A stretch of 64,000 nucleotides of DNA from contig CM016925.1 of assembly GCA_006247105.1 (NCBI GenBank), positions 2,418,001-2,482,000 on the forward strand, written 5' to 3'. This document shows, piece by piece, positions 1 through 64,000 of this stretch. This stretch comes from Giardia muris (Eukaryota > Fornicata > Diplomonadida > Hexamitidae). Both the position numbers and the translations under genes were made by a program. How positions within the stretch are numbered: position 1 is the first letter of the stretch; each line of letters opens with the position of its first letter. The notes beneath the pieces were generated by a model. That model ran no database searches. It saw only the letters and a program-made list of their open reading frames with translations, and was not told where the DNA came from.

Positions 1-2573
1 GGAGTTTGTGGTGTCATCGATTGAGCCAAGGATTGTGCAAGAGATGCACCAGGTCTTGCAAGAGTACGGTTCTGCATACTCATCCCAAGATTATTCTCCA
101 AATTCTTCATGCTATTAGTTCCAAGGCTTTGATCACGTGGTGTTGCGGCTGGACGGCCCCCTCGTTCATTTGCCATTGCATCTGTTATTGCGCTTCCGGA
201 AACAGACCCAAGAGATGGTAACATGTACTTCAACTTTGGAGAGTCGCCTGGAATTTGTCCTAATAGAGGGAGATTAACGTTTCGAATCACGCTCATCGTT
301 GTAGCATCCGCGGTCGAACTATCGGCACTATCTTCAGGGGTGAAAAGAAGCTGCGTACAGAATTGAATGTAACTATCATAAACGGTTACGTATCCTTCGT
401 CGAGCTTGATTCCGTTATTGAAGAGGCTGAGCTTCTTGTAAATCGCATATAGTTTGGTGAGAAGGATTGGGTAGTCCTTTGTACAGCGCTGAAAGATACT
501 ATCGATGAGGCCTCTAACGTTAATGATGAGTCCTTGAGATAGGTTGATCCCGAGGTAATTAAATTCCAGTTCGTCATAGAAGGTATCGCTTTTGATGAGG
601 TCCTGGCCGGAATGGATGAAGCCCTTGAAGTATGGGGGAAGAAAACGGAACTTGTTATATTCCCGCGTATCCATCTGGCCAAAGATCGTGTCATTGATCC
701 CAATGTCGTAACGTATATCGATAGTCTTTAGCCGTGGACCGTTGGCCGCATCCTGCTTAAGCCCATCACTTCCTTCATCCTCTCCTTCATCTCCATCATG
801 CGTTTCGTCGTACAAAAGGTGTTCCAAACCGACCATCCGGTTCATCGATGGTGCATATAATACGTATTCCTGCATCAGAAACTGATGGCAAGATTGAATA
901 GCGATGGACATCAGGACTGACATCTGAACGACATAAAGCAGAACACGAATGATGTATGGGTCGGTGGTGACCTCGATATGGGCAATGGACTTGCTCACGA
1001 TGACGTTGAAGCTTTCAAATAGACGATTCGTTGCGTTGTTCGTACAAAGGGTCATAATGGCCGTTGCAAGGATATGTGCGCGACGTGTGAAGACAGGCTT
1101 CTCCTCGGCCGTCGATGGGCATTTCGCTCGGTCCGCCGTGAAGTAAAGATCATAGGGGAACGAGACAACCGCTCCCATTGCCATTGGTACATTCCAAGAA
1201 AAATCACAACCACAACAGATGGCACTGACACGAACCAGAAGTGCCATGAGTGTCGCATCATAGACGCTAAACTGTTGCTTCGACATGCATTTCATCACGA
1301 GACCGAAAAGTGTAAGAAAATGGTTTGCAGACCTGACGACAAGATACGATAAGAAGTCAACAACCCAATAGAAGGCTTCATCCTTCTCACTCGGATGCCG
1401 ATGAACATACTCAAGAATCCGATAATAGTCCTGTTCTAGACCATGAGAGGCCGCGTCATGGACCTCTGCGGAGACATATTCCGAGGTGAAGATGGCCTCA
1501 ACCTGATTTGCATTGATTGAAACAACCTCAAGAAAGGCAAGGATCAAAGGTGGAATATCCATCTGTTCAAGAGATGAATTGATGACGTCTATGAGTTCTT
1601 GATCATAGAAGACCTCTGCGTATCGCTCAGATTGTTCGGGGGGAGCAACACCCTCAACCACGGCTTCAACATTGACCACCCCAAGTAAGGATTGTTGAGT
1701 CATTTGTTGTCGAATGATCTTAAGAAGTGCATACCAGTTCTTGTAAGTATATGCACTATTCACGTGTTTAGCAAGACGAATGGAGGCACCACTATTGAGG
1801 TATGGGTGATCAAGCATCTGAACGGAGGTCCATCGCTTATCAGGGTTTCTTTGAAGCATACATTCGACAAAGTTCTTAAAGAGAGGTTCTTCCGCGAAGA
1901 TTGGGTATTTATCATAAGGGACTTTGTTTGAGTCATCTTTTAGAAGCGCCATTAGGCTTAGGAAGTCGTTAGCGATAAAGGGGGTCTTCCCAGTTGCTAG
2001 TTCGAAGATCATGACACCAAAGGCCCACATATCGGATTGAGTATTGTACTTCTTGCCTTTGGCTATTTCTGGTGCCATATATAACGGGGTCCCCTTAATC
2101 GATTGAAGGGCGATCGTTTGTTGAGACATCTGCCTTGCAAACCCGAAGTCACACAGCTTACACATCCCTTGAGATATCAAAACGTTCTGCGCCTTGATAT
2201 CGCGATGCGCGATCCGTAGCTTATGGAGGTAAGAGAGGACGCTAAGCAACTGGAAGGAGATCTTCTGAAGAGTGGGCATCTGAAGTGGGCCATCTCCAAC
2301 GAAGATATCGTATAGATCGGATTGAGCTAGCTCGGTCACAATCACTATGTTCCCATCCTCCTCGAATGATTCGAAGAAACGAATGGCATTGGGATGGTCG
2401 ATCTCGCGAAGGAGTGCAATTTCGGATCCGAGAGCGCTCAGCTCGGATGATGACTTCCCATACGTCGAGATCTGCTTCACGGCGACGAATTGCCCCGTCT
2501 GCTTCAATCGACACCGGTAAACAACCCCGAAGGACCCCTTCCCAATCTGTGCGATTTGCTCATACCTATGCAT
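1..2573 (-). CDS. Fused/STK36-like serine/threonine kinase, C-terminus cut by window edge
   Basis: The frame opens at an ATG on the minus strand at 2573 and stays open to base 1, so 857 residues are visible and the C-terminus is missing. The kinase domain fills about residues 4-260: glycine loop GKGSFG at 11-16, VAVK lysine at 33, then HRDIKAQN, CDFGFARQ and GTPLYMAPE. The wording around FESFEEDGN and the SIKGTPLYMAPE activation segment follow the Fused/STK36 (ULK-related) family more closely than NEK kinases, which dominate diplomonad kinomes. The rest is mostly helical with an acidic patch (DGDEGEDEGSD) and no domain I can name. Known Fused kinases act in motile cilium central-pair assembly, and a flagellar role here is inferred. 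The start lies 110 bp from the divergent Rpn10 start. Family call fairly sure; the Fused subfamily is by eye. Confidence 0.8.
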   Translation of the reverse strand, partial: MHRYEQIAQIGKGSFGVVYRCRLKQTGQFVAVKQISTYGKSSSELSALGSEIALLREIDHPNAIRFFESFEEDGNIVIVTELAQSDLYDIFVGDGPLQMPTLQKISFQLLSVLSYLHKLRIAHRDIKAQNVLISQGMCKLCDFGFARQMSQQTIALQSIKGTPLYMAPEIAKGKKYNTQSDMWAFGVMIFELATGKTPFIANDFLSLMALLKDDSNKVPYDKYPIFAEEPLFKNFVECMLQRNPDKRWTSVQMLDHPYLNSGASIRLAKHVNSAYTYKNWYALLKIIRQQMTQQSLLGVVNVEAVVEGVAPPEQSERYAEVFYDQELIDVINSSLEQMDIPPLILAFLEVVSINANQVEAIFTSEYVSAEVHDAASHGLEQDYYRILEYVHRHPSEKDEAFYWVVDFLSYLVVRSANHFLTLFGLVMKCMSKQQFSVYDATLMALLVRVSAICCGCDFSWNVPMAMGAVVSFPYDLYFTADRAKCPSTAEEKPVFTRRAHILATAIMTLCTNNATNRLFESFNVIVSKSIAHIEVTTDPYIIRVLLYVVQMSVLMSIAIQSCHQFLMQEYVLYAPSMNRMVGLEHLLYDETHDGDEGEDEGSDGLKQDAANGPRLKTIDIRYDIGINDTIFGQMDTREYNKFRFLPPYFKGFIHSGQDLIKSDTFYDELEFNYLGINLSQGLIINVRGLIDSIFQRCTKDYPILLTKLYAIYKKLSLFNNGIKLDEGYVTVYDSYIQFCTQLLFTPEDSADSSTADATTMSVIRNVNLPLLGQIPGDSPKLKYMLPSLGSVSGSAITDAMANERGGRPAATPRDQSLGTNSMKNLENNLGMSMQNRTLARPGASLAQSLAQSMTPQT

Positions 2574-2683
2574 ATCTTTTGCATAGCTTCCATACTTTAC
2601 TCACTTCCTCACTTATTCACTTAGTTCACATCTCTTCTTTTGAGAGAAAGGAAGATGGTACTCTAATGGGACGAAATAAAAAG

Positions 2684-3556
2684 ATGGTCACCGCTACCGC
2701 CGTAGTTGTCGATACTAGTGCTTACACCATCAATGGAGAGTACTCCCCAACCGTCATCTCTCAGATCATCGAGATGGCTCGCACCTACGTCGACTTCAGA
2801 ACCACTAAAGATTCAGAAGCATTACTCGCCCTCATCTCTCTTGGACGCGAACCAAGCTTGATCGCGCCCTTGACAAACGACCGTGCTTTAATGATGGCTA
2901 CATTAAGCCAAACCGTTGCTGAATCTATACTCCCTATTCAGAAGATCTCATTTGGGTCAAGCTTTCAATTGGCCCTTCTAGCTCTTCAACAATGCTCCAA
3001 CAAGTCTCTTCAACAAGAGATCGTATTACTTCTTTATGGAGATCTACGAGATACGATTCCCTCTGCAGACTTACGTGCTCAAGGGACGTTCCTTGCAGCT
3101 AATCAAATCGACCTTACCATCTATCTGTTTGGGAAGTACACAGAGACGAATAGAGCCTTCCTCGAGCCACTCACCACCGAAGCACAACGTGGCGCGAAGG
3201 TTCTTATCCAGACTGTAACCACAAAGTTCCTAGCTGAATATATGAGCTCATCTCTCTACAGTAGGGATATTGGGGTGGATCAGATCTACTATGACGACGA
3301 TGAGAACGATCCCGAGCTCCAATTGGCCTTAGAATTGAGCCGACAAGAGATGTTGGCCATGCAAGCGGCTCAACAGAAGAATGATAAGACTACTGAGGAA
3401 TCAGCTCCACACATCCATCCCTCGGAGACAGATATCTTTGGTATGCATCATCCTAATACCTCCAGCTCAGATACCGCAAAGGAAGCCGATGAGAAGGAGA
3501 AGAAGGAACTAGCCAAAGAGTTGGGTGAACTCAATCGAGACGAGCCGGAAAAGTGA
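2684..3556 (+). CDS. RPN10: 26S proteasome regulatory subunit Rpn10 (S5a/PSMD4)
   Basis: A 290-residue protein beginning with a von Willebrand A domain (about 1-190); its opening (MVTATAVVVDTS, then NGEYSPT) aligns with the Rpn10 start (MVLEATMVCVDNSEYxRNGD). One ubiquitin-interacting motif, DPELQLALELSRQEM, lies near residue 210 after an acidic DDDEND lead. The C-terminus is charged and ends in Lys/Glu-rich coil. The function known for the family is ubiquitin-chain reception at the base-lid hinge of the 26S proteasome. I chose 2684 because it gives the family N-terminus and follows the A-rich tract AAATAAAAAG; an in-frame ATG at 2666 and a long upstream opening to 2285 exist but the latter runs through the antisense kinase gene. 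Only one UIM is visible. It converges on the Trm1 gene with adjoining stop codons. Confidence 0.88.
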   Translation: MVTATAVVVDTSAYTINGEYSPTVISQIIEMARTYVDFRTTKDSEALLALISLGREPSLIAPLTNDRALMMATLSQTVAESILPIQKISFGSSFQLALLALQQCSNKSLQQEIVLLLYGDLRDTIPSADLRAQGTFLAANQIDLTIYLFGKYTETNRAFLEPLTTEAQRGAKVLIQTVTTKFLAEYMSSSLYSRDIGVDQIYYDDDENDPELQLALELSRQEMLAMQAAQQKNDKTTEESAPHIHPSETDIFGMHHPNTSSSDTAKEADEKEKKELAKELGELNRDEPEK

Positions 3557-5098
3557 TCACCTGGCCTTCTTGGGACCCCAATTTGGCTCTGGGTTTGGTT
3601 TGAAGTTAATAGGCCGCTTCTTAATCTTTCCATCCACGCTTGTATGCCCTCGACGGAACCAAAGCTGAGCATTATCTGTCAGGGTCAAGAAGCTGACAAG
3701 GGTCGGTTCTTCTGGGCCCAATAGAGCTTTCATGCGTGTCTGAAGGATAGGAGTTATTATAGAAGGGTCTAACTCTGGGAAATGCTTCTGTAATAGCATG
3801 ATAGCCTCATCCACGCTTATTCTGAACTTTGAGATGCTATGACAGTCTATTTGTAGTTCCTTTGTGTTGGATTTAGCACTACTTATCAAACAATACCATA
3901 AAAACATCAATCCAATGATAACCTTGAAAGGAGCATTCGTTTTGAACCCACCCGGGACGGAATGGGTTGGGGCGAGCGTATATCCTAGCCGTTCGAGAAC
4001 GCTACAGAAGGAGACGGTTTGAAGAGATGGGACAGACATGAATGAAGCAATATCATTGAGGAGATAGGAAAGAGGTGGTGCATCGACCTCGGCAAGGGCA
4101 TATTCCAGATGTCCTCGGATCTCATCTAACGACTTCAAGTATGAAAAGTGTTCTAGATCGCAGGCCTGAATGAACTCACGATCATGAAGTGAACCCCACC
4201 ACATAGGACCGGAAATAGATAAGGAAGTGCCGCAATATGGACATGTTGTAGGGACGTCAAGATGTGTATCACTAAGGGCCTGACTACAAAAGAAGGTGCA
4301 CTTCTGGCAATGGTAGACCGTTGCTAATGAGGAGAACATAGTCTGCGCCCGATACTTATGAGTTTTGTCTACGATGCAAAAGGTGCGAAGATAATGATTC
4401 TTAAAGAAACTAAGCACAGGAGTAATAGACCAACGTCTCATCGCTGCCTCTCTTGCAATATGTCCTATGATAATCCGAATACTTCCTTCATGGCACCAAA
4501 CCTTACTCCTTGCCGCCGCACAGCCATAACGGATAAGGCACTCATTCGATTGTCTACCACAAGTGACGAGCCCATCAGTCGCGGTAATACATAGAAGACC
4601 ATCATTAACGGAAGCCTCAAGAGCCGCCCGGATAAATGGTGCGGGAGATCCATATGGATCGATATCTATCACATGAAACTGTTGGGTGGGAACATAAGAA
4701 CATTCTTGTAAGTACTTGCTTGCATCCGAGCAGGAGATCACGAGGCGTTTCTGGCCCTCTTTGGGGACGTTCACCTTTGCGTTCTCGGCTATGGCAGCCG
4801 TGGCTTGACTGGAGATGTCGTTAGCGATGATGACGATTCTTTGATCATCAACTGGAAGCTCTTGCATATAACGAATGGCACGAAGTCCTGAAGCCGATAA
4901 GCAATCAATTAGCCGTATTTCCTCCATGGTGGTGGTGGAAGAGGCGCGAAGGCCACGTAGATATGCAGATATGGCTAGGACGGAGATATCCCTATTAAAG
5001 ACTTGCGTTGGGTTGAAGAACACACGCGTAGGATCATACATAAAGGAGACTCGGCCCTCGCTGTGGCGTACTTGAGTAGGAGATGTCGAGGCTGACAT
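3557..5098 (-). CDS. TRM1: tRNA (guanine26-N2)-dimethyltransferase
   Basis: A 513-residue Trm1-family enzyme, which uses S-adenosylmethionine to dimethylate G26 of tRNAs. The sequence shows the family opening FFNPTQVFNRDISVLAI, the LSASGLRAIRY SAM motif, ANDIS, and the IDPYGSPAPF catalytic segment. A C-terminal zinc-like cluster (CQKCTFFC ... CPYCG) is followed by GPMWWGSLHD. Length is normal for eukaryotic Trm1. The start at 5098 follows AATAAA directly; an in-frame ATG at 5113 would overlap the stop of the upstream gene. Its stop directly abuts the stop of Rpn10. Both tRNA genes in this window carry G at position 26, the expected substrate base. Confidence 0.92.
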   Translation of the reverse strand: MSASTSPTQVRHSEGRVSFMYDPTRVFFNPTQVFNRDISVLAISAYLRGLRASSTTTMEEIRLIDCLSASGLRAIRYMQELPVDDQRIVIIANDISSQATAAIAENAKVNVPKEGQKRLVISCSDASKYLQECSYVPTQQFHVIDIDPYGSPAPFIRAALEASVNDGLLCITATDGLVTCGRQSNECLIRYGCAAARSKVWCHEGSIRIIIGHIAREAAMRRWSITPVLSFFKNHYLRTFCIVDKTHKYRAQTMFSSLATVYHCQKCTFFCSQALSDTHLDVPTTCPYCGTSLSISGPMWWGSLHDREFIQACDLEHFSYLKSLDEIRGHLEYALAEVDAPPLSYLLNDIASFMSVPSLQTVSFCSVLERLGYTLAPTHSVPGGFKTNAPFKVIIGLMFLWYCLISSAKSNTKELQIDCHSISKFRISVDEAIMLLQKHFPELDPSIITPILQTRMKALLGPEEPTLVSFLTLTDNAQLWFRRGHTSVDGKIKKRPINFKPNPEPNWGPKKAR

Positions 5099-5109
5099 TT
5101 TATTCCTAT

Positions 5110-5898
5110 TCACTTCTGAAGCGCTGCCAGCTTTGCACGATAATGCTCAGCAAGACGAGGGTATACCTCAAGCATCCGTTGCTGAATATATCTTCCACGG
5201 ATGAGGAGCTCACGGTTTTCAATGAGGAATCCTCGCTCGACCGTCCCTTGGTCACAGAGCGCGCGAATCGCCTTCTCACTATCGGCCTGGTCCGCTCGGA
5301 TCTTCGTCAACTGGCTATTATACTCCTCATATTGCGCTAAGTTATGCTGCACACCGTGAAGCCGCTTCTCCGCGTCTGTGAGCCCGCTTCGCTCACGCTC
5401 CGTCCATTCAATCGTCGCTGACATCTCCTTCTCGATCGTATCAAGGGCTACAAGCTTGGCCTGGACCTCGGTCCGAAGCGCTTCCACGCTCTTTGACTCC
5501 TCCTCGACGGCTGCTCGAACCGCCTCGATCGCCTTCATCTCGGCGTTCAGCTCGGCAGTTACTGCGTTGTACCTCGCGACGAAGCTATCATAGACGGAGG
5601 TCGACATCTCATCGAGGTTCTTATTGAAGTCCCGAACCATCTCATCGTATTGTGCATGAAGCTCGGCGCTTCTGTCGTTCTTTTTCTTAACCTCTCCGTA
5701 CGCCTCCTCAATTACAGTTGCAAAGCCTTGGTTCCTTTGCTGGGTCTCGGAGATCTTCGTCTCAACCTCCTTCAGCTCGGTTAAGGCCTTCTCGACGGCC
5801 TGATTGTGCGCCTGGAGCAGCGCCTCCTGATACCTCGCATACTCGAGTAGGTGCTTGTCGGAGCAGGTCTCTTCCGTGAATCGGAAGGTAGGAGGCAT
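5110..5898 (-). CDS. Small coiled-coil protein of unknown function
   Basis: A 262-residue protein that is almost entirely alpha-helical with heptad-like spacing of Leu/Ala/Ile from about residue 15 to 240, rich in Glu, Lys and Gln. No catalytic motif, membrane segment or signal peptide is visible. It could be a structural or tethering coiled coil of the flagellar or cytoskeletal apparatus, but nothing in the sequence settles this. Its stop lies 11 bp upstream of the Trm1 start on the same strand. Its start is 21 bp from the divergent start at 5920, so both genes must share a tiny promoter region. Confidence 0.75.
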   Translation of the reverse strand: MPPTFRFTEETCSDKHLLEYARYQEALLQAHNQAVEKALTELKEVETKISETQQRNQGFATVIEEAYGEVKKKNDRSAELHAQYDEMVRDFNKNLDEMSTSVYDSFVARYNAVTAELNAEMKAIEAVRAAVEEESKSVEALRTEVQAKLVALDTIEKEMSATIEWTERERSGLTDAEKRLHGVQHNLAQYEEYNSQLTKIRADQADSEKAIRALCDQGTVERGFLIENRELLIRGRYIQQRMLEVYPRLAEHYRAKLAALQK

Positions 5899-5919
5899 TC
5901 AAAACAGAAATTCATCCGG
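5899..5919. promoter_or_regulatory. Bidirectional promoter interval (21 bp)
   Basis: Divergent start codons of the coiled-coil gene (minus) and the propeller-like gene (plus) flank 21 bp, A/T-rich next to the minus ATG (TGTTTTGA). No other room exists for either promoter upstream except inside the opposing gene. Confidence 0.55.
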
Positions 5920-6867
5920 ATGATTTCATATGCACTTGGTTTCACAAGGCCTGCACGGTACCTCACGCGAAGCCCCCTACTAGGCGTCCTCAAGTCCTGC
6001 GTCGTATACTGCAACGGGCTTGAGTTTCAAGCGTCCCGAATCACGGGTGAGATGGGGAAAGGATCTTTAACGATCTCATCACCAATCCCAGTTCGCACAA
6101 GCTTCACTATATCACACGCAATTGTTCACCTGGCTGGGCTTGATGATACTCTCTATTTCGCCACTGAGGCCGGACATGTTTGGATGGGGACAATAGATAT
6201 TGAGAAAGGGATACTTCAAGGTACAATGATCTCTGCAGAGGGCTTGGCGGGGTCTGAGGGAGTTGTGTTGACTCCGGTCCGTGTGGATGCTGGACATCAT
6301 ATAGCCGTTGCAAGCTGTGAGACAGGTATTGTACGTGCTCTTACTAGCTCTGGTGCATGCTTATTTGAGGTACGAGTCGAGCTTGATCAGATAAAATTTC
6401 TTGGTTGGTCCGGTAATAACTTATGCGTTGTTTGCACTCAAACCCTTTTAACCTTCTCATATGAGACTGGAAAGCTTGAAGAGGTTATACGCTTGCCACT
6501 TAATGGGGCCTCTGTCCTCTGTGGACTCGTACACAAGAATATGCTTCTCCTTGGGCTTAACACGCGCCAGGTTATTTCCCTTGATTTCACTGGTTCCCTA
6601 CTAACAACCTGGACAAAAGGCAGTAAGTATGAGCCATGTTTCATTGCACCAGGTACAACCGACGAGATGATCATCATAGCGGCGCTTTCCAACGAGATCA
6701 CGACCCAGTCAGCATCTGCGAAGGGTGCACTTCAACGTGGTAGTGAGTTTCGGACGGATGGAGCGATACTCGGGATGGCAGTATTGGAAGAGACAGTCGT
6801 CTGCTTTACAGAGAACACAGCCTATGTCAGCCCTCTTAGTTGTAGATGTGCAGAGTCGAACGCTTGA
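5920..6867 (+). CDS. Unknown protein with beta-propeller-like composition
   Basis: A 315-residue protein with repeated short beta-strand-like segments of the kind seen in degenerate WD40/propeller proteins (for example TLYFATEAGHVWMGTI, HIAVASCETGIVRALT, NLCVVCTQTLLTFSY, MLLLGLNTRQVISLDF). No canonical GH...WD repeats are clear, so the fold is an inference. I took the ATG at 5920 because the open frame upstream to 5851 runs through the divergent gene. The last 32 bp overlap tail to tail with the Rei1 coding region. I do not recognise an orthologue. Confidence 0.7.
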   Translation: MISYALGFTRPARYLTRSPLLGVLKSCVVYCNGLEFQASRITGEMGKGSLTISSPIPVRTSFTISHAIVHLAGLDDTLYFATEAGHVWMGTIDIEKGILQGTMISAEGLAGSEGVVLTPVRVDAGHHIAVASCETGIVRALTSSGACLFEVRVELDQIKFLGWSGNNLCVVCTQTLLTFSYETGKLEEVIRLPLNGASVLCGLVHKNMLLLGLNTRQVISLDFTGSLLTTWTKGSKYEPCFIAPGTTDEMIIIAALSNEITTQSASAKGALQRGSEFRTDGAILGMAVLEETVVCFTENTAYVSPLSCRCAESNA

Positions 6868-8245
6868 AGTGCGGCTTGAAGTGGTTGATCCCATGGGAAA
6901 TAACGTCGCGAGTCTTGATCCGTGGATCGTGACGAGCTTCAGGGCCAAGAAGTTGCTCCTTGATAACGAGCCACTTTGCCTTGAGGGTTGAGAGGAACTG
7001 GTGGACGGCATTGCCATATTCCTTTGGAACCGGGCGACCTTCAGCGACGATTGCCTTGAGCTCCTGCTGAGCTATGCTTCGTTGCAAAAGCTTGATACGG
7101 TTCGCCTCCTCAAGCTTATCCTTCGCCCATTGTGGGACCTTGGGCTCGTATTTCTCCCGAAACTCCGTGATTGACACGATTCTTCCTTTGGACGTCATGC
7201 GACCAACGATGGGCCGAGTGTCCGTCCACCGGCTGGCACGTACCTCATGCATCAGGGATTCAAACTCCTCATCGTCATCGGCCAGGTTTCGAAGGTCTTC
7301 GACAAAGCCTTCTGGATATGTCGAAACGTAGTCGTAGAAGCTCCTGAACTCATATCCCGCGCTATCCAGATCAAGCAAACAATGGCCCATGTCTGTCATG
7401 TGTCTACGTACAGCATGTAAGGAGCGGAAGCCTCGGGAACAGGTAAGACATCCCCAGGTCTTACAGACTTGTTCTTGGATGTATCGCACAAGTCCTTTAG
7501 GATTAGAACAGTACTCTCTGTCCGGAATAAAGAACCCATGGATCCTTTCCATGTGTTCGAGAAGGGTAGTAAAGTCCTCTTCAACCGAATCACAAAAGAT
7601 GCATCCTAACTCATCAACCACCTGGCGCTTGGAAATAATATGCCTCCAGATGAGATCGTCATATTCCTCCTCTGTTTTCACCTTCAATAGCTTACTCTGG
7701 AGATTATCCCAGAGCTCTTTCTCATCTAAGGCCAAAAACCCTGGAAGACTATCTTGCTGTTCCTCCAGTTCAACGAGTGCCGCTTGAAGGTTGACAACGA
7801 CCGTGTTTGCATCCGTCTTGGAATCAGAAGAACCTTGTTGAGTCTTTGTTCCAGGAATGGCCAATGGGGCTTGAGTTGAGCCATCACCTGCATAGTAAGC
7901 ATCCTTAATCGCCGCAATATGCTTCTTTGACTGACTATGCTGCCTATAAGCCGCCTCCGACGCAAACTTCTTCTTACAAGGCTCACAGACATATATCATA
8001 CGACCTGGGACCGTAGGAACCTCATGTGCCCTCTTCTCAAGGAGTTGCAAGTACTCCCCAGGCGTCAGTGGGGGTAATTGCGAAGTTCGCCGACGTGAGT
8101 TCTCCGCATGCAACTCCGTTCTAAAGTGCGCATGCTGCTCCTCAAAACTCCCAAACACTTGGCGGCAGACAATACAGGTGAACCGACGCTCGGATTTTCC
8201 CGTGGGATTGGCAAGCTGGGGTGGATCTGTTTGACAGCTCTTCAT
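6836..8245 (-). CDS. REI1: Rei1/ZNF622-like cytoplasmic 60S ribosome maturation factor
   Basis: A 469-residue protein with four C2H2-type fingers: CIVC...H...H close to the N-terminus, CEPCKKKF...H...H, CIFC...H...H and CLTCSRGF...H...H. The order and the text around FTCIVCRQVF and LPPLTPGEY match Rei1/ZNF622, which helps release late biogenesis factors from cytoplasmic pre-60S subunits. A charged helical C-terminus completes it. I selected the ATG at 8245 (after TTACAA) rather than the longer frame to 8386, which overlaps the divergent gene. The two starts are 21 bp apart. Its stop lies inside the 3' end of the convergent gene 5920-6867. Confidence 0.85.
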   Translation of the reverse strand: MKSCQTDPPQLANPTGKSERRFTCIVCRQVFGSFEEQHAHFRTELHAENSRRRTSQLPPLTPGEYLQLLEKRAHEVPTVPGRMIYVCEPCKKKFASEAAYRQHSQSKKHIAAIKDAYYAGDGSTQAPLAIPGTKTQQGSSDSKTDANTVVVNLQAALVELEEQQDSLPGFLALDEKELWDNLQSKLLKVKTEEEYDDLIWRHIISKRQVVDELGCIFCDSVEEDFTTLLEHMERIHGFFIPDREYCSNPKGLVRYIQEQVCKTWGCLTCSRGFRSLHAVRRHMTDMGHCLLDLDSAGYEFRSFYDYVSTYPEGFVEDLRNLADDDEEFESLMHEVRASRWTDTRPIVGRMTSKGRIVSITEFREKYEPKVPQWAKDKLEEANRIKLLQRSIAQQELKAIVAEGRPVPKEYGNAVHQFLSTLKAKWLVIKEQLLGPEARHDPRIKTRDVISHGINHFKPHFKRSTLHIYN

Positions 8246-8266
8246 TTGTAAGAAACAAAAAGTATC
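8246..8266. promoter_or_regulatory. Bidirectional promoter interval (21 bp)
   Basis: Divergent start codons of Rei1 and the RRM-like gene are 21 bp apart. The interval is A-rich on the plus strand (AAGAAACAAAAAG). Confidence 0.6.
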
Positions 8267-10306
8267 ATGAGCTTCCTCATCACTGAGTTGTCTTTCCTCA
8301 ACATCGAACGCCTCTCTGGAACGCCCCTCGCGCAACGGGTCCTTCGGGTGAGTCGGATGCTGCACGGACAGACCTCGCTTGAACACCAGCGCACACGCCC
8401 ACGGTGCCGAGTTTACGATGATGAACTCCGCCAGCTCTCCCTGACTCCAGACCTTCTCCAGAAGTACCAGGACTTCTCGGAGACCCTCCGATACATAATA
8501 AGCCAGCAGCTTCCACGGGGAGACGACCCAGCCGTCCTGCGGCAGAAGCCCATCTTCGTCGCGACGAACCCAGACACGTACAGTACGCTTCTCGCAGAAG
8601 TTGCGGTACCTCAGTCGCCTTTACACAGATATTCAGTCGTCTTTCTTTGTCCTTTTACACTCTCGCGCGCGACCGGAATCCCCCTCTCTCGTGGCTCATT
8701 AAAGGAACTACTCCCATACTTGCGCCAGGATCATAGCGCTGGGACCGCACGAACGCCTATTGTTTCCGAGGAATTTCGATATCAACTGAGTAGACACGGG
8801 AAACTAGACCTCTCCATCGAGCCCTCTGTAAAGCGAGAGCTGCTCGATGCACCGGAGCCCCCGGACGCAAAGGCGTCGACCTCGGCTTCCAAGGCATCGT
8901 CCATCTTGACCGTTCACGCGACTCAGAAGGCTTGCGAGCTTATTTCCGAGGCGCTAGATGTTCTGCTGAAGTCATATAGGGAACGCTTCTCCTTATACTT
9001 ACACATTTGCCACCGGTACTCCTTAGATCTTCCGAAGGCCGAGGCCGTGCCGAAACAGGTCCGACTTCGCGTGGAGGCCAATGATTACATCACTCAGAGC
9101 TTCTTCGACTCGCATATGCGTGGCCATAACGTGGAGATAAGGCACGCGATGCACGGCCTTTCCTTTATCAAGTTCACCAGTATCGATGACTTGGAGCGAG
9201 CACAAGCTGTGATGACGACTATGCTTCGAAATCAAACAAATAGCAATGTAAGTGGTAGTAGTGGTAGCGGGAGACGGATTATCTTCTTTATGGAGCCTAC
9301 TCGGGTGAACATTTGGCCTGCACCACCACATGCCGTTTGTTTTCCTGGGCTTGTACTTACTGACCCAACTATGACTAGTATCCGCTTACCTGTGAGCAAA
9401 GACCCCGCACTAGTCTTGGCGCAACCCAACGTCGACTTTGTACAAGGAGCCACGCCTAACGAGGATAGTTACAAGTTTGCGCCCTCATCGTCTGCTCTCC
9501 TGATGTATATGATTGATGGTAGCGGAACCGTTCCGCGCCCCGGAGAGGCCCTTCTCGCACGACAACAAAGGATGTCGAGCAGCCTTTCGTACACACTAAC
9601 AGAACCGCAGTCAGATATCTTACTTCGGTTGGCACGTAGGCTTGAGATTCAGTGTGATACTAGTCCACGGCGTACCACCCTGAGAGAAAAGGAGTTCAAG
9701 GAACCCACACGGTTTGAGAAGCGAATTATCCCAGGTGTGGAACGTGTCTCTCAAAGTGCGTCTGTTATGGCATGTGTACAACTTCGTGGTATTCACCCCT
9801 CGACGCATCCGAAAGATATAGCGGGCTTCATCAAGTCGAACAACTGTTCAGAACTCCTCTCCTGGGGACGTTACAACATGTTCTCCCATGGAACAGGCCC
9901 AGTTCTCCGCCCACAGGGCCAGGACTACTGGCTTCTCGTCTGTAACACAGAGCGAGACGCGCAGAGCCTGATGGGGAACATGCGTGGTAAGCGCTTCATG
10001 GGCCACTGTGTCGCCTACGAGCTTAGTACATCCCCCATCGACTTACAAGAGCTACGGAAGAGCGTAACCTACAACATTCCAGACGGAGTCCAGATGCCAT
10101 GCATCGCATTCTCTTTTAAAAAGGCACGCACTGACGGTGCACGGAGATTTCAACTCCCTTCAAATTATCAACCTCCAGACCTGATTCGGGACTGTGGGAA
10201 CTTCACCGTTCTATTCTATTGGAACCGACGAGCAGGAGATCAAGCATATGATTACTACCGTCGTCACGTCAATGCTGCTGAGTACCAGCGCTTTGATCTA
10301 GAGTAG
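8267..10306 (+). CDS. Unknown protein with two degenerate RRM-like segments
   Basis: A 679-residue protein I do not recognise as a whole. Two stretches read like RNA-recognition motifs. Near residues 290-325 there is GLSFIKFTSIDDLERAQAVM. Near 500-590, ACVQLRGIHPSTHPKDI (RNP2-like strand and helix) is followed by YWLLVCNTERDAQSLM and a GKRFMGHCVAYE end. The intervening regions are Ser/Pro-rich with a Gly/Ser stretch (NVSGSSGSGRR). A role in RNA binding is an inference from this pattern. The start follows an A-rich tract (AAACAAAAAGTATC). It is probably followed by an independent gene: the stop is 7 bp before the dynein light chain start. Confidence 0.75.
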   Translation: MSFLITELSFLNIERLSGTPLAQRVLRVSRMLHGQTSLEHQRTRPRCRVYDDELRQLSLTPDLLQKYQDFSETLRYIISQQLPRGDDPAVLRQKPIFVATNPDTYSTLLAEVAVPQSPLHRYSVVFLCPFTLSRATGIPLSRGSLKELLPYLRQDHSAGTARTPIVSEEFRYQLSRHGKLDLSIEPSVKRELLDAPEPPDAKASTSASKASSILTVHATQKACELISEALDVLLKSYRERFSLYLHICHRYSLDLPKAEAVPKQVRLRVEANDYITQSFFDSHMRGHNVEIRHAMHGLSFIKFTSIDDLERAQAVMTTMLRNQTNSNVSGSSGSGRRIIFFMEPTRVNIWPAPPHAVCFPGLVLTDPTMTSIRLPVSKDPALVLAQPNVDFVQGATPNEDSYKFAPSSSALLMYMIDGSGTVPRPGEALLARQQRMSSSLSYTLTEPQSDILLRLARRLEIQCDTSPRRTTLREKEFKEPTRFEKRIIPGVERVSQSASVMACVQLRGIHPSTHPKDIAGFIKSNNCSELLSWGRYNMFSHGTGPVLRPQGQDYWLLVCNTERDAQSLMGNMRGKRFMGHCVAYELSTSPIDLQELRKSVTYNIPDGVQMPCIAFSFKKARTDGARRFQLPSNYQPPDLIRDCGNFTVLFYWNRRAGDQAYDYYRRHVNAAEYQRFDLE

Positions 10307-10313
10307 GCAAAAA

Positions 10314-10682
10314 ATGATCAGGACCGAGATCACCGAGGTCGCCCGCCCCTCCTCTCCGATGCAGCGTTTTGATAAGACGCGGGCCGAGGAGGAGATGCGG
10401 GGCATCGTCGAGCAGAAGCTTCGTGGGAAGACGTATGACTCGGAGGAATGCTCGAAGTTGTCCAAGGAACTGGCCGATGAGATCCGGGCCAAGGTCCGTC
10501 TCCTCGCAGACGGCCGGTTCAAGATTTGCGTCTCGGTTATGATCATTGGGCAACGGGGCCAGGGCGTCAGAGTTGATAACCGTTGTCACTATGACCCGAA
10601 CGCGGACACCGAGCTGACTTACGTCTACCGGTGCGAGGAGTTCGTCTGCATTGCGACGCTCTACGCGATTTACTTCTACTAG
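10314..10682 (+). CDS. Tctex1-type dynein light chain
   Basis: A 122-residue protein with the Tctex1/DYNLT fold. An N-terminal helix region (residues 15-60) is followed by the beta core FKICVSVMIIGQRGQGV...CHYDPNADTEL and a hydrophobic C-terminal strand CIATLYAIYFY. These proteins dimerise and bind dynein intermediate chain, in cytoplasmic, intraflagellar-transport or axonemal dyneins. Which dynein this serves is not visible. The size is slightly longer than cytoplasmic DYNLT1 at the N-terminus. The ATG follows CAAAA, and the gene sits back to back with IFT52: the stop codons of the two genes are adjacent (10680-10682 and 10683-10685). Confidence 0.85.
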   Translation: MIRTEITEVARPSSPMQRFDKTRAEEEMRGIVEQKLRGKTYDSEECSKLSKELADEIRAKVRLLADGRFKICVSVMIIGQRGQGVRVDNRCHYDPNADTELTYVYRCEEFVCIATLYAIYFY

Positions 10683-11933
10683 TTACGACGACTCCCCCTT
10701 CTTGAAGCGAATAGTTGCCGAGAGGATCTGGAAGAGGATCTCCTTTGGACTCCCCGTCAAGTTGACGAGCTCCCCAGCCTGCTGGACGAAGAGGTCGACG
10801 TCCTCGTCGTCGCACTTGTGGGCGAGCTTGTTAAGCCGCGCTTGTTCGCTTGCCAGTTCCGTGTCAAGGTCGAAAAGCTCGAGTAGAGGCTCTCCTGGCG
10901 GGTCCGGAAGGACCGGGAAGTGAACGGCCGGGATGAGCGGAGGCGTCGGCTTCTCAAAGTTCGGATTGACCAACTTCAGAGTTGGCTCGCTACGGCTGAA
11001 TCCCATTCGCTCGTAGAGGGCGGAGACCTGGGGGAGCACGTTCGGATTCGCGGTTGCCACCGTGTCGAGGAGGCGTGTGAAATCCTCAGGCAATGGGTCA
11101 GGGGCATGCAGACATGTGCGCATATTCAACGCAGCAGTCTGTGTATCTGGAATAAATACCTCATCACCTCCTCCGATCAACGAATCTGTCGCCGTAGCCG
11201 CCTGGCTGAAGACTGGGGCGTCCGCATTCCTATCAAGGTATTGCAGAAGCACTTCAAAGAGGTGCCTATTATCAAACTTACTGATGAAAGCTGGGGAGCA
11301 CATCTGGGCCGTCCCTAATATAACACAACGGCCATAGGAGGGGCTATTTGGATGTTCTCGATGAACAACGGCGACTGGTTGGTTCGAAGGATATCCTCCG
11401 TCTCCAGAGGAGAGAATGGGAACCGCTGCTGAGCTCACCGTAAAGGAGCATCCGTTCGGATAGACAAGGAAAACGTCGGACGCCGTAGCCCCACCCTTGG
11501 CCTTCTCGATCTTCGTCAGAAGTTGGGAGGATACAAAGCTTGCGGCCGAAAGGAGGAGGTGAGTCGGATGATAAAGCCCCGGGGTGTAGACCGACGAGAT
11601 GACAGGGTCACGACAGACGGAAGCAACTCCGTACTCTCTTAATAACCCTAAGGCCGGTTCCGATAGCTGTGGGCCAGAGGCCTCGGGTATCATCACCAGG
11701 ACAGGGCCTCCCGCGTTCCGATGCTGCTTGATCGCCTGCACGTCTCCGGCAGAGAGGCAATGCAAGGTCGAGGAGATGACCAGGACCGCGGACGGAGAGA
11801 TGCGGCGCGTAAGGCTCGTGATGACCTCTATGAACAGGCGACCCGCAAACGCCGTCGTCAAGCCGCGCGTTTCTGCGGTCACGGCCTCGACAGCTGTCGC
11901 AGGCGCGTGGAAGACGAGCGTCTGGTGCTCCAT
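10683..11933 (-). CDS. IFT52: Intraflagellar transport protein 52
   Basis: A 416-residue protein matching IFT52, an IFT-B core subunit needed to build flagella. The N-terminal half is the Rossmann-like GIFT domain (VLVISSTLHCLS; GGPVLVMIPEASG; ...YPNGCSFTV; GRCVILGTAQM). The centre has the family segment CLHAPDPLPEDF...LYERMGFS. The C-terminus carries FEKPTPPLIPAVHFP and LELFDLDTELASEQARLNKLAHKC. Length is close to human IFT52. The start at 11933 follows GTAAAA; a longer frame to 11996 would run through the tRNA-Thr gene. The gene is convergent with the Tctex1 light chain, another motor-transport component. Confidence 0.93.
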   Translation of the reverse strand: MEHQTLVFHAPATAVEAVTAETRGLTTAFAGRLFIEVITSLTRRISPSAVLVISSTLHCLSAGDVQAIKQHRNAGGPVLVMIPEASGPQLSEPALGLLREYGVASVCRDPVISSVYTPGLYHPTHLLLSAASFVSSQLLTKIEKAKGGATASDVFLVYPNGCSFTVSSAAVPILSSGDGGYPSNQPVAVVHREHPNSPSYGRCVILGTAQMCSPAFISKFDNRHLFEVLLQYLDRNADAPVFSQAATATDSLIGGGDEVFIPDTQTAALNMRTCLHAPDPLPEDFTRLLDTVATANPNVLPQVSALYERMGFSRSEPTLKLVNPNFEKPTPPLIPAVHFPVLPDPPGEPLLELFDLDTELASEQARLNKLAHKCDDEDVDLFVQQAGELVNLTGSPKEILFQILSATIRFKKGESS

Positions 11934-11965
11934 TTTTACTTCTCGGGGGGCGCCTCGGCCCGCGC

Positions 11966-12037
11966 GCCGGGTTAGCTCAGTGGTAGAGCGAAGCACTTGT
12001 AATGCTTAGGTCGTGGGTTCGACTCCCGCACTCGGCT
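11966..12037 (+). tRNA. tRNA-Thr (anticodon UGU)
   Basis: A complete cloverleaf can be drawn. The acceptor stem is GCCGGGT/ACTCGGC, the D arm GCTC..GAGC, and the anticodon stem AAGCA/TGCTT with loop CTTGTAA. The T arm is GTGGG-TTCGACT-CCCGC and the discriminator is T. The anticodon TGT reads ACA (Thr). Position 26 is G. No intron is present and CCA is not encoded. It lies between the IFT52 start and the CK2 beta stop; the antisense stop codon begins on the very next base. A first run of four T lies at 12056-12059. Confidence 0.95.
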
Positions 12038-12724
12038 CTAGTCCACCATGTCCCATTTTATCCGGAAGCCGCTCAAACGCATTCTATCGCGTCGGAGCTC
12101 GTCCGGTGTATAGTGAGTAGAGTCGTCAGTGTTTTGCATCCATCCGATCGTTGATAAGACTTTTGAGCGGAGTTCTGGATAGCGCAGAAGAAGTAGGTGA
12201 GGAAGACTGCGTCCATAGAATGACCCGTCAATAGTATCTCCTCGATCTCCTTCAGTCGGAATGGGAAGGTATACATCCTGGCAACAAAGGCAATATCCAC
12301 CAAGAGGAGAGATTCCGGGGACAGAGCTGATCCCCATTGGAAGAAGTGGGCAATCCTTACACCCCTCTCTGATGCACGTTCCAAAGCGCTTTGCCAAGAA
12401 CATCCGCTTCAGGTGCGAAAGGCCTGCATCTGTCGTAACATATCGAGCATGAAGGAGCCCATAAAGGAGGGCGGCCTCCATCTGAAGCCCCTCGTCTTCG
12501 TTCTCACTCATGTCGGCTTGATAAGCATAAACAAGGCAACGATACACGGCATCGAAGTTATTGAAGAAAGATAGGAGGTCCGTATGGTTGAAAGTATCCT
12601 GGATGTAATCGAGAGGTAGGGTCACGAGGAGCTTTGTGTTGATGAAGCCATATACTAAGGAACCGGACGTCTCGGATGAGTCCGAGAACTCCGAGCTCTC
12701 ACTATCTTTAAGATGACACGCCAT
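12038..12724 (-). CDS. CKB1: Casein kinase II regulatory subunit (CK2 beta)
   Basis: A 228-residue CK2 beta subunit, which dimerises through a zinc ribbon and bridges two catalytic subunits. Visible marks are YIQDTFNHTDL near the N-terminus, AALLYGLLHARY, the first zinc pair CIREGC followed by PLLPMGIS, and the second pair CLCC in YCLCCQDVYLP. The family end DGSFYGRSLPHLLLLRYPE follows. The N-terminus has an acidic Ser-rich stretch (DSESSEFSDSSE), the type of site that CK2 itself phosphorylates. The ATG at 12724 is preceded by seven A residues; a longer frame to 12976 passes through the divergent EF-hand gene and is rejected. The stop starts one base after the tRNA-Thr. Confidence 0.92.
   Translation of the reverse strand: MACHLKDSESSEFSDSSETSGSLVYGFINTKLLVTLPLDYIQDTFNHTDLLSFFNNFDAVYRCLVYAYQADMSENEDEGLQMEAALLYGLLHARYVTTDAGLSHLKRMFLAKRFGTCIREGCKDCPLLPMGISSVPGISPLGGYCLCCQDVYLPIPTEGDRGDTIDGSFYGRSLPHLLLLRYPELRSKVLSTIGWMQNTDDSTHYTPDELRRDRMRLSGFRIKWDMVD
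12056..12059 (+). terminator. Candidate Pol III terminator of tRNA-Thr
   Basis: TTTT, 19 bases after the end of tRNA-Thr, is the first T run downstream. It lies inside the antisense CK2 beta coding region, near its C-terminal codons. It is the only plausible nearby terminator. Confidence 0.5.
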
Positions 12725-12734
12725 TTTTTTTGCA
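12725..12734. promoter_or_regulatory. Bidirectional promoter interval (10 bp)
   Basis: Ten bases, TTTTTTTGCA, separate the CK2 beta ATG (minus) from the EF-hand ATG (plus). Read from the minus side it is a run of seven A. The same tract must serve both genes, or the 5' UTRs are near zero. Confidence 0.6.
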
Positions 12735-14411
12735 ATGCGAGATGCTGATGCCCTCCTCACCTTCGTGCGCCAGAAGATGATGGAGAACACGTCGTCTACG
12801 CAGCACCTCTTCCGTGCTGTCGACGCGGATGGAGACGGGCTCGTGTCTCCACAGGACTTCTGCCGATATTGTAGTCGTTTCTCCCTGCCTTCAAATGTAT
12901 TGACAGAAGAGCGGATCAATGGGTGGTTCTCGCTGTACACGACGAGGTGCGCCCCCTGCGGTGTGTTCCTTCTCAAATACCCAGAATTTCGTTGCTTCGT
13001 CGAGGCTGAGATTGAAACCGTTGACGCTCCTTCTCCAGAACCATGTCAGTTGGTGATCGGAGACATCCGCCGCCAGCTTGTTCGTTTGGCATATAGACTT
13101 GGATACTCAGTTCCTCGCTTCTATGGTTTCTGTACGAATAACACTGGGTTCCTTTATGATCACCATCTTCGAGAGATACTCTCGCGTTATTGCGGCCAAG
13201 AGTTCTCAGATAGCGACTGGCAGCTCATCTGGGCACATATCAAGGCTGATAAGCGAAAGACTTATATTTCTCAGCAGGACTTCGCAATGATCCTTTCTGC
13301 AGACCAGCATTCTGACCTTGAGCCTTCGAAAGACCCAAATAAGGTTTTGCTTGACGTAGAGGCAACTGGGCCGAAGTTGGTGAAGGTCGACCAGGTAAGG
13401 GAGTTCGATTCTCAGCTGAACGAGCTACGTACACGCCAAACAGTCGACCAGGACGTCGACTCGGTCCTCTTCTACCTCGCACAACGTCTTCAAACAGTCG
13501 CACAGCCTCGAATCTTATTTACGCGTCTGGACGTACGACGATGTAATTATCTCCTCCTCGACGACTTCCTTGGAGGTATCCGGACGATTACAGATATAGA
13601 GGTCGATAGAAACATTGGTCAGGAGATTTTTCGGGCATTAGGAGTCCCCGATGGGGAAGCGATGAGCTATCAAGCCTTCCTCCGTCTTCTACATTATACC
13701 GAGGAGAGACCGGATGTTCGTATCGGTTCCAGACCATCTAGTGCAGCGGCCCTGCATCGGAAGAAGATTGTGGACACCGTTCCAACTGGACAGGTACAAC
13801 GCTCCCAAGTAGGTAGGCGTAGGCTAATAACCTCTCAATACGGTGGGTCCAACATCAAAGAGGCATTAGAAGGCAGTTATTCTCCGAATAACGAAACGTC
13901 TTTCCAAGAGCTCCTCGCAGCCACACAAGGCGTACGCCCGGCCAGTGCCATTAAGTCCACTCAGAAGACCCCCAGTGTTACTCCTAGAACCGTTATACGC
14001 AACGTAGCCTCCGGAGATGCACAACGTTACACTACAACAACGTTGAACACCTTCAACTTTGACACCACTGAGAAACGTTCAGATCTTCTAGGTTCATGTG
14101 GTGAGCAACTCAATGCAGATCGTATTCGTCGCGAGACCTTGGAATTCAAGCGTGAGGTGGTCCAGAGATTAGCTTCTCGTGGAACGGACTTCGGGACGGT
14201 CCTCTCGGCCGCCTTCGGGAAACGTCGCCTGGTGAGTGGGAAGGAATTGATCTGGCTCCTTCGAGCTCGTCTTGGTATCGGGGTCTCACCACACATCATC
14301 CTTCAAGCCTTCTCCATGAAAAACACTGATACAATCTCCTGTGCCGACTTGATTTCTTTCTTCACCATCAAGAATCTACGCCCACGAAGCACTCGCGCTT
14401 GGAGGAACTGA
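12735..14411 (+). CDS. Multi-EF-hand protein
   Basis: A 558-residue protein. A canonical EF-hand loop, DADGDGLVSPQD, sits near residues 29-40 with flanking helices (HLFRAV and FCRYCSRF). Further helix-loop-helix units look degenerate, for example around KADKRKTYISQQDF, LDVRRCNYLLLDDF and a last one near the C-terminus (MKNTDTISCADLISFF). The region between about 330 and 450 is low-complexity Ser/Thr/Arg. The pattern resembles the large EF-hand proteins of flagella (EFCAB6-like) but that is only a resemblance. Only the first loop has all the acidic ligands, so true calcium binding is likely limited to it. The start is 10 bp from the divergent CK2 beta start. Confidence 0.8.
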   Translation: MRDADALLTFVRQKMMENTSSTQHLFRAVDADGDGLVSPQDFCRYCSRFSLPSNVLTEERINGWFSLYTTRCAPCGVFLLKYPEFRCFVEAEIETVDAPSPEPCQLVIGDIRRQLVRLAYRLGYSVPRFYGFCTNNTGFLYDHHLREILSRYCGQEFSDSDWQLIWAHIKADKRKTYISQQDFAMILSADQHSDLEPSKDPNKVLLDVEATGPKLVKVDQVREFDSQLNELRTRQTVDQDVDSVLFYLAQRLQTVAQPRILFTRLDVRRCNYLLLDDFLGGIRTITDIEVDRNIGQEIFRALGVPDGEAMSYQAFLRLLHYTEERPDVRIGSRPSSAAALHRKKIVDTVPTGQVQRSQVGRRRLITSQYGGSNIKEALEGSYSPNNETSFQELLAATQGVRPASAIKSTQKTPSVTPRTVIRNVASGDAQRYTTTTLNTFNFDTTEKRSDLLGSCGEQLNADRIRRETLEFKREVVQRLASRGTDFGTVLSAAFGKRRLVSGKELIWLLRARLGIGVSPHIILQAFSMKNTDTISCADLISFFTIKNLRPRSTRAWRN

Positions 14412-14657
14412 AGTATCCTTGCCATTGAGGCCCAAAAGGAGCTTTAAAAACGTTGGTGGCAAGTCACCAATATACAATATGATTCTACGTTTTGTCTCCG
14501 GTGTGGTGACGTTGTGAATCTCATTATAAAGCAAGACAACCCTATTGTGTACTGATCGTGTAAATCAGCGTGGAAAATGTCATTCCAGGTGATTAGAGAG
14601 TAAAACTCATCCAAGATCGTATAGTTACTGATATGACGTGTAGAATTAAACCTGTTC

Positions 14658-15191
14658 CTATGGAGCGAGCGGACTCAACCTTGGAACACGCTCTAGAACG
14701 GCAGCGGCATCGGAAACCGCCGTCTCATACCGGTAGAGGCCCAAGGACGCCTCCTCGAGGCGTTCCACCGCCTCTGTAAGGGCCTTCAAAGGTCCTCCCA
14801 ATGAGCCATGTTGTTGCTCACGCTCAAGCTCCTCACACCCCTCCAAAAGGGCTTGGTGTGAACGTTGAATGATCGATATTCTTTCTTCAAGCTGGGACAA
14901 TGCATTGGAAAGAGTGGTGTAGTCGTTTGGCTCAGCAAACGTTAAGGCCTCGGTGCAAGGGCTCGATGCGACAGCGCGCTTCTTCACGATGGAATCGACA
15001 AGCTGGGAGGGTAGACTGGACGTATTAGAGCCTTCGACATATGTGAGCTGTGGTTCGAGAGTTAGGCGTGTAGGGAAGAAACGGGCTCGTACTCGCTGGG
15101 TATACGTGCTAGGCGCATATGCGGCGATCTGCGCAGACCGTACCGTCTCCATCCGACCAGTAAGAGGGACGAGAGCCTCAATAAGAAGCAT
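14658..15191 (-). CDS. Small helical protein of unknown function
   Basis: A 177-residue protein. The first 60 residues are Arg/Thr-rich, and residues 85-170 form one or two predicted coiled-coil helices (LSNALSQLEERISIIQRS ... LKALTEAVERLEEASLGL). No family is recognised. The ATG follows CCAAAAAAT, the usual A-rich start context of this contig. The gene stands alone between a 246-bp gap on its 3' side (14412-14657, with no coding signal seen) and about 100 bp on its 5' side. Confidence 0.65.
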   Translation of the reverse strand: MLLIEALVPLTGRMETVRSAQIAAYAPSTYTQRVRARFFPTRLTLEPQLTYVEGSNTSSLPSQLVDSIVKKRAVASSPCTEALTFAEPNDYTTLSNALSQLEERISIIQRSHQALLEGCEELEREQQHGSLGGPLKALTEAVERLEEASLGLYRYETAVSDAAAVLERVPRLSPLAP

Positions 15192-15291
15192 ATTTTTTGG
15201 AACATTAAGTCCTTAGTTCCTCTCATTCGCCTTCTATGAGCGGGTTCATGCTTTTCTGAGTCAGGAAGCATATAGGTCCTCATTCCATACC

Positions 15292-15821
15292 TTAAATCCA
15301 AGTACTCATCGTTGAGAACCGATACATTGGGTTGTCGACCTGCAGAATACGAAGAGCTAAATCCTGTTGCTCCCGAAGGGCGATTACTGACCTATATAGC
15401 TTCCGGATACGCGCTGCGGCCTTATTTCCGTCGTAATAGACCTGCTTCAAGCGGAGAGATGGGAAACTTGCGATTACCAGACGTTTGGGCATGTCAACGA
15501 GCCCGAATCCAAGGACTAGGATGAATTGGAACGTCCCCAACGTATTGACAATGGTGAAGACCAAACCAACAAGAACATTAAGCGTCACCTTCTTCAAGGC
15601 GATAAGAACACCGACGATAATGGCCACTGGGACAACGATGACCAAGTAGAGGATGAGCGTGCGCTTCATCCCTGCACCTAGTCGTCCCCAGAAATTCCAG
15701 TGGCCAGACTTCAAGGTCTGCTTGTGGAAGAACAGAATTGCCCAATTGAACGCGATCCAACCAAAGTAGACGACCTTCCAGAACGTAGACATCCACCGTT
15801 GGTATGCCTGGTCAAGGCTCC
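15292..15821 (-). pseudogene. LMBR1-like membrane protein fragment, probably truncated
   Basis: The open frame from the ATG at 15792 encodes 166 residues with three hydrophobic spans (about 5-22, 43-65 and 70-100). The text FWKVVYFGWIAFNW and GTFQFILVLGFGLVDMPKRL fits the internal membrane region of LMBR1/LMBRD2-type proteins (family text FWRVVYW... and [20 protein letters not shown]). The resemblance continues about ten codons upstream of that ATG (WSLDQAYQRW) to an in-frame TGA near 15819. Family members are usually above 500 residues and have sequence on both sides. No A-rich tract precedes the ATG. I infer a decayed or truncated gene. A short functional derivative, an unrecognised intron, or a sequencing error are alternatives. 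Confidence 0.5.
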
Positions 15822-16385
15822 ATCATGAACTGTTTTCTTCTTCGTTCGAGTCATGGTTCTGGACGAAATAGACAGTTGTACTAATTGCAAGCTACTATTT
15901 ACTGCAGAAAGGATAGGAGAGAATATGCCTATAATTTCTGTGTATTACAGGAATAGTCCTTGCCATTCTATAAGGGTATGGGTGTGTTATATCGACCGTT
16001 TGATGTGTCCCTTTGCTGAAGGATGGGCTCTATCCCATACTTCTTCAGTTTGTGGTTATCTATGTTAAAGTCAGCAATCGAAGGGATGGTTTTCAAACCC
16101 TCAATCATTATTTCTGTAACCGTTGCCAAAGAGTGGCTTTTACGCTTTAACGGCGTTCCTGTAACACATTATGTTGGATCATATCCTCTTCATTGTCCCT
16201 TTTCCTTGATAAGAAGCATAGCATATTCCCTGGTATATCAAAAGCCAACACTATTCATCCCCCACCTCATCCTGACTTGTGATTATTCCCCCTATCGTCT
16301 AGTTGCCTTCCAGGTGCCAATATGGGCTGGCAAAAGCGGAAACCCAAGGCAATCAATTGGGCTCAGAAAAATTGCATCTCCTCTA
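15822..16385. other. Gene-poor A/T-richer stretch
   Basis: This stretch of more than 500 bp has no convincing gene. On the plus strand the frame of the downstream coiled-coil gene stays open back to 16023, but its composition (hydrophobic, Ile/Tyr/Pro/Ser-rich) is unlike the rest of that protein. On the minus strand a 46-codon frame at 15968-16108 starts with ATG and reads like ordinary protein, but is otherwise unsupported. The stretch may hold decayed coding sequence from the same event that left the LMBR1-like fragment. Confidence 0.5.
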
Positions 16386-17225
16386 ATGGACTCAGCCCTA
16401 ACGGTTGACGACGCCCTCGCGTGGCTGGATAAGGTTGCCCTCGACATGGGGCCCGGGCCTGGTCGGGAGCGCACCCTTGACGTCAGGGCACTGATATTGC
16501 GTTTGGGTGGGGTGGACGTCTCTTCGTCTTGTGCCAGTAACGCCGATAGCAGGGTAGAGGAGCTTGAGGCGGAAGTCGACGTCCTACGGAAGCAGAGCGA
16601 GCGTTATCGCGAGCAGATCCAGCGAGGAAACGCGGTCATTCATGAGCTTCATAGTACGCGGCGTCAATTAGAACAGACGCTGGGTGACCTGGAACGGCGC
16701 TTGGATAGTGACATCGCAGACTCAACCCGCTTCCAGCGATACGCCAGAGACAGCTTCAACTTCTTTGAGCGCTCTCTTCGAAGTCTTCAGCACCACGTAG
16801 AGGCACTTGAGGATGCCAATGGCGCCCTCGAAGAACGCAATGGCACACTTGTCCGCGAGCTCCGTGCTCAGCACCGCCTCACGATGCGTCTCCTCAAGCG
16901 TGCCTTCGATCTAGAAGACGACCTTGAAAGTCTTCGAGACCAACACAGGCTCCTGGCAGAGCTCTATGCGGAAGCAGATCAGAGCCATGTACAGACGTTA
17001 GGGCTTCACAATGCCCGTTTTGAGCGGCTTAATACGCAACTCAAAGAGGTCCAAGCGCGGTGCGAGGAATATCGTGTTCAATCAGAGGCCTACAGGGCGA
17101 TGGCAGATGGGCGTTCACGGGCTCTTGAGAGTTTCCAGAGGGCCCTTGCTCAGACCTCGGTCGGGCAGGAGATTGCCGGGGCGCTTGGTGGCCTTATCGC
17201 GCGCCTCGATGCGGCTCGCCGATAG
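16386..17225 (+). CDS. Coiled-coil protein of unknown function
   Basis: A 279-residue protein. The first 45 residues are a non-coil head (DSALTVDDALAWLDKV...), and from about residue 55 to 270 nearly everything is heptad-patterned helix rich in Arg, Glu, Gln and Leu. No other domain is seen. The start at 16386 is chosen because codon usage and residue composition change sharply there; the same frame is open to 16023. The usual A-rich tract is less perfect (CAGAAAAATTGC about 10 bases upstream). The stop lies 20 bp before tRNA-Val. Confidence 0.7.
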   Translation: MDSALTVDDALAWLDKVALDMGPGPGRERTLDVRALILRLGGVDVSSSCASNADSRVEELEAEVDVLRKQSERYREQIQRGNAVIHELHSTRRQLEQTLGDLERRLDSDIADSTRFQRYARDSFNFFERSLRSLQHHVEALEDANGALEERNGTLVRELRAQHRLTMRLLKRAFDLEDDLESLRDQHRLLAELYAEADQSHVQTLGLHNARFERLNTQLKEVQARCEEYRVQSEAYRAMADGRSRALESFQRALAQTSVGQEIAGALGGLIARLDAARR

Positions 17226-17245
17226 CCGGTCTTTCGGGCCCCGCA

Positions 17246-17317
17246 GCTTCCATGGCGTAGTGGTAGCGCGCCACACTTACGTTGTGGAGGCCGCGGGTTC
17301 GATCCCCGCTGGAAGCA
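17246..17317 (+). tRNA. tRNA-Val (anticodon UAC)
   Basis: A cloverleaf folds cleanly. The acceptor stem is GCTTCCA/TGGAAGC, the D arm GCGT..GCGC, and the anticodon stem CCACA/TGTGG with loop CTTACGT. The T arm is GCGGG-TTCGATC-CCCGC and the discriminator is A. Anticodon TAC reads GTA (Val). G is at position 26. No intron or encoded CCA. The antisense coiled-coil gene ends one base further on. The first TTTT downstream is at 17389-17392, some 70 bp away inside that antisense gene. Confidence 0.95.
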
Positions 17318-17318
17318 T

Positions 17319-20300
17319 TCACTCCTCCATTCGACGACGATCGAGATGAAGGACCGTCAAAGTGTATGGGATCCATTCTCCTTGTTCGTTTTGATAATAG
17401 GGACGTCGAACAAGCTCAACAGGGAGGTTCATCGAGGGGAGGTTGTGGCCCGTAATAGCCCGTTGGGAGTTATCACGACCAGAAAAGAGAAGGCCTCGAT
17501 CGGGTGATGGAGGAGAGGTACGCCATTCTGGTGTCGGTCTTGTGGTGGATGGAAGCCTTGCAGAGAGGGATCGTCGTCGGATCCAAGAGCTATGTCCAAT
17601 CCTCTGAGGAGTGAAGGTAGATGGTGCTTTTCGTAACGGAGATGATTGCGGCATTGCCGTCAATGCTCGCATGGACGGTACGGACGGTTCCTTTCTATCG
17701 TTGAGGTTCTCGGCCCATAAGGGTTTAATTGGAGACCTTTTACGCGCTGGAGTTTGAGTAGAAGGTGCTCTAGAGGGCTTTCTGGGCGAACTAAGCTCTT
17801 GAAATGTTGCGCTTGAGTTTGGAAGTAATGAGACGGAGCTAAGGGCGGCGACGGCCTCCTGCACCGATACAGAGGTGGTTTCGCGTATGCTCCTGTTCAT
17901 GACGTGCCGATCCACGGTCGTACTAGAGTCTGTCATGATGCTGGTGACAGTGGGCCATGGATTCGTCATCATATTCTCTGGTGGCTCGTAACTAGGCCGT
18001 TCGGCGTAGACGTTTGGCGTTTCGGAGACATCATTGGGCTCGTCTTTAGATGAGTGGTGTACGATGTCCATATCGAGCAATTCTGAGTGGCATTGATACG
18101 ACAAGCTCAAATACTCTATGTCAGACGTCAAGTCCGACTGTGAAGGTGCTTCCATAATCGGTTGCGGATACCTATCGAGCTGCTTAAACAGCTCTAAGGG
18201 AGGATCCTGCATAGCAGATGATGAGTTCGGACTGGTATTAGTTTCGTCGTCAATATCCGTCAATCGGATCGAGGTGGTTCCAAGAGAGGTGACACCTGGG
18301 GCTACAGGGGGATGAATAACAGTAGTCGAAACGTTGGGGGAGGCTATAGGCAGTGTTGCCATAGTCGTCCTAGTCGGAGAAGGGCGACAAATGGGCGGGA
18401 GTGAGAGGAATTGGGATTCTTTCATTGTTCTAGGCGACTGCGAGGCGGATGCACGTGTATCCGCCGATAAGGCTTGAGGGTTGACTATATTATTTCTTGG
18501 AGTTCGAGGAACGGACCTTGAATGGGTCAAGTGAGCGGCCCCAGTCTTAGGTTGACGTGATGACGTCACTGATCTTGTTGGACTTCGAGAAAGGCGCGTA
18601 CTTGTTGTCTTCGAGCGAGTAAGATTAGTTGACTCCCGCTTACTCGTGATATCTTCAGATGCGGTCATCCTTCCATTGAGCTTGGAGCGGTGGACTACCC
18701 GTTCGGATCTAGTCATCTTGGGCGTGGTAGAATCGTTTCTATCGAATGTAGTAAAAAGATTTGAATAATTAGAGATATCGATGCTGGCGTCTTCGCCAAG
18801 TAAGGCTTGCTTCTGCATATTAACTTCCTTCTTCACCTCATGAAGAAAGTCCTCGACCGTCTGGCATGTATCAAGACATGCAGGAACCGACCCGAATCTT
18901 TTCCTATATAAGGCACGGGCTCGTGCCATGGCGGCGGCGATTTTGACTTCCTTCTGGTGTATCTGCTTGGTTCTTGAGGATTGCGACTCTGGAACTTGCA
19001 CTCCTATTTCGATGAACTTGGTCAAATCATCAGCTAGCCCTTGCAGCTGCTCCTCCAGCTTCCGAGTGGTTATTACCGTCTCAATAAGATGATAGATGCG
19101 GGAATCTCCTAAAAGCTCGGGCCCCTGGATCGTTGTAAAGATCTCCTCGGCTTTCTTTCTCCGTAGCTCACGTAGATCCCCAATGAGCTTCTGCTTATCG
19201 GCCTCAAGCTCCTTGACCCGCGATTTCAAGGCATCGATCTGCAGCTCATGAGAGAGTTCAGCCTCCTTGGCAGAGAGAATCGCACGAACCTTATCAAGCT
19301 CGAGCTTAAGCTCAAGTTTCTCGCCCTCCACAACATATATTTTCTGCTTGAGGGCATCTGTCTCTTGCATCCCGCTTAGACTGCGGCCAAGGATCTCATC
19401 GGTCGCATTCCTACTATTTGCTACCCTCAGCTTCCGAGCCAGGCCTTGTACCTGCTCCTCAAGATCTTTGATCCTATTGTCTGTATTATGGAGGGCTACT
19501 GTCTTAGTATCAAGCTCCTTTTGCAAGTCTTCAATTAGGCTAGTTCGAGGGTTCTCAGTGGTACCGAGCTGGTCGCGTAGGACGGTATTTTCATACTCCA
19601 ACTCTTGGAGGCGAGCTTTAAGGGTGGACATCCCCTTGTTACTCTCACGGAGAGTCGCGATCTCTGCCGTCGCGTAATTGAGCTGCTCCATTAGTGCCCT
19701 ATTCCCATATGTATCTCCCTTCCCACCCGTATTCCTAGTACGATCAATACTGGGCGTACGAGTGTGTGTTCTGGCCTCTCCAATGGGCCTATCGAGATTA
19801 TCGGGCACATACCGGTCCCCGATGCGAAATCTATTGAAATATTGCTCCTTTAAGTTGTTGATCTCGGCAATGAGACGCAGACGCTCCTCGGTTCCGGCCT
19901 CATGCGCATCGATGTAGAGCTGTTCTAACCGATGCGAAAACTCGCGCTGAGTCGCTATATCCGCCGCCAAGACATCAATATGCATCTGGCAACGCTCTAT
20001 ATGCTCGGATTCGAGGGCGACAAGGCGTCCGACACGTGTCCGAACCTCCATCTGGACGGCTTCTGAAGCCCGTTCGGCCAAGTCGTCTTGTGCACGCCGA
20101 AGATAAGGGGCATAGATAGGGAGGACGTCTTTGGGGGCTTCATGATCTGTCAAAGGGTTGCAACCAAGAGAAGACTCGAAAAGGACATAGAGAGGTCGTC
20201 CTTGAATACTAAGGCGCAAGCGATCAAATGTGTCGTCGATGGCAGCATTGAAAATACGAAGGAGGGCGCATGTGAGGTCTTCAACGGCTCGCCGCTGGAG

Positions 20301-20423
20301 GCGCGCCCAATCTTCCACGCTGGTCGCTCCGCAAGACGTGTGGTCCAGCTCTGTGAGGAGGGATATCGGGACGGGGGCTGGAGGCGGCTTGGGGACAGGG
20401 TTGGGGCCGCCAGTACTCGTCAT
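17319..20423 (-). CDS. Long coiled-coil protein, paralogue 1 of a three-member family
   Basis: A 1034-residue protein. Residues 76-115 hold an N-terminal module (RPLYVLFE, CNPLTDHEAPKDVLP) shared with the genes at 22700 and 28741. Residues about 120-480 are long coiled coil. A second shared landmark, RIGDRYVPD, sits about 120 residues after the module. The C-terminal half is Ser/Thr/Pro/Arg-rich and looks disordered, with basic patches. The last 40 residues are more ordered (VELVRRPYYQNEQGEWIPY). The ATG is at 20423; the codon before it is GTG. No known domain is recognised. A cytoskeletal or flagellar-base scaffold is conceivable from composition only. The stop abuts tRNA-Val. Confidence 0.8.
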   Translation of the reverse strand: MTSTGGPNPVPKPPPAPVPISLLTELDHTSCGATSVEDWARLQRRAVEDLTCALLRIFNAAIDDTFDRLRLSIQGRPLYVLFESSLGCNPLTDHEAPKDVLPIYAPYLRRAQDDLAERASEAVQMEVRTRVGRLVALESEHIERCQMHIDVLAADIATQREFSHRLEQLYIDAHEAGTEERLRLIAEINNLKEQYFNRFRIGDRYVPDNLDRPIGEARTHTRTPSIDRTRNTGGKGDTYGNRALMEQLNYATAEIATLRESNKGMSTLKARLQELEYENTVLRDQLGTTENPRTSLIEDLQKELDTKTVALHNTDNRIKDLEEQVQGLARKLRVANSRNATDEILGRSLSGMQETDALKQKIYVVEGEKLELKLELDKVRAILSAKEAELSHELQIDALKSRVKELEADKQKLIGDLRELRRKKAEEIFTTIQGPELLGDSRIYHLIETVITTRKLEEQLQGLADDLTKFIEIGVQVPESQSSRTKQIHQKEVKIAAAMARARALYRKRFGSVPACLDTCQTVEDFLHEVKKEVNMQKQALLGEDASIDISNYSNLFTTFDRNDSTTPKMTRSERVVHRSKLNGRMTASEDITSKRESTNLTRSKTTSTRLSRSPTRSVTSSRQPKTGAAHLTHSRSVPRTPRNNIVNPQALSADTRASASQSPRTMKESQFLSLPPICRPSPTRTTMATLPIASPNVSTTVIHPPVAPGVTSLGTTSIRLTDIDDETNTSPNSSSAMQDPPLELFKQLDRYPQPIMEAPSQSDLTSDIEYLSLSYQCHSELLDMDIVHHSSKDEPNDVSETPNVYAERPSYEPPENMMTNPWPTVTSIMTDSSTTVDRHVMNRSIRETTSVSVQEAVAALSSVSLLPNSSATFQELSSPRKPSRAPSTQTPARKRSPIKPLWAENLNDRKEPSVPSMRALTAMPQSSPLRKAPSTFTPQRIGHSSWIRRRSLSARLPSTTRPTPEWRTSPPSPDRGLLFSGRDNSQRAITGHNLPSMNLPVELVRRPYYQNEQGEWIPYTLTVLHLDRRRMEE

Positions 20424-20567
20424 CACACTCTTTCAAAATCTAAGCTCTTTATTTTCACGAAAGCGACACGAGCCCTATCTTATAAGGTCGCGTACTCAGC
20501 CTCTCCCTCACCGTCCACCGTTGAGTGTGCTCGTTTCTATACTATGCTTTTGATGTAATGAAAAAGG

Positions 20568-22703
20568 ATGTGCACGAGATCGAACTCATCGGAGCAAGAG
20601 TATCGGTCATTGGTTATGAACATGCTCGCCTCGGGTGTTTTTGACATGGGGGCAAAGCAAGACTCTTCTCAGGCTTACCCGGTGGCGCCATGCGTCGAGC
20701 TATGCCTCTCCTCAAGCGGACCTTACCCTAGTGTTCCGCGGATCTATGAGGACGTAGAATCTACCGTCGTCCATACCGAGCAGACGGCTGCACGTCTCTC
20801 CTTCAGCCAACTAGATCCGCCTCCCCTCGGAACCAAAGGAACCATTAGTCCTCAAGCAGTTAAAGTACCTTCCAAGCAAGTAGAAGGCGAAGTGGACGAG
20901 AGCGTCTCCATACAGCATATCCTTACCGATCTCGGAATCGATCGGAAGAACACTAGCCCAGAGGACTATAACGAACTTGTCACCCTACTCACAGCCTTAC
21001 ACCGACGTGACTTCCCTGAGATCAACAAGACTTTAGCTCTTTTCCCTTATAATGCTGCTCTTAGTCAAGCATGTGCAGAGCCTGGCTCAAACCCCATCCG
21101 CGAGCGGTTGATAGAGCTTCTACGTCCTTCAGCTCGCCATTATACTGAAGAAAGAGTGCCTAAGCCTCGAACACGGACACCTGAAAAGAATACAAAAGGG
21201 AAGTCACGTAGTCCTCAAAAGAGACGAGGGCGTGCGTCTCAACAGTCTATTAAAGCCTCTGGCGTCAAACAATCTTCCGTTAGTTTAAGCGCCTTAGATG
21301 AGGGGGAGAATAGCAGATTAGAAGGTATGTCCCCGATTCCCGATCGTAATATCACACAAGCTACTCAGGACACCGTACTCACCACTCTTGTCGAGATGGA
21401 AAAGCTTCTAGTGGCTGCACAGGAGCGTATTTCTCAGCTTGAGGCCGAGTTAGAACAACGACCTTTTCCCACAGTTGTTGTTTCCACACAGACATCAATG
21501 GGACCGGAGATGCATTCTCTTGCTGTTCAAACAGATGGTATTGACACCGAGGATAACGGAATGGAGACAGACTTCATCCTTGCTTGCGATAGAAGTATAA
21601 TCTGCGAGCATTGTGGTTGGGATATGGTGAGTAAGGGGTCATCTCCCGTAGTGATTCCTCCGGCATGGAGTCCGATGAGGCCACCAGCACAATTGCTTAT
21701 GGAGGTGATTCGTGAAGAAGACTTACAAAAGAGCGCACTTACTGGCAAAGGAGTGGCTCCACAAGGGCCACAGATGGTTACCGAGTATGTTCTTGTGCAT
21801 CCCAATACAGGAAGATTGGCAGGTTCTACTATTAACATGAAATTACGTGATGATCCTCCTACACCGAATCTAGAAACCCCACAACCGCCATTTCTCCACA
21901 GTTCTAGCTGTGACGTGGGTGAGGAAGCACCTGAGGTCTCTAAAGAAGACAGAGATCTTTCCTTCGATGAGAGTCAGGTTGGCCTTGTCTTTCTTCTTTC
22001 ACAACAATTACAGGTGACCTGGCCCGATAGCCTTCAGAGCACCGTTCTGACCGCTGTTCTTGGAGACTTGAGGTACTTACAGACTTGTCGTGAAGTACCA
22101 ATGCTTCCAGAAAGTGTCAGTATGTTCTTTGATGAGATGATGGCTCAAGGTTATATCCCCATTCTTGCACGGCCACACGACTATGCATACTTCTCGTTGA
22201 TCCTCTTCTCGATCTATGCGCACCACGTCCTTCCATCTATAAGTTGTGTTGCAAACCTTCTTGCTCCACATCTCCATGAGCTTGTTAGGGATCTTGACGA
22301 TGAATATGCACTTAGTTGCCTGTTATGTGCACGACTTCTAACGTTCCTCGTTGGTCTGGAACGGTTCTTGGCAGGAGAATCTTTGGATTGGTTGGTGCAG
22401 GCATCTTCCGATCTATTAATTGAATTCAGACGACAAGAACATGATATCGAACACTCCTGTGTCGCCCCCGTGCTTCTTGCAGCCGCACGCACCCTAAGAG
22501 ATAAGCTCATTTACAGCTCGCGATGTACTACGGCACAGCATGCGCAATATGAACGAGATACGGTTAATAGGATATTTGATGCTCTAGTAGACCGGTTACG
22601 GGCGCGAATAAGGGGCACAAGTGCTGGGAACGGGGGTTCTCTCTCCTATGAAAGCTGTGTTATCATGGAACTAATCGATGAGGTACAAAAGCTTTGTAGC
22701 TAA
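20568..22703 (+). CDS. Unknown 711-residue protein, helical C-terminus
   Basis: I do not recognise this protein. The N-terminal 70 residues are Ser/Pro-rich. Residues 110-190 form a small helical unit (ILTDLGIDRKNTSPEDYNEL...). Then come a basic disordered patch (EKNTKGKSRSPQKRRGR), a short coiled coil (VEMEKLLVAAQERISQLEAE) near 280, a CEHCGWD pair near 345, and a compact alpha-helical region from about 465 to the end. The ATG at 20568 follows GAAAAAGG; an internal Met (MNMLASGVF) is an alternative. Its TAA overlaps the TAG of the convergent paralogue-2 gene by 2 bases, so the genes share 4 bp. Confidence 0.75.
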   Translation: MCTRSNSSEQEYRSLVMNMLASGVFDMGAKQDSSQAYPVAPCVELCLSSSGPYPSVPRIYEDVESTVVHTEQTAARLSFSQLDPPPLGTKGTISPQAVKVPSKQVEGEVDESVSIQHILTDLGIDRKNTSPEDYNELVTLLTALHRRDFPEINKTLALFPYNAALSQACAEPGSNPIRERLIELLRPSARHYTEERVPKPRTRTPEKNTKGKSRSPQKRRGRASQQSIKASGVKQSSVSLSALDEGENSRLEGMSPIPDRNITQATQDTVLTTLVEMEKLLVAAQERISQLEAELEQRPFPTVVVSTQTSMGPEMHSLAVQTDGIDTEDNGMETDFILACDRSIICEHCGWDMVSKGSSPVVIPPAWSPMRPPAQLLMEVIREEDLQKSALTGKGVAPQGPQMVTEYVLVHPNTGRLAGSTINMKLRDDPPTPNLETPQPPFLHSSSCDVGEEAPEVSKEDRDLSFDESQVGLVFLLSQQLQVTWPDSLQSTVLTAVLGDLRYLQTCREVPMLPESVSMFFDEMMAQGYIPILARPHDYAYFSLILFSIYAHHVLPSISCVANLLAPHLHELVRDLDDEYALSCLLCARLLTFLVGLERFLAGESLDWLVQASSDLLIEFRRQEHDIEHSCVAPVLLAAARTLRDKLIYSSRCTTAQHAQYERDTVNRIFDALVDRLRARIRGTSAGNGGSLSYESCVIMELIDEVQKLCS

Positions 22704-25700
22704 CCTTTTCGGCGCGTCTGTGACAAGAAGGCCGTACTGTCTGCGTCACGAATATCCTTCAGGTCTTTGCTGAGACGAGTAAGGAATAGTCGGGGTTGTT
22801 CAAGGAGTTGGCTGCCTTCTGTCGACGATTCGACATAACCGCTGGTGGTCCCGCTTTCCCCAAGGACTGAACGAAGCAATTCTGCGGATTCGTTCTTTCC
22901 ACTTGCGCGTAAGGCTCGCTCACTGGCGCTTGCCAGAAGGCCCTGCTCTACGTTTATCGTCGGTTTCTGGATAAACGGCTCGTAGGGAGCCGGCTTCCCT
23001 GGCAAATAGTTATTTGGAAGGAAAGCTGCGGAGGTACTGTCATGATGTGAGCCACTAAGGTCGGCCTGGTCCTGCTTAAGGATTTTATATCCCTTCTCGG
23101 TCCGTGGAGCAGCGGGCGTCGTGATGGGGACCTCTGAACCCTTCTTGATGTGAAGAGAATTAATAATGAAGCGTGAATCCTGTGGATTATAAAGAGGAAG
23201 CTTATGGTGCCCATATCCGCTCCCGGTAAGTGGCTGGCCGAGACCTGAATCAGCTAAAATAGCGGCGGCTTGTTGTTCAAACGACCGCACCATCAACTCC
23301 TCCTGTGTTAAGGGATCGCCTCGTCCTGGGGATTGTGGGACAATGACAGGACTTGTTGATGAGGAATGTGTTGGGCTAGTGACCTCTGTGAACTGCAAGT
23401 CCGTCCCCGAGAGCTGCAACGTCTCTTGAGTATCAGTTGGATGAGGGTGCTTATAGGCACGAGGGCTTCTACTCTGAGATCGTGGGGGTACAAGAGCTGA
23501 GGTTCCCTGTTGTCCTTGAAGAGGACCATAACGTACAATACTCGAACGAGGAGTTCTGGAACCCGTAACTTCCTCCACCTCGAAAGAACACGAGGGTACA
23601 GCATCAACAAGTTGCTGCATCTGTTGAAGGTTGAAGACCGGGAGTCCTTCACCTCCTTGTAATACTGGATAAGATGCATCTCCTTCATCGGACTTAAGCA
23701 CCCTATTATCGGCAGATTCCATCACCTCGGTAAGACGCTTGCTGATGCGCTCGGTATCCGTAAGCGTATTATCTCGTTTGCTTTGAAGTGGCCGTGGAAT
23801 ACGTACCGGCACATCCTCAGGTGGTCTATCCGGGTTTTCATCTACATGAACAATGCTAAGTCCAAAGCTTGGATCTGTGCATGAAATCTCGCCCTGATCA
23901 TCCAAGTGGTTGATCTTGGCGCGCCACTCTGTCGTTGGAATGTTCTTGTAGCTTGACGAAAGTGGTCTTAAAGCTTGTCCCGTTGTCTCCTCTCCAACAC
24001 GGATCTGACCCGTCGAATCAGCTAGTCCTAGTTCTATTTTCTTCTCGAAAAGTGCTCGGTTCGTGTTGATATTTCCAGATGACATCCCCGCAGGCTCGAT
24101 AAAGTCAGACATCTCAGGGTCAGGGACAAAGTTACTCTTGTGTCGTGGAGTCCTATTGGATGCCGAAATACTACCGGAAACCCCTAAAGAAACGTCAGGG
24201 GCGTCGCTTGATGGCTGGATACGCTCACGATTCTGGACACGTCCGATTATATCATTCCCATAGAAGTTCGAGATACCAGGCTTCTGAATGAACTCAACCA
24301 GTCTATCAAGGTTTTCCTTCATACGCCGAAGAAGGTCCTTGGGGATTTCAACGCTCTGTGACGTGCCAGGGACAATGACAATGAGCCGTGCACCACGCTC
24401 TTTGATCTGCAGGCTTTCTGGATTACTGAGCAGGTCTTTATAAACAATCGCCTCATAAAGCTCCTGCTCAAGCACAAGACGTCCATTTGCATCGTATACA
24501 ACCTTGTGAGTTATATGAGAGGGGACCTCTGAACCAACAGAGCCACCCACTAAAGGAGGTAAGACGCGGGGCGTGGCCTTACGAGTTCCACTTTCTTTAG
24601 GCTCCCGACTTGTCGTATTAAGATCTTCAGGGCGCATATCGCCCTTGATAGTTAGATCGAGAACCGGTTGCTTTTCAGTAGGCGGGTGTGTATCTTTATC
24701 ACCCAGGGACAAACGAGGCGATTCCACGGGTTGAAGCCGTGCATACCCGAAGATGACGGGCTTACTCCCATGACGTTGCAAGCCTTGACTACCTTGCTTC
24801 TCCACTAGTTGTTCAACGGAGACGCCACCGGCCGCGTCAACTTGCTTCAACGTATGTTGGACCTGGATCGAGGGTACCTTTGGGACGGAGTTGCTTCTCC
24901 CTGTCCTTGATGTCGAAGAATCGTTTGTCGTCCCACGAGGTGGCATCGCTTCAACGGTCACAATGGTGGTCGTCCGTTCGGCTGTACGATTGAGAGGAGT
25001 TGATGACTTACTTGGGGCTGTACGGCTAAGGACTTCGGCAAAGTCTGGAGAGGGGGGTGCAACAGAAGTGATACGGATCAATGACTCATATGTAGCAGTC
25101 GTGAGGTCAATATCGAGAGGAAGATGTTGCTCGTCTTCCACCTGCTTCGTGCGTGATGGTTGATCACGTCCCTCCTCGCTTGTCACAGGCGCAAATCTTG
25201 ACAACTCCGCATCCCACGTTCTCACCTCTGCACCATATTTGTCCGCTTCTTCCTCGAATTCGGAAGCGCGTCTAAGAAGCGAGCCATCGGCCATGTATCG
25301 GTTTTGGGCGCGTAAGTATTTAGCATAGGCGAGGGCGTCCCGTTGTTGGCATTCGGCACGTAATCTGTTCTGCTTCGCTCGAATCTCTGCGGCGTTGTTA
25401 TATAGGCGAGCGAAGACACCCTTCACAGTCCAGTCGCGAGGAGCACGATCATATTTGACCTTGAAGACCGGGATATCGCTACGCTTAATAACTTGCTCAA
25501 CACGCCCCATTCGTGTCGTTTCATCGTTATCTCCTCCGGACTCCTCGCAGGTGAGCCCAGACGAGTTATCGACGTTCCGAGTCTGGCACCATGCATCCTT
25601 GACGTTCACGGCGATCGTGATGTCCTTCTGTAGTCTTTCAATCTTCTCGAGCGTCTGATTGGCGAGAACTTCCTCGCGTGTGCGGTCGTGCTCGTTCTTC

Positions 25701-28069
25701 AGGCGCTCACTTATGTAGTCTGAGACCTCCTTATTACTCAGGAAGTCGGGCTGAATCCCTTGTGGCCGTGATGGAGGCCTATCAATGATCCCATCGTAGC
25801 CTGCAACGTATGAAGCATAAAGACTAAGCATCCGGTCCATCTCCTTCATCGAGATACCTGTCTGTACCTGCTTCCATGGATGTGGCCTCCCATCACTTCC
25901 AATATCCTGGCCACTCCAAGTACCTTCATAATCGGAATCTGTTTCTTTGTACTTCTTTCGAGACCCACCCTTTGAACCCTGCTGTCCTGGACTATCCTTC
26001 TTCCCAACTGACTTGGGAACATGCTTCTGTATTAAGTTGGCGAGCTCATCATTACCCTCTGGGTTCTGAGCCACTCGCATCACCTTTGAGAGCATATCTC
26101 TCTTATCTCCACCCTCAGCAATCATCTGAAGAAGTTGTTGCATCGTAGGGTCACCAGATAGGAACTGGCCCAAGATTAGACGAAGATCTGCTAACTGATC
26201 GCTACTTAGCCCAAGGTTATCCAGGAGCCCGCCGATATCGATTTTATTGGCTTGATAGAAGCTTGTAACGACCTTATTGTAGTCGTTCTTGCCGGGGGGA
26301 CAATAGTAAACCGTACTCGGCGGTGCTGTTGAGGTGGGAGTAGTCTTCGAAAAGCTCACACGCCTTTCGGAGGTCCCCTCTTCCGGAAGAGAGATCATCT
26401 TAGTCACGGTGCCATCCAGGACGCTTATCCGCGAGGCTGCAAGGACCGCAGACGCGCTTCCCGCGGGGGCTCCGGACCCAACCACGTTCTTCAGGCCCTT
26501 CGGCGTGCTTCCACGGCGCGTCGAGGGCGTTCGACGTTGGCCTGCGGACGGAGCCCTGGTGGACTCTAAGGAGATTGGGGTCCCAAGATCAGCAGCTTGG
26601 AGAGCATCTTTGACGAAGGTCTCGCCGAAGCCATCACGATCTGTCAAGAGGTTGAACCCTGTGAGATCGAAGACGAACTTCTTGATTCGAAGGTCATCGG
26701 CCTCATCCTGTGCCTTACCTGGTGATTGAGAGCCTTGTACCTCATTTCTATCACTATGGCCTTGCTTTCGGCCGTCATCATAGACTGGAGTATCTGTAGT
26801 CGCTTCTCCTTGAGAACCTCCCGCTTTATCTGCACGAGCACGTTGGATATCACGCTCGTTCTCTGCTGCAGCTAGCCGACGTAACAGATCTGCGATCTCT
26901 CTATCCTTATCTGCAAGCTGTTTCGACATATTATCGGGCACCACCTGCGATGTCGCTGCTTGCGTCTGTAATTGAGCTTGTAACTGGCTCAAGGAAGCTC
27001 TAGCATTATCACTTTCTCGTTCGAGATCGGAATTGGATTGACGAAGCTCCTTCAATTGGGATATCAAATCCTCAATCATTTCATTGAGCTTAAAGATCGT
27101 GCTATCCTTCTCCCCATTCATCTGCTGAAGTGAGCTTATCTGTTCTTTCAACGCATCGATGATGGCCTGAAGCTCAGGGATTTTCCCGAGCTCTGCAAGC
27201 ATGGTCTCATACTTCGCCTTAAGAGTTTCAAGTTCAGTTTGAATACGGGCACGAGCTTCAGCCTCCTGACTAACCCGTAATTCAAGCTCGACGATTTCTT
27301 TTGCTCCGGTACGACTACTCTTCTTAAGCTCCGGAATGGTCACATCACTTGTCCATTCGCTTTCCGGCATTCCATCGGGACGATAAACGGTGCCAACACG
27401 TTTCTTCTGTGTTAGTTGCTCAGTCAGGCTATTGATCTGCTGGGTAAGCTTCTCACGTTCGGCTTGTGCGGTTTTCATTAGCCGAGAGTTCTCATTAAGA
27501 AGTTGTTCGCAATACTTTCGAAGACGTTCAAGATCTGAGGAGATGGATACCATAACATCCTCTGCTTTTAGCCGTGCCTGAAGTTCTGCGATAACGACCG
27601 CACAGAACTCGCTTTCGATATCATGTTTAAACTTATGTAGCGTTAGGCGGCGGAACGCCTTCTCCGCTTGGTCAATGAAGGGCTCGAAGAGGGGCAAGAC
27701 ATTTTTCGGGGCCAAGTGGTCAGTCATTGGATCACAACCCAAAGAGGCTTCGAAGAGGACGTACAGGGGACGATTAGTGATTTCTCCCCGTAGTTCATTG
27801 AAGAGTCCTGTGATCATCTGGGCCATATATGTGTTCAGAGACGATACCAGAGTTGTGACATGCTCTCTGAACTCACGATTGAGGTACGCGAAAATGGCTG
27901 CACGACTAGAAGGACCAGAATTCGTCTCCGTGGTACTAGCTTGCATCGGGACGGGAAGTGACTGGTTGAGTAATGCAAGGGCAGGAGGTTGGATCGTATG
28001 TGATGAAACCCCCGATACCGAGTCGGCTCCTCCGCCGGTGATAGAAAGGTCCGAGAACTCTAGTGGCAT
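22700..28069 (-). CDS. Giant coiled-coil protein, paralogue 2 of a three-member family
   Basis: A 1789-residue protein, the longest in the window. The N-terminal module is at about residues 100-140 (RPLYVLFEASLGCDP, then DHLAPKNVLPLF). Coiled coil runs from about 155 to 420. The shared landmark GTVYRPDG lies about 120 residues after the module. The remaining 1350 residues alternate disordered Ser/Thr/Pro-rich sequence with short helical blocks (for example VSDYISERLKNEHDRTREEV, which has a counterpart in paralogue 3, and KEMDRMLSLYASYVAG). The ATG at 28069 follows GTCAAAA; an in-frame ATG at 28117 adds a poor N-terminus. No enzymatic motif is seen. A 124-bp divergent region separates it from the V-ATPase c'' gene. 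Confidence 0.82.
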   Translation of the reverse strand: MPLEFSDLSITGGGADSVSGVSSHTIQPPALALLNQSLPVPMQASTTETNSGPSSRAAIFAYLNREFREHVTTLVSSLNTYMAQMITGLFNELRGEITNRPLYVLFEASLGCDPMTDHLAPKNVLPLFEPFIDQAEKAFRRLTLHKFKHDIESEFCAVVIAELQARLKAEDVMVSISSDLERLRKYCEQLLNENSRLMKTAQAEREKLTQQINSLTEQLTQKKRVGTVYRPDGMPESEWTSDVTIPELKKSSRTGAKEIVELELRVSQEAEARARIQTELETLKAKYETMLAELGKIPELQAIIDALKEQISSLQQMNGEKDSTIFKLNEMIEDLISQLKELRQSNSDLERESDNARASLSQLQAQLQTQAATSQVVPDNMSKQLADKDREIADLLRRLAAAENERDIQRARADKAGGSQGEATTDTPVYDDGRKQGHSDRNEVQGSQSPGKAQDEADDLRIKKFVFDLTGFNLLTDRDGFGETFVKDALQAADLGTPISLESTRAPSAGQRRTPSTRRGSTPKGLKNVVGSGAPAGSASAVLAASRISVLDGTVTKMISLPEEGTSERRVSFSKTTPTSTAPPSTVYYCPPGKNDYNKVVTSFYQANKIDIGGLLDNLGLSSDQLADLRLILGQFLSGDPTMQQLLQMIAEGGDKRDMLSKVMRVAQNPEGNDELANLIQKHVPKSVGKKDSPGQQGSKGGSRKKYKETDSDYEGTWSGQDIGSDGRPHPWKQVQTGISMKEMDRMLSLYASYVAGYDGIIDRPPSRPQGIQPDFLSNKEVSDYISERLKNEHDRTREEVLANQTLEKIERLQKDITIAVNVKDAWCQTRNVDNSSGLTCEESGGDNDETTRMGRVEQVIKRSDIPVFKVKYDRAPRDWTVKGVFARLYNNAAEIRAKQNRLRAECQQRDALAYAKYLRAQNRYMADGSLLRRASEFEEEADKYGAEVRTWDAELSRFAPVTSEEGRDQPSRTKQVEDEQHLPLDIDLTTATYESLIRITSVAPPSPDFAEVLSRTAPSKSSTPLNRTAERTTTIVTVEAMPPRGTTNDSSTSRTGRSNSVPKVPSIQVQHTLKQVDAAGGVSVEQLVEKQGSQGLQRHGSKPVIFGYARLQPVESPRLSLGDKDTHPPTEKQPVLDLTIKGDMRPEDLNTTSREPKESGTRKATPRVLPPLVGGSVGSEVPSHITHKVVYDANGRLVLEQELYEAIVYKDLLSNPESLQIKERGARLIVIVPGTSQSVEIPKDLLRRMKENLDRLVEFIQKPGISNFYGNDIIGRVQNRERIQPSSDAPDVSLGVSGSISASNRTPRHKSNFVPDPEMSDFIEPAGMSSGNINTNRALFEKKIELGLADSTGQIRVGEETTGQALRPLSSSYKNIPTTEWRAKINHLDDQGEISCTDPSFGLSIVHVDENPDRPPEDVPVRIPRPLQSKRDNTLTDTERISKRLTEVMESADNRVLKSDEGDASYPVLQGGEGLPVFNLQQMQQLVDAVPSCSFEVEEVTGSRTPRSSIVRYGPLQGQQGTSALVPPRSQSRSPRAYKHPHPTDTQETLQLSGTDLQFTEVTSPTHSSSTSPVIVPQSPGRGDPLTQEELMVRSFEQQAAAILADSGLGQPLTGSGYGHHKLPLYNPQDSRFIINSLHIKKGSEVPITTPAAPRTEKGYKILKQDQADLSGSHHDSTSAAFLPNNYLPGKPAPYEPFIQKPTINVEQGLLASASERALRASGKNESAELLRSVLGESGTTSGYVESSTEGSQLLEQPRLFLTRLSKDLKDIRDADSTAFLSQTRRKG

Positions 28070-28193
28070 TTTTGACTCATTGCTGCATCCAGGTTTCTTC
28101 CTTGAGAGGCTCATCACCAGTTCATCTAGGAGAAGGCCCTCATTTATCTGGACTGAGTCTCATTGTGTCATGAGTCATGAGCCCTAAAAGAAA

Positions 28194-28715
28194 ATGACCT
28201 TGACAGACTTCCAGAACCTTATTGAGGGGACCTCGCCCTTCTTTTACGTGACCGTGGGCTGCTACATAGCTATAGGCTTCTCGATACTAGGGGCGGCGAT
28301 CGGTATCTTCAACGTAGGTGCATCCTTAGTCACTTCAACCATTCATCATCCTGAGATTCGTTCGAAGAACTTGCTATCAATCCTATTCTGCGAGGCGATA
28401 GCCCTCTATGGCGTCATCTTGGGCGTGGTCATGGCTACCACGGTCAACCAGGACCTGAACGACTTACATTTACAAGGGGTTGATGATATGCAGAGGATCG
28501 AGTATTTATCAGAGAGCTTCCGTTTTGGAGGTGCTGGGACTGCCGTTGGCTTAACAAACTTTGCGGCTGCCATTACTGTTGGAGTTGTTGGGAGCACTGT
28601 CACCATTTCCCATTCAAACGAACCGTCCATCTTCGTCAAGCTTTTCATCTGCGAGATCTTTGCTGAGGCCATCGCGCTCATTGGACTGATCTGCGGCATC
28701 GTCATGATCATCTGA
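28194..28715 (+). CDS. VMA16: V-ATPase proteolipid subunit c''
   Basis: A 173-residue membrane protein with four hydrophobic helices. It matches the c'' (ATP6V0B/Vma16) type of rotor proteolipid: AIGFSILGAAIGIFNVG, KNLLSILFCEAIALYGVILG with the proton-carrying glutamate at 67, FGGAGTAVGLTNFAAAITVG, and FVKLFICEIFAEAIALIG. The short loop before helix 3 and the KNL segment favour c'' over c. It lacks the extra N-terminal helix of some c'' proteins. It would sit in the membrane V0 ring of the proton pump that acidifies peripheral vesicles. The ATG follows CTAAAAGAAA. An AGTGAAT signal overlaps its stop. V-ATPase B lies 5 kb downstream on the same strand. Confidence 0.93.
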   Translation: MTLTDFQNLIEGTSPFFYVTVGCYIAIGFSILGAAIGIFNVGASLVTSTIHHPEIRSKNLLSILFCEAIALYGVILGVVMATTVNQDLNDLHLQGVDDMQRIEYLSESFRFGGAGTAVGLTNFAAAITVGVVGSTVTISHSNEPSIFVKLFICEIFAEAIALIGLICGIVMII

Positions 28716-28721
28716 GTGAAT
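28715..28721 (+). terminator. AGTRAAY polyadenylation-type signal at V-ATPase c'' stop
   Basis: AGTGAAT begins on the last base of the TGA stop. It matches the consensus reported for Giardia mRNA 3' ends. Confidence 0.6.
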
Positions 28722-28740
28722 CGATGGTGCGCCCAAAAAA

Positions 28741-31700
28741 ATGCGTCCCGAAAGCCGAGGGACGGCTCCTCATAGCCTCGGCTCCTCGTTTGTGGCGTCG
28801 CCCCCGCTCCTTCGGCGGACACCTGAGAGGGTCATTGGGGAAATTCTTGACAGCTATTCAAACTGTGTGATGAGTAGTTTCGCGCAGCTACGCGAAAGTA
28901 TCACGAACCGGCCTCTCTTTGTGATGATGGAGCCTCTGCTACAGTGCGACCCTGTGCATGACCATGAAGCTCCAAAGGATGTCTTACCTCTTTTCCAAGC
29001 CTACATAGATAAGGCGGAGTCTCAAGTCCTTAATGTCCCAACCACTTGCTTGCGTATCAAACTTGAAGAGGCTCTTGTAACTCTTATGAAAGAAGCGAAC
29101 GATCTGAATGCCACTTTAAACGATCGACTCGACCGCACTGAATCATTACTTGCAGATTCACAAGCACAACTATTAGCTCAAAAAGACGTCATGATTAACG
29201 TACTAAAAAAGAAGTCCGACGAGAAGCTGAAGCAGCTTACTGAGATCCAAACTCTCAAAGAACAACTGCATCAACGGAAGGCCCATAGTGGTGTTGAGCT
29301 TTATAGGCCGGACTTTGGGTTTGATGGTACCAAGCGTGGTCTAGGAGAGGAAGGAGATGAACTCCGAGAACAATGGCTGATCAAGTTGCGTGAAAAGGAC
29401 GTTGAGATCGCCCGATTGCAAAAGGACCTCCAGAATGCTAAGACAGAGCTCGATTTGGCTAAGACGCTTGGAAAGGCTTCCCTTGACGAGGCCGAGCAGA
29501 ACCGTCTCGCCGCTCTCAGCAAGAACAACCAAGCCCTTTCACTTGAAGATCAGAACCGTCTGTTACGAGCACGACTTGATGAGCTTGAGAAGTCGGTCGG
29601 CCTCGACTCGACAGCCCAAAAGAAACTCATTGACCAGCTTAAGGCCGAGGTCTCCGAGCTTACAAGAAAGCGTGCAATATCAGATGAAGCTCTTTCTACA
29701 GCAAATCAACGGCTTGATGAATACAATAGAAAGGTGGTCTTTCTTGAGGAGCAGCTAGCCACAGAAAAGCAGAAGCGCGCCAATAATGAAGATACACTTC
29801 GGAAAGAGCTTGAGCGTACAACTATGGAACTGATGAAGACTAAAGACGAGCTTCGGCGGCAGGCCTTGGAGGCCGACCGCTTATCCGCACTCCTTGAGCT
29901 GAAACAAAGAGAGTCGGAAGGAGATGATATACTAGCTTCCATGTCCGATGAGTTGGAAAGACTAAAGAAAGAGAATAGTCGTCTGACGAGCGATCTTAAG
30001 GTCTATCATTCCAAGTTAGCCAATGCCACTGCACGCCTAATGCGTGCCAGTGATAACCATTCTGCCCTACAATCACGGCAGACGATTAGAGAGGTTTCCG
30101 AACTCTTCGACACTAGCGATTTGCAGCACATTGCACATGAGTTAGGAACGGATGTTGACGTCTCCGACCTTCCCTTTGACCAAGAAGGGCTATCCGGGAA
30201 TGAGATAAGCGCATTAGATGCTGCTGGAGAACGCAGCCCTAGTCCAAAGCCCTCACAACTTCTCATCAACAAGTATCGCGAAATTATCTCAGTGTTGGCT
30301 GCAATCGACGAACCGAACATTCCTCGGACCGTTGCGGGCTTGAACAAGTTCCTACTCGCCGCGATCAAGAACAGATCCAGTGGGACTGGCTTTAGTGAGT
30401 TCCTAGAGAAAGGAGGAGCAGGACAGCAGGAAAAGGGTTCAGGAGTCCGAAAAGGGAAGAAATCTGTACGTTCTTCGCCATATCCGCAGCCTGAGGCCTC
30501 CGAGTCCTCTAAGGCTGGGTCTACTGGGCGTCGTAGTAATCTAGTTAAAAAGCCTGTGGCAAATGATGATCTAGCCAGGCTTCTTGCTCGTGATGATGTT
30601 GATGAATATATAAGCCAACGGATACAAGAAGGGATCGACGCCTTCCAAGAGGCTTACACTGCGGGTACGGGTGCGCACATTTTGCAGAACATTCGTGATA
30701 CCGCAGTCTCTCGGCTCGACCAAATTTCTCATCGATCATGTCAGACGATTCTATCTTATGTTGGTGAATCTATGCGTACCTTATCGAACTCTGAGATCAT
30801 TGATGAGACAAAGGGGAAATTTCAGGACCCGGAAGGGCGTTGGCGTGCTATTTCTCATGGGAATCTTCCTGAAACGGCTGAGCCCACTAGTCGTTCAGCA
30901 AACGAAGAACGCCTTGCTCTATATAACAAAACTTCAGATTGTAACCTACCCTTTAGTGATCCGAATCACCCCATCTACTCAAGAGACGCCGGGGTCGTCG
31001 CGAACATTGCTGGCCCAACCCTTGGGCTACATTCACCGAATTCTAAGAGGCTACATAAGGATACCCCAGATAAGCTTACTACGGATGATCTAATCACTCA
31101 CATCGACAATGAAGTCCAATTGAGTACCAACTATGCGAAACAAAAGGCTGAGGCCTACAAGGCATATGCACGTAGATATAAGGGTGTGGGCTGTAATGCC
31201 CTTTCATTCACTCAACAAATCGCCCAACTTGATAGTGCTAAGGGTTTCATGAACTCCCTTGTCATCCGCTCTGCCGCCCCAACTGAATCTGCATCCATAA
31301 CGACTCCGAAGTCAATATCTCGTACACGTAATCCGAAACGGTCACCAGAGTTATCAGTTCAAGAACATAGTTCCACACCACAAACCTTACCTCGATCTGT
31401 GCATTCCGTCAGTAATATTCACGGTTTAAGTGTATCATCCTTACAGCAAGAAGTGTCCGAACAGCAGACTCGAACGTCGAAGCCTATTATCGTGCAGAAC
31501 TCAACCACAAAACTAGACCGTAAAGTTCCTCGAGCGCTTGCAAGCCCATCACCCATGGACCTTCCCCCTATCAATCCAGGACCCTCATCAGTTGAACCCT
31601 CAAGTTGTCTTGATTCCACACTGCATATTACTACTACGGGGACAGAAATTAATGCTCGTGCGAATATTCAAGAGGCGACATTCGTTGATAGTCGTCCAAT

Positions 31701-33267
31701 GACCCCGCGCACGATCAGTACGGCCATCCAACTCATAGATGGAACCGAGGCCGATGGTATCTATATCCGAATGACCAAGGATGGCATAATCAACGGGCAA
31801 ATCGTTGTTAAGGATGGTGCCATCATTAGTCTTAGTTACCGAGTGGCAGAAATGGCGAGAATCAATAGAGTCATGTATTGTACGGTAGTTCCTAATAAGG
31901 AGAGGTCCCATGCCTCCCCTGTTAGCACTCCCGTTGCGGAACAACCATCCTCTCTGCCTATCGCCCTTGCGAAGAACATGGCTCCTCCCGAAGCCGTCGT
32001 GTCTCCAGCCTTGGATGAGTTCGTTTCGAGTAAGCAGAATGACATTCCAGATCACTCAAACGTTGTTTCGGCAAACCTCAGTATCGTAACTATCATGGAG
32101 GCCACCCACGACTCTCTTCTAGGCGGTGATAATCCGCGAATTCGTGGTACCGTGAATGGGCCAGATCTTGGGCCTCGAGATTCGGTCTTTTCAAAGCATT
32201 TTTCTCTATCAATCATTACCGATAAAGTAGAGTCATCCGAGGCTGATGCAGTTCCATCGCAAGAAAAAGTCATCGACGACTTGACTATTGCGGAGAACCT
32301 TGCCGAAGAAACGCCTCAGCACACACGTGTTGCTGACCAAACACGTACCGATCAATCACTTCACTCTGCCGATGGAATCTTCATGGGAGTAAGCGCCATT
32401 GAGTTGCAACGCTCCAGTGTCCTCGATGGCTCGTTTTCAGGGTCTCACTCTCCTTCACAGTTAACTCTCAGTACCGAGTGTCTCGATGACGCTGTGATGA
32501 ATGCATTGTCATCTTTACCCTCTTCCGAATGCCCAACGGCCGAACCAAGAAAGGTTCGGATGTCTCAACGAGAACTTGAGCTGACGGAACCTGGGGCTGT
32601 GCTTCAGACGATTCGAATTCATGATACAACTGGTACTGATAGGACGATCGAGGTAGTTACCCGAGTCACAGACACTCCCTATCCGTACACGAGCAGCCAA
32701 GAGGCTCACCGGCCTTTGCCACAGACACTACCGCGTGTCGAAGCTAAGGAGTTCGTCTATGACCTTGGGGCTATGAAGCACGCAACGCTAGAGGGTGCTA
32801 GCCTCCGCAATACCACCACGGGGAACGAAATTCTAGAGAAGGCGCTCAGTGTTAAGACCATAGCACGTGTCGGGGGCTTCCATGAGCACCCGCAACACAC
32901 CTTCGGAACGGCGGTCTCACGTGCGAGTCGACAGATCCCTGTCGATGATTCTGCAGTCATTCGTCTTTATCGTAAGCCTCCAGGTGCAGCCCCCTCCCCA
33001 ACAGTCGTCATCCTTAATCAGTTAGCCGGGCTGAATAGTCCGGAGGTCGAATCACCCACACATGTCAGTTTCTCCAGTTGCTTTGAACCCACGCGTAGCA
33101 ATAGCGTGACTCGAGAGGTCAGGACTGAAGCACCTCTGGTGGATATTGTGGCACCTGACCCTCCTATTGAGGTTATCAAACAACCCAGGGAACCAACATT
33201 ATCAAAGCCAAAGTACTACACTACCACGAAGGGCGTTCGTAACACTCCTACCGACACCTCTAAGTGA
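28741..33267 (+). CDS. Giant coiled-coil protein, paralogue 3 of a three-member family
   Basis: A 1508-residue protein. The N-terminal module begins at residue 57 (RPLFVMMEPLLQCDP, then DHEAPKDVLPLF). Coiled coil fills about 95-440 and the landmark VELYRPDFG lies about 115 residues after the module. The segment DVDEYISQRIQEGIDAFQEA near 620 parallels one in paralogue 2. The C-terminal 900 residues are largely disordered, with Ser/Thr/Pro-rich tracts and short ordered islands (GTEADGIYIRMTKDGIINGQ). No catalytic motifs are seen. The ATG follows seven A residues. It begins 25 bp after the c'' stop. I infer that the three paralogues arose by duplication and then diverged strongly outside the N-terminal module. 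Confidence 0.82.
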   Translation: MRPESRGTAPHSLGSSFVASPPLLRRTPERVIGEILDSYSNCVMSSFAQLRESITNRPLFVMMEPLLQCDPVHDHEAPKDVLPLFQAYIDKAESQVLNVPTTCLRIKLEEALVTLMKEANDLNATLNDRLDRTESLLADSQAQLLAQKDVMINVLKKKSDEKLKQLTEIQTLKEQLHQRKAHSGVELYRPDFGFDGTKRGLGEEGDELREQWLIKLREKDVEIARLQKDLQNAKTELDLAKTLGKASLDEAEQNRLAALSKNNQALSLEDQNRLLRARLDELEKSVGLDSTAQKKLIDQLKAEVSELTRKRAISDEALSTANQRLDEYNRKVVFLEEQLATEKQKRANNEDTLRKELERTTMELMKTKDELRRQALEADRLSALLELKQRESEGDDILASMSDELERLKKENSRLTSDLKVYHSKLANATARLMRASDNHSALQSRQTIREVSELFDTSDLQHIAHELGTDVDVSDLPFDQEGLSGNEISALDAAGERSPSPKPSQLLINKYREIISVLAAIDEPNIPRTVAGLNKFLLAAIKNRSSGTGFSEFLEKGGAGQQEKGSGVRKGKKSVRSSPYPQPEASESSKAGSTGRRSNLVKKPVANDDLARLLARDDVDEYISQRIQEGIDAFQEAYTAGTGAHILQNIRDTAVSRLDQISHRSCQTILSYVGESMRTLSNSEIIDETKGKFQDPEGRWRAISHGNLPETAEPTSRSANEERLALYNKTSDCNLPFSDPNHPIYSRDAGVVANIAGPTLGLHSPNSKRLHKDTPDKLTTDDLITHIDNEVQLSTNYAKQKAEAYKAYARRYKGVGCNALSFTQQIAQLDSAKGFMNSLVIRSAAPTESASITTPKSISRTRNPKRSPELSVQEHSSTPQTLPRSVHSVSNIHGLSVSSLQQEVSEQQTRTSKPIIVQNSTTKLDRKVPRALASPSPMDLPPINPGPSSVEPSSCLDSTLHITTTGTEINARANIQEATFVDSRPMTPRTISTAIQLIDGTEADGIYIRMTKDGIINGQIVVKDGAIISLSYRVAEMARINRVMYCTVVPNKERSHASPVSTPVAEQPSSLPIALAKNMAPPEAVVSPALDEFVSSKQNDIPDHSNVVSANLSIVTIMEATHDSLLGGDNPRIRGTVNGPDLGPRDSVFSKHFSLSIITDKVESSEADAVPSQEKVIDDLTIAENLAEETPQHTRVADQTRTDQSLHSADGIFMGVSAIELQRSSVLDGSFSGSHSPSQLTLSTECLDDAVMNALSSLPSSECPTAEPRKVRMSQRELELTEPGAVLQTIRIHDTTGTDRTIEVVTRVTDTPYPYTSSQEAHRPLPQTLPRVEAKEFVYDLGAMKHATLEGASLRNTTTGNEILEKALSVKTIARVGGFHEHPQHTFGTAVSRASRQIPVDDSAVIRLYRKPPGAAPSPTVVILNQLAGLNSPEVESPTHVSFSSCFEPTRSNSVTREVRTEAPLVDIVAPDPPIEVIKQPREPTLSKPKYYTTTKGVRNTPTDTSK

Positions 33268-33411
33268 TAACGCACTCAGAATAGGTAGGGCTTAACCTCA
33301 TTGAGCTTTCAATGAGCTAACTTGGTCATACTGTCCTCAGAAGCATCGCTGGAAGCAGTTTCCATGGGGTTTCAAAGATCTCAACTTGATATCCGTTGTC
33401 GTATAGATAAA

Positions 33412-33897
33412 ATGCTACAAAGGCCGCGGAACCCTCATATAATCCAGCGCATGCTGGCACAGGAGAAGAGGGACCCCGACCCAAACTACCAGATCTTTCT
33501 TCCCGACCCGAGCAACCTTCTCGAGATTCATTTCTCCGTACACGGTCCTCAAGGCACTCTTTATGAGGGCGGGATCTATCATGGACTGATCATGCTTGAT
33601 CCCGATCACCCCTTCAAGCCACCTCACATCCAGATGCTCACTCCCAGCGGTAGGTTCGAAACGCACAAGAACATTTGCTTCTCGTTCACTGCCTACCATC
33701 CTGAGACCTGGTCCCCGGCCTGTAAGCTGCGGGATATTATCATTGGTCTGTCCAGCATGTTCGACGCAACGAAGGAAGTTGGACTGGGATTCATCCAGAA
33801 CCCGAATCCCAGTGATGTCGTCGAGTGCAGGGAGAAAAGCCGGACCTACCAGTGCACGCAGTGTAGCGCGAACCACTCTCTCCTCTCCAGTCAGTAA
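33412..33897 (+). CDS. Ubiquitin-conjugating enzyme E2, UBC6/UBE2J type, without tail anchor
   Basis: A 161-residue UBC domain. The order YEGGIYHGLIMLDPDHPFKPPHIQMLTPSGRF is typical of the UBE2J/Ubc6 class. So is NICFSFTAYHPETWSP, with the catalytic Cys at about 89, in place of the HPN motif of ordinary E2s. Ubc6-type enzymes normally carry a C-terminal transmembrane tail that fixes them to the ER for ERAD. Here the protein ends in a hydrophilic tail with a CTQC pair and no hydrophobic span. The start at 33412 follows GATAAA; the frame is open upstream to 33322. AGTAAAC overlaps the stop. The V-ATPase B start lies 23 bp downstream. Confidence 0.85.
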   Translation: MLQRPRNPHIIQRMLAQEKRDPDPNYQIFLPDPSNLLEIHFSVHGPQGTLYEGGIYHGLIMLDPDHPFKPPHIQMLTPSGRFETHKNICFSFTAYHPETWSPACKLRDIIIGLSSMFDATKEVGLGFIQNPNPSDVVECREKSRTYQCTQCSANHSLLSSQ

Positions 33898-33899
33898 AC
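33893..33899 (+). terminator. AGTRAAY polyadenylation-type signal at E2 stop
   Basis: AGTAAAC contains the E2 stop TAA. Confidence 0.6.
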
Positions 33900-33920
33900 G
33901 GCCGTGCGACAGACACAAAA

Positions 33921-35369
33921 ATGGAGGAAACGCCGAAGATCCACCCACTCCCTTGCTACAACACGATCACATCCATCAACGGCCCCATCGTCGTTGTCGA
34001 CAAGGTACAGAAGCAGTGTTACGGTGAAATCGTCACGCTTCAGCTCGGTAACGGAGAGACTCGAACTGGGAAGATCCTCGAATGCCATGGCTCCCAGGCT
34101 GTCCTCCAGATCTTCGAGGGAACAGAGGGCCTCGACATCAAACAGACATCGGTCCGCTTCACTGGAGAAGTCATGAAGGTCGGTGTCAGTCGCGCTCTGC
34201 TCGGGCGTACACTCTCGGGTGCGGGCGAGATTATTGATGGGGGAGCTCCCGTTCTGGCCGAGGAGGTCAGAGATATCGAGGGTTCATCCCTCAATCCGGT
34301 CAGCCGCGAGTATCCAAAGAATTGTCTCGAGACAGGCATCTCGACGATTGACATCCTGATGAGTATTTGTCAAGGCCAGAAGATCCTCCTTCTCAGTGGT
34401 AGCGGGCTCCCCTACAACCCGCTTCTCGCCCAAATTGCTCGTAACGCCCGCGTCTGCACGCCCTGGGGCCAGGAGGAGACGAAGGAGCAAGCCGAGGATA
34501 GCAAGTTCATGATAGTCTTCGCAGGAATTGGTCTCTCCCACGAGCAGGCGATGTATTTCCGCACGCAGTTCGAGCAGACAGGGGCGCTCAACCGTTCGGT
34601 TATGCTCCTGAACCTTGCCTCGGATCCTGTTGTCCAACGCATCAGCACTCCACGTATCGCCGTTACGATTGCAGAGTACTTCGCGTATACGCTTGGCTAT
34701 CACGTTCTCGTCCTCCTTTCGGACATCTTCAACTACGCGGATGCCCTGCGTCAGATCTCATCGGCACGCAACGAGGTTCCAGGGAGGAAGGGGTATCCCC
34801 CATACCTCTACTCGGACCTTTCGACGATCTATGAGCGTGCAGGCCGTGTTCGTAACACGCCTGGATCGATCACCCAAATCCCGTTAATCACACTTCCTAA
34901 CGATGATATCACTCACGTCATTGCGGACCTGTCTGCCTTCATCACGGAAGGCCAGATCTTTCAGGACCGTAAGCTTTTCAATCGAAACATCATCCCTGCT
35001 GTTGATCCGCTTCCAAGTCTCTCGCGACTCCAGAAGTCTGCAATTGGGAAGAACAAGACTCGTGACGACCACCCTGACGTTGCGAACCAGCTATACGCGT
35101 CGTATGCCATTGCTGTTGAGGTCCTTAGCCTGAAATCGATCGTCGGTGCGGAAGGTCTCAGTGAGAACGACCACAAGTACTTGAAGTTCCTTGAGGTCTT
35201 TGAAGAGTCCTTCCTCAAGCAGGACTTCAACGTCCGGCGCAGTATGTATGAGTCGCTTGATATTGCATGGAAATGTCTCAGAGTTCTTCCGATCAATCTC
35301 CTTGGGCGCATATCTGATTCCATCTTAGAGAAGTATTACTATGAGAGCGGGAAGCCACCTGCCAAGTGA
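33921..35369 (+). CDS. VMA2: V-ATPase subunit B
   Basis: A 482-residue V1 subunit B, the non-catalytic nucleotide-binding partner of subunit A in the proton pump head. Family text is present throughout: INGPIVVVDKV, SGAGEIIDGG, CLETGISTIDILMSICQGQKILLLSGSGLP, VFAGIGL, LNLASDPVVQRISTPRIA, FAYTLGYHVLVLLSD, and the arginine-finger region RKGYPPYLYSDLSTIYERAGR. The degenerate P-loop (no GK[ST]) is normal for B. Length is usual. The ATG follows ACACAAAA. AGTGAAT overlaps the stop. Codon use is strongly biased to C-ending codons, as expected for an abundant housekeeping protein. Confidence 0.97.
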   Translation: MEETPKIHPLPCYNTITSINGPIVVVDKVQKQCYGEIVTLQLGNGETRTGKILECHGSQAVLQIFEGTEGLDIKQTSVRFTGEVMKVGVSRALLGRTLSGAGEIIDGGAPVLAEEVRDIEGSSLNPVSREYPKNCLETGISTIDILMSICQGQKILLLSGSGLPYNPLLAQIARNARVCTPWGQEETKEQAEDSKFMIVFAGIGLSHEQAMYFRTQFEQTGALNRSVMLLNLASDPVVQRISTPRIAVTIAEYFAYTLGYHVLVLLSDIFNYADALRQISSARNEVPGRKGYPPYLYSDLSTIYERAGRVRNTPGSITQIPLITLPNDDITHVIADLSAFITEGQIFQDRKLFNRNIIPAVDPLPSLSRLQKSAIGKNKTRDDHPDVANQLYASYAIAVEVLSLKSIVGAEGLSENDHKYLKFLEVFEESFLKQDFNVRRSMYESLDIAWKCLRVLPINLLGRISDSILEKYYYESGKPPAK

Positions 35370-35371
35370 AT
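35365..35371 (+). terminator. AGTRAAY polyadenylation-type signal at V-ATPase B stop
   Basis: AGTGAAT contains the V-ATPase B stop TGA. Confidence 0.6.
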
Positions 35372-35378
35372 AGAAACT

Positions 35379-36143
35379 TCACTCTGTTATTGTTTGTTCT
35401 ATGACAAAGAAGCGGATTGGGTATAGGCCTTTCGGCCAAGTGTCTTGGGAACAAGCTGAAAGGATAGTACAACCAGCGGCCTCGCAGAGTGCTCGAATCA
35501 TTGGCTCACTACGCAAAAGATTAACGTCCTGCTCATCGAAGGCAAAGCCCTCAGGTAGGCAATTATCTTTCAGAAGGATTTTTCCACCGGGTAATAGAAG
35601 GTCAGTGATGGCGAACCGTAGAAAGGCAACGACGTCTGTATCTGTGAGGTGTCCAGTGATCCATTGAAGGAAGACAACATCGTACTTTCTATCTTTAATG
35701 ACGTTGCGGACAGCATCAATATCCTGGAGAGGTGCTACAAATCGGTTCCTAAGTGCATCCTTCGCGAAGTTCTTAGAGGATGCTTCAACAAAGGCCTGAC
35801 AGCCTTCCATTAGATCGACGTGCTCAAAGATTGGTGCGAGGGCGAACGTGGCCACTCGGCCAATCCCACCTCCACAGTCTATACAAGAGTTTGTTCGTAT
35901 TATTCCCTTAGTCGCCAACTCTTGTAGCTTAGTCTTTGACCAAGCTACATCACCCTCGTGCACATAAGAGAGCCCACCCAGCATTCCATCAATTGTGGGC
36001 TCAACACAATCGGTATACCAACTGGAACATGCTTTGTACCAGTATGGGGTGTTCATGAACGCGATAATGTCTCCATACTGAAGAGACTCTCCGTCGTTCC
36101 CTACCCCTAAGCATGAGGCAAAGGCCTGTAATGGTACCGTCAT
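35379..36143 (-). CDS. Protein N-terminal methyltransferase (NTMT1/METTL11A-like)
   Basis: A 254-residue class I SAM-dependent methyltransferase. It shows the NTMT1 signatures: YWYKACSS..., TIDGMLGG (about 50-57), CIDCGGGIGR (SAM site, about 87-96), VDLMEGCQAFVEAS, FLQWITGHLTDTD, and GGKILLKDNCLPEG. The family trimethylates the alpha-amine of proteins starting with Xaa-Pro-Lys after Met removal. The start at 36143 follows GTAAA; in-frame ATGs upstream would overlap the previous gene. The TAA stop of the upstream gene supplies part of this A-rich tract. Its stop faces V-ATPase B with a 9-bp gap. Confidence 0.88.
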   Translation of the reverse strand: MTVPLQAFASCLGVGNDGESLQYGDIIAFMNTPYWYKACSSWYTDCVEPTIDGMLGGLSYVHEGDVAWSKTKLQELATKGIIRTNSCIDCGGGIGRVATFALAPIFEHVDLMEGCQAFVEASSKNFAKDALRNRFVAPLQDIDAVRNVIKDRKYDVVFLQWITGHLTDTDVVAFLRFAITDLLLPGGKILLKDNCLPEGFAFDEQDVNLLRSEPMIRALCEAAGCTILSACSQDTWPKGLYPIRFFVIEQTITE

Positions 36144-36144
36144 T

Positions 36145-36651
36145 TTACTTCCCGAAACGACGTCGTCGACGATTGGTTCGAGGTCTATCCAGAGGATGGT
36201 CTGTTGTCGCTTGTGAAATATCAAAGTCCTTCTGGAAGGATGACAGCAAGGGGCTAAAAGCTACATTCCAGAACGTGACGATGATAAAGAATAGGAGCAG
36301 AATATCCAAGTAGAAGGCATATGGGGTCAATGGAACTAACGCGAAGACCAGGAGAAGGACGTACATGACGTCGAAAACACCACTGATGAAAGGTCCTTTA
36401 AGAGGCAAACCTCCATCGACAAGCTTCCCGTACTCATACCTTGGACGAGCAGCTCGACTTAGCCACCCATAGATGCTTAGGGAGATTAAGTAGTGACCCA
36501 TTGCCAGGGTAAGAGTAAGTCGGTCCGTGTATCGAAAGCGGAATACCAAGATGAGGGTGAAGACGAAGCCGGAGAAAACGATGATCCGCCAAGTCCGATG
36601 GAGTGCGGCCTCGTTATATGCAGCCACCTTCTTAGCAGAATCGTTAGCCAT
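36145..36651 (-). CDS. TMEM208/SND2-like ER membrane protein
   Basis: A 168-residue protein with an N-terminal soluble stretch and three or four hydrophobic segments (about 22-38, 45-62, 90-110 and 113-130). It ends in a basic tail (RPRTNRRRRRFGK). The order of helices, the KLVDGGLPL segment between them and the basic end resemble TMEM208/Snd2, part of the SRP-independent targeting route to the ER. The similarity is weak and seen by eye. It precedes the methyltransferase on the same strand, its TAA being one base from that gene's ATG. Confidence 0.6.
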   Translation of the reverse strand: MANDSAKKVAAYNEAALHRTWRIIVFSGFVFTLILVFRFRYTDRLTLTLAMGHYLISLSIYGWLSRAARPRYEYGKLVDGGLPLKGPFISGVFDVMYVLLLVFALVPLTPYAFYLDILLLFFIIVTFWNVAFSPLLSSFQKDFDISQATTDHPLDRPRTNRRRRRFGK

Positions 36652-36823
36652 TCCTAGTTTCCGGAAATATTAATGAGCATTCCATTGACTCCGGATTGAT
36701 AGAAGCCTCATTATGATCGTGTTTTCTTTACTTCAAGCCAATCAAAGGCGAGGATTTAAGAGTATAGATTCTTGGAGAGAATGATGAAAGATGAATGAGA
36801 AAGAGCCAAGGCCGACAATGGAG

Positions 36824-38596
36824 TCAATCACTATATTCTTCATATTCTTCTTCTTCACCCCCATCCTCAAATGGGATCGGAATTGCAACCTCGATGCCAC
36901 CGATCTCCTTTGGGATCGAAGGTTTGACATTACTAAGAAGCTGCCCATCAGTACTATCCAAACGACAGTCATATGCTGCTTCCCAATGCTCATGAATACG
37001 ATCATATATGTCCTCTAGGCCAACAAGGAAGGACTCATACTCTTCATCATCGTGGGAGGTAAGATACTCATGCACTCGGGTCAAACATGAAAGGTAGCTA
37101 TCGGCGAAGCGGAAGATAGCTAGGACGCATGTTTGAGCGAAGAGGCCTTGCGTATACGGACGACTCTTAAGTAATCTATTAAGAGCTATGACCAGACAAT
37201 CCCCAAGGCTAGTAAACCTTCTGAAGAAGGCGGCGTTCATCATCGTCCCATCTATAGCTCGAACGAATGTGAGAGAGCCTGTAATACAGGGCTGTTGTAA
37301 GGTCATAAGGAACGCCATCGATAAGTGAAGCATCCCTTGGAAGTCAAGCGATATGGCGGCGGCAATGGCCCTCTTCGTCCCAGGACATGCACGAAGATGA
37401 TCGGTCGCCCTCGTAATGATATGTAAGAGATCAGAGAGCATGTTCTCCTTGATTCGCGCATGGGTGCCCGGTGGTACAAGTTCTAAGAAACGGAGCATAA
37501 TGGCGAGGGAATTGTACGCCTTTATCAACGCGCGTATCTCAAGCTTGCTGAAGTCCTTAGCCGAGACGTTGTTATAGATGTTCAGCGTCAACTCGTGTAT
37601 TGTGACCTGGACCAGCTCCGGATGCTGCCAGACCTCGTGAGCAAGCCGACGGATGTGCTTCCATTTGGGTGTGTCGTTATTTGTCGCCTTGGCTATCGCC
37701 TTTGTAATCAGCCTATGGTGCATTACGTTGTAATGCTTCGGAACAGATCGGCTATACTTATACGTCTTCTCGACAGAGTACAGAAGCTGCATTGTCTCCA
37801 TGGACAAGGCCTCGGATTGAATAGTGTTCTGGACGCTTTGAGGCACAGGGTTCCGAGCAAGGTAATGGGGAGAGACGTTACCAACCGTGTACTCATTGAC
37901 AGAATGTGCATAACTAACAGATTCCTCCTCTGTCGGCGCGTACAAGGGCGACTGGAGGTATGAGTTAGTACTCAGTGTCGAATAGAGCTTACTTGATAAG
38001 CGGCTACGCTGACCAAATCTTCCAGAGCCAGCCGAACTTGAACGTGGCGGCATCCCATATGATTGCTTCGGCGTTAGAGAAATGATATGGTTTGACGTGT
38101 CATTGTTGAAGACACGCTCTCCATGCTCCTCCTGTGTTCCATCCTCTGCCCAGAACGAAGATCCATTGACATGCACGGGTGAAGGCGCTCGTGGCTGAGG
38201 TGTTGGGTCGCTAGGTCCTGAGAGTTCATCCTTGTACACAGTCGACTTTGGTATGGAATGAAAGGAGGATGAGTATGATGGAGTATCGACAGAATGGCCA
38301 GTAACTGAGATTGGTCGCGGAGAGACTGATCTTTTACCACCTTGAACCGGTTCTGGTGATGAACGTACAGATGTGCTGGCAATGATAGAGTTCTGGACCT
38401 CTGTATGTAACGCCGAGACCGAAGAGATGTAGGAGCGAAGTAGGTTTAATGCATTCCCAAGCATCGCCTCTGTTTGACTCCGCTCCGCTGGATCCAAGTC
38501 TGGGCGAGTCAGAGTTCGCTGTAGGTCGGCGATCATCTGATGGACATTCGCCTGTTGCAGGAGTAGCGCGTCATATGGTTTCGTTCCACTAAGCAT
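36824..38596 (-). CDS. ANTH-like domain protein
   Basis: A 590-residue protein. A short helical N-terminus and a Ser/Pro-rich linker lead into a helical domain from about residue 250 to 540. It contains ITKAIAKATNNDTPKWKHIRRLA, which matches the start of ANTH domains (AP180/CALM type: KATNxxxxPPKxKH). It also has LIKAYNSL and a late helix VLAIFRFADSYLSCLTRVHEYL like the ANTH end. The C-terminus is acidic (GGEEEEYEEYSD). ANTH domains bind phosphoinositides and clathrin adaptors. An unusual point is that the domain is C-terminal instead of N-terminal. The next gene upstream is a kinase of the family that acts on clathrin adaptors. The 172-bp gap on its 5' flank toward the TMEM208-like gene holds nothing I can name. 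Confidence 0.6.
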   Translation of the reverse strand: MLSGTKPYDALLLQQANVHQMIADLQRTLTRPDLDPAERSQTEAMLGNALNLLRSYISSVSALHTEVQNSIIASTSVRSSPEPVQGGKRSVSPRPISVTGHSVDTPSYSSSFHSIPKSTVYKDELSGPSDPTPQPRAPSPVHVNGSSFWAEDGTQEEHGERVFNNDTSNHIISLTPKQSYGMPPRSSSAGSGRFGQRSRLSSKLYSTLSTNSYLQSPLYAPTEEESVSYAHSVNEYTVGNVSPHYLARNPVPQSVQNTIQSEALSMETMQLLYSVEKTYKYSRSVPKHYNVMHHRLITKAIAKATNNDTPKWKHIRRLAHEVWQHPELVQVTIHELTLNIYNNVSAKDFSKLEIRALIKAYNSLAIMLRFLELVPPGTHARIKENMLSDLLHIITRATDHLRACPGTKRAIAAAISLDFQGMLHLSMAFLMTLQQPCITGSLTFVRAIDGTMMNAAFFRRFTSLGDCLVIALNRLLKSRPYTQGLFAQTCVLAIFRFADSYLSCLTRVHEYLTSHDDEEYESFLVGLEDIYDRIHEHWEAAYDCRLDSTDGQLLSNVKPSIPKEIGGIEVAIPIPFEDGGEEEEYEEYSD

Positions 38597-38651
38597 AATT
38601 TTAGCTCGAGGATCTCTGCATTTACAAGAGAAGTATGGCTAGTAAAGCCGA

Positions 38652-40274
38652 TTAAGAGGCCCCAGATGACTGGAGCTGCATGGCGAGCTGTAATTGCGCG
38701 TCCACCATCTGTTGTTGGAGTTCCATCTGGCGAATAAGCTCAGCTTGCTGTTCAAGAGGCATCGCTTGGAATACAGCGGGGTCGAAGGTATGGCCAGTTG
38801 TCGTGGGACTAGTGGGAGTAGCCGGAGGAATCGTGGGATGAGGTTGCGCCTGAGCCGCAGTCGCCATGGCACCCATCCCAAAGTTCTTCATATAAAGACC
38901 GTTCTGCTTCTGTACAGAGCTAATGGCCGGAGGAGTTGATGGAAACTGACCAGAAGATGCAAGTTGAGGCTTAGGTGTTGTTGCCATCTGGAACCCTTGT
39001 GCAGCGGCAAGGGTAGAGGGTTTAATATTCATCCCAAAGGAAGGAGGAGCTGGTATCTGGGTAGGTGCTACCACCGATGGCGCAGCTAATGATCCAAAGC
39101 CAAAGAGAGAATCATCACTCATTAAGGGAGTCGATGAAACAGGCATACCCATATCAGAGGCAAGAGCTTGATCCTGTGAAGTACTTGAGGCAATGGACAT
39201 GGAATTAGGAGGGGTGATATTCTGCGGTCGTGGTGTGTATTGAAAGTTGTACCGCGTATTCATGTACTCAGCAACTTGCCAGATATCTGCTCTCTGCGCA
39301 GGATCCTTAACCAAGCACATCCCAATAATATTCTTAAGTTCTTGCGAGTAATTAGGAGTTGGTGGGATGGTATAACGGCAATTGAAGTTGGCTAGGATCT
39401 CGCCATCAGGGAAGGGTAGCGTGAAGTACATCAAACGGAAGAGTAAGACACCCAATGCGAAAACGTCCGACTTGACAGTAATCGGGAACTTCGTGAAGAA
39501 GTCGATCATCTCTGGCGCACGGTACGAGGGCGTGGTCTTCCGCTGGACCTCATTTTCAACCTGTGTGCGTAGAACCATGTCACGAGAGAATATAGCACCG
39601 TCAAGGTACTGCTGTGACGTACATGATCCGAAGTCGCAAAGCTTGATGTACGAGGCCTCATTTGCATGGAAGCTCTGAAGACCTCTACCCTCCTGGAAAG
39701 GAGAGGTGACCAGGATGTTCTCTATCTTCAAATCGCGATTGGTAATCCCATGGGCATGCATCGTACAGACTGCCGACACGATCCGAGAGAAGGCGACCCA
39801 GATGAACTCCTCTGCAAAGCGTGCAGTCGGCTGTTTGACCATAAGGTCCACAAGAGAGCCACCGCGGCAAAGCTCAAGGAGAAAGTGGATCTCGATACTC
39901 CTTGAGAACTGCTGTTGCCTCGCTTGGAGAATTGTATCCGGGTCTAGTGGAACATTCCGGCCGGCAAGGGTAATAGCATAGAGCTTAACCACGGCGGGAT
40001 GCGAGCTGAAAAGGACGTGATAATACGCCTCGTCGAGACATTCGTGATACTGCGGTCCGGTCTGGATGATCATTCTCTTCACCGCATACTCCTCCTCAGG
40101 GTTAGAAGGGTTGGCAGCGACGTAGACAAAGCCGAAGCCACCCTGAGTGATATACTTTCGGACGATGAGCGAGCGCCCACCAATGCTGAGGGTCGATCCG
40201 AGGAAGCCGTCGTTCGGGCAGTTCTTGGGGCGTTTCTCGACCTGAACGGAGGACTGCTTACCCGCTTTATTCAT
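38652..40274 (-). CDS. NAK-family (AAK1/GAK/Ark1-like) protein kinase with NRD motif
   Basis: A 540-residue protein. The kinase domain spans about 36-330: glycine loop TQGGFGFVYV, lysine 66 in YAVKRM, catalytic loop NRDLKIEN, LCDFGS, and a TTPSYRAPEMIDF activation segment. The insert after the VKLY strand and the long DLYxxxxIx-type region are NAK features (AAK1: FIYVA-like glycine loop, RDLKVEN). The catalytic HRD is NRD; the DNA at that codon reads AAT. The remaining 200 residues are Pro/Gln/Ser/Met-rich with a Gln-rich helix at the end, as in AAK1. NAK kinases phosphorylate clathrin adaptor subunits. The neighbouring ANTH-like gene fits endocytosis. Confidence 0.85.
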   Translation of the reverse strand: MNKAGKQSSVQVEKRPKNCPNDGFLGSTLSIGGRSLIVRKYITQGGFGFVYVAANPSNPEEEYAVKRMIIQTGPQYHECLDEAYYHVLFSSHPAVVKLYAITLAGRNVPLDPDTILQARQQQFSRSIEIHFLLELCRGGSLVDLMVKQPTARFAEEFIWVAFSRIVSAVCTMHAHGITNRDLKIENILVTSPFQEGRGLQSFHANEASYIKLCDFGSCTSQQYLDGAIFSRDMVLRTQVENEVQRKTTPSYRAPEMIDFFTKFPITVKSDVFALGVLLFRLMYFTLPFPDGEILANFNCRYTIPPTPNYSQELKNIIGMCLVKDPAQRADIWQVAEYMNTRYNFQYTPRPQNITPPNSMSIASSTSQDQALASDMGMPVSSTPLMSDDSLFGFGSLAAPSVVAPTQIPAPPSFGMNIKPSTLAAAQGFQMATTPKPQLASSGQFPSTPPAISSVQKQNGLYMKNFGMGAMATAAQAQPHPTIPPATPTSPTTTGHTFDPAVFQAMPLEQQAELIRQMELQQQMVDAQLQLAMQLQSSGAS

Positions 40275-40450
40275 TCCTTTCTTTTTCGGTCATGTTGAGT
40301 ATGCTTCATTGGCCTAGATTAGTGGGCGTATCCTCGGACTAATCTTGAGCCCCTCAATTGATGGATCTTCTATTGAACCCCCTACTCTAGATCTCATACA
40401 CCATACCAATGAGTCCATCCAAGATCCAGAAAAGGCGAAAAAAACAATAC

Positions 40451-41335
40451 ATGACGCCCGCCCCTTTACGTCCATACCAACGCCCACACAGCAGCAGCAA
40501 GTACACAACCTACGGGGGTATTACGCGCCACAGGGTTCGCCAGGCGACCGCGGATATTGACGCCCTGAACACTCGACGAAACCACTTGGCCCATGAGGCG
40601 CGCGTCATGCAGGATGAGATCGATGCCCTTAAGCGCCTTAAGGTCAACGCCCTCATCCGCCAAGAGAAGCACCAGATGCGGAAGCTCGAGGAGACAGAGC
40701 GGGCAATTAACAAGCAAGTCGGGATCGAAGTCCAGCATACCGTGAATCAGGCAGCAAAGACAGATACTCTTAATAGGGCACGAATGGCAAAGCAGGCTCT
40801 CTACCAGCGGCGGCGACAAGATGCCGCAGATGTCCGCCAAGATTCTCAAGACCAATTGGAGGATCTCCAATTGCGCCGCACTGAGTTCCTAAATGACGTC
40901 AAAACTCGCCGTCTCAACAACGCCCTCGACACTGTCGACCTCAAACGCTCATACTCCTTGAAGATGGGGAACCGAGTGCGCGAGGCGCGAGAACGGACCA
41001 TCTTCGAGATGGATCATCTAAACAAGGAGAGATTGGCGCGGGAACAGACGGTTCGGGATCTTCGTGCCGAGGAGGGGGCATTGCTTGACGTCAACCGGGA
41101 TCTCCGCGAATTGCTTCAGAAGGAACGGGAAGGTGTCACGAAGATGCACCTGGCGACGAAGAACCGTTTGCAGATGATCGACGCCTACAAGGAGGACTTC
41201 AATGAGCAAGCATCTAGTCATATTCTAGCTCCCTTCAGAAATGATCTAAGCTACGTCAACGCCCGTATGTGCAAGAGTATCTGGGATCGAAAGGATGTCC
41301 CTGCACCCACCAAGAACCCCCTTATGGAGGTTTAG
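40451..41335 (+). CDS. Coiled-coil protein opening the C-x-C gene cluster
   Basis: A 294-residue basic coiled-coil protein. About 25 disordered residues (TPAPLRPYQRPHSSSK) are followed by continuous helix to residue 265 with many Arg, Gln and Glu, then a short tail. The Arg-rich pattern RTEFLNDVKTRRLNN... resembles microtubule-associated coiled coils but no family is named. I place the start at 40451, which follows GCGAAAAAAACAATAC; an in-frame ATG at 40409 is possible. It is the first of seven consecutive plus-strand frames. Codon bias toward C and G at third positions suggests good expression. Confidence 0.7.
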   Translation: MTPAPLRPYQRPHSSSKYTTYGGITRHRVRQATADIDALNTRRNHLAHEARVMQDEIDALKRLKVNALIRQEKHQMRKLEETERAINKQVGIEVQHTVNQAAKTDTLNRARMAKQALYQRRRQDAADVRQDSQDQLEDLQLRRTEFLNDVKTRRLNNALDTVDLKRSYSLKMGNRVREARERTIFEMDHLNKERLAREQTVRDLRAEEGALLDVNRDLRELLQKEREGVTKMHLATKNRLQMIDAYKEDFNEQASSHILAPFRNDLSYVNARMCKSIWDRKDVPAPTKNPLMEV

Positions 41336-41360
41336 TCTCTTGGCCTCGCGAAGAATAAAA

Positions 41361-42164
41361 ATGCACTCTTCGTTACCACCCGAGTATTGTTACGCGACGC
41401 ACGCAGGAAAGTGTCCACGGTGTGCCGGGGGGGTATATACGGGTTGTCGGTGCATGCTTCAGCGCCGAGCCCTTATCCAGGGAGACTTGGAGAAGACTCG
41501 TGCCGAACTCGAAGAGGCTACTCGCGATTATAACGATTATCATACCCGTTACCTCTGCCTTCGCGCTGACGAGCTTAGAGCCGAGCGTGGCCTTCCCCCA
41601 CGAACGGGTACTATTCCTTCTCGTCAGGTAAGGTCGATGACATGTGCCCAACATAGAAGAAAGGAGGATACTTCTTCTGATAAGCAGTACACAGATCCAT
41701 GTGGAGTTACTCATGTGACCTTTCAAAAGGGGATTCCGGCGCCTGCTGGAAATGCAACCAATGAAGATCTCGATTACTTTACTCGGCAGCAGAAGAAGAT
41801 CATCAATCGGCTAGACCAGGACACTCAACGAGCACGCGCCTCCTGGAATGCGGATGAGGAGTGCATGAACCGCCTGTTACGGTTAGCCGAGAAGGATGCA
41901 AAGGACCTACGAACATCATCGCAACGTATTCTGCAAAGCTCGTTAGATCTACAACATGATCGCGATTCGGACCGGACTCGCGTCGCAAAGAACACATATA
42001 TGCTCCAGTGTCGTGAACGTCCGTTCTTGGTCAACAAGGATACCGATGACTATTCGTCCGTACCCGTTAAGATGCGGCAGGTCGAATATCGACGGGCCGC
42101 TCACGCTCTGTGCTCAGAGGTGAAGGATACGACATACCAGCCCACTGCGCTCCTGCCCATGTGA
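41361..42164 (+). CDS. C-x-C signature protein 1 (coiled-coil)
   Basis: A 267-residue protein. The N-terminus carries H14, C18-P, C21, then C29-x-C31 (THAGKCPRC ... TGCRC). A coiled coil follows (residues 35-75), then a loop, then a second helical stretch from about 135 to 230. No known domain is recognised; the C-x-C element is shared with the following genes. The ATG follows GAATAAAA. The frame open upstream to 41295 overlaps the previous gene and is rejected. Possible comparison is with SAXO/FAM154 microtubule proteins, which begin with a Cys-rich C-x-C block, but there is no further match. Confidence 0.75.
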   Translation: MHSSLPPEYCYATHAGKCPRCAGGVYTGCRCMLQRRALIQGDLEKTRAELEEATRDYNDYHTRYLCLRADELRAERGLPPRTGTIPSRQVRSMTCAQHRRKEDTSSDKQYTDPCGVTHVTFQKGIPAPAGNATNEDLDYFTRQQKKIINRLDQDTQRARASWNADEECMNRLLRLAEKDAKDLRTSSQRILQSSLDLQHDRDSDRTRVAKNTYMLQCRERPFLVNKDTDDYSSVPVKMRQVEYRRAAHALCSEVKDTTYQPTALLPM

Positions 42165-42212
42165 ACTAGCAGGCTTCCGATTCGGCCGCGCGCACTGACG
42201 GCGCAATAAAAA

Positions 42213-43352
42213 ATGGAGACCACGCGCCCTGCCGCGCTCAACGCCAAGGCCCACGGTTGTGGGTATCAGGGAGGGCCGTGCGTTTGCGCCCAGTGCATCA
42301 CCCTTCCGCAGATCTCCCACAAATGCATCCCTTTTCAGCAACACCTGTACACTCACAGGATTCGGACCAATGTCCATCGGACGCCGACGAACTATAGGCA
42401 CATGATGCTCACCTCCGCCCCACTGGCCTTGGAGGGAGGGACTCTGGGCGAGCCCTCGCAGGCATTGGCAGACTCGCAGGTGACGAATGCGCACATCCAA
42501 GAGTACATCCCTATGGAGAGCGACATTGCTTCATCGCAATATGAGCCCGTCCGGTCAGAGGAGGGGACGGCCAGACAAGGTCAAACAGAGCTATCTTTCG
42601 CCCCGAAGACTGAGCTTGCCAGCACTATCAATGGTGTTGCCTTAACGCCTCCAGGAACACTAGATAAGAACGGTGGGACCATCCTCAACCCAAAGGACTT
42701 CGAATATGTCCCCCCCAAGTCACGCAGTATTCGGCGCTCAGGTACTCAGACCAGGACTGCATCGGCGCAATACTCTCATATGGAACCACCAATACACTTC
42801 GATACCCCTGGTTCTGTTGAATGTGATGGACCCGGGTCCGATGGACGACTCGAGGCCAGCCAAACGGGCGGATCATATCAAGGCCATTTGCAACGCTCGA
42901 TCCCACTCAGCGACACCAGACCTGCTCCCCTGCCTCGCGATGGGACGACGTCCGGCCCTTGGAAGTTTCAGCCTAATGTTTCCTTGCTCAAATACCCTAC
43001 CTACAAGAACCATATGGAAGAGAATTTCAAGCCCGGATACTCCGAGTGGCGGCATGCGAATATGGGGATGCCAAGGCGAGAGGTGTACACTGCTCCAGTA
43101 CCGCAGCGGCGGGTTCCGACCGAGGCGGAGCGGCTGGAGCAAAGGGCGCGGGAGGCTAAAGACATGCGCGTGATGCGCAATATGTTCGCTAGCGGGATGC
43201 ACACATTCAAGGCATCAACTTTACCACTGAATAGGACGCTTGTCGACTACAACGACGTGTCTGGACAACGCGCCCAGGCAGAATATCTCCCAACGATCTC
43301 GACCGCCTGTCGGATGCCATCCTGCGCCGGACGGGGGTGTCCAGGCCAATAG
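42213..43352 (+). CDS. C-x-C signature protein 2
   Basis: A 379-residue, mostly unstructured protein rich in Pro, Thr, Ser and Arg. Its start has H14-x-C16-G, then C23-V-C25 and C28. The C-terminus is Cys-containing as well (CRMPSCAGRGCPGQ). The middle has short repeated-looking polar segments and a Glu/Arg-rich helix near residues 300-325 (EAERLEQRAREAKDMRVM). No recognised family. The ATG follows GCAATAAAAA. AGTGAAC overlaps the stop, and the next gene starts 19 bp later, so transcripts must end within that space or overlap. Confidence 0.75.
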   Translation: METTRPAALNAKAHGCGYQGGPCVCAQCITLPQISHKCIPFQQHLYTHRIRTNVHRTPTNYRHMMLTSAPLALEGGTLGEPSQALADSQVTNAHIQEYIPMESDIASSQYEPVRSEEGTARQGQTELSFAPKTELASTINGVALTPPGTLDKNGGTILNPKDFEYVPPKSRSIRRSGTQTRTASAQYSHMEPPIHFDTPGSVECDGPGSDGRLEASQTGGSYQGHLQRSIPLSDTRPAPLPRDGTTSGPWKFQPNVSLLKYPTYKNHMEENFKPGYSEWRHANMGMPRREVYTAPVPQRRVPTEAERLEQRAREAKDMRVMRNMFASGMHTFKASTLPLNRTLVDYNDVSGQRAQAEYLPTISTACRMPSCAGRGCPGQ

Positions 43353-43357
43353 TGAAC
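43351..43357 (+). terminator. AGTRAAY polyadenylation-type signal at C-x-C protein 2 stop
   Basis: AGTGAAC overlaps the TAG stop by two bases. Confidence 0.55.
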
Positions 43358-43371
43358 GGAGAGAAATCAAA

Positions 43372-43920
43372 ATGACTACCGCGGAGAACATCTCGCACAT
43401 CCGGCATCTCCCGATGCACGCCCGTAGCTGCCCCTACTACATGGGCGAGGATTGCACGTGTGGGATCGGAAACCATAACCCTCTCGAGTGCATGCCCGCG
43501 CGCACCTTTGCCGCGACTGACCGCGTGATCCCTTCGACCCGTTCCACCATCACCTACCTTAACATCCCCCTTGTACGCCCACGAGTCCAACACAACGAGG
43601 ATTACGCTTGTCTTGAGAATACCATCTCGGCAGACATCGAGGTCAATATGAGGACTACCAATTATACGGATACGAGCAGTTTAGCTCATACTCAGAAGGG
43701 TACGCGCATGGTGGTCCCATATCCTGGTGCTCCCATACGAAATGATCTTCCTAGAGTATATCAGGATCCTAGATATATACGTGATGAAGCTGAATTAGAG
43801 CGTCTTGAGAGATCAGGACCGCCTTTTCGCGGCGCATTCTATAGGCATGGAGACGTTAGCGGTCCAGAAGGAATCACCAACGGCTTCTGGCCACGGGGCC
43901 GAAAGGATGACTCGAAATGA
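43372..43920 (+). CDS. C-x-C signature protein 3
   Basis: A 182-residue protein. The signature H16-x3-C20-P, then C28-T-C30-G, is in the first 31 residues. The rest is polar and proline-rich with scattered Tyr/Arg (VVPYPGAPIRNDLPRVY), and looks extended, not globular. It ends RGRKDDSK. Start chosen at the ATG after GAAATCAAA; the same frame is open into the previous gene. No enzyme motif or membrane segment. Together with its neighbours it seems to belong to a local family. Confidence 0.75.
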   Translation: MTTAENISHIRHLPMHARSCPYYMGEDCTCGIGNHNPLECMPARTFAATDRVIPSTRSTITYLNIPLVRPRVQHNEDYACLENTISADIEVNMRTTNYTDTSSLAHTQKGTRMVVPYPGAPIRNDLPRVYQDPRYIRDEAELERLERSGPPFRGAFYRHGDVSGPEGITNGFWPRGRKDDSK

Positions 43921-43947
43921 TCTTCCTTCTCTCTCGGAGTAAAAAAG

Positions 43948-44274
43948 ATGCAACCAGTTGCATTGAACCCATATTTCCATATCCAAGGCTTCAAGGTTAT
44001 CCCTTCACAGGAGGGCGGACGTGCCTCACAGGCCAACCCTTCCCACCAGAGATGTATGGAGACTCAATACAGACTTCAGCATCCAGTCTATGACATACAA
44101 AGCAATGAAGTGGTCAAGTACTCTCTTACTCCAGATAAGAGATTAAGGCCATATGCCTACGCCACGTCTCAGGACGCCACCCTAGACATGACGAATAGGA
44201 AGGTCTGTACCGCCAATCTTGGCCTACTTCCTGTTTACTCGGGTGCTCGTGTAATCAGTGTTGGACCAGAGTGA
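43948..44274 (+). CDS. Small protein related to the C-x-C cluster, signature absent
   Basis: A 108-residue protein with an extended, polar sequence. It lacks the N-terminal C-x-C element. It shares the short string VYDIQxN (about residues 47-53) with the following gene (PDVYDIQTN), which ties it to the cluster. The ATG follows AGTAAAAAAG and AGTGAAT overlaps the TGA. It could have lost the Cys head by partial duplication. I do not recognise any function. Confidence 0.65.
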   Translation: MQPVALNPYFHIQGFKVIPSQEGGRASQANPSHQRCMETQYRLQHPVYDIQSNEVVKYSLTPDKRLRPYAYATSQDATLDMTNRKVCTANLGLLPVYSGARVISVGPE

Positions 44275-44276
44275 AT
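44270..44276 (+). terminator. AGTRAAY polyadenylation-type signal at small cluster gene stop
   Basis: AGTGAAT contains the TGA stop of the 108-residue gene. Confidence 0.55.
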
Positions 44277-44312
44277 CTCCCGCCAAATGACAAGATAAAA
44301 AAAAGAGGTGAT

Positions 44313-44951
44313 ATGAGTCGTCAAGCAGTCATGTACCGCCGGAGTGATGCTCTTGGGCCCGTCCAGCATACCCATAGCTGCCCAATCAAGACCGCTGGGG
44401 TTTGCACTTGTGGTGCCACCATCGAGTGCCCGCCCGGTTGGCTTCCACCACCCCCCGTCGATTGTAAGAAGCTAATTCGTCCCATTCGTCCAATGGTAGC
44501 ACATACATCCTTACCCCCTGACTGTTCAAATCCGGATCCAGAGCGTTATTTCCGACTCCCACCCCCTGATGTCTATGATATTCAAACAAACATCAGTTGT
44601 ACCCCTGTTGATCGAGACTTCGAGGAATCCTATGATAGACGTACATATCGTTGTAGAGATCTTCGTGAGACCATCGAGCCTGGTTGTCGCCTCACACATA
44701 CACATACCGGACGCGTCTCTAACTTCCGCGTCAATAATACCGTCCCACCTGGCCGCCGTCCCGTCTGTTTGGATGCGCCTCCTCCTTTCAATGAGGTTCC
44801 TGTTGTTTATTGTCCTCATAGTTCCAAATCAGTAGAACCACAATACGTCATCCAGCACAAGACGGTTAATGGGACGACCTACTACGATTGCGCCGACCCA
44901 ATAGACACAAAAAGGGTGTATGAGGCGACACGGACAGCTCTCATGATGTAA
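44313..44951 (+). CDS. C-x-C signature protein 4
   Basis: A 212-residue protein with the clearest signature: H21-x-C23-P, C31-T-C33-G, plus C38-P. The rest is Pro/Arg/Cys-rich extended sequence (PPPDVYDIQTN; GCRLTHTHTGRVSNFRVNN; QYVIQHKTVNGTTYYDCADP). I selected the ATG at 44313 because it follows a long A-rich tract (ATAAAAAAAAGAGG...) and yields an N-terminus in line with its neighbours; the in-frame ATG at 44271 (near its TAG-free lead) overlaps the previous stop. No known domain. Confidence 0.75.
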   Translation: MSRQAVMYRRSDALGPVQHTHSCPIKTAGVCTCGATIECPPGWLPPPPVDCKKLIRPIRPMVAHTSLPPDCSNPDPERYFRLPPPDVYDIQTNISCTPVDRDFEESYDRRTYRCRDLRETIEPGCRLTHTHTGRVSNFRVNNTVPPGRRPVCLDAPPPFNEVPVVYCPHSSKSVEPQYVIQHKTVNGTTYYDCADPIDTKRVYEATRTALMM

Positions 44952-44970
44952 ATCTCATCCCCAGGAAAAA

Positions 44971-46032
44971 ATGCAATGCACCAATGGCATGTGCGCCTGC
45001 TCCTGCCCTGAGCCCAGACCAGCGTCGGTGTGCACGACACAGCCCGCTCCCTCGAGTATGCCACGTGATCCCGAGCTCAAACCCGTCCCCACCTCCTCCA
45101 CTCACGTTCCGCGCGCCAAGAGTAACACTTGCGAGTATAGATATGTCCGTCCACGCAATCCACCCATCACCACCGCGCCCCTATTGTCCGTCCCGAACGT
45201 CTACCAATACCGATGTCCCTCCGAGGCAGGTGGTCTTACTACTGATGAAATCAAAGGTCGTACCATTCGACCAGACCCGTATCCGGATCTACGTCATGAC
45301 TTTCCTCCCGAGGGTACTGCTCCAACACACGTCTTCCGTGCCTGCGATTATCGAATGGGACACCCAAGCATGACTGGTTGGCGTCAAACTTTACACGTCC
45401 GGTATGCCCCCGAAAAGTCCGACTTAGCGGAGATACGGCGTGAGCAGACATACCACTCCCATCTACCGGAGAGTAATTGCCGTTGGCGTCCGGACCTGGC
45501 GTATAGCGATCGTCGGCCACGACACTCGGGAAGGACTGGGGATGAACATCCAGATACACCCGGATATAAGTGCATGTATACCGACGCGTACGAGCGCCCC
45601 TACGCAAACCTCAAGAGCAAGCTTCGGGAGACGGCGGATGATTACGATCCATGCACTTGCTCATTGACGGCGACTGCAAAGAGACGGACGTACGTCTCCT
45701 ACCCGAGTAACCATCCGTCTGCGTATGGAGATTATGCCGGCTGCCACCGTGCAAAGGAGAGGAACGCGCCAATCTACGTCCAGAACACGCCGGTGCATAC
45801 AATTGGGAAGACTCTCACTCCTAACGAGGCCAGTACCTTGCCATACCTGAGCAGTAAGTATAGTCTATCCCACGACAACACGCTCCCCCAGACCTTTAAG
45901 CAGCGTGGACGAGATTATAACGCAGAGCGTCTTTCCACCCTCATTGCTAAGGGCCTTTCCGAGGGGATGACTCTGCCTCCAGCCTGCATAACCCCGTTAG
46001 GCACCTGCTCATGCACAGTGGCTGGGGTCTAA
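44971..46032 (+). CDS. C-x-C signature protein 5
   Basis: A 353-residue protein. The Cys element is at the very start (C3, C8-A-C10-S-C12-P) and a second one closes the protein (ACITPLGTCSCTVAG, i.e. C-x6-C-x-C). A third pair, DPCTCS, lies near residue 228. The body is extended, with many Tyr, Pro, Arg and His (for example YVSYPSNHPSAYGDYAG). The ATG follows CCAGGAAAAA. As the last member of the cluster it is followed by 222 bp before the next convincing gene. Cysteine placement at both ends may reflect zinc or disulphide linkage between partners. Confidence 0.75.
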   Translation: MQCTNGMCACSCPEPRPASVCTTQPAPSSMPRDPELKPVPTSSTHVPRAKSNTCEYRYVRPRNPPITTAPLLSVPNVYQYRCPSEAGGLTTDEIKGRTIRPDPYPDLRHDFPPEGTAPTHVFRACDYRMGHPSMTGWRQTLHVRYAPEKSDLAEIRREQTYHSHLPESNCRWRPDLAYSDRRPRHSGRTGDEHPDTPGYKCMYTDAYERPYANLKSKLRETADDYDPCTCSLTATAKRRTYVSYPSNHPSAYGDYAGCHRAKERNAPIYVQNTPVHTIGKTLTPNEASTLPYLSSKYSLSHDNTLPQTFKQRGRDYNAERLSTLIAKGLSEGMTLPPACITPLGTCSCTVAGV

Positions 46033-46065
46033 ATATTCTAGAGCGGGCTAGGAGCGTACGTGTAA

Positions 46066-46263
46066 ATGGCACGCACCGCGTTATATCGTATCAGCATGGC
46101 TTTCAGTGCATGGTGTGGGAAGCCATATTATCTTTATTGTGATTATGACTCTTTAGATATCAATAAGCGTATTGGCACCGAGTTTACCGTCGGCATCGAT
46201 CCAGTCTTAGACAAGGAAGACTCTTCATGCTCTCTACTTCATAGCGCTATACGATTACTCTGA
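46066..46263 (+). CDS. Possible small protein, weak
   Basis: A 65-codon frame beginning with ATG after GTGTAA. The translation (MARTALYRISMAFSAWCGKPYY...) has no family resemblance and its last 9 bp overlap the convergent gene's 3' end. It may be spurious. It is listed because the 222-bp interval is otherwise empty and short genes occur in this genome. Confidence 0.2.
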   Translation: MARTALYRISMAFSAWCGKPYYLYCDYDSLDINKRIGTEFTVGIDPVLDKEDSSCSLLHSAIRLL

Positions 46264-47436
46264 AGGGTTGAAGGCTTGAAGCTCCCTCTCAATCTGTTGC
46301 TCTGCAAGGCGTTGCTCAGTGAGGAGCTTCTGCTCATATCCATCATCATCATGATGGAACCGTCTGAAAAGCTCAAGAGCGGTAGCGCTTGTAGCTCGAG
46401 CATGATGAGGCTCACCTTCCTTTCTATAGCATTGAGAAAGCATAAGCCAAGCCTTCATATATAACCGGCAAAGAATCACTGCAGCCTGAAGTACTTCAAG
46501 AGAACGGCGGGGTGGATGATTGGGCAAGCGTTTCAGAGTAATCGCGACATTTGTGTGCAAGGTTGAGAGTTCGAGCTGTAGAAGCGTATAGGCGGTAACG
46601 CCTTGTGCTTGATCCGCCGTGATATGAAAGCGGGTATCTGTAGCATGGGAACGGATTGCGGAACAACACTCAATGATGAAATCTTTAGTAATCGTCAGTT
46701 CCTCATCTCTACTTACCGTCTCATCGCTTGGTTCACGCCGTAGATACATCTTATATATTAATGCTTGAATCGGCAACGACTTAGAGGAGACCAAGAAGTC
46801 ACGGTCCACAGATGCCTTAACAGTCCGTAAGTAACTTGCACTCTTCTCAATGAGTTCCTTATACCCATGTAGGACGGCCTGGATAGGGGTTATCCCAGTC
46901 TCCGATACGGCTTTGGATAAGACATCAAGCTCTTCCTTTAACCGTTTCCGTTCTAAACGGCTACTGTTCAGAAGATTAAAGACTAGTCCCCACTCCATCA
47001 GGATTGGTGATAACAATGATATTGGACTCAGACGTGTTAGGGACTGAGTGGTCCCACTCATCTCCATCGCGGCTGGTGGCACCAGCTCCCGTAACCATAC
47101 ACGAACGATGACGGGCTCCTCAGGCCAGCTGATACTCTTAACTATGTGAGATATTGAAACTTCATCCAATTGAGAAGAGTGAAAGATGGGTTTCAGATCA
47201 ATAGGGATGGAGTCATCCGTCTCTATCTCGGAGAGGTAGACTTCATATTCTCGAGACTTCAAGACCGAACCACCTGGACGGATGACAGTCACCTCGAACC
47301 TTGCCATACACTCCTTCATGGCTAATGGAATTGGGGTTCCTGGATACTTTATGGTCTTCAGAATGTCCCCTTCCGGGTGCTCGAGACGCATAGTCAACTC
47401 ACTGGTCTCAGACTTCACATCTGGCAATGATTCCAT
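46255..47436 (-). CDS. Unknown protein, possibly FKBP-like with C-terminal TPR-like helices
   Basis: A 393-residue protein. Residues about 10-110 are beta-rich with order reminiscent of a degenerate FKBP domain (GDILKTIKYPGTPIPLAMKECMARFEVTVI, then a Glu-Tyr-Glu-Val stretch). The remaining helices, especially about 260-390 (ALIYKMYLRRE; CRLYMKAWLMLSQCYRKEGEPHHARATSATALELF), look like TPR units. FKBP-TPR proteins are Hsp90 or dynein-assembly co-chaperones, but the match is too weak to assign. The ATG at 47436 follows GCACAAA. Upstream, 53 bp separate it from the ankyrin gene, which is on the same strand. Confidence 0.6.
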   Translation of the reverse strand: MESLPDVKSETSELTMRLEHPEGDILKTIKYPGTPIPLAMKECMARFEVTVIRPGGSVLKSREYEVYLSEIETDDSIPIDLKPIFHSSQLDEVSISHIVKSISWPEEPVIVRVWLRELVPPAAMEMSGTTQSLTRLSPISLLSPILMEWGLVFNLLNSSRLERKRLKEELDVLSKAVSETGITPIQAVLHGYKELIEKSASYLRTVKASVDRDFLVSSKSLPIQALIYKMYLRREPSDETVSRDEELTITKDFIIECCSAIRSHATDTRFHITADQAQGVTAYTLLQLELSTLHTNVAITLKRLPNHPPRRSLEVLQAAVILCRLYMKAWLMLSQCYRKEGEPHHARATSATALELFRRFHHDDDGYEQKLLTEQRLAEQQIERELQAFNPSE

Positions 47437-47489
47437 TTTGTGCATGTAACTTAATGACGTTCACTCCGACTCCGACTCCTTCCGACCAG

Positions 47490-49913
47490 TCAAAGGCTGA
47501 ATAGCGTCACGAGGCTCTTAATGTCCGCAGATGAGCTCAAGTAAGCTGGAGAGGAGACAAACCCATATGTCAATTGTCCTTCATATGGAAGCAATACTCG
47601 AACACATTCCACGGCACCCACCTTGCATGCAAGACACAGGGCTGTGAGGTCATCCCCATCCGGACAAAGATCATTAGTGCGCTGACCGGCTTCTTGTGAA
47701 ACTAGAAGCTCACATAGCCGTGCCCTATTGCTTCGTGCCGCCTTCATTAGCGCCGTCTCTCCACAACGATCCTGATATCTCGCCTCCCACTGTAGTAGAA
47801 GAACCGCGCAGTCGTAGAACCCCGACTCCGAAGCCATCATCAATGCCGTCACTCCAGACTCATCGGTGAGTCCTGCTTGATGCGGCACTAGTGCCCGCAC
47901 TGCAATGAGATCGTTTCGTCGCACGGCACTCATCAGCTCAGTGAATCGTCCGGTGGAAACATTGACGATTTGTCGCTGGTACTTGTAATTTCCTAGGTAA
48001 TTTGGATGGTCAGTCGGACTATCCGATTGAATACCCTGCTGCATGATGCATTCCTCAGTCTTAAAGGCTCCTGAGGCAATCATTGAACGGAGAGATGCCC
48101 CCATCCCGGAAAAGTCCGGTTGAGATACAGGACTAGTTGGGTCTGGAGGCAAACGAAGGACTTCGTCCTGCATATATGCCTGATTGTCGGCCAGACTACG
48201 GTCCTCGTCACGCCGTTCGTCGGTAGAAGCATCGGTCAGCGCAAGTTCGTCTGTGTTAGCCTCTTCCCACTCCTTGGCCGTTGGTCTTGGGAGCGCTGGA
48301 TACGGCCTAGCAAGCTTCTCTGGGTAGACGTCTGGCAACTCCGAGGTACGAATGCTTTGCTCCATCGCTTGTTCCACGGTTCCACAAGGGGTCTCCTTCT
48401 CTTGATACACCTCCTGATGACTTTCATAGAGGCCAGATAGCTTGTCTGATGACGGGGCTTGTTGGAAGCCTTCATTAAAGTCATAATCGTAGTCCTCATC
48501 GGGCGGTGGTTCTACGCGAATATCTCTCTCATCAGAATAAGATCTTTTCATCCCAATGATAGGAGTGCTTTGGGCGAGACTATTTTGCAAGGAACGGGCG
48601 ACAGACTCATACATCGCATCGACGTTCGCCTGAGCCGTTACTTGCAGCTCTTCCGCCTCATGTAGCTTACGGCGTGCCTGGTTTTCGATATTAAGCGAGG
48701 CACGAAGAGAAGTCTCTGCGGCAGCTAAAAGGGACTTAGCCTCTGTGAGTTGGCTCGCCATAGCAACATGAAGCGTTGGCTTTCCAGTCTCCCTAGCGAC
48801 GTAGTCATCAAGAGTGTTGACATGGTCGACGGGTTGCGCTCCTGAGATCTTATCCAGAAGCGTATTGACGAGCATCCGAGTCCCAATGACAGCATCCATC
48901 GCGTTCTCCGTCGCACGACTATTAATGGTCTGCTGTGTCGCAAGTAAAGACGTTTGGCCAGAACGCTTAAGTTCTTCCGAATTCCCTAAAGTGCTGGCTG
49001 AAAGTGCATTGTTCGAGCCCTGGTTCAGAGACTCATGATAGTTTGCAATGGCTGCGGAGTGCGTTAGAAAGTCGTCGCGCGTCTCATTTGATTGGATCAC
49101 CAACGCACGAGTAGGTGGGGGAAGGGTATGCGTGGATTCGGCGGCAGTCGGGATGAGTTTGTGCTCCGTTATCGAATGCTTGGTTAGGAGCTTCCTATGG
49201 TATCCCTCGGATAGTTGTGAGGCTGGAATGGTATCCATATTGGTTCGGGACTTGGTCACAGGATCTGGACTAAGACAGAACTGAGCATCATTCTGCGCTT
49301 TGGCACTCCCAGTTATAGGGCTATAAATGGCCGTTGCCAGCCCGAAGGTGGAGCTACCTAGGCTTCCCATCGATGCCCTAGATGCTTGCAAGATAGAGAC
49401 CATCTCCTGATCCATATTCCCAACGGCGACCTCCAGAGCCCCGTCGATTGTCTCCCGGCTGATAGGCATCAGGCGAAGCATCAACTTGACAGCTTCGTAC
49501 TGCTTGGCGGCGACGGCATAGACAAGAGCTGACGCGCCTCGTCTGTCATGCCACTGAGTCGAGTATTGGATGAGACACTGGACCATGTCTGCATCCCCCA
49601 ATTCTGCCGCACGAATAAGGCAAGTATTCCCATTAGCAAGGAAGACGTGACTTTCAAGGGGAGCAAGTGCCTGAACGATCGATTTATGCCCCTCGCGCGC
49701 GGCAACACTAAACGCTGTGTCTCCTAGCGAGTTGATGAGCCCGCTCTCGTGATTCATCAGGCACTTCACGAGTGGGAGGTTGTTCATGCGGGCCGCGACG
49801 ATGAGGGCGGTGTCTCCAACGTCGTTACGCATTCCCGCGCATTGTGCTGCGTTATGCTCGACGTAGGACAAATTCCCGTTGGTGACCGCGTCAAACCACA
49901 GATTCGCGCTCAT
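47490..49913 (-). CDS. Ankyrin repeat protein (Protein 21.1-like) 1
   Basis: An 807-residue protein with two ankyrin blocks: residues about 30-190 (GDTALIVAARMNNLPLVKCL; GNTCLIRAAELGDADMV) and about 670-800 (GVTALMMASESGFYDCAVLL; GETALMKAARSNRARLCELL). Between them lie a disordered stretch, a coiled coil about 390-450 (ASQLTEAKSLLAAAETSLRA) and an acidic run (PPPDEDYDYDFNEG). The repeat style, with E-A-G before each unit, is that of the Giardia 21.1 proteins, which probably act as scaffolds. The start follows GAATAAATA. Its start is 3 bp from the next upstream gene's stop. Function unknown. Confidence 0.85.
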   Translation of the reverse strand: MSANLWFDAVTNGNLSYVEHNAAQCAGMRNDVGDTALIVAARMNNLPLVKCLMNHESGLINSLGDTAFSVAAREGHKSIVQALAPLESHVFLANGNTCLIRAAELGDADMVQCLIQYSTQWHDRRGASALVYAVAAKQYEAVKLMLRLMPISRETIDGALEVAVGNMDQEMVSILQASRASMGSLGSSTFGLATAIYSPITGSAKAQNDAQFCLSPDPVTKSRTNMDTIPASQLSEGYHRKLLTKHSITEHKLIPTAAESTHTLPPPTRALVIQSNETRDDFLTHSAAIANYHESLNQGSNNALSASTLGNSEELKRSGQTSLLATQQTINSRATENAMDAVIGTRMLVNTLLDKISGAQPVDHVNTLDDYVARETGKPTLHVAMASQLTEAKSLLAAAETSLRASLNIENQARRKLHEAEELQVTAQANVDAMYESVARSLQNSLAQSTPIIGMKRSYSDERDIRVEPPPDEDYDYDFNEGFQQAPSSDKLSGLYESHQEVYQEKETPCGTVEQAMEQSIRTSELPDVYPEKLARPYPALPRPTAKEWEEANTDELALTDASTDERRDEDRSLADNQAYMQDEVLRLPPDPTSPVSQPDFSGMGASLRSMIASGAFKTEECIMQQGIQSDSPTDHPNYLGNYKYQRQIVNVSTGRFTELMSAVRRNDLIAVRALVPHQAGLTDESGVTALMMASESGFYDCAVLLLQWEARYQDRCGETALMKAARSNRARLCELLVSQEAGQRTNDLCPDGDDLTALCLACKVGAVECVRVLLPYEGQLTYGFVSSPAYLSSSADIKSLVTLFSL

Positions 49914-49916
49914 TAT

Positions 49917-51965
49917 TTATTCGACCCTCCTCGGGTCTCCTTCTTGGGCTAAGAGCAGGGCATACAGCTCCGGGTACTGTTGTCGGCGGCATTTGATGAG
50001 AGCTGTGGCCCCATTCCGCATCTTCAGGTCTGCTTCGCGCGGGGCAAGAATTGTGGCAGCCTCAAGGTGTCCATGCTCAACGGCCTTGATGAGGGCCGTT
50101 GTCCCATCACGTGTCTGGCGACGCACCTCACGCTCCAATAGAAGTCTGATAATATCGCAGTGATTGTTGCGTGCAGCAGACATGAGTGCTGTCCAGCCAT
50201 CGTTCCGGCTCATCCCCGCTTCCTGCTGGGCGAGCATAATACAGATATCCGTATGTCCGTTGAGTGCTGCTTCCATGAGAGCGGTCTTCCCAGAAAAGCT
50301 CGCCTTACCGGCCTGATACTTTGCTAGTGCGCTGACGACGTCTGTATGCCCAGCTGCTGCAGCCTTCATGAGAGCTGTTTCTCCAACGTTATTTGAGACT
50401 CCTGCTTGAGTCCCGACGAGCGCAAGTACAGAATGCAAGTCTCCTGCAGCTGCTGCAACGATAAGCTTAGTATTTCCATCCACATCTCTTGTACTAATGC
50501 TTGCGGCTAAAGCCTCTGCTGACAAGTCCTTCGGAGTCAACGTTGAGAGGAGGGTTGTCGTCTGAAGCATACTTGACGTCATAGAAAGAGCCTCTGACGG
50601 CTGCGCAGATGCTAGGATGAGCTTCTCGCGTAATATAGCGCACTCCGCATTCTTCTCGGCGACCTGAGCATCCAATTCCGAAATACGCTTACCAGTTTCC
50701 TGACCCGCTTGGGTGAGCCTTTGCACTTGAGCATTCAGATCGGAAATCGTCCCAAGTAGGGCCGTGTTCTGCTCCTGCACTGAAACCTGTGACTTAAGAA
50801 GAGAGTTGATCGTATCCTGCGCACTTTGAAGCTTATTCTCGAGCTCAAGAGCCTTCGCCTCTGCCGCTTCTGAGCGCACAATGATAGCCGTACGTTCATC
50901 CTGTTGGGTGGCTAGTTGGTTGGTGACCACCAAGGAGCGCGTGGCGATCGCGTCCCCGGTTAGTTTGACCAGCTCCGCCGTATTTTGCTCCAGTCCAGTG
51001 ATTCTCGCTTGTAAGCGCAAGATCTCTTCATCCTTTTCACGAACCTTGTCGTTCAGGATGGTAATGTGGAAGCTCTGGTCAGACATTTCGCGCATCTCCA
51101 ACAACTCTGCACGCACAGCCTGTAGTTCGTGCGTTAACCCATCTATTCTTTCATCCTTCTCGCCGAGTTCTTGCACAAGCTTCCTGTTCTCGGCTTGAAG
51201 AGATGTTACCGATTCGAGTGCCGTTTGGAATTGAGAGAGAAGAGAGTCGTTCTGCTCTTTTAGACGCTTACACTCGTTGCTTACCTTCTGGGGGCTCTCC
51301 ACTGTTGATTCCGGAGGTATAGTTATGGAAGGAGAAGGGTCAACCGAGGCTAGCTGTGACGAAAGAAATCTCGGTTGAGGGAGGGATAGATCCATTTCGG
51401 TTGTAGGGGAGTTTGTACCCTTCGTCATCTGTTCTACTGGTGGTGTGGGTGCGACTGGCTTATCAATTCCGTAAAACTTGGGGGGTGGAGGTATTGAAAC
51501 GGCAACGGGACTATAATGTGTCACTCCAACGATGAGTGCAGCGAGATCCTCCAGATTAAGCGAGCTGGCAAGGGCGGCAGCCGTTTGCCCGGAATTGTTC
51601 ATATCTATACGATAACGGTCAGCAAGGTTGGTTACGCACTCGCGCGCTCCAACTCGTACGGCCCAATGAAGAGGTGTGTCACCAGACATCGTGCGAAGAC
51701 TACCCTCCAAAGGTAGAAGGACCGCGGTGACGTCCCAACGATCATGGTCAATGGAATAGTGGATGGCCGCCTTCCCAGAGTTAGTCGTATAACCAGCCTC
51801 ATTGCTACACAAGTTCTTAACAACCTCTAAATGCCCGGCATTGGCGGCGATCATGAGTGCGGTCAGCCCGTCAGAGCGCCGCTTCGTCGCTTGGAAGGTG
51901 CTATTGGCGGCGATGTACTGCAAATCTCCACGTTCAGCCGCTTCAAACCAAGCATCAAGATTCAT
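49917..51965 (-). CDS. Ankyrin repeat protein (Protein 21.1-like) 2, with central coiled coil
   Basis: A 682-residue protein. The N-terminal ankyrin block is at about 30-150 (GLTALMIAANAGHLEVVKNL), followed by a Pro-rich linker (ISIPPPPKFYG). A long coiled coil fills about 230-450 (LKEQNDSLLSQFQTALESV onward), and the C-terminal ankyrin block about 495-675 (GETALMKAAAAGHTDVVSAL; GKTALMEAALNGHTDICIML; GWTALMSAARNNHCDIIRLL). The N-terminal ATG overlaps the 3' end of the ankyrin-RING gene by 11 bp. Like its neighbours it may be a cytoskeletal scaffold. A single ankyrin-coil-ankyrin plan is shared with the gene at 53137. Confidence 0.87.
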   Translation of the reverse strand: MNLDAWFEAAERGDLQYIAANSTFQATKRRSDGLTALMIAANAGHLEVVKNLCSNEAGYTTNSGKAAIHYSIDHDRWDVTAVLLPLEGSLRTMSGDTPLHWAVRVGARECVTNLADRYRIDMNNSGQTAAALASSLNLEDLAALIVGVTHYSPVAVSIPPPPKFYGIDKPVAPTPPVEQMTKGTNSPTTEMDLSLPQPRFLSSQLASVDPSPSITIPPESTVESPQKVSNECKRLKEQNDSLLSQFQTALESVTSLQAENRKLVQELGEKDERIDGLTHELQAVRAELLEMREMSDQSFHITILNDKVREKDEEILRLQARITGLEQNTAELVKLTGDAIATRSLVVTNQLATQQDERTAIIVRSEAAEAKALELENKLQSAQDTINSLLKSQVSVQEQNTALLGTISDLNAQVQRLTQAGQETGKRISELDAQVAEKNAECAILREKLILASAQPSEALSMTSSMLQTTTLLSTLTPKDLSAEALAASISTRDVDGNTKLIVAAAAGDLHSVLALVGTQAGVSNNVGETALMKAAAAGHTDVVSALAKYQAGKASFSGKTALMEAALNGHTDICIMLAQQEAGMSRNDGWTALMSAARNNHCDIIRLLLEREVRRQTRDGTTALIKAVEHGHLEAATILAPREADLKMRNGATALIKCRRQQYPELYALLLAQEGDPRRVE

Positions 51966-53124
51966 ATTTTAGAGAGATCTCAAAGGAGTCATCAACGCAG
52001 AACTCCCACCGTATGATGGCACCACGGCACAGGGGACACGTACGCTGGTCGAGCTGTACTAAGCGCTCAGCGCAAGCGAGGCAGGCGCAAGCATGGGCGC
52101 AAGGAGTGCATCGTGTGACCGCAATAGCGTTCAAACAAATGATACAGAGCCCAAGCTCACTTTCACGGTCCTTATACTTCTCGTTAACGATGTAATGAAG
52201 TCCGCCGACGGCTAGAAGGGCATGGAGCTCGGCATTCGGAGATGCCCTAGATAAGCGTTGTGTTGAACATGCTCCAGCATCAGATATCATGTACTCATAT
52301 GGCAAGAGAGCCTTGATTGTTGGCAAATGCTCTTGTGTAACTGCGTACATGAGGGCTGACCACGAACGTTCGTCAAGTGCTCCTGCCTCCAAAGGTGCAA
52401 GGAGGGGGACCAAGTGATCCATACAGTTTGCCGCCGCGTACATCAACGCGGTCCCTTGGTGCTTGTCTCGGCAACCACCCTCGACACTAAGCAGTTCTCG
52501 AACACATTCTAAGCTTCCAGAAGATGCGGCATACATGAGAGCAGTCTTCCCATGTACATCGCGTAAGGTTGCACCCTCAGATAAGGCCTGTAATAATGCC
52601 TTATGATCTCCAGCGGCAGCAGCCGCCATCAATGACGTCACTCCTAACGCTTCTCGCTCATATGGAATGAGTTTGTTCACGAGTGCTGCATTGCGGTTCA
52701 GACTCGCGTAAACGATGGCAGCGTTACCTTTTCGATCCAAATATCCAGCTTCTGCTCGAATAAGCTCATCTGGTGGGTCTTCGTTAAGGGCACTCGCCTG
52801 AATCAGGGCAGTCCACCCGCCATCATCAGTAAGCCCTGACTCCTGTTCCACAAGTAATTTTGTACACCGATTATGGCCAGTACGAGCCGCATACATGAGG
52901 GCTGTCCGTCCGAATATGTCACGCATCCGTACTTCCCGAAGGAGAGGCTCGATACATTGGGGTTGATCATGAATTACTGCATGCATGAGTGCAGTTAATA
53001 GCTGTGCGTTCTGTAGTCCAGCCTCGGAAGACGCTAGAGTTCGAACTCTTCCAACGTCCCCGGTTGCTGCGGCACGCATCAGCGCTGTATCGCCGCAGAG
53101 GGCAACGTACGGAGGCGCAGACAT
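51955..53124 (-). CDS. Ankyrin-RING protein, putative ubiquitin ligase
   Basis: A 389-residue protein. About nine ankyrin repeats run from residue 5 to 300 (GDTALMRAAATGDVGRVRTL; GRTALMYAARTGHNRCTKLL; GKTALMYAASSGSLECVREL). A C-terminal RING follows at about 335-375: CIIC, CTPCAHACACLAC, CPLCR. The C-x-H-x-C-x-C-x2-C spacing is that of the C3HC4 fingers of the XIAP/MULAN type. It is plausibly an E3 ligase whose ankyrins select substrates. The window also has an E2 and Rpn10. The start follows GTAAAATAGGAT; the 12-bp gap to the next gene and the 11-bp overlap with the previous one show how tightly the array is packed. Confidence 0.88.
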   Translation of the reverse strand: MSAPPYVALCGDTALMRAAATGDVGRVRTLASSEAGLQNAQLLTALMHAVIHDQPQCIEPLLREVRMRDIFGRTALMYAARTGHNRCTKLLVEQESGLTDDGGWTALIQASALNEDPPDELIRAEAGYLDRKGNAAIVYASLNRNAALVNKLIPYEREALGVTSLMAAAAAGDHKALLQALSEGATLRDVHGKTALMYAASSGSLECVRELLSVEGGCRDKHQGTALMYAAANCMDHLVPLLAPLEAGALDERSWSALMYAVTQEHLPTIKALLPYEYMISDAGACSTQRLSRASPNAELHALLAVGGLHYIVNEKYKDRESELGLCIICLNAIAVTRCTPCAHACACLACAERLVQLDQRTCPLCRGAIIRWEFCVDDSFEISLKYES

Positions 53125-53136
53125 ATCCTATTTTAC

Positions 53137-56100
53137 TCAGGAGCTAGCACACGAATCAAGAAGGTTACGGATCTCGATGGTCTTTGCGTAGTCGCGGGCG
53201 GAGAGTCCCTCGGCGTTGACCATACCGACCTCCTTATGGAGGAGCAGGTGGACGCAGTCCATATGGCCCTCATGAGCGGCGAGCATAAGCGCCGTCAGCC
53301 CTGCACCCTCACCGCTCTGGTCGCCTCTCGTTGCCATCCCACCCTCCATCTCGACGAGGAGCTCGACAACGTCTGCATTCCCGTTACATGCTGCGTCCAT
53401 GAGGGCAGTCGTCCCGAGAGCGGTCGTGAGACGCGCCTCCCGAGCGATGAGCGCACGGACGAGCTCCGTGCAACCCTTCTGGGCCGCGTACATGAGAGCA
53501 CTCCTGCCGTCGGCGTCCTGGAGTCCCGCTTGGTATCCGATGTACTTCCAGGCGCGCACGACGTCTCCATCCTCCGCAGCCTCCATGAGCTCGGTCTTAC
53601 GGCCACCACCCGTCGGGACACACGACATGTCCATATTGCTGTGCTTCGAGAGGATGGTCTGGGCCGAGAGGTGAGGAGCAGTGAGAGACAGGGAGAGGAA
53701 GCGCGTGTTCGGACCCGGGCGGTTAGCCTTCTCCGTGATGTTGTACTCGCGGATCGACGTCCCCGCGTTTTGTGTCGAGGTCAGTGACCCAACATCGGGC
53801 GAGTACTTGAAGTTGTCGACACGCCCGGAGCCCGAAAGCCCATTGCTCGACGCCCGCATCTTCTTGTTTGCTGCCTTAAGTGACGCGAGAGCAGAGGTGT
53901 CCTTCTTCCCAGAGCGGGAGCGACCATTATAGTCTGGGAACAGACTCTTTGTCTCAGGTCTAAGTCCGGTTCCAGACTTCTCGGCCATCTTGCTGGTAAC
54001 CGCAATCTGACTCTCTGTGAGACCCTTCCCAGTCGCCTCGAACAAGGCAACCGTCTTCTCCAGGATGTTGACCTTGTCTTGAAGCTCCGAGACCTGGCGC
54101 ATCAAGTTCTCATTCTCGCTCCCAAGTCCCTCCAGCTCCGCTTCCTTGAGCGCAAGCTCGTTCCGTACTTGCTCGAGCTCAACAGCCCCGCCAACGTACT
54201 CATCCGAGCGGCTCCGAAGCTCCGTGATAACCGTTGCCTGATCCAAAGCCTGCTGCTGGACCTCTTCGAAACGCCTGGCATAACTCACAAGCTCTTCGGC
54301 CTTAAGGTCAAGCTGGGACTGCATTTCAACGCTCTCGTCGCGATACCTCTGGCATTCCGCGGTGAGATCCTGATTCGCTTGTTCAAGCTCGACGAGGCGC
54401 TGCTGCAGATCGATGAGATCGTCAGGCGTGCCCTTATGAGCTGCCCCTTCTGCTCCCTCCGCAGCCTCAAGAAGGCGTTCCTCAAGGGTAAGGATACGCT
54501 CCTCAAGGTTGATCTTCTCCGTACGAGCGGCCGTGAGCTCGTCCTGGTACGTAAGAGCCTGCTGTGTTATTGACTCGAGGGCATTCTCAAGCTCGTTCTT
54601 CGCCTCACGAGCACTTATCATCTCAGCATGCATAACATCGAGCTTGTCGTTCAAACGGTCAACCTCGTCACGAAGCATGCGCTCTCCCGACCGGGAGCAA
54701 GATTGCGCAAGAGGAGACGTACCTTGCCGTGGGTTCTCATGGCGCTCCCGTTCCTCCTCGCGGAGACGCCGCTCCTCCTGAGCGGCGGCGTATTTCGCCG
54801 CGGGGCTTGAGATGCTCGACATCTTCGCAATGTCTGCGCGCGCCTCCGTAAGCGCATGGGAAAGGCTCCGGATACGCTCTTCATACGTCTGCCTATCTCC
54901 CTCAAAGGCAGCAACCTTCGCCAGTAGCTTCGCGTTCTCCTGCACTAGGCCCGAGATCTCAACATCCTCGGTCGCGTTCTCGATGAAGGCCTGGCTCACA
55001 CCGGGTCTGGGAGGCGGGCTCAGCGGATGCTTCTCATCAGCATCTGCCTTTGCCGTCGGAGCAGCTGCCATGAAAACCTCAGTCGCAGGCGATGCCGCAC
55101 GCTGAGACAAACCTCGAGTACTCGGTTTCTTCGCCATCAGCTCAGAAAGCTCGTGGACCTGTCCCAAAGTATCTGCATACTTCTGCTCGAGAAGACGCTT
55201 ATCGCGCGTCGCATGCTCAAGGTCGACGTAGAGAGCGGCAACGTGCTTCTGGAGTGCATTCAGGAGGTTTGCGTCACGCAGATTTGAGGCACTCTTGAAC
55301 TTGTCCAGCAGACTGATGAAATCAGGATGTTTGCTGAGTGCCTGGGTCTCGGCCGCGGTCGGAGGAGCGCCAATCTGAGGGATAGACTCTTGAGGGGCAC
55401 GCGAAACGGCCAGAGACTGACCCGCAGACGACGGCGCGTGTGGAATCACCGAGCTCGAGGCAGTTATGCCAGAGACACTGCAGGACATATTCATTCCCTG
55501 GGACGCACCCTCCGCAATGGCATTTGCAGCGTTCGCCGCCTTGTGATGCGCCAGAACCGCATTCTGGGAGACCGATGTGACGATCGCGTTCACGCCCTGG
55601 AAGGAGCTTCGTGGAGGAGCACCATGCCTGTTACTGGGCGGGGAGCGGATGACGTTGTTTGCGTTCACGGAATAGTTCGGAGCTTGGTTGACATTGACCG
55701 CAGGGTTGCGCTTGCGGAGCCCCGTAACATTGAGCGGCTGAGCAGACCTCGCACGGATCTCGTTCCGGTTCAGAGTCGCGTTCATAGGCGTGCTCCCGCT
55801 ACGAGTCGGGGAGACGGACACGCGGACCGGCTGAGCCACAGCCTGCGCCTCGGCGGCGAGTTTCTGCTGGAAGGAGCGATACGCGATCTGGAGATATGAT
55901 AAGAAGTCCTGCTTTCCAGACTGTTCTGCAAGGTCCAGCGCCTGCATCAGATCCTCCTGGCGCGTGTTGCAGTGCTCAACGAGGACACGAAGACAGTCCA
56001 TGTGGTCGAACATGATGCAGTAATCGAAAGCCGTGTATCCAGACGGGTCGCGCTCCATCGGGAACTCCGGGGCCAGAAGCTGGCACATCTTGAGCGAGCC

Positions 56101-56424
56101 GCACTCCGCGGCGATCATAAGGGCGTTGCGCCCGTCCTTGTAATAGATCATCTTCTCGAGGGGCACGAGTAGGCGGCACGCCTCGACATGATCGAGCTGG
56201 GCGCCAATGAGGAGCGCTGTCTCGTCTGCCTTGTTGACTAGGCCCGCCTCCTGAAGGGATAAAATCTCGACCATCTCGGGGTCGTTTAGGCGGACCGCGA
56301 CCATGAGCCCAGTGTCCTGGATGGCGTTGCGGACGCCCTTGCAGATCGGGAGGAGCTCCCGAACGCGGCGGTAGTTGCGCTCTGCGATCGCCGCGAACCA
56401 CTCTGCGCTATCGGGCGTCACCAT
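53137..56424 (-). CDS. Ankyrin repeat protein (Protein 21.1-like) 3, long coiled coil
   Basis: A 1095-residue protein with the same ankyrin-coil-ankyrin plan as the gene at 49917 but longer. The first ankyrin block is at about 30-190 (DTGLMVAVRLNDPEMVEILS; GRNALMIAAECGSLKMCQLL). Next comes a disordered basic stretch (SVSPTRSGSTPMNATLNRNEI). Coiled coil covers about 390-830 with an Arg/Glu-rich core (AAAQEERRLREEERERHENP), and the C-terminal ankyrins about 955-1090 (GRSALMYAAQKGCTELVRAL; GTTALMDAACNGNADVVELL; GLTALMLAAHEGHMDCVHLL). Third-codon GC is higher than in the rest of the array, consistent with higher expression. The start follows CTAAAAAAAGAA. Confidence 0.88.
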   Translation of the reverse strand: MVTPDSAEWFAAIAERNYRRVRELLPICKGVRNAIQDTGLMVAVRLNDPEMVEILSLQEAGLVNKADETALLIGAQLDHVEACRLLVPLEKMIYYKDGRNALMIAAECGSLKMCQLLAPEFPMERDPSGYTAFDYCIMFDHMDCLRVLVEHCNTRQEDLMQALDLAEQSGKQDFLSYLQIAYRSFQQKLAAEAQAVAQPVRVSVSPTRSGSTPMNATLNRNEIRARSAQPLNVTGLRKRNPAVNVNQAPNYSVNANNVIRSPPSNRHGAPPRSSFQGVNAIVTSVSQNAVLAHHKAANAANAIAEGASQGMNMSCSVSGITASSSVIPHAPSSAGQSLAVSRAPQESIPQIGAPPTAAETQALSKHPDFISLLDKFKSASNLRDANLLNALQKHVAALYVDLEHATRDKRLLEQKYADTLGQVHELSELMAKKPSTRGLSQRAASPATEVFMAAAPTAKADADEKHPLSPPPRPGVSQAFIENATEDVEISGLVQENAKLLAKVAAFEGDRQTYEERIRSLSHALTEARADIAKMSSISSPAAKYAAAQEERRLREEERERHENPRQGTSPLAQSCSRSGERMLRDEVDRLNDKLDVMHAEMISAREAKNELENALESITQQALTYQDELTAARTEKINLEERILTLEERLLEAAEGAEGAAHKGTPDDLIDLQQRLVELEQANQDLTAECQRYRDESVEMQSQLDLKAEELVSYARRFEEVQQQALDQATVITELRSRSDEYVGGAVELEQVRNELALKEAELEGLGSENENLMRQVSELQDKVNILEKTVALFEATGKGLTESQIAVTSKMAEKSGTGLRPETKSLFPDYNGRSRSGKKDTSALASLKAANKKMRASSNGLSGSGRVDNFKYSPDVGSLTSTQNAGTSIREYNITEKANRPGPNTRFLSLSLTAPHLSAQTILSKHSNMDMSCVPTGGGRKTELMEAAEDGDVVRAWKYIGYQAGLQDADGRSALMYAAQKGCTELVRALIAREARLTTALGTTALMDAACNGNADVVELLVEMEGGMATRGDQSGEGAGLTALMLAAHEGHMDCVHLLLHKEVGMVNAEGLSARDYAKTIEIRNLLDSCASS

Positions 56425-56478
56425 TTCTTTTTTTAGAATCCGCGCTTTGGGGAGAAGGAACTAAACCCTTTTACCAGC

Positions 56479-58455
56479 TCAAATATAGAGAGCTAAGACG
56501 GCCTGAGCCTCCTCCGACGACGCATACCTGGGTATCTCCTCCTTATGCTGAGTGACCAGGGTCGCCTCGCGAGGTGCAAGAATACGGAGACATCCGACGA
56601 AGTTGTTCTGGGCGGCGATGCGTGCGGCACAGAACCCGTCACCATAGGGACTCCGGGCGTTGCAGGTGAGTCCCGCCTCCTTGTCAAGGAGGAGGGCAAC
56701 GATATCCTCGTCATTGAGCGCCGCAGCGCTCATCAGGGCCGTCCATCCGTCCTCCATCTGCATTCCAGCTTCAGTCACCATCAGGATGGCGGCGGCGTCC
56801 GGATAGCTGTTCCCGACGGCATGCATGAGGGCGGTCCCACCATTCGGTAGAGTCATTCCGGCTTCAAGAGGGGCTAGGATACGAATGATGTCGCAATGCC
56901 CTCGTTCCGCTGCGTACATGAGTGCGGTCTTCCCAGTCACGTCTCGATGCTTGGCTAAGGTAAGTGCCAACAGACGAACCGTTTTGAGGTCTCCAGTCGA
57001 TGCAGCTTGCATTAATCGAGTGAACCCAGGCTGCCCTACGGAGATAGCGGCTTGTGGGGGTACCGTTGCGAGGTTAGTGACAGAGAGCGCGTCTGAAGAG
57101 GCGACGCTCTCCTTGCTCACGGTGCTCATGCTCGTGTCGTACGTCGTATTGCTTGCGTGAGTGAGCGATTGGGACCGTTGGGGAGGCTCTCTTGTCACAG
57201 GTGGGGCGGTAGTCTCACGAGTAAGGACTTCACGAGCTTTGATGAGAGCTGGGCTTTGTGAGAAACGAGACTCATGATCGTTCCCGGCTTCCTTTGTAGT
57301 GTTAGTGGTACTTGTGGTGGTGGTGGCCGTCGAGAGCATATCAGAATCGTCACAAGCGGGTGCGGAAAGACGACTCATTGTCACGACTGGTGCATCTGTT
57401 CCAGGAGGAGATCGGTCCTCATCGATGGATGGCAAATCATAGGCACTTGGCATGTCGGCCGGTTGCGCCTCGATGCACGCCGACGGGCCGTTCCGAGGCG
57501 AGACGGATTCGTTAAGCGAGGCAGTAACGGAATTGGAATTGCTGAAGGGGACGATGAAGTCCCGAGCTTGAGCGACCTCCTCCATGACCATATCCTTCCG
57601 AGCTAGCAGCTCACGGATCCGAGCCACATCTTCCTGGTATTTATCTTGCATACGCTGTACCGCCTGACCATGAAGCGACTGCATCATGCTTGGAACCTCT
57701 GTGGAACGGCTCTCAGGAATAGGGCGTGGCCTGGGTGGAATGTGTTGCGTAGGTACTTGATGGACCGGATTGGTATGGACAGGTATGGAACCTTTGGCTC
57801 CCATGGTCCCTGCCCCCACCCCTGATGCATATAACGAGCCCTCCATCTGTGGAAAGCGTACAGTAGGGCAGTTATATGTCTGAGTGATCCTATTAGAAAG
57901 AAGACGGTTCTTGGCATCAAGCAGTATATCGACCAGGTCCTCGGCCAATCCCAGCCGGTCTGCAAAGGCTATCGCTATGTCGATCTCGCTGATACCTACG
58001 TGATTCCCAGTCAAGACGACGGCCAGACACTCTGGGGCATCTCCCAGAAGAGCATGCTCGAGCGCCGAGTTTCCATCATAGTCGCGTTCCAGACGATAGA
58101 AGGGCATGAGGGCGTATAGAGCATTGGGCTTGGCGAGCCTAGCAGCTAAGTGAAAGGGATTCATCCCGTTTTCTACGAGAAGACCGCTCTCGAAGGGAGC
58201 AAGGATTCTGCAAAGCACTATGCTATCCCGCTCAACGGCAACGTGTATTGCAGCCTTTCCGCTATAGTCGCGGCGTCCAGCCTCGCATCCCACGAGGCGA
58301 GAGACGACATTGATGCTGTCGTTGTATGCGGCAAGCATCAGTGCGGTCTCACCCATCCCATTCGTCGCACCGGCGAGGACCTCGAGGTTCTGGGTGATGA
58401 ACCTATCGTCATCAAAGGTGGCTGCCGAAAACCAACTCTCCAAAGGACTACACAT
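56479..58455 (-). CDS. Ankyrin repeat protein (Protein 21.1-like) 4
   Basis: A 658-residue protein. The N-terminal ankyrin block is at about 30-190 (GETALMLAAYNDSINVVSRL; GKAAIHVAVERDSIVLCRIL). The linker has Pro/Arg-rich segments (IPPRPRPIPES) and Thr-rich low complexity (ATTTTSTTNTTKEA). The C-terminal ankyrins lie at about 480-655 (GKTALMYAAERGHCDIIRIL; GGTALMHAVGNSYPDAAAIL; GWTALMSAAALNDEDIVALL). A short helix near residue 270 could dimerise. The ATG lies 11 bp from the divergent start at 58467 (CCCAAAAAG context). It is the first gene of the five-gene minus-strand array. Confidence 0.86.
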   Translation of the reverse strand: MCSPLESWFSAATFDDDRFITQNLEVLAGATNGMGETALMLAAYNDSINVVSRLVGCEAGRRDYSGKAAIHVAVERDSIVLCRILAPFESGLLVENGMNPFHLAARLAKPNALYALMPFYRLERDYDGNSALEHALLGDAPECLAVVLTGNHVGISEIDIAIAFADRLGLAEDLVDILLDAKNRLLSNRITQTYNCPTVRFPQMEGSLYASGVGAGTMGAKGSIPVHTNPVHQVPTQHIPPRPRPIPESRSTEVPSMMQSLHGQAVQRMQDKYQEDVARIRELLARKDMVMEEVAQARDFIVPFSNSNSVTASLNESVSPRNGPSACIEAQPADMPSAYDLPSIDEDRSPPGTDAPVVTMSRLSAPACDDSDMLSTATTTTSTTNTTKEAGNDHESRFSQSPALIKAREVLTRETTAPPVTREPPQRSQSLTHASNTTYDTSMSTVSKESVASSDALSVTNLATVPPQAAISVGQPGFTRLMQAASTGDLKTVRLLALTLAKHRDVTGKTALMYAAERGHCDIIRILAPLEAGMTLPNGGTALMHAVGNSYPDAAAILMVTEAGMQMEDGWTALMSAAALNDEDIVALLLDKEAGLTCNARSPYGDGFCAARIAAQNNFVGCLRILAPREATLVTQHKEEIPRYASSEEAQAVLALYI

Positions 58456-58466
58456 CTTTTTGGGAA
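58456..58466. promoter_or_regulatory. Bidirectional promoter interval (11 bp)
   Basis: Eleven bases between the ankyrin gene ATG (minus) and the coiled-coil ATG (plus): CTTTTTGGGAA. A/T-rich on the minus-gene side. Confidence 0.6.
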
Positions 58467-59021
58467 ATGTCGGATGCGGAGGAATGCATTAGAAGCTTAG
58501 CTCAGAAGCTTGCTGAAGCACAGAAACGGATTCAGGAGTTGGAGCTATGCGTCGAGGAGCGGACCGTCGAGGTCGAGAGTATGCGTTCGAAGATAGGGTG
58601 TTTGACTACTACTCCTTTGGAAACAACGAGGAACCTTCAGGATGAATTACCAACGAGTCCATCATATGGGTGTGAGAGTTGTCTACTTCTTCAAGAGCAA
58701 TTATCAAAGCTTCGAGCATTTGTTCTTCAAACTGATATGACTGCAAGAGAAGATATTAAGGTCGTTACTGATGTAGCATGTCAAACGGAGGAGATGACAA
58801 GTGTTCCAGATACTATGGGATTGAAAAGGAAGGAGGTTCTTCTATATCTTCTCGGGACTGTTAATAAGAGATATGGAAGTCTACCGGAATACATTCGTAA
58901 TAACGTGGAAACTCCAACCTTTGCAGATGGACTTAGGTGTATAGTGGCAGGGGGGAGCATCGACGACGTCCCCAATAAGGCCTTCAGAAGCCGGTTCCTT
59001 AGCCTGTTAAAGGGTGCATGA
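58467..59021 (+). CDS. Small coiled-coil protein
   Basis: A 184-residue protein. The N-terminal 45 residues are a leucine-zipper-like helix (RSLAQKLAEAQKRIQELELC). The middle is polar with CESC and ACQTEE elements, and a compact helical C-terminus runs from about 125 to 182 (KRKEVLLYLLGTVNKRYGSL). The CQTEE/CQT type of element also occurs in the gene at 20568 (SLAVQTDG), so a distant relation is possible. No family is recognised. It diverges from the ankyrin gene across 11 bp. Confidence 0.6.
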   Translation: MSDAEECIRSLAQKLAEAQKRIQELELCVEERTVEVESMRSKIGCLTTTPLETTRNLQDELPTSPSYGCESCLLLQEQLSKLRAFVLQTDMTAREDIKVVTDVACQTEEMTSVPDTMGLKRKEVLLYLLGTVNKRYGSLPEYIRNNVETPTFADGLRCIVAGGSIDDVPNKAFRSRFLSLLKGA

Positions 59022-59073
59022 AGTTTTCTAGTACAACCGTTGATAATTATCTAGCATTACCGGTATAGATAAA

Positions 59074-59358
59074 ATGATCCTAGGTGGTTGGCGTCAATGT
59101 ACTGCCTCCGACATCCGTCCCGAGGTCCTCGACGTCGTCAAGAAGAAGCTAGATGAGTTGCACCCCGGAGTCACCATCGCCGAGATTCTACAGTGCGGTA
59201 CTCAAGTCGTCCGCGGACTCAACACCATGCTATTCACTCGCCTATCCAACGCCATGCATTACGTGACCGTCGTCTGGTTCGACCTCGGCAGTTACCAGCT
59301 CACGTATTGCGAGCAGTATACTGGTGACCCCAATGCATTTATATGGCCTCCGAAATAA
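59074..59358 (+). CDS. Stefin-type (type 1) cystatin, cysteine protease inhibitor
   Basis: A 94-residue protein matching stefins. Gly-Gly lies at 4-5 (LGGW), a helix follows (DIRPEVLDVVKKKLDEL), and the diagnostic first hairpin QVVRG is at 44-48. A beta sheet follows, ending QLTYCEQYTG. The second hairpin Pro-Trp of secreted cystatins is absent, as in stefins, and there is no signal peptide, so it is probably cytosolic. The family blocks papain-like proteases by wedging QVVxG into the active cleft. The ATG follows TATAGATAAA. Its TAA is immediately followed by the ATG of the next gene. Confidence 0.88.
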   Translation: MILGGWRQCTASDIRPEVLDVVKKKLDELHPGVTIAEILQCGTQVVRGLNTMLFTRLSNAMHYVTVVWFDLGSYQLTYCEQYTGDPNAFIWPPK

Positions 59359-60135
59359 ATGCAGTCTTTCACGGATCGATTGGCATTCCTCCTCAAGAAG
59401 GACGGACACGACTTCCCCACCAACGAGAGCTTCAAGTGCGACGGGCGCTCCATCACCTACCTCAACCTCTTCGCGATCTACGCTCACACCCTAAGGAATA
59501 GTCATTTTATCAAGTGGCGTCTCGTCGCTGATAAGCTTGGTGTCAGCCGGCGTGCCACTAGCGCCAGCACCATCTTGAAGCAGAAGTTCGAACGTTACCT
59601 CTCCCCTTACTTGGGAATCCTCATGACCGAATTTCCAGATCTTTACTCAGAAGAACGTATTTCTCAAATTAAGAAGGTTGTTTCGGGCGCAGACTCTCCC
59701 GACACGAGCAACGATCACACCGAGGTCGTCACTAGAGGGAAACGCATCGATGGCCCAGAAAAGAATAGGCTAAAGTGCTTCGTCTCTCGTGGTGGACACT
59801 TCCCTCCAGAGATCTTACGAGAACTCGCCTCTAGACACCCTAACCTCAGCACCCTTGAATTGGAAGGCTTATGTAGAGTGGAAAACGTTACTGATACGTT
59901 AGGAAGGTTTCGCTCATTATCACATCTTCATCTTGGTCACTTAAGACGCGAATGTATACCTCAGGTCTTCAAGGAGTTTGGCTCCAGGCTCTCTTCCTTC
60001 ACAGTATGCACCTGCGATTGCATGGGGAAGCCATTCCTCTCCTTATATGGCGGCTCTTCAAGCGGTAGCTTAAACTCCTCTATGTCGCGACAAATCCTCT
60101 CAATGAGTGGGAGCTGCTATAACAAGTACGTCTGA
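59359..60135 (+). CDS. ARID-like DNA-binding protein
   Basis: A 258-residue protein. Residues about 3-85 fit an ARID fold: FTDRLAFLLKKDG, then ITYLNLFAIYAHTLRNSHFIKWRLVADKLG, then SASTILKQKFERYLSPYL. The helix order and the LxLFxIYxxV...KWxxVAxxL...LKxxYexYL pattern are those of AT-rich interaction domains. ARID transcription factors have been described in Giardia. The C-terminal half has leucine-rich-like lines (LSTLELEGLCRV; LSHLHLGHLRRE) and ends in a Ser/Gly-rich tail. The ATG abuts the stop of the cystatin gene with no spacer, so its initiator AAATAA lies in that gene. It ends tail to tail with the next gene with no gap. Confidence 0.72.
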   Translation: MQSFTDRLAFLLKKDGHDFPTNESFKCDGRSITYLNLFAIYAHTLRNSHFIKWRLVADKLGVSRRATSASTILKQKFERYLSPYLGILMTEFPDLYSEERISQIKKVVSGADSPDTSNDHTEVVTRGKRIDGPEKNRLKCFVSRGGHFPPEILRELASRHPNLSTLELEGLCRVENVTDTLGRFRSLSHLHLGHLRRECIPQVFKEFGSRLSSFTVCTCDCMGKPFLSLYGGSSSGSLNSSMSRQILSMSGSCYNKYV

Positions 60136-63100
60136 TCAGATCTTGACCCCGGTCGCCATAGCAGACTCCATGGCTCTGTACTCCGCAATATGTACCTCTC
60201 CCGTCACCGGGACCCGACACAAGGGGCAGCGATAGCCGGAACTCGACGTTTGCAGGTGCGTGCAGCACGAACTGCAACAGACGAGGTGGCGGCAAGGGAA
60301 GAAGATGACGTCCGGCGGGCTTCCGCAGCAAATGGCGCAGGTGTCTGTCGTCTCGTCCGTGTCGGTCATCCCACGGATGAGGAAGCGCATCTCGGCGTCC
60401 TTAAGGTCGATGATGAGGTCTTCTATGGAAATATTATCCGAAAGGATTCCAACGAAGAACATGTCGAGTATCCTCCTTAGGAGGTTGAGTTGCGCGTTGA
60501 TCGCACCATTGATTTTGCATGTGAATCTATGTACGTTGCGATTCAATGTTGCAGCGACGACTCGGGGTAGCGCATCGAAGATGGCCATGTCGATCACGTT
60601 GAAGGCGCGTGCCATTCTTGGTGCCAGATGATGGAAGCCCGGTGTCTCGAAGGCCATTTGCAGTAAGTGCTCCAACATATCCGGGTCAGTACAGTATTGA
60701 CAAACGGTTCGGCCCCTATTATCGCAGATGTATAGCTCCTGATAGAGTATCTGTGGTATGGGCACTCTCAGCGATAGGTACTCCGTTGCTAACTGGATGG
60801 CGTCACATAATGGGACGTCAGTTGGAAAGGGACTCGATACGACCTGCACAAACGGGGGGGCGACGTCATAGATGTAACTTTCACGGACGTTATTCAGGAT
60901 GCAGCGGGAAAGGTCTTCGGGTGAGGCATCCATTAGACGCATGGTCGCTATTCTTGCCAGAAGGGAGTTGGCTATTTCGGTTGGGCAAAGTCCTTTCCTA
61001 TAGAGTTCTGTACAGGTCTGTAGTACAAATCGTCCACGAAGGAAGTGCATAAGTGCCGTACGCCCTCGAGTATCTCGCATCAGAAGCTCCTGCTGGATTG
61101 AAGAGTACAACCCTGACCGCTCTGAGAGCCCATACAACATGGATCCATTCGTGAACGCCAAATGCATCAAGGAGGTACGTCCATAGACGTCGCTTCTTGC
61201 CACCTCGTGAGGATAAAGTAACAGGAGTGTCGGCCGTGCTCGCCACCCAGAACGTGCAGCATACATGAGTGCCGTTAACCCAAATGTATCACACATCCCA
61301 ACCTCGGCAGCTAGCATGCAACGCGCAGCGGCGACGTTGCCTGTACTGGCCGCAACCATCAAGGCAGTTTGGTTCTGATGGCTGAGTCGATTTATGGAGG
61401 TAGCAGTGTTAAAGAACTTATCAGCGAGCCTATGAATTGAGCCTCGACGCGCAAGAAACATCAATAAGGTTTCCCCATTATTGTTCTTCTGAAGAAGAGA
61501 GTCAAGATCTAATAGTCTATCAGAGATGTTTTCTGGTGAAAGCTGTGCATGATAGAAGCATGGGGGGTTTCCATATCGATCAACTTCATCCAACGTTAGA
61601 AACTCTGATAGCTCCAATTGATCCTCCCGATAGGTTCTAATATCAAGCTTTTGTACATGGCCCGAGAAGAGGGCAAGATCGGACATGTTGGCAGTCAAGA
61701 AGAAGTGCAGAGGACCAAAGGGGATTTGGGTTTGAAGACTAAGATGCATGAGTATTGGATAGACAATTCTGGTCTTCAGGTTGACAAATATGCCTTTGAG
61801 AAGACTAACTGGTACAAGGTGGCAATAAGTAGAACGTTCCCAAGCCCGAATACCAACGACGCCTGTGACGGCATAATCTACCGGCCTTGGTAGCTCCTGT
61901 TCTCTCAATAAGGGAGTTAATATGGTGATCAAATCTCGGTTCTGTACGAAACGGATGAGCCTACTAGCAAGCTTATCGTCTCCCTCACTTGAGGCGTGCA
62001 AGTCATAAAGAAGACTCAAGACATCCTCATCTGGCTTTAAGGCAGTGAGAATCCCAGCTAGAAGGGGGGTTGTATCCGTTCCTAGAAGAAGATCAAGTAA
62101 ACTTGTAGCAGAACGGCCTAAGGAACTAGTGGATTCCAGAATGACCTCATATAACGTACGCTTAGACTGAAACGCTGCACGTAAGAAATATCGGACGTAT
62201 TGAAGTAAGATCTTGACGAAGCACGGCGGCTGTGTTATCGTGCAAAAGAGTATACTGATGAGGAGAAGGAGTGATTGCTTGTCACTGGTTTCAACGATAT
62301 CCAATAGGAGTGGCCTATCCGGCTTGGTAAGCTTCTTGACATGTATACAAAGATTAATCAAATACTCGAGAAGGATATGAATTGGCTTTGAGAGGGATGG
62401 GATCGGTAACGGGGGATGATCGCAGTATTGTAAGAAGAGGTTCAACAGGATGGTCTTGAATGATACTGTCGAATGTTTGATATGTCGTGGATATAAAAAG
62501 AGGCTTCTTGTTAGAGTTAAGAGGAAATCTGGAAGTAGGACTTGTGGTGCACTCGTATCGTCTATAGGACAGACGCGAAGCCTCCATGGTCTTACCTCCT
62601 TAGTATCTTCTAGTTGTGCTTCCAGTTCAAGTCCATAGATGTATCCATCAGTGGGACATATGCTTGAGGAGGTGACTAGATCACTAAGAGCATGCGCTCC
62701 GTTATTCAATGGAGAGTTCCTCCCTATACGACGCCCAACGTGCTGATTGACATTTAAGAGGCCATATCTAATGAAGAATCGGACGAGTAATGGACAAAGG
62801 ATAGAGGGAGTAGTTATTGGGTCGAGACTGGCAAGGTCCGAAGCATCGAAGAAGCAGGATGTGATTCCGGCCGAAACGATATGCTTTGGGAGGTCATCCT
62901 CCACCATTATAGAGTAGTATTCCTGCTTCTTATAATACTCCTTGGCTAGAGAACTAAAGTTCTTCAAGGACGTGAGATATAACGAGCATATGCTCATGCG
63001 CGGTAGGCAAGCAACCATATCACTTTGGGAAAGAAGAGTTTCTTGCTCTTGTGATTCACGTTGCAATAGGTGTGGTAATTCGGGAAAGTCGAAATCGACA

Positions 63101-63723
63101 TAAAGAAGAGGGCTTAAGAGCTTGGATTCGTCGTCCTCCTCATCACTATCAAAAAAGGCCCCATCCTCATAGTCATGAGCAGAGGTATAGGATAGGTTAT
63201 TAATGACATCGAGTGCTGTCATACTAGATTCATCTTCGGTCCTTTCGGGTGGTGTGACCGTCACGACGCTCGTCTCAGAAGGAGAAGACTGCGGTTGATC
63301 ATCTGAAATGCTTATTATGGTCTCGCTAGTTAAGAAATCTACATGCTCTGATGCAGGAGACGTAGACACGCCTAGATTCTGGTCAGTTAGTAATGGGATG
63401 AGTTCATAATGCCGTAAAAGGACCGCGTGTATCAAGGCGGTACGTCCCATATTGTCGACAATTGTTCCTTCATATCTTACAAGCATAATGACTCCTTGCC
63501 TATAGCCTAGTACTGCTGCCAGCATCAAAGCCGTCATTCCCAACATATTTCGCCTTCCAGCATACGTTCGGATAAAGGCTTTAACGATCTCGTCATCCTG
63601 CAAGTAAACTCCGTACATCAGCGGAGTATTTCCCAGTGGGTCGACATATATCCCGGGCTGCTTAGCATACTCAAAGACGCTGGAGGGTTGCTGACGAAGA
63701 ATCGTTGTCAGCCATCCTCTCAT
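60136..63723 (-). CDS. Large ankyrin-RING protein, putative ubiquitin ligase
   Basis: An 1195-residue protein. The N-terminal ankyrins are at about 25-115 (GNTPLMYGVYLQDDEIVKAF; GMTALMLAAVLGYRQGVIML). An acidic run (FDSDEEDDESK) and a long alpha-helical middle of about 600 residues with no recognised family follow. A second ankyrin block is at about 770-900 (GETLLMFLARRGSIHRLADK; NQTALMVAASTGNVAAARCM; GLTALMYAARSGWRARPTLL). The C-terminal RING at about 1135-1180 reads CAICC, FFPCRHLVCCSSCC and CPLCR, with the same C-x-H-x-V-C-C-x2-C layout as the ankyrin-RING gene at 51955. The start lies 9 bp from the divergent gene at 63733. Probably a ubiquitin E3; substrate unknown. Confidence 0.86.
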   Translation of the reverse strand: MRGWLTTILRQQPSSVFEYAKQPGIYVDPLGNTPLMYGVYLQDDEIVKAFIRTYAGRRNMLGMTALMLAAVLGYRQGVIMLVRYEGTIVDNMGRTALIHAVLLRHYELIPLLTDQNLGVSTSPASEHVDFLTSETIISISDDQPQSSPSETSVVTVTPPERTEDESSMTALDVINNLSYTSAHDYEDGAFFDSDEEDDESKLLSPLLYVDFDFPELPHLLQRESQEQETLLSQSDMVACLPRMSICSLYLTSLKNFSSLAKEYYKKQEYYSIMVEDDLPKHIVSAGITSCFFDASDLASLDPITTPSILCPLLVRFFIRYGLLNVNQHVGRRIGRNSPLNNGAHALSDLVTSSSICPTDGYIYGLELEAQLEDTKEVRPWRLRVCPIDDTSAPQVLLPDFLLTLTRSLFLYPRHIKHSTVSFKTILLNLFLQYCDHPPLPIPSLSKPIHILLEYLINLCIHVKKLTKPDRPLLLDIVETSDKQSLLLLISILFCTITQPPCFVKILLQYVRYFLRAAFQSKRTLYEVILESTSSLGRSATSLLDLLLGTDTTPLLAGILTALKPDEDVLSLLYDLHASSEGDDKLASRLIRFVQNRDLITILTPLLREQELPRPVDYAVTGVVGIRAWERSTYCHLVPVSLLKGIFVNLKTRIVYPILMHLSLQTQIPFGPLHFFLTANMSDLALFSGHVQKLDIRTYREDQLELSEFLTLDEVDRYGNPPCFYHAQLSPENISDRLLDLDSLLQKNNNGETLLMFLARRGSIHRLADKFFNTATSINRLSHQNQTALMVAASTGNVAAARCMLAAEVGMCDTFGLTALMYAARSGWRARPTLLLLYPHEVARSDVYGRTSLMHLAFTNGSMLYGLSERSGLYSSIQQELLMRDTRGRTALMHFLRGRFVLQTCTELYRKGLCPTEIANSLLARIATMRLMDASPEDLSRCILNNVRESYIYDVAPPFVQVVSSPFPTDVPLCDAIQLATEYLSLRVPIPQILYQELYICDNRGRTVCQYCTDPDMLEHLLQMAFETPGFHHLAPRMARAFNVIDMAIFDALPRVVAATLNRNVHRFTCKINGAINAQLNLLRRILDMFFVGILSDNISIEDLIIDLKDAEMRFLIRGMTDTDETTDTCAICCGSPPDVIFFPCRHLVCCSSCCTHLQTSSSGYRCPLCRVPVTGEVHIAEYRAMESAMATGVKI

Positions 63724-63732
63724 CCGAAAAAA
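63724..63732. promoter_or_regulatory. Bidirectional promoter interval (9 bp)
   Basis: Nine bases, CCGAAAAAA, separate the ankyrin-RING ATG (minus) from the plus-strand partial gene's ATG. It is the shortest such interval in the window. Confidence 0.6.
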
Positions 63733-64000
63733 ATGAGTCGCTTGCGTGTCACTCCAAATCTGTATTCCTCAAGAATAGATGAGCACGTTGCACCTAATCT
63801 CGACTCCTTACTGCACTTTACTCGAGATAGTTGGTCAGGCCCAGTCAATACGACCTCCGAGCAAGAACATAGAATCCTCATGGAGAAGATCACAGCCATG
63901 AAGGAGGAGAATCGGTTGTTCCACGCATACTCAAACTCATGGGCTTTGGATACCCCCATCCTTGAAAACCCTCAGGCTTCCGGTCTTCGAGAGACATACC
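63733..64000 (+). CDS. Start of an unknown gene, cut by window edge
   Basis: The frame begins at an ATG right after CGAAAAAA and is open to the last base, giving 89 residues. The opening is polar (MSRLRVTPNLYSSRIDEHV) and a short helix follows (EHRILMEKITAMKEENRLF). Too little is visible to name a family. It diverges from the ankyrin-RING gene with 9 bp between start codons. Confidence 0.65.
   Translation, partial: MSRLRVTPNLYSSRIDEHVAPNLDSLLHFTRDSWSGPVNTTSEQEHRILMEKITAMKEENRLFHAYSNSWALDTPILENPQASGLRETY

What the first reader, a model, noticed from the sequence alone, without database searches (positions are those of the whole stretch)
17319..33267. Three giant coiled-coil paralogues share an unrecognised N-terminal module
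The genes at 17319-20423 (-), 22700-28069 (-) and 28741-33267 (+) each carry, near the N-terminus, R-P-L-[YF]-V-x2-[FM]-E-x2-L-x-C-[DN]-P-x2-D-H-x-A-P-K-[DN]-V-L-P. A coiled coil and then a [YR]-[VR]-P-D landmark follow 115-130 residues later. The rest is divergent and largely disordered. I know no named domain with this signature. The invariant Cys, Asp-His and Lys could form a binding site, or the module could be a dimerisation head that organises parallel coiled coils. Three copies within 16 kb point to local duplication under selection to keep only the head. This is the strongest candidate in the window for a new protein family.
Basis: partly seen in the sequence, partly recalled or inferred. 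Interest (0 to 1): 0.82.

Follow-up and report, generated by a model that had tools for sequence, protein, structure and literature searches.

The report
Seven Giardia coiled-coil scaffolds, one head
Three large neighbouring genes of a mouse Giardia share a real and apparently unnamed "head" in front of a long helical rod; they belong to an ancient set of at least seven such genes, one of which also has a relative in Giardia lamblia, and they probably act as rod-shaped scaffolds whose heads dock to each other or to a common partner.

Summary
The shared N-terminal module is real in all three genes, with one error in the printed signature: V-x-[FM]-E, not V-x2-[FM]-E. A 53-residue profile of the three heads finds four more genes elsewhere in the genome and none of 1722 decoys. 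Four own-genome searches gave the same seven loci. Contig lengths point to Giardia muris. Gene B has a G. lamblia P15 relative annotated only as "Coiled-coil protein". No Pfam family passes its cut-off and no PDB sequence matches significantly.

Family-wide, the loop's E, L, C, D-H and P are invariant; the Lys is not (Arg in F). Two predicted models share a layout: helix, loop of about 25 residues with the signature, helix of about 100 residues, Y-x-P-D linker. This looks more like a helical cap with an exposed docking loop than a globular domain. Five of seven tails share a second element, VFxRLYxxAxxI. The duplications look older than the muris/lamblia split, and A, B and C are not shown to be tandem copies.

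Most likely a Giardia scaffold family; dimerisation and partner are untested.

The parts
17319..20423 (-). Family member A, 1034 aa: head, long helix, tail; no second element found
   Evidence: relative P0004 80% identical over the whole length
19674..20318 (-). A head segment
   Evidence: aligned; not modelled
20118..20198 (-). A signature loop RPLYVLFESSLGCNPLTDHEAPKDVLP
19800..19811 (-). A landmark Y-V-P-D
22700..28069 (-). Family member B, 1789 aa (open frame to ATG at 28114, 1804 aa)
27248..27892 (-). B head segment, the stretch modelled
27692..27772 (-). B signature loop RPLYVLFEASLGCDPMTDHLAPKNVLP
27374..27385 (-). B landmark Y-R-P-D
25376..25423 (-). B second shared element KGVFARLYNNAAEIRA, found in 5 of 7 members
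28741..33267 (+). Family member C, 1508 aa; no second element found
28789..29433 (+). C head segment, the stretch modelled
28909..28989 (+). C signature loop RPLFVMMEPLLQCDPVHDHEAPKDVLP
29302..29313 (+). C landmark Y-R-P-D

Best explanation
A, B and C belong to a Giardia family of at least seven long, rod-like scaffold proteins. SHOWN: a conserved head of about 170 residues (27-residue signature, then about 100 residues to a Y-x-P-D-like landmark) and long paralogue-specific tails, with a second short element in five. PREDICTED by models of B and C and by periodicity: a helix before the signature, the signature as a loop, a helix of about 100 residues after it; the first helix is amphipathic and may fold back along the start of the long helix, which would put the signature loop at the exposed N-terminal tip of a rod. 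INFERRED: the head is an assembly or docking cassette. It caps a coiled-coil dimer (homo- or heterodimers between paralogues) and presents the same loop to one common partner, while the different tails connect each rod to different cargo or places in the cytoskeleton. The partner and the cell structure are unknown.
For: The head core without the long helix separates the family from 1722 decoys. The same layout is predicted for B and C, with block-mean pLDDT 85 or more from segment residue 91 to 160. Column hydrophobicity is helical in helix 1 (0 of 2000 shuffles reach it) and in the first half of helix 2 (2 of 2000), but not in the loop (717 of 2000). In aligned positions 100-160 of the B head the best heptad register is the same in 6 of 7 paralogues, and over 116-166 in 5 of 7; the heptad contrast is above all but about 5% of shuffles in one or both ranges for B, D, E and G. 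Distance from loop to Y landmark is 93-106 residues in seven members. Head blocks are on the whole better conserved than tail blocks in both relative pairs. Tails share little beyond coiled-coil stretches and the second element.
Against: No oligomer was modelled and no interaction is known. pTM is low (0.37, 0.36) and the loop, the most conserved part, is modelled at low confidence. Periodicity is weak in the second half of helix 2 (144 of 2000 shuffles reach it) and over the whole helix (177 of 2000). The heptad contrast of A, C and F does not stand out from shuffles in positions 100-160 or 116-166, and F prefers another register, so a coiled coil there is not shown for three of seven. Agreement of register among homologues can also come from common descent. 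The hairpin packing was not measured; it is inferred from periodicity and from middling VIA-align rows, some of which I recall as antiparallel hairpins and which the tool says may be only a common arrangement.
Confidence: 0.46

Rival explanations
1. The head is only a folding device: a cap that nucleates a parallel coiled coil, conserved for structure alone, with no shared partner.
For: Helical periodicity beside the loop; shared register in 5 or 6 of 7; conserved spacing; no globular fold predicted.
Against: The most conserved stretch is the loop, not the helices; polar C, D and H are invariant in 12 of 12 heads, which is more than a cap needs (inference). Heptads do not stand out in A, C and F.
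Confidence: 0.26
2. They are highly diverged members of a general eukaryotic ciliary, centrosomal or golgin-type coiled-coil family whose similarity is below detection.
For: Giardia proteins diverge fast (established knowledge); the best Foldseek rows include axonemal chains, but at E 1.5 and worse; member E sits beside a Parkin co-regulated (ParcG) gene.
Against: Nothing above cut-off in Pfam for the seven, no convincing PDB sequence match, no Foldseek match at E<=0.001.
Confidence: 0.2
3. The loop is a ligand or metal site (Cys, Asp-His, Lys).
For: Cys and Asp-His are invariant in 12 of 12 heads.
Against: Lys is Arg in F; one Cys and one His per chain are few for a single-chain metal site; loop low-confidence.
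Confidence: 0.08

Closest known systems
'Coiled-coil protein' [Giardia lamblia P15] (P0007, 2095 aa) and close relatives P0005, P0006, P0008 of unnamed source
   Same: Same head (66-68% identity over B residues 84-235) and, for P0005 and P0007, conserved islands along the whole length including the second element: presumably B orthologues
   Different: Longer tails; Pro in the loop replaced by Ala; annotated only as coiled-coil protein. Reciprocal orthology could not be tested
Giardia head-stalk proteins (ankyrin repeats plus coiled coil; Elmendorf et al. 2005, seen only as a reference-list line in PMC3243723)
   Same: Giardia proteins with a head and a coiled-coil stalk
   Different: No ankyrin repeat was listed for any of the seven members; the head here has no Pfam match above cut-off
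Coiled-coil proteins at Giardia peripheral vesicles (GL50803_10167, 15591, 17249, 6464; PMC9928461, passages and sections 7 and 8 read)
   Same: Giardia coiled-coil proteins treated as tethers in pull-down networks
   Different: Their sequences could not be fetched here, so whether any belongs to this family is unknown
Rad50 zinc hook (recalled, no call)
   Same: A short conserved loop with Cys at a turn between coiled-coil helices
   Different: Here C-x5-H instead of CxxC, near the N-terminal end of the rod; no metal shown

Membership tests
Head family (this work) | Head core detectable by a profile of other members | tested here: met
   Profile of A, B, C core finds D, E, F, G; 0 of 1722 decoys and 0 of 70 non-family ORFs
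Head family (this work) | E-x2-L-x-C-[DN]-x3-DH-x7-P loop plus Y landmark about 100 residues on | tested here: met
   12 of 12 heads for the loop (pattern written from these sequences); landmark in 7 of 7 paralogues
Head family (this work) | Second element VFxRLYxxAxxI as a family-wide mark | tested here: not met
   Present in B, D, E, F, G (z 4.6-10.4), not found in A and C (z 0.2, 0.3), so not a defining feature
Giardia ankyrin/coiled-coil head-stalk family | Ankyrin repeats | tested here: not met
   No ankyrin family listed for the seven proteins, while the same library finds them in 6 other ORFs of the window
Any named Pfam domain in the head | Score above curated cut-off | tested here: not met
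   0 of 7 heads
A fold of known structure | Significant structural match of the head | tested here: inconclusive
Coiled-coil protein | Heptad pattern in the long helix of the head | tested here: inconclusive
   Stands out from shuffles in B, D, E, G; not in A, C, F
Parallel coiled-coil dimer | Dimeric state in solution | not testable with these tools
   Only single chains can be modelled

The most novel reading that the evidence does not exclude
The invariant loop is a lineage-specific hook: at the tip of each rod two chains bring together two Cys and two His (C-x5-H from each) and bind a metal ion, joining rods of the seven paralogues tip to tip in chosen combinations, so that one small code of heads organises a Giardia-only cytoskeletal or vesicle scaffold.
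Probability: 0.07. Interest if true: 0.8.

Novelty: new variant of a known kind. Interest (0 to 1): 0.42.

Why it matters
Giardia builds unusual structures from proteins that annotation often calls only "hypothetical" or "coiled-coil". A head that ties together seven large, otherwise anonymous genes gives one testable rule (same head, same partner?) and a profile with which to find and name the members in G. lamblia and in other diplomonads.

Tried and rejected
Protein database: a search with whole A found one relative, but only the 7994 candidates sharing most words were scored; with the B head region four B relatives besides B; with a head profile the same four, again with only 7993 candidates scored. 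So lamblia counterparts of A and C-G were neither found nor excluded. IMG/VR: 9 pattern matches, none confirmed. The prokaryote genome scan did not run.

Segmental duplication linking A-B-C with D-E: rejected; only the family genes match among 50 window ORFs and 25 ORFs from four D-E loci. A-B-C as a clade: not shown; 5 of 9 inner branches open, long branches.

Second element as a family-only signature: not established. A DNA pattern for F-x-[RS]-[LF]-Y-x2-A occurs 21 times in the genome against 18 for its reversed control; four are family genes, and several others lie in open frames with a similar look, such as L042, L050, L053 and L054. A genome search with the B island found only itself, not D-G. 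The PDB profile search gave nothing significant. I recall similar motifs in flagellar proteins of other protists; a paper search on motif strings found nothing relevant.

A zinc finger shared by F and G: a CxxC stretch aligns at E 1.2 only; dropped.

Papers: four searches listed no paper that, from title and start of abstract, describes this family; full texts rarely hold sequences, so this is weak. Three other searches were for a gene number (39), the genome paper (53) and motif strings (73). The Giardia localisation atlas PMC13322205 (passages only) has no 'coiled-coil' in its main text and could not be mapped to these genes.
Full report
WHERE IT IS. The window is G000:C1:2418001-2482000 of a 9,737,486-base genome in 52 contigs. 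Contig C3 is 1,296,710 bases. The Giardia muris genome paper describes 59 contigs, 9.8 Mbp, five contigs over 1 Mbp and two chromosomes of 1.290 and 1.297 Mbp (PMC7641422, passages only). I take the organism to be G. muris; the contig count differs (52 against 59).

THE OBSERVATION. The three ORFs are as described. Whole-protein BLASTP between them gives E 8e-24, 2e-19 and 1e-19. The printed signature has one residue too many: V-x2-[FM]-E matches none of the three, V-x-[FM]-E matches all three. To separate the head from coiled-coil noise I built a profile from only 53 residues of A, B and C. In a set of the seven family proteins, 75 ORFs of the window and of four D-E loci (five of them family genes again) and 1722 shuffled or reversed decoys, the only hits at E<=10 were the seven family proteins and those five duplicates; the unused members E, D, F and G scored E 9.6e-20, 1.1e-18, 6.3e-14 and 9.5e-12.

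HOW MANY. Searches of the whole genome with B and with the heads of F, G and D return the same seven loci, apart from one non-family hit at E 1.33. D (1786 aa) and E (2071 aa) lie about 19 kb apart on C2, F (1886 aa) on C3, G (1448 aa) elsewhere on C2. The tool scores only its best candidates, so seven is a lower bound. Relatives: P0004 (1029 aa) is 80% identical to A; four proteins of 2081-2095 aa are 66-68% identical to the B head, one of them named "Coiled-coil protein [Giardia lamblia P15]". P15 is the assemblage E (pig) isolate (abstract of PMC3091692 in the listing; table).

ANATOMY. In the alignment of seven heads the invariant residues (B segment numbering) are I38, E48, L51, C53, D58, H59, P67, I153, L156, E158, Y170. 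With the five relatives, E, L, C, D, H and P of the loop hold in 12 of 12; the Lys is Arg in F (the pattern used to pick the loop was written from these sequences, so this only counts letters). The landmark Y follows 101, 101, 103, 106, 93, 101 and 102 residues after the pattern's end in A to G (in E the pattern caught a Y four residues before the aligned one). AlphaFold2 with eight sequences gives for B helix 2-39, low-confidence loop 40-65, helix 66-166, a short helix 177-180 and helix 195-214 (mean pLDDT 74.8, pTM 0.37), and for C helices 6-9 and 11-39, a loop with a short helix 43-50, helix 63-166 and helix 186-214 (73.1, 0.36). A was not modelled. The first helix and the first half of the second are amphipathic at about 3.75-3.83 residues per turn (0 and 2 of 2000 shuffles reach the power); the loop is not (717 of 2000), the second half of helix 2 is weaker (144 of 2000) and so is the whole helix (177 of 2000). 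In aligned positions the best heptad register agrees in 6 of 7 (positions 100-160) or 5 of 7 (116-166). The heptad contrast stands out in B (121 and 22 of 1000 shuffles reach it in the two ranges), D (15 and 73), E (13 and 29) and G (54 and 32), but not in A (621 and 963), C (653 and 580) or F (377 and 360). The head is therefore more likely a helical cap with an exposed loop than a globular domain, and a coiled coil right behind it is supported for four of seven.

THE TAILS. Between paralogues the tails share little, but one element, consensus VFxRLYxxAxxI, occurs at B 898, D 839, E 1755, F 1376 and G 1205; leave-one-out scores stand 4.6-10.4 standard deviations above locally shuffled tails (60 shuffles each), and A and C show nothing (z 0.2, 0.3). 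The element was chosen from these same tails, which inflates the scores, and a genome search with the B island did not return D-G. Whether it is special to this family is open. B and its G. lamblia relative keep further islands along the tail. Head blocks are among the best conserved: A/P0004 90-100% in residues 51-250 against 79.9% overall, with two C-terminal blocks at 90-91%; B/P0007 56-70% in 101-250 against 35.7% overall, with the block holding the second element at 62%.

HISTORY. A tree of 12 heads leaves the paralogues as a star (5 of 9 inner branches open, one starred), with end branches of 1.39 (D) to 6.54 (G) and stems of 3.33 above A+P0004 and 1.69 above B and its four relatives (support 83/99); inside those two groups branches are 0-0.39. 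B thus separated from its paralogues before G. muris and G. lamblia split, if the four are its orthologues; for the others the same is inferred from branch length only, and the tool warns that long-branch placements are unsure. Neighbours of D and E are not homologous to this window's ORFs, so clustering does not show a recent local duplication.

MECHANISM AND VERDICT. Committed reading: a scaffold family whose shared head caps the rod and docks to a common partner or to each other, with tails giving each member its own job (0.46). Family and head are shown; the fold-back of helix 1 and dimerisation are inferred; partner and location are unknown. A head found in seven proteins of one parasite genome and without a name is worth naming and testing, but as coiled-coil scaffolds these are a known kind. 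Interest 0.42.

Noticed in passing
window 47490-63723 (-), six of the ORFs: A run of ankyrin-repeat genes fills the right end of the window; two (51955-53124 and 60136-63723) also carry a RING-type zinc finger.
   Followed up: no
window 28194-28715 (+) and 33921-35369 (+): An ATP synthase subunit C gene (PF00137) lies between B and C, and a V/A-type ATP synthase alpha/beta gene after C; a ubiquitin-conjugating enzyme gene lies at 33364-33897.
   Followed up: no
window 10683-11933 (-): IFT52 gene.
   Followed up: no
L009:7868-8581 (+): A Parkin co-regulated protein (ParcG) gene lies right after family member E.
   Followed up: no
L042 and L054: Two non-family ORFs carry sequences resembling the second element (MFDRLYKEA and VFSRLYTSA); it may be a wider Giardia motif.
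   Followed up: partly
L011:1364-5710 (+), residues 1059-1080: Member G has a weak zinc-ribbon-like stretch, below Pfam's cut-off.
   Followed up: no
P0004: A 1029-aa relative of A, 80% identical, from an unnamed source, possibly another Giardia close to this one.
   Followed up: no
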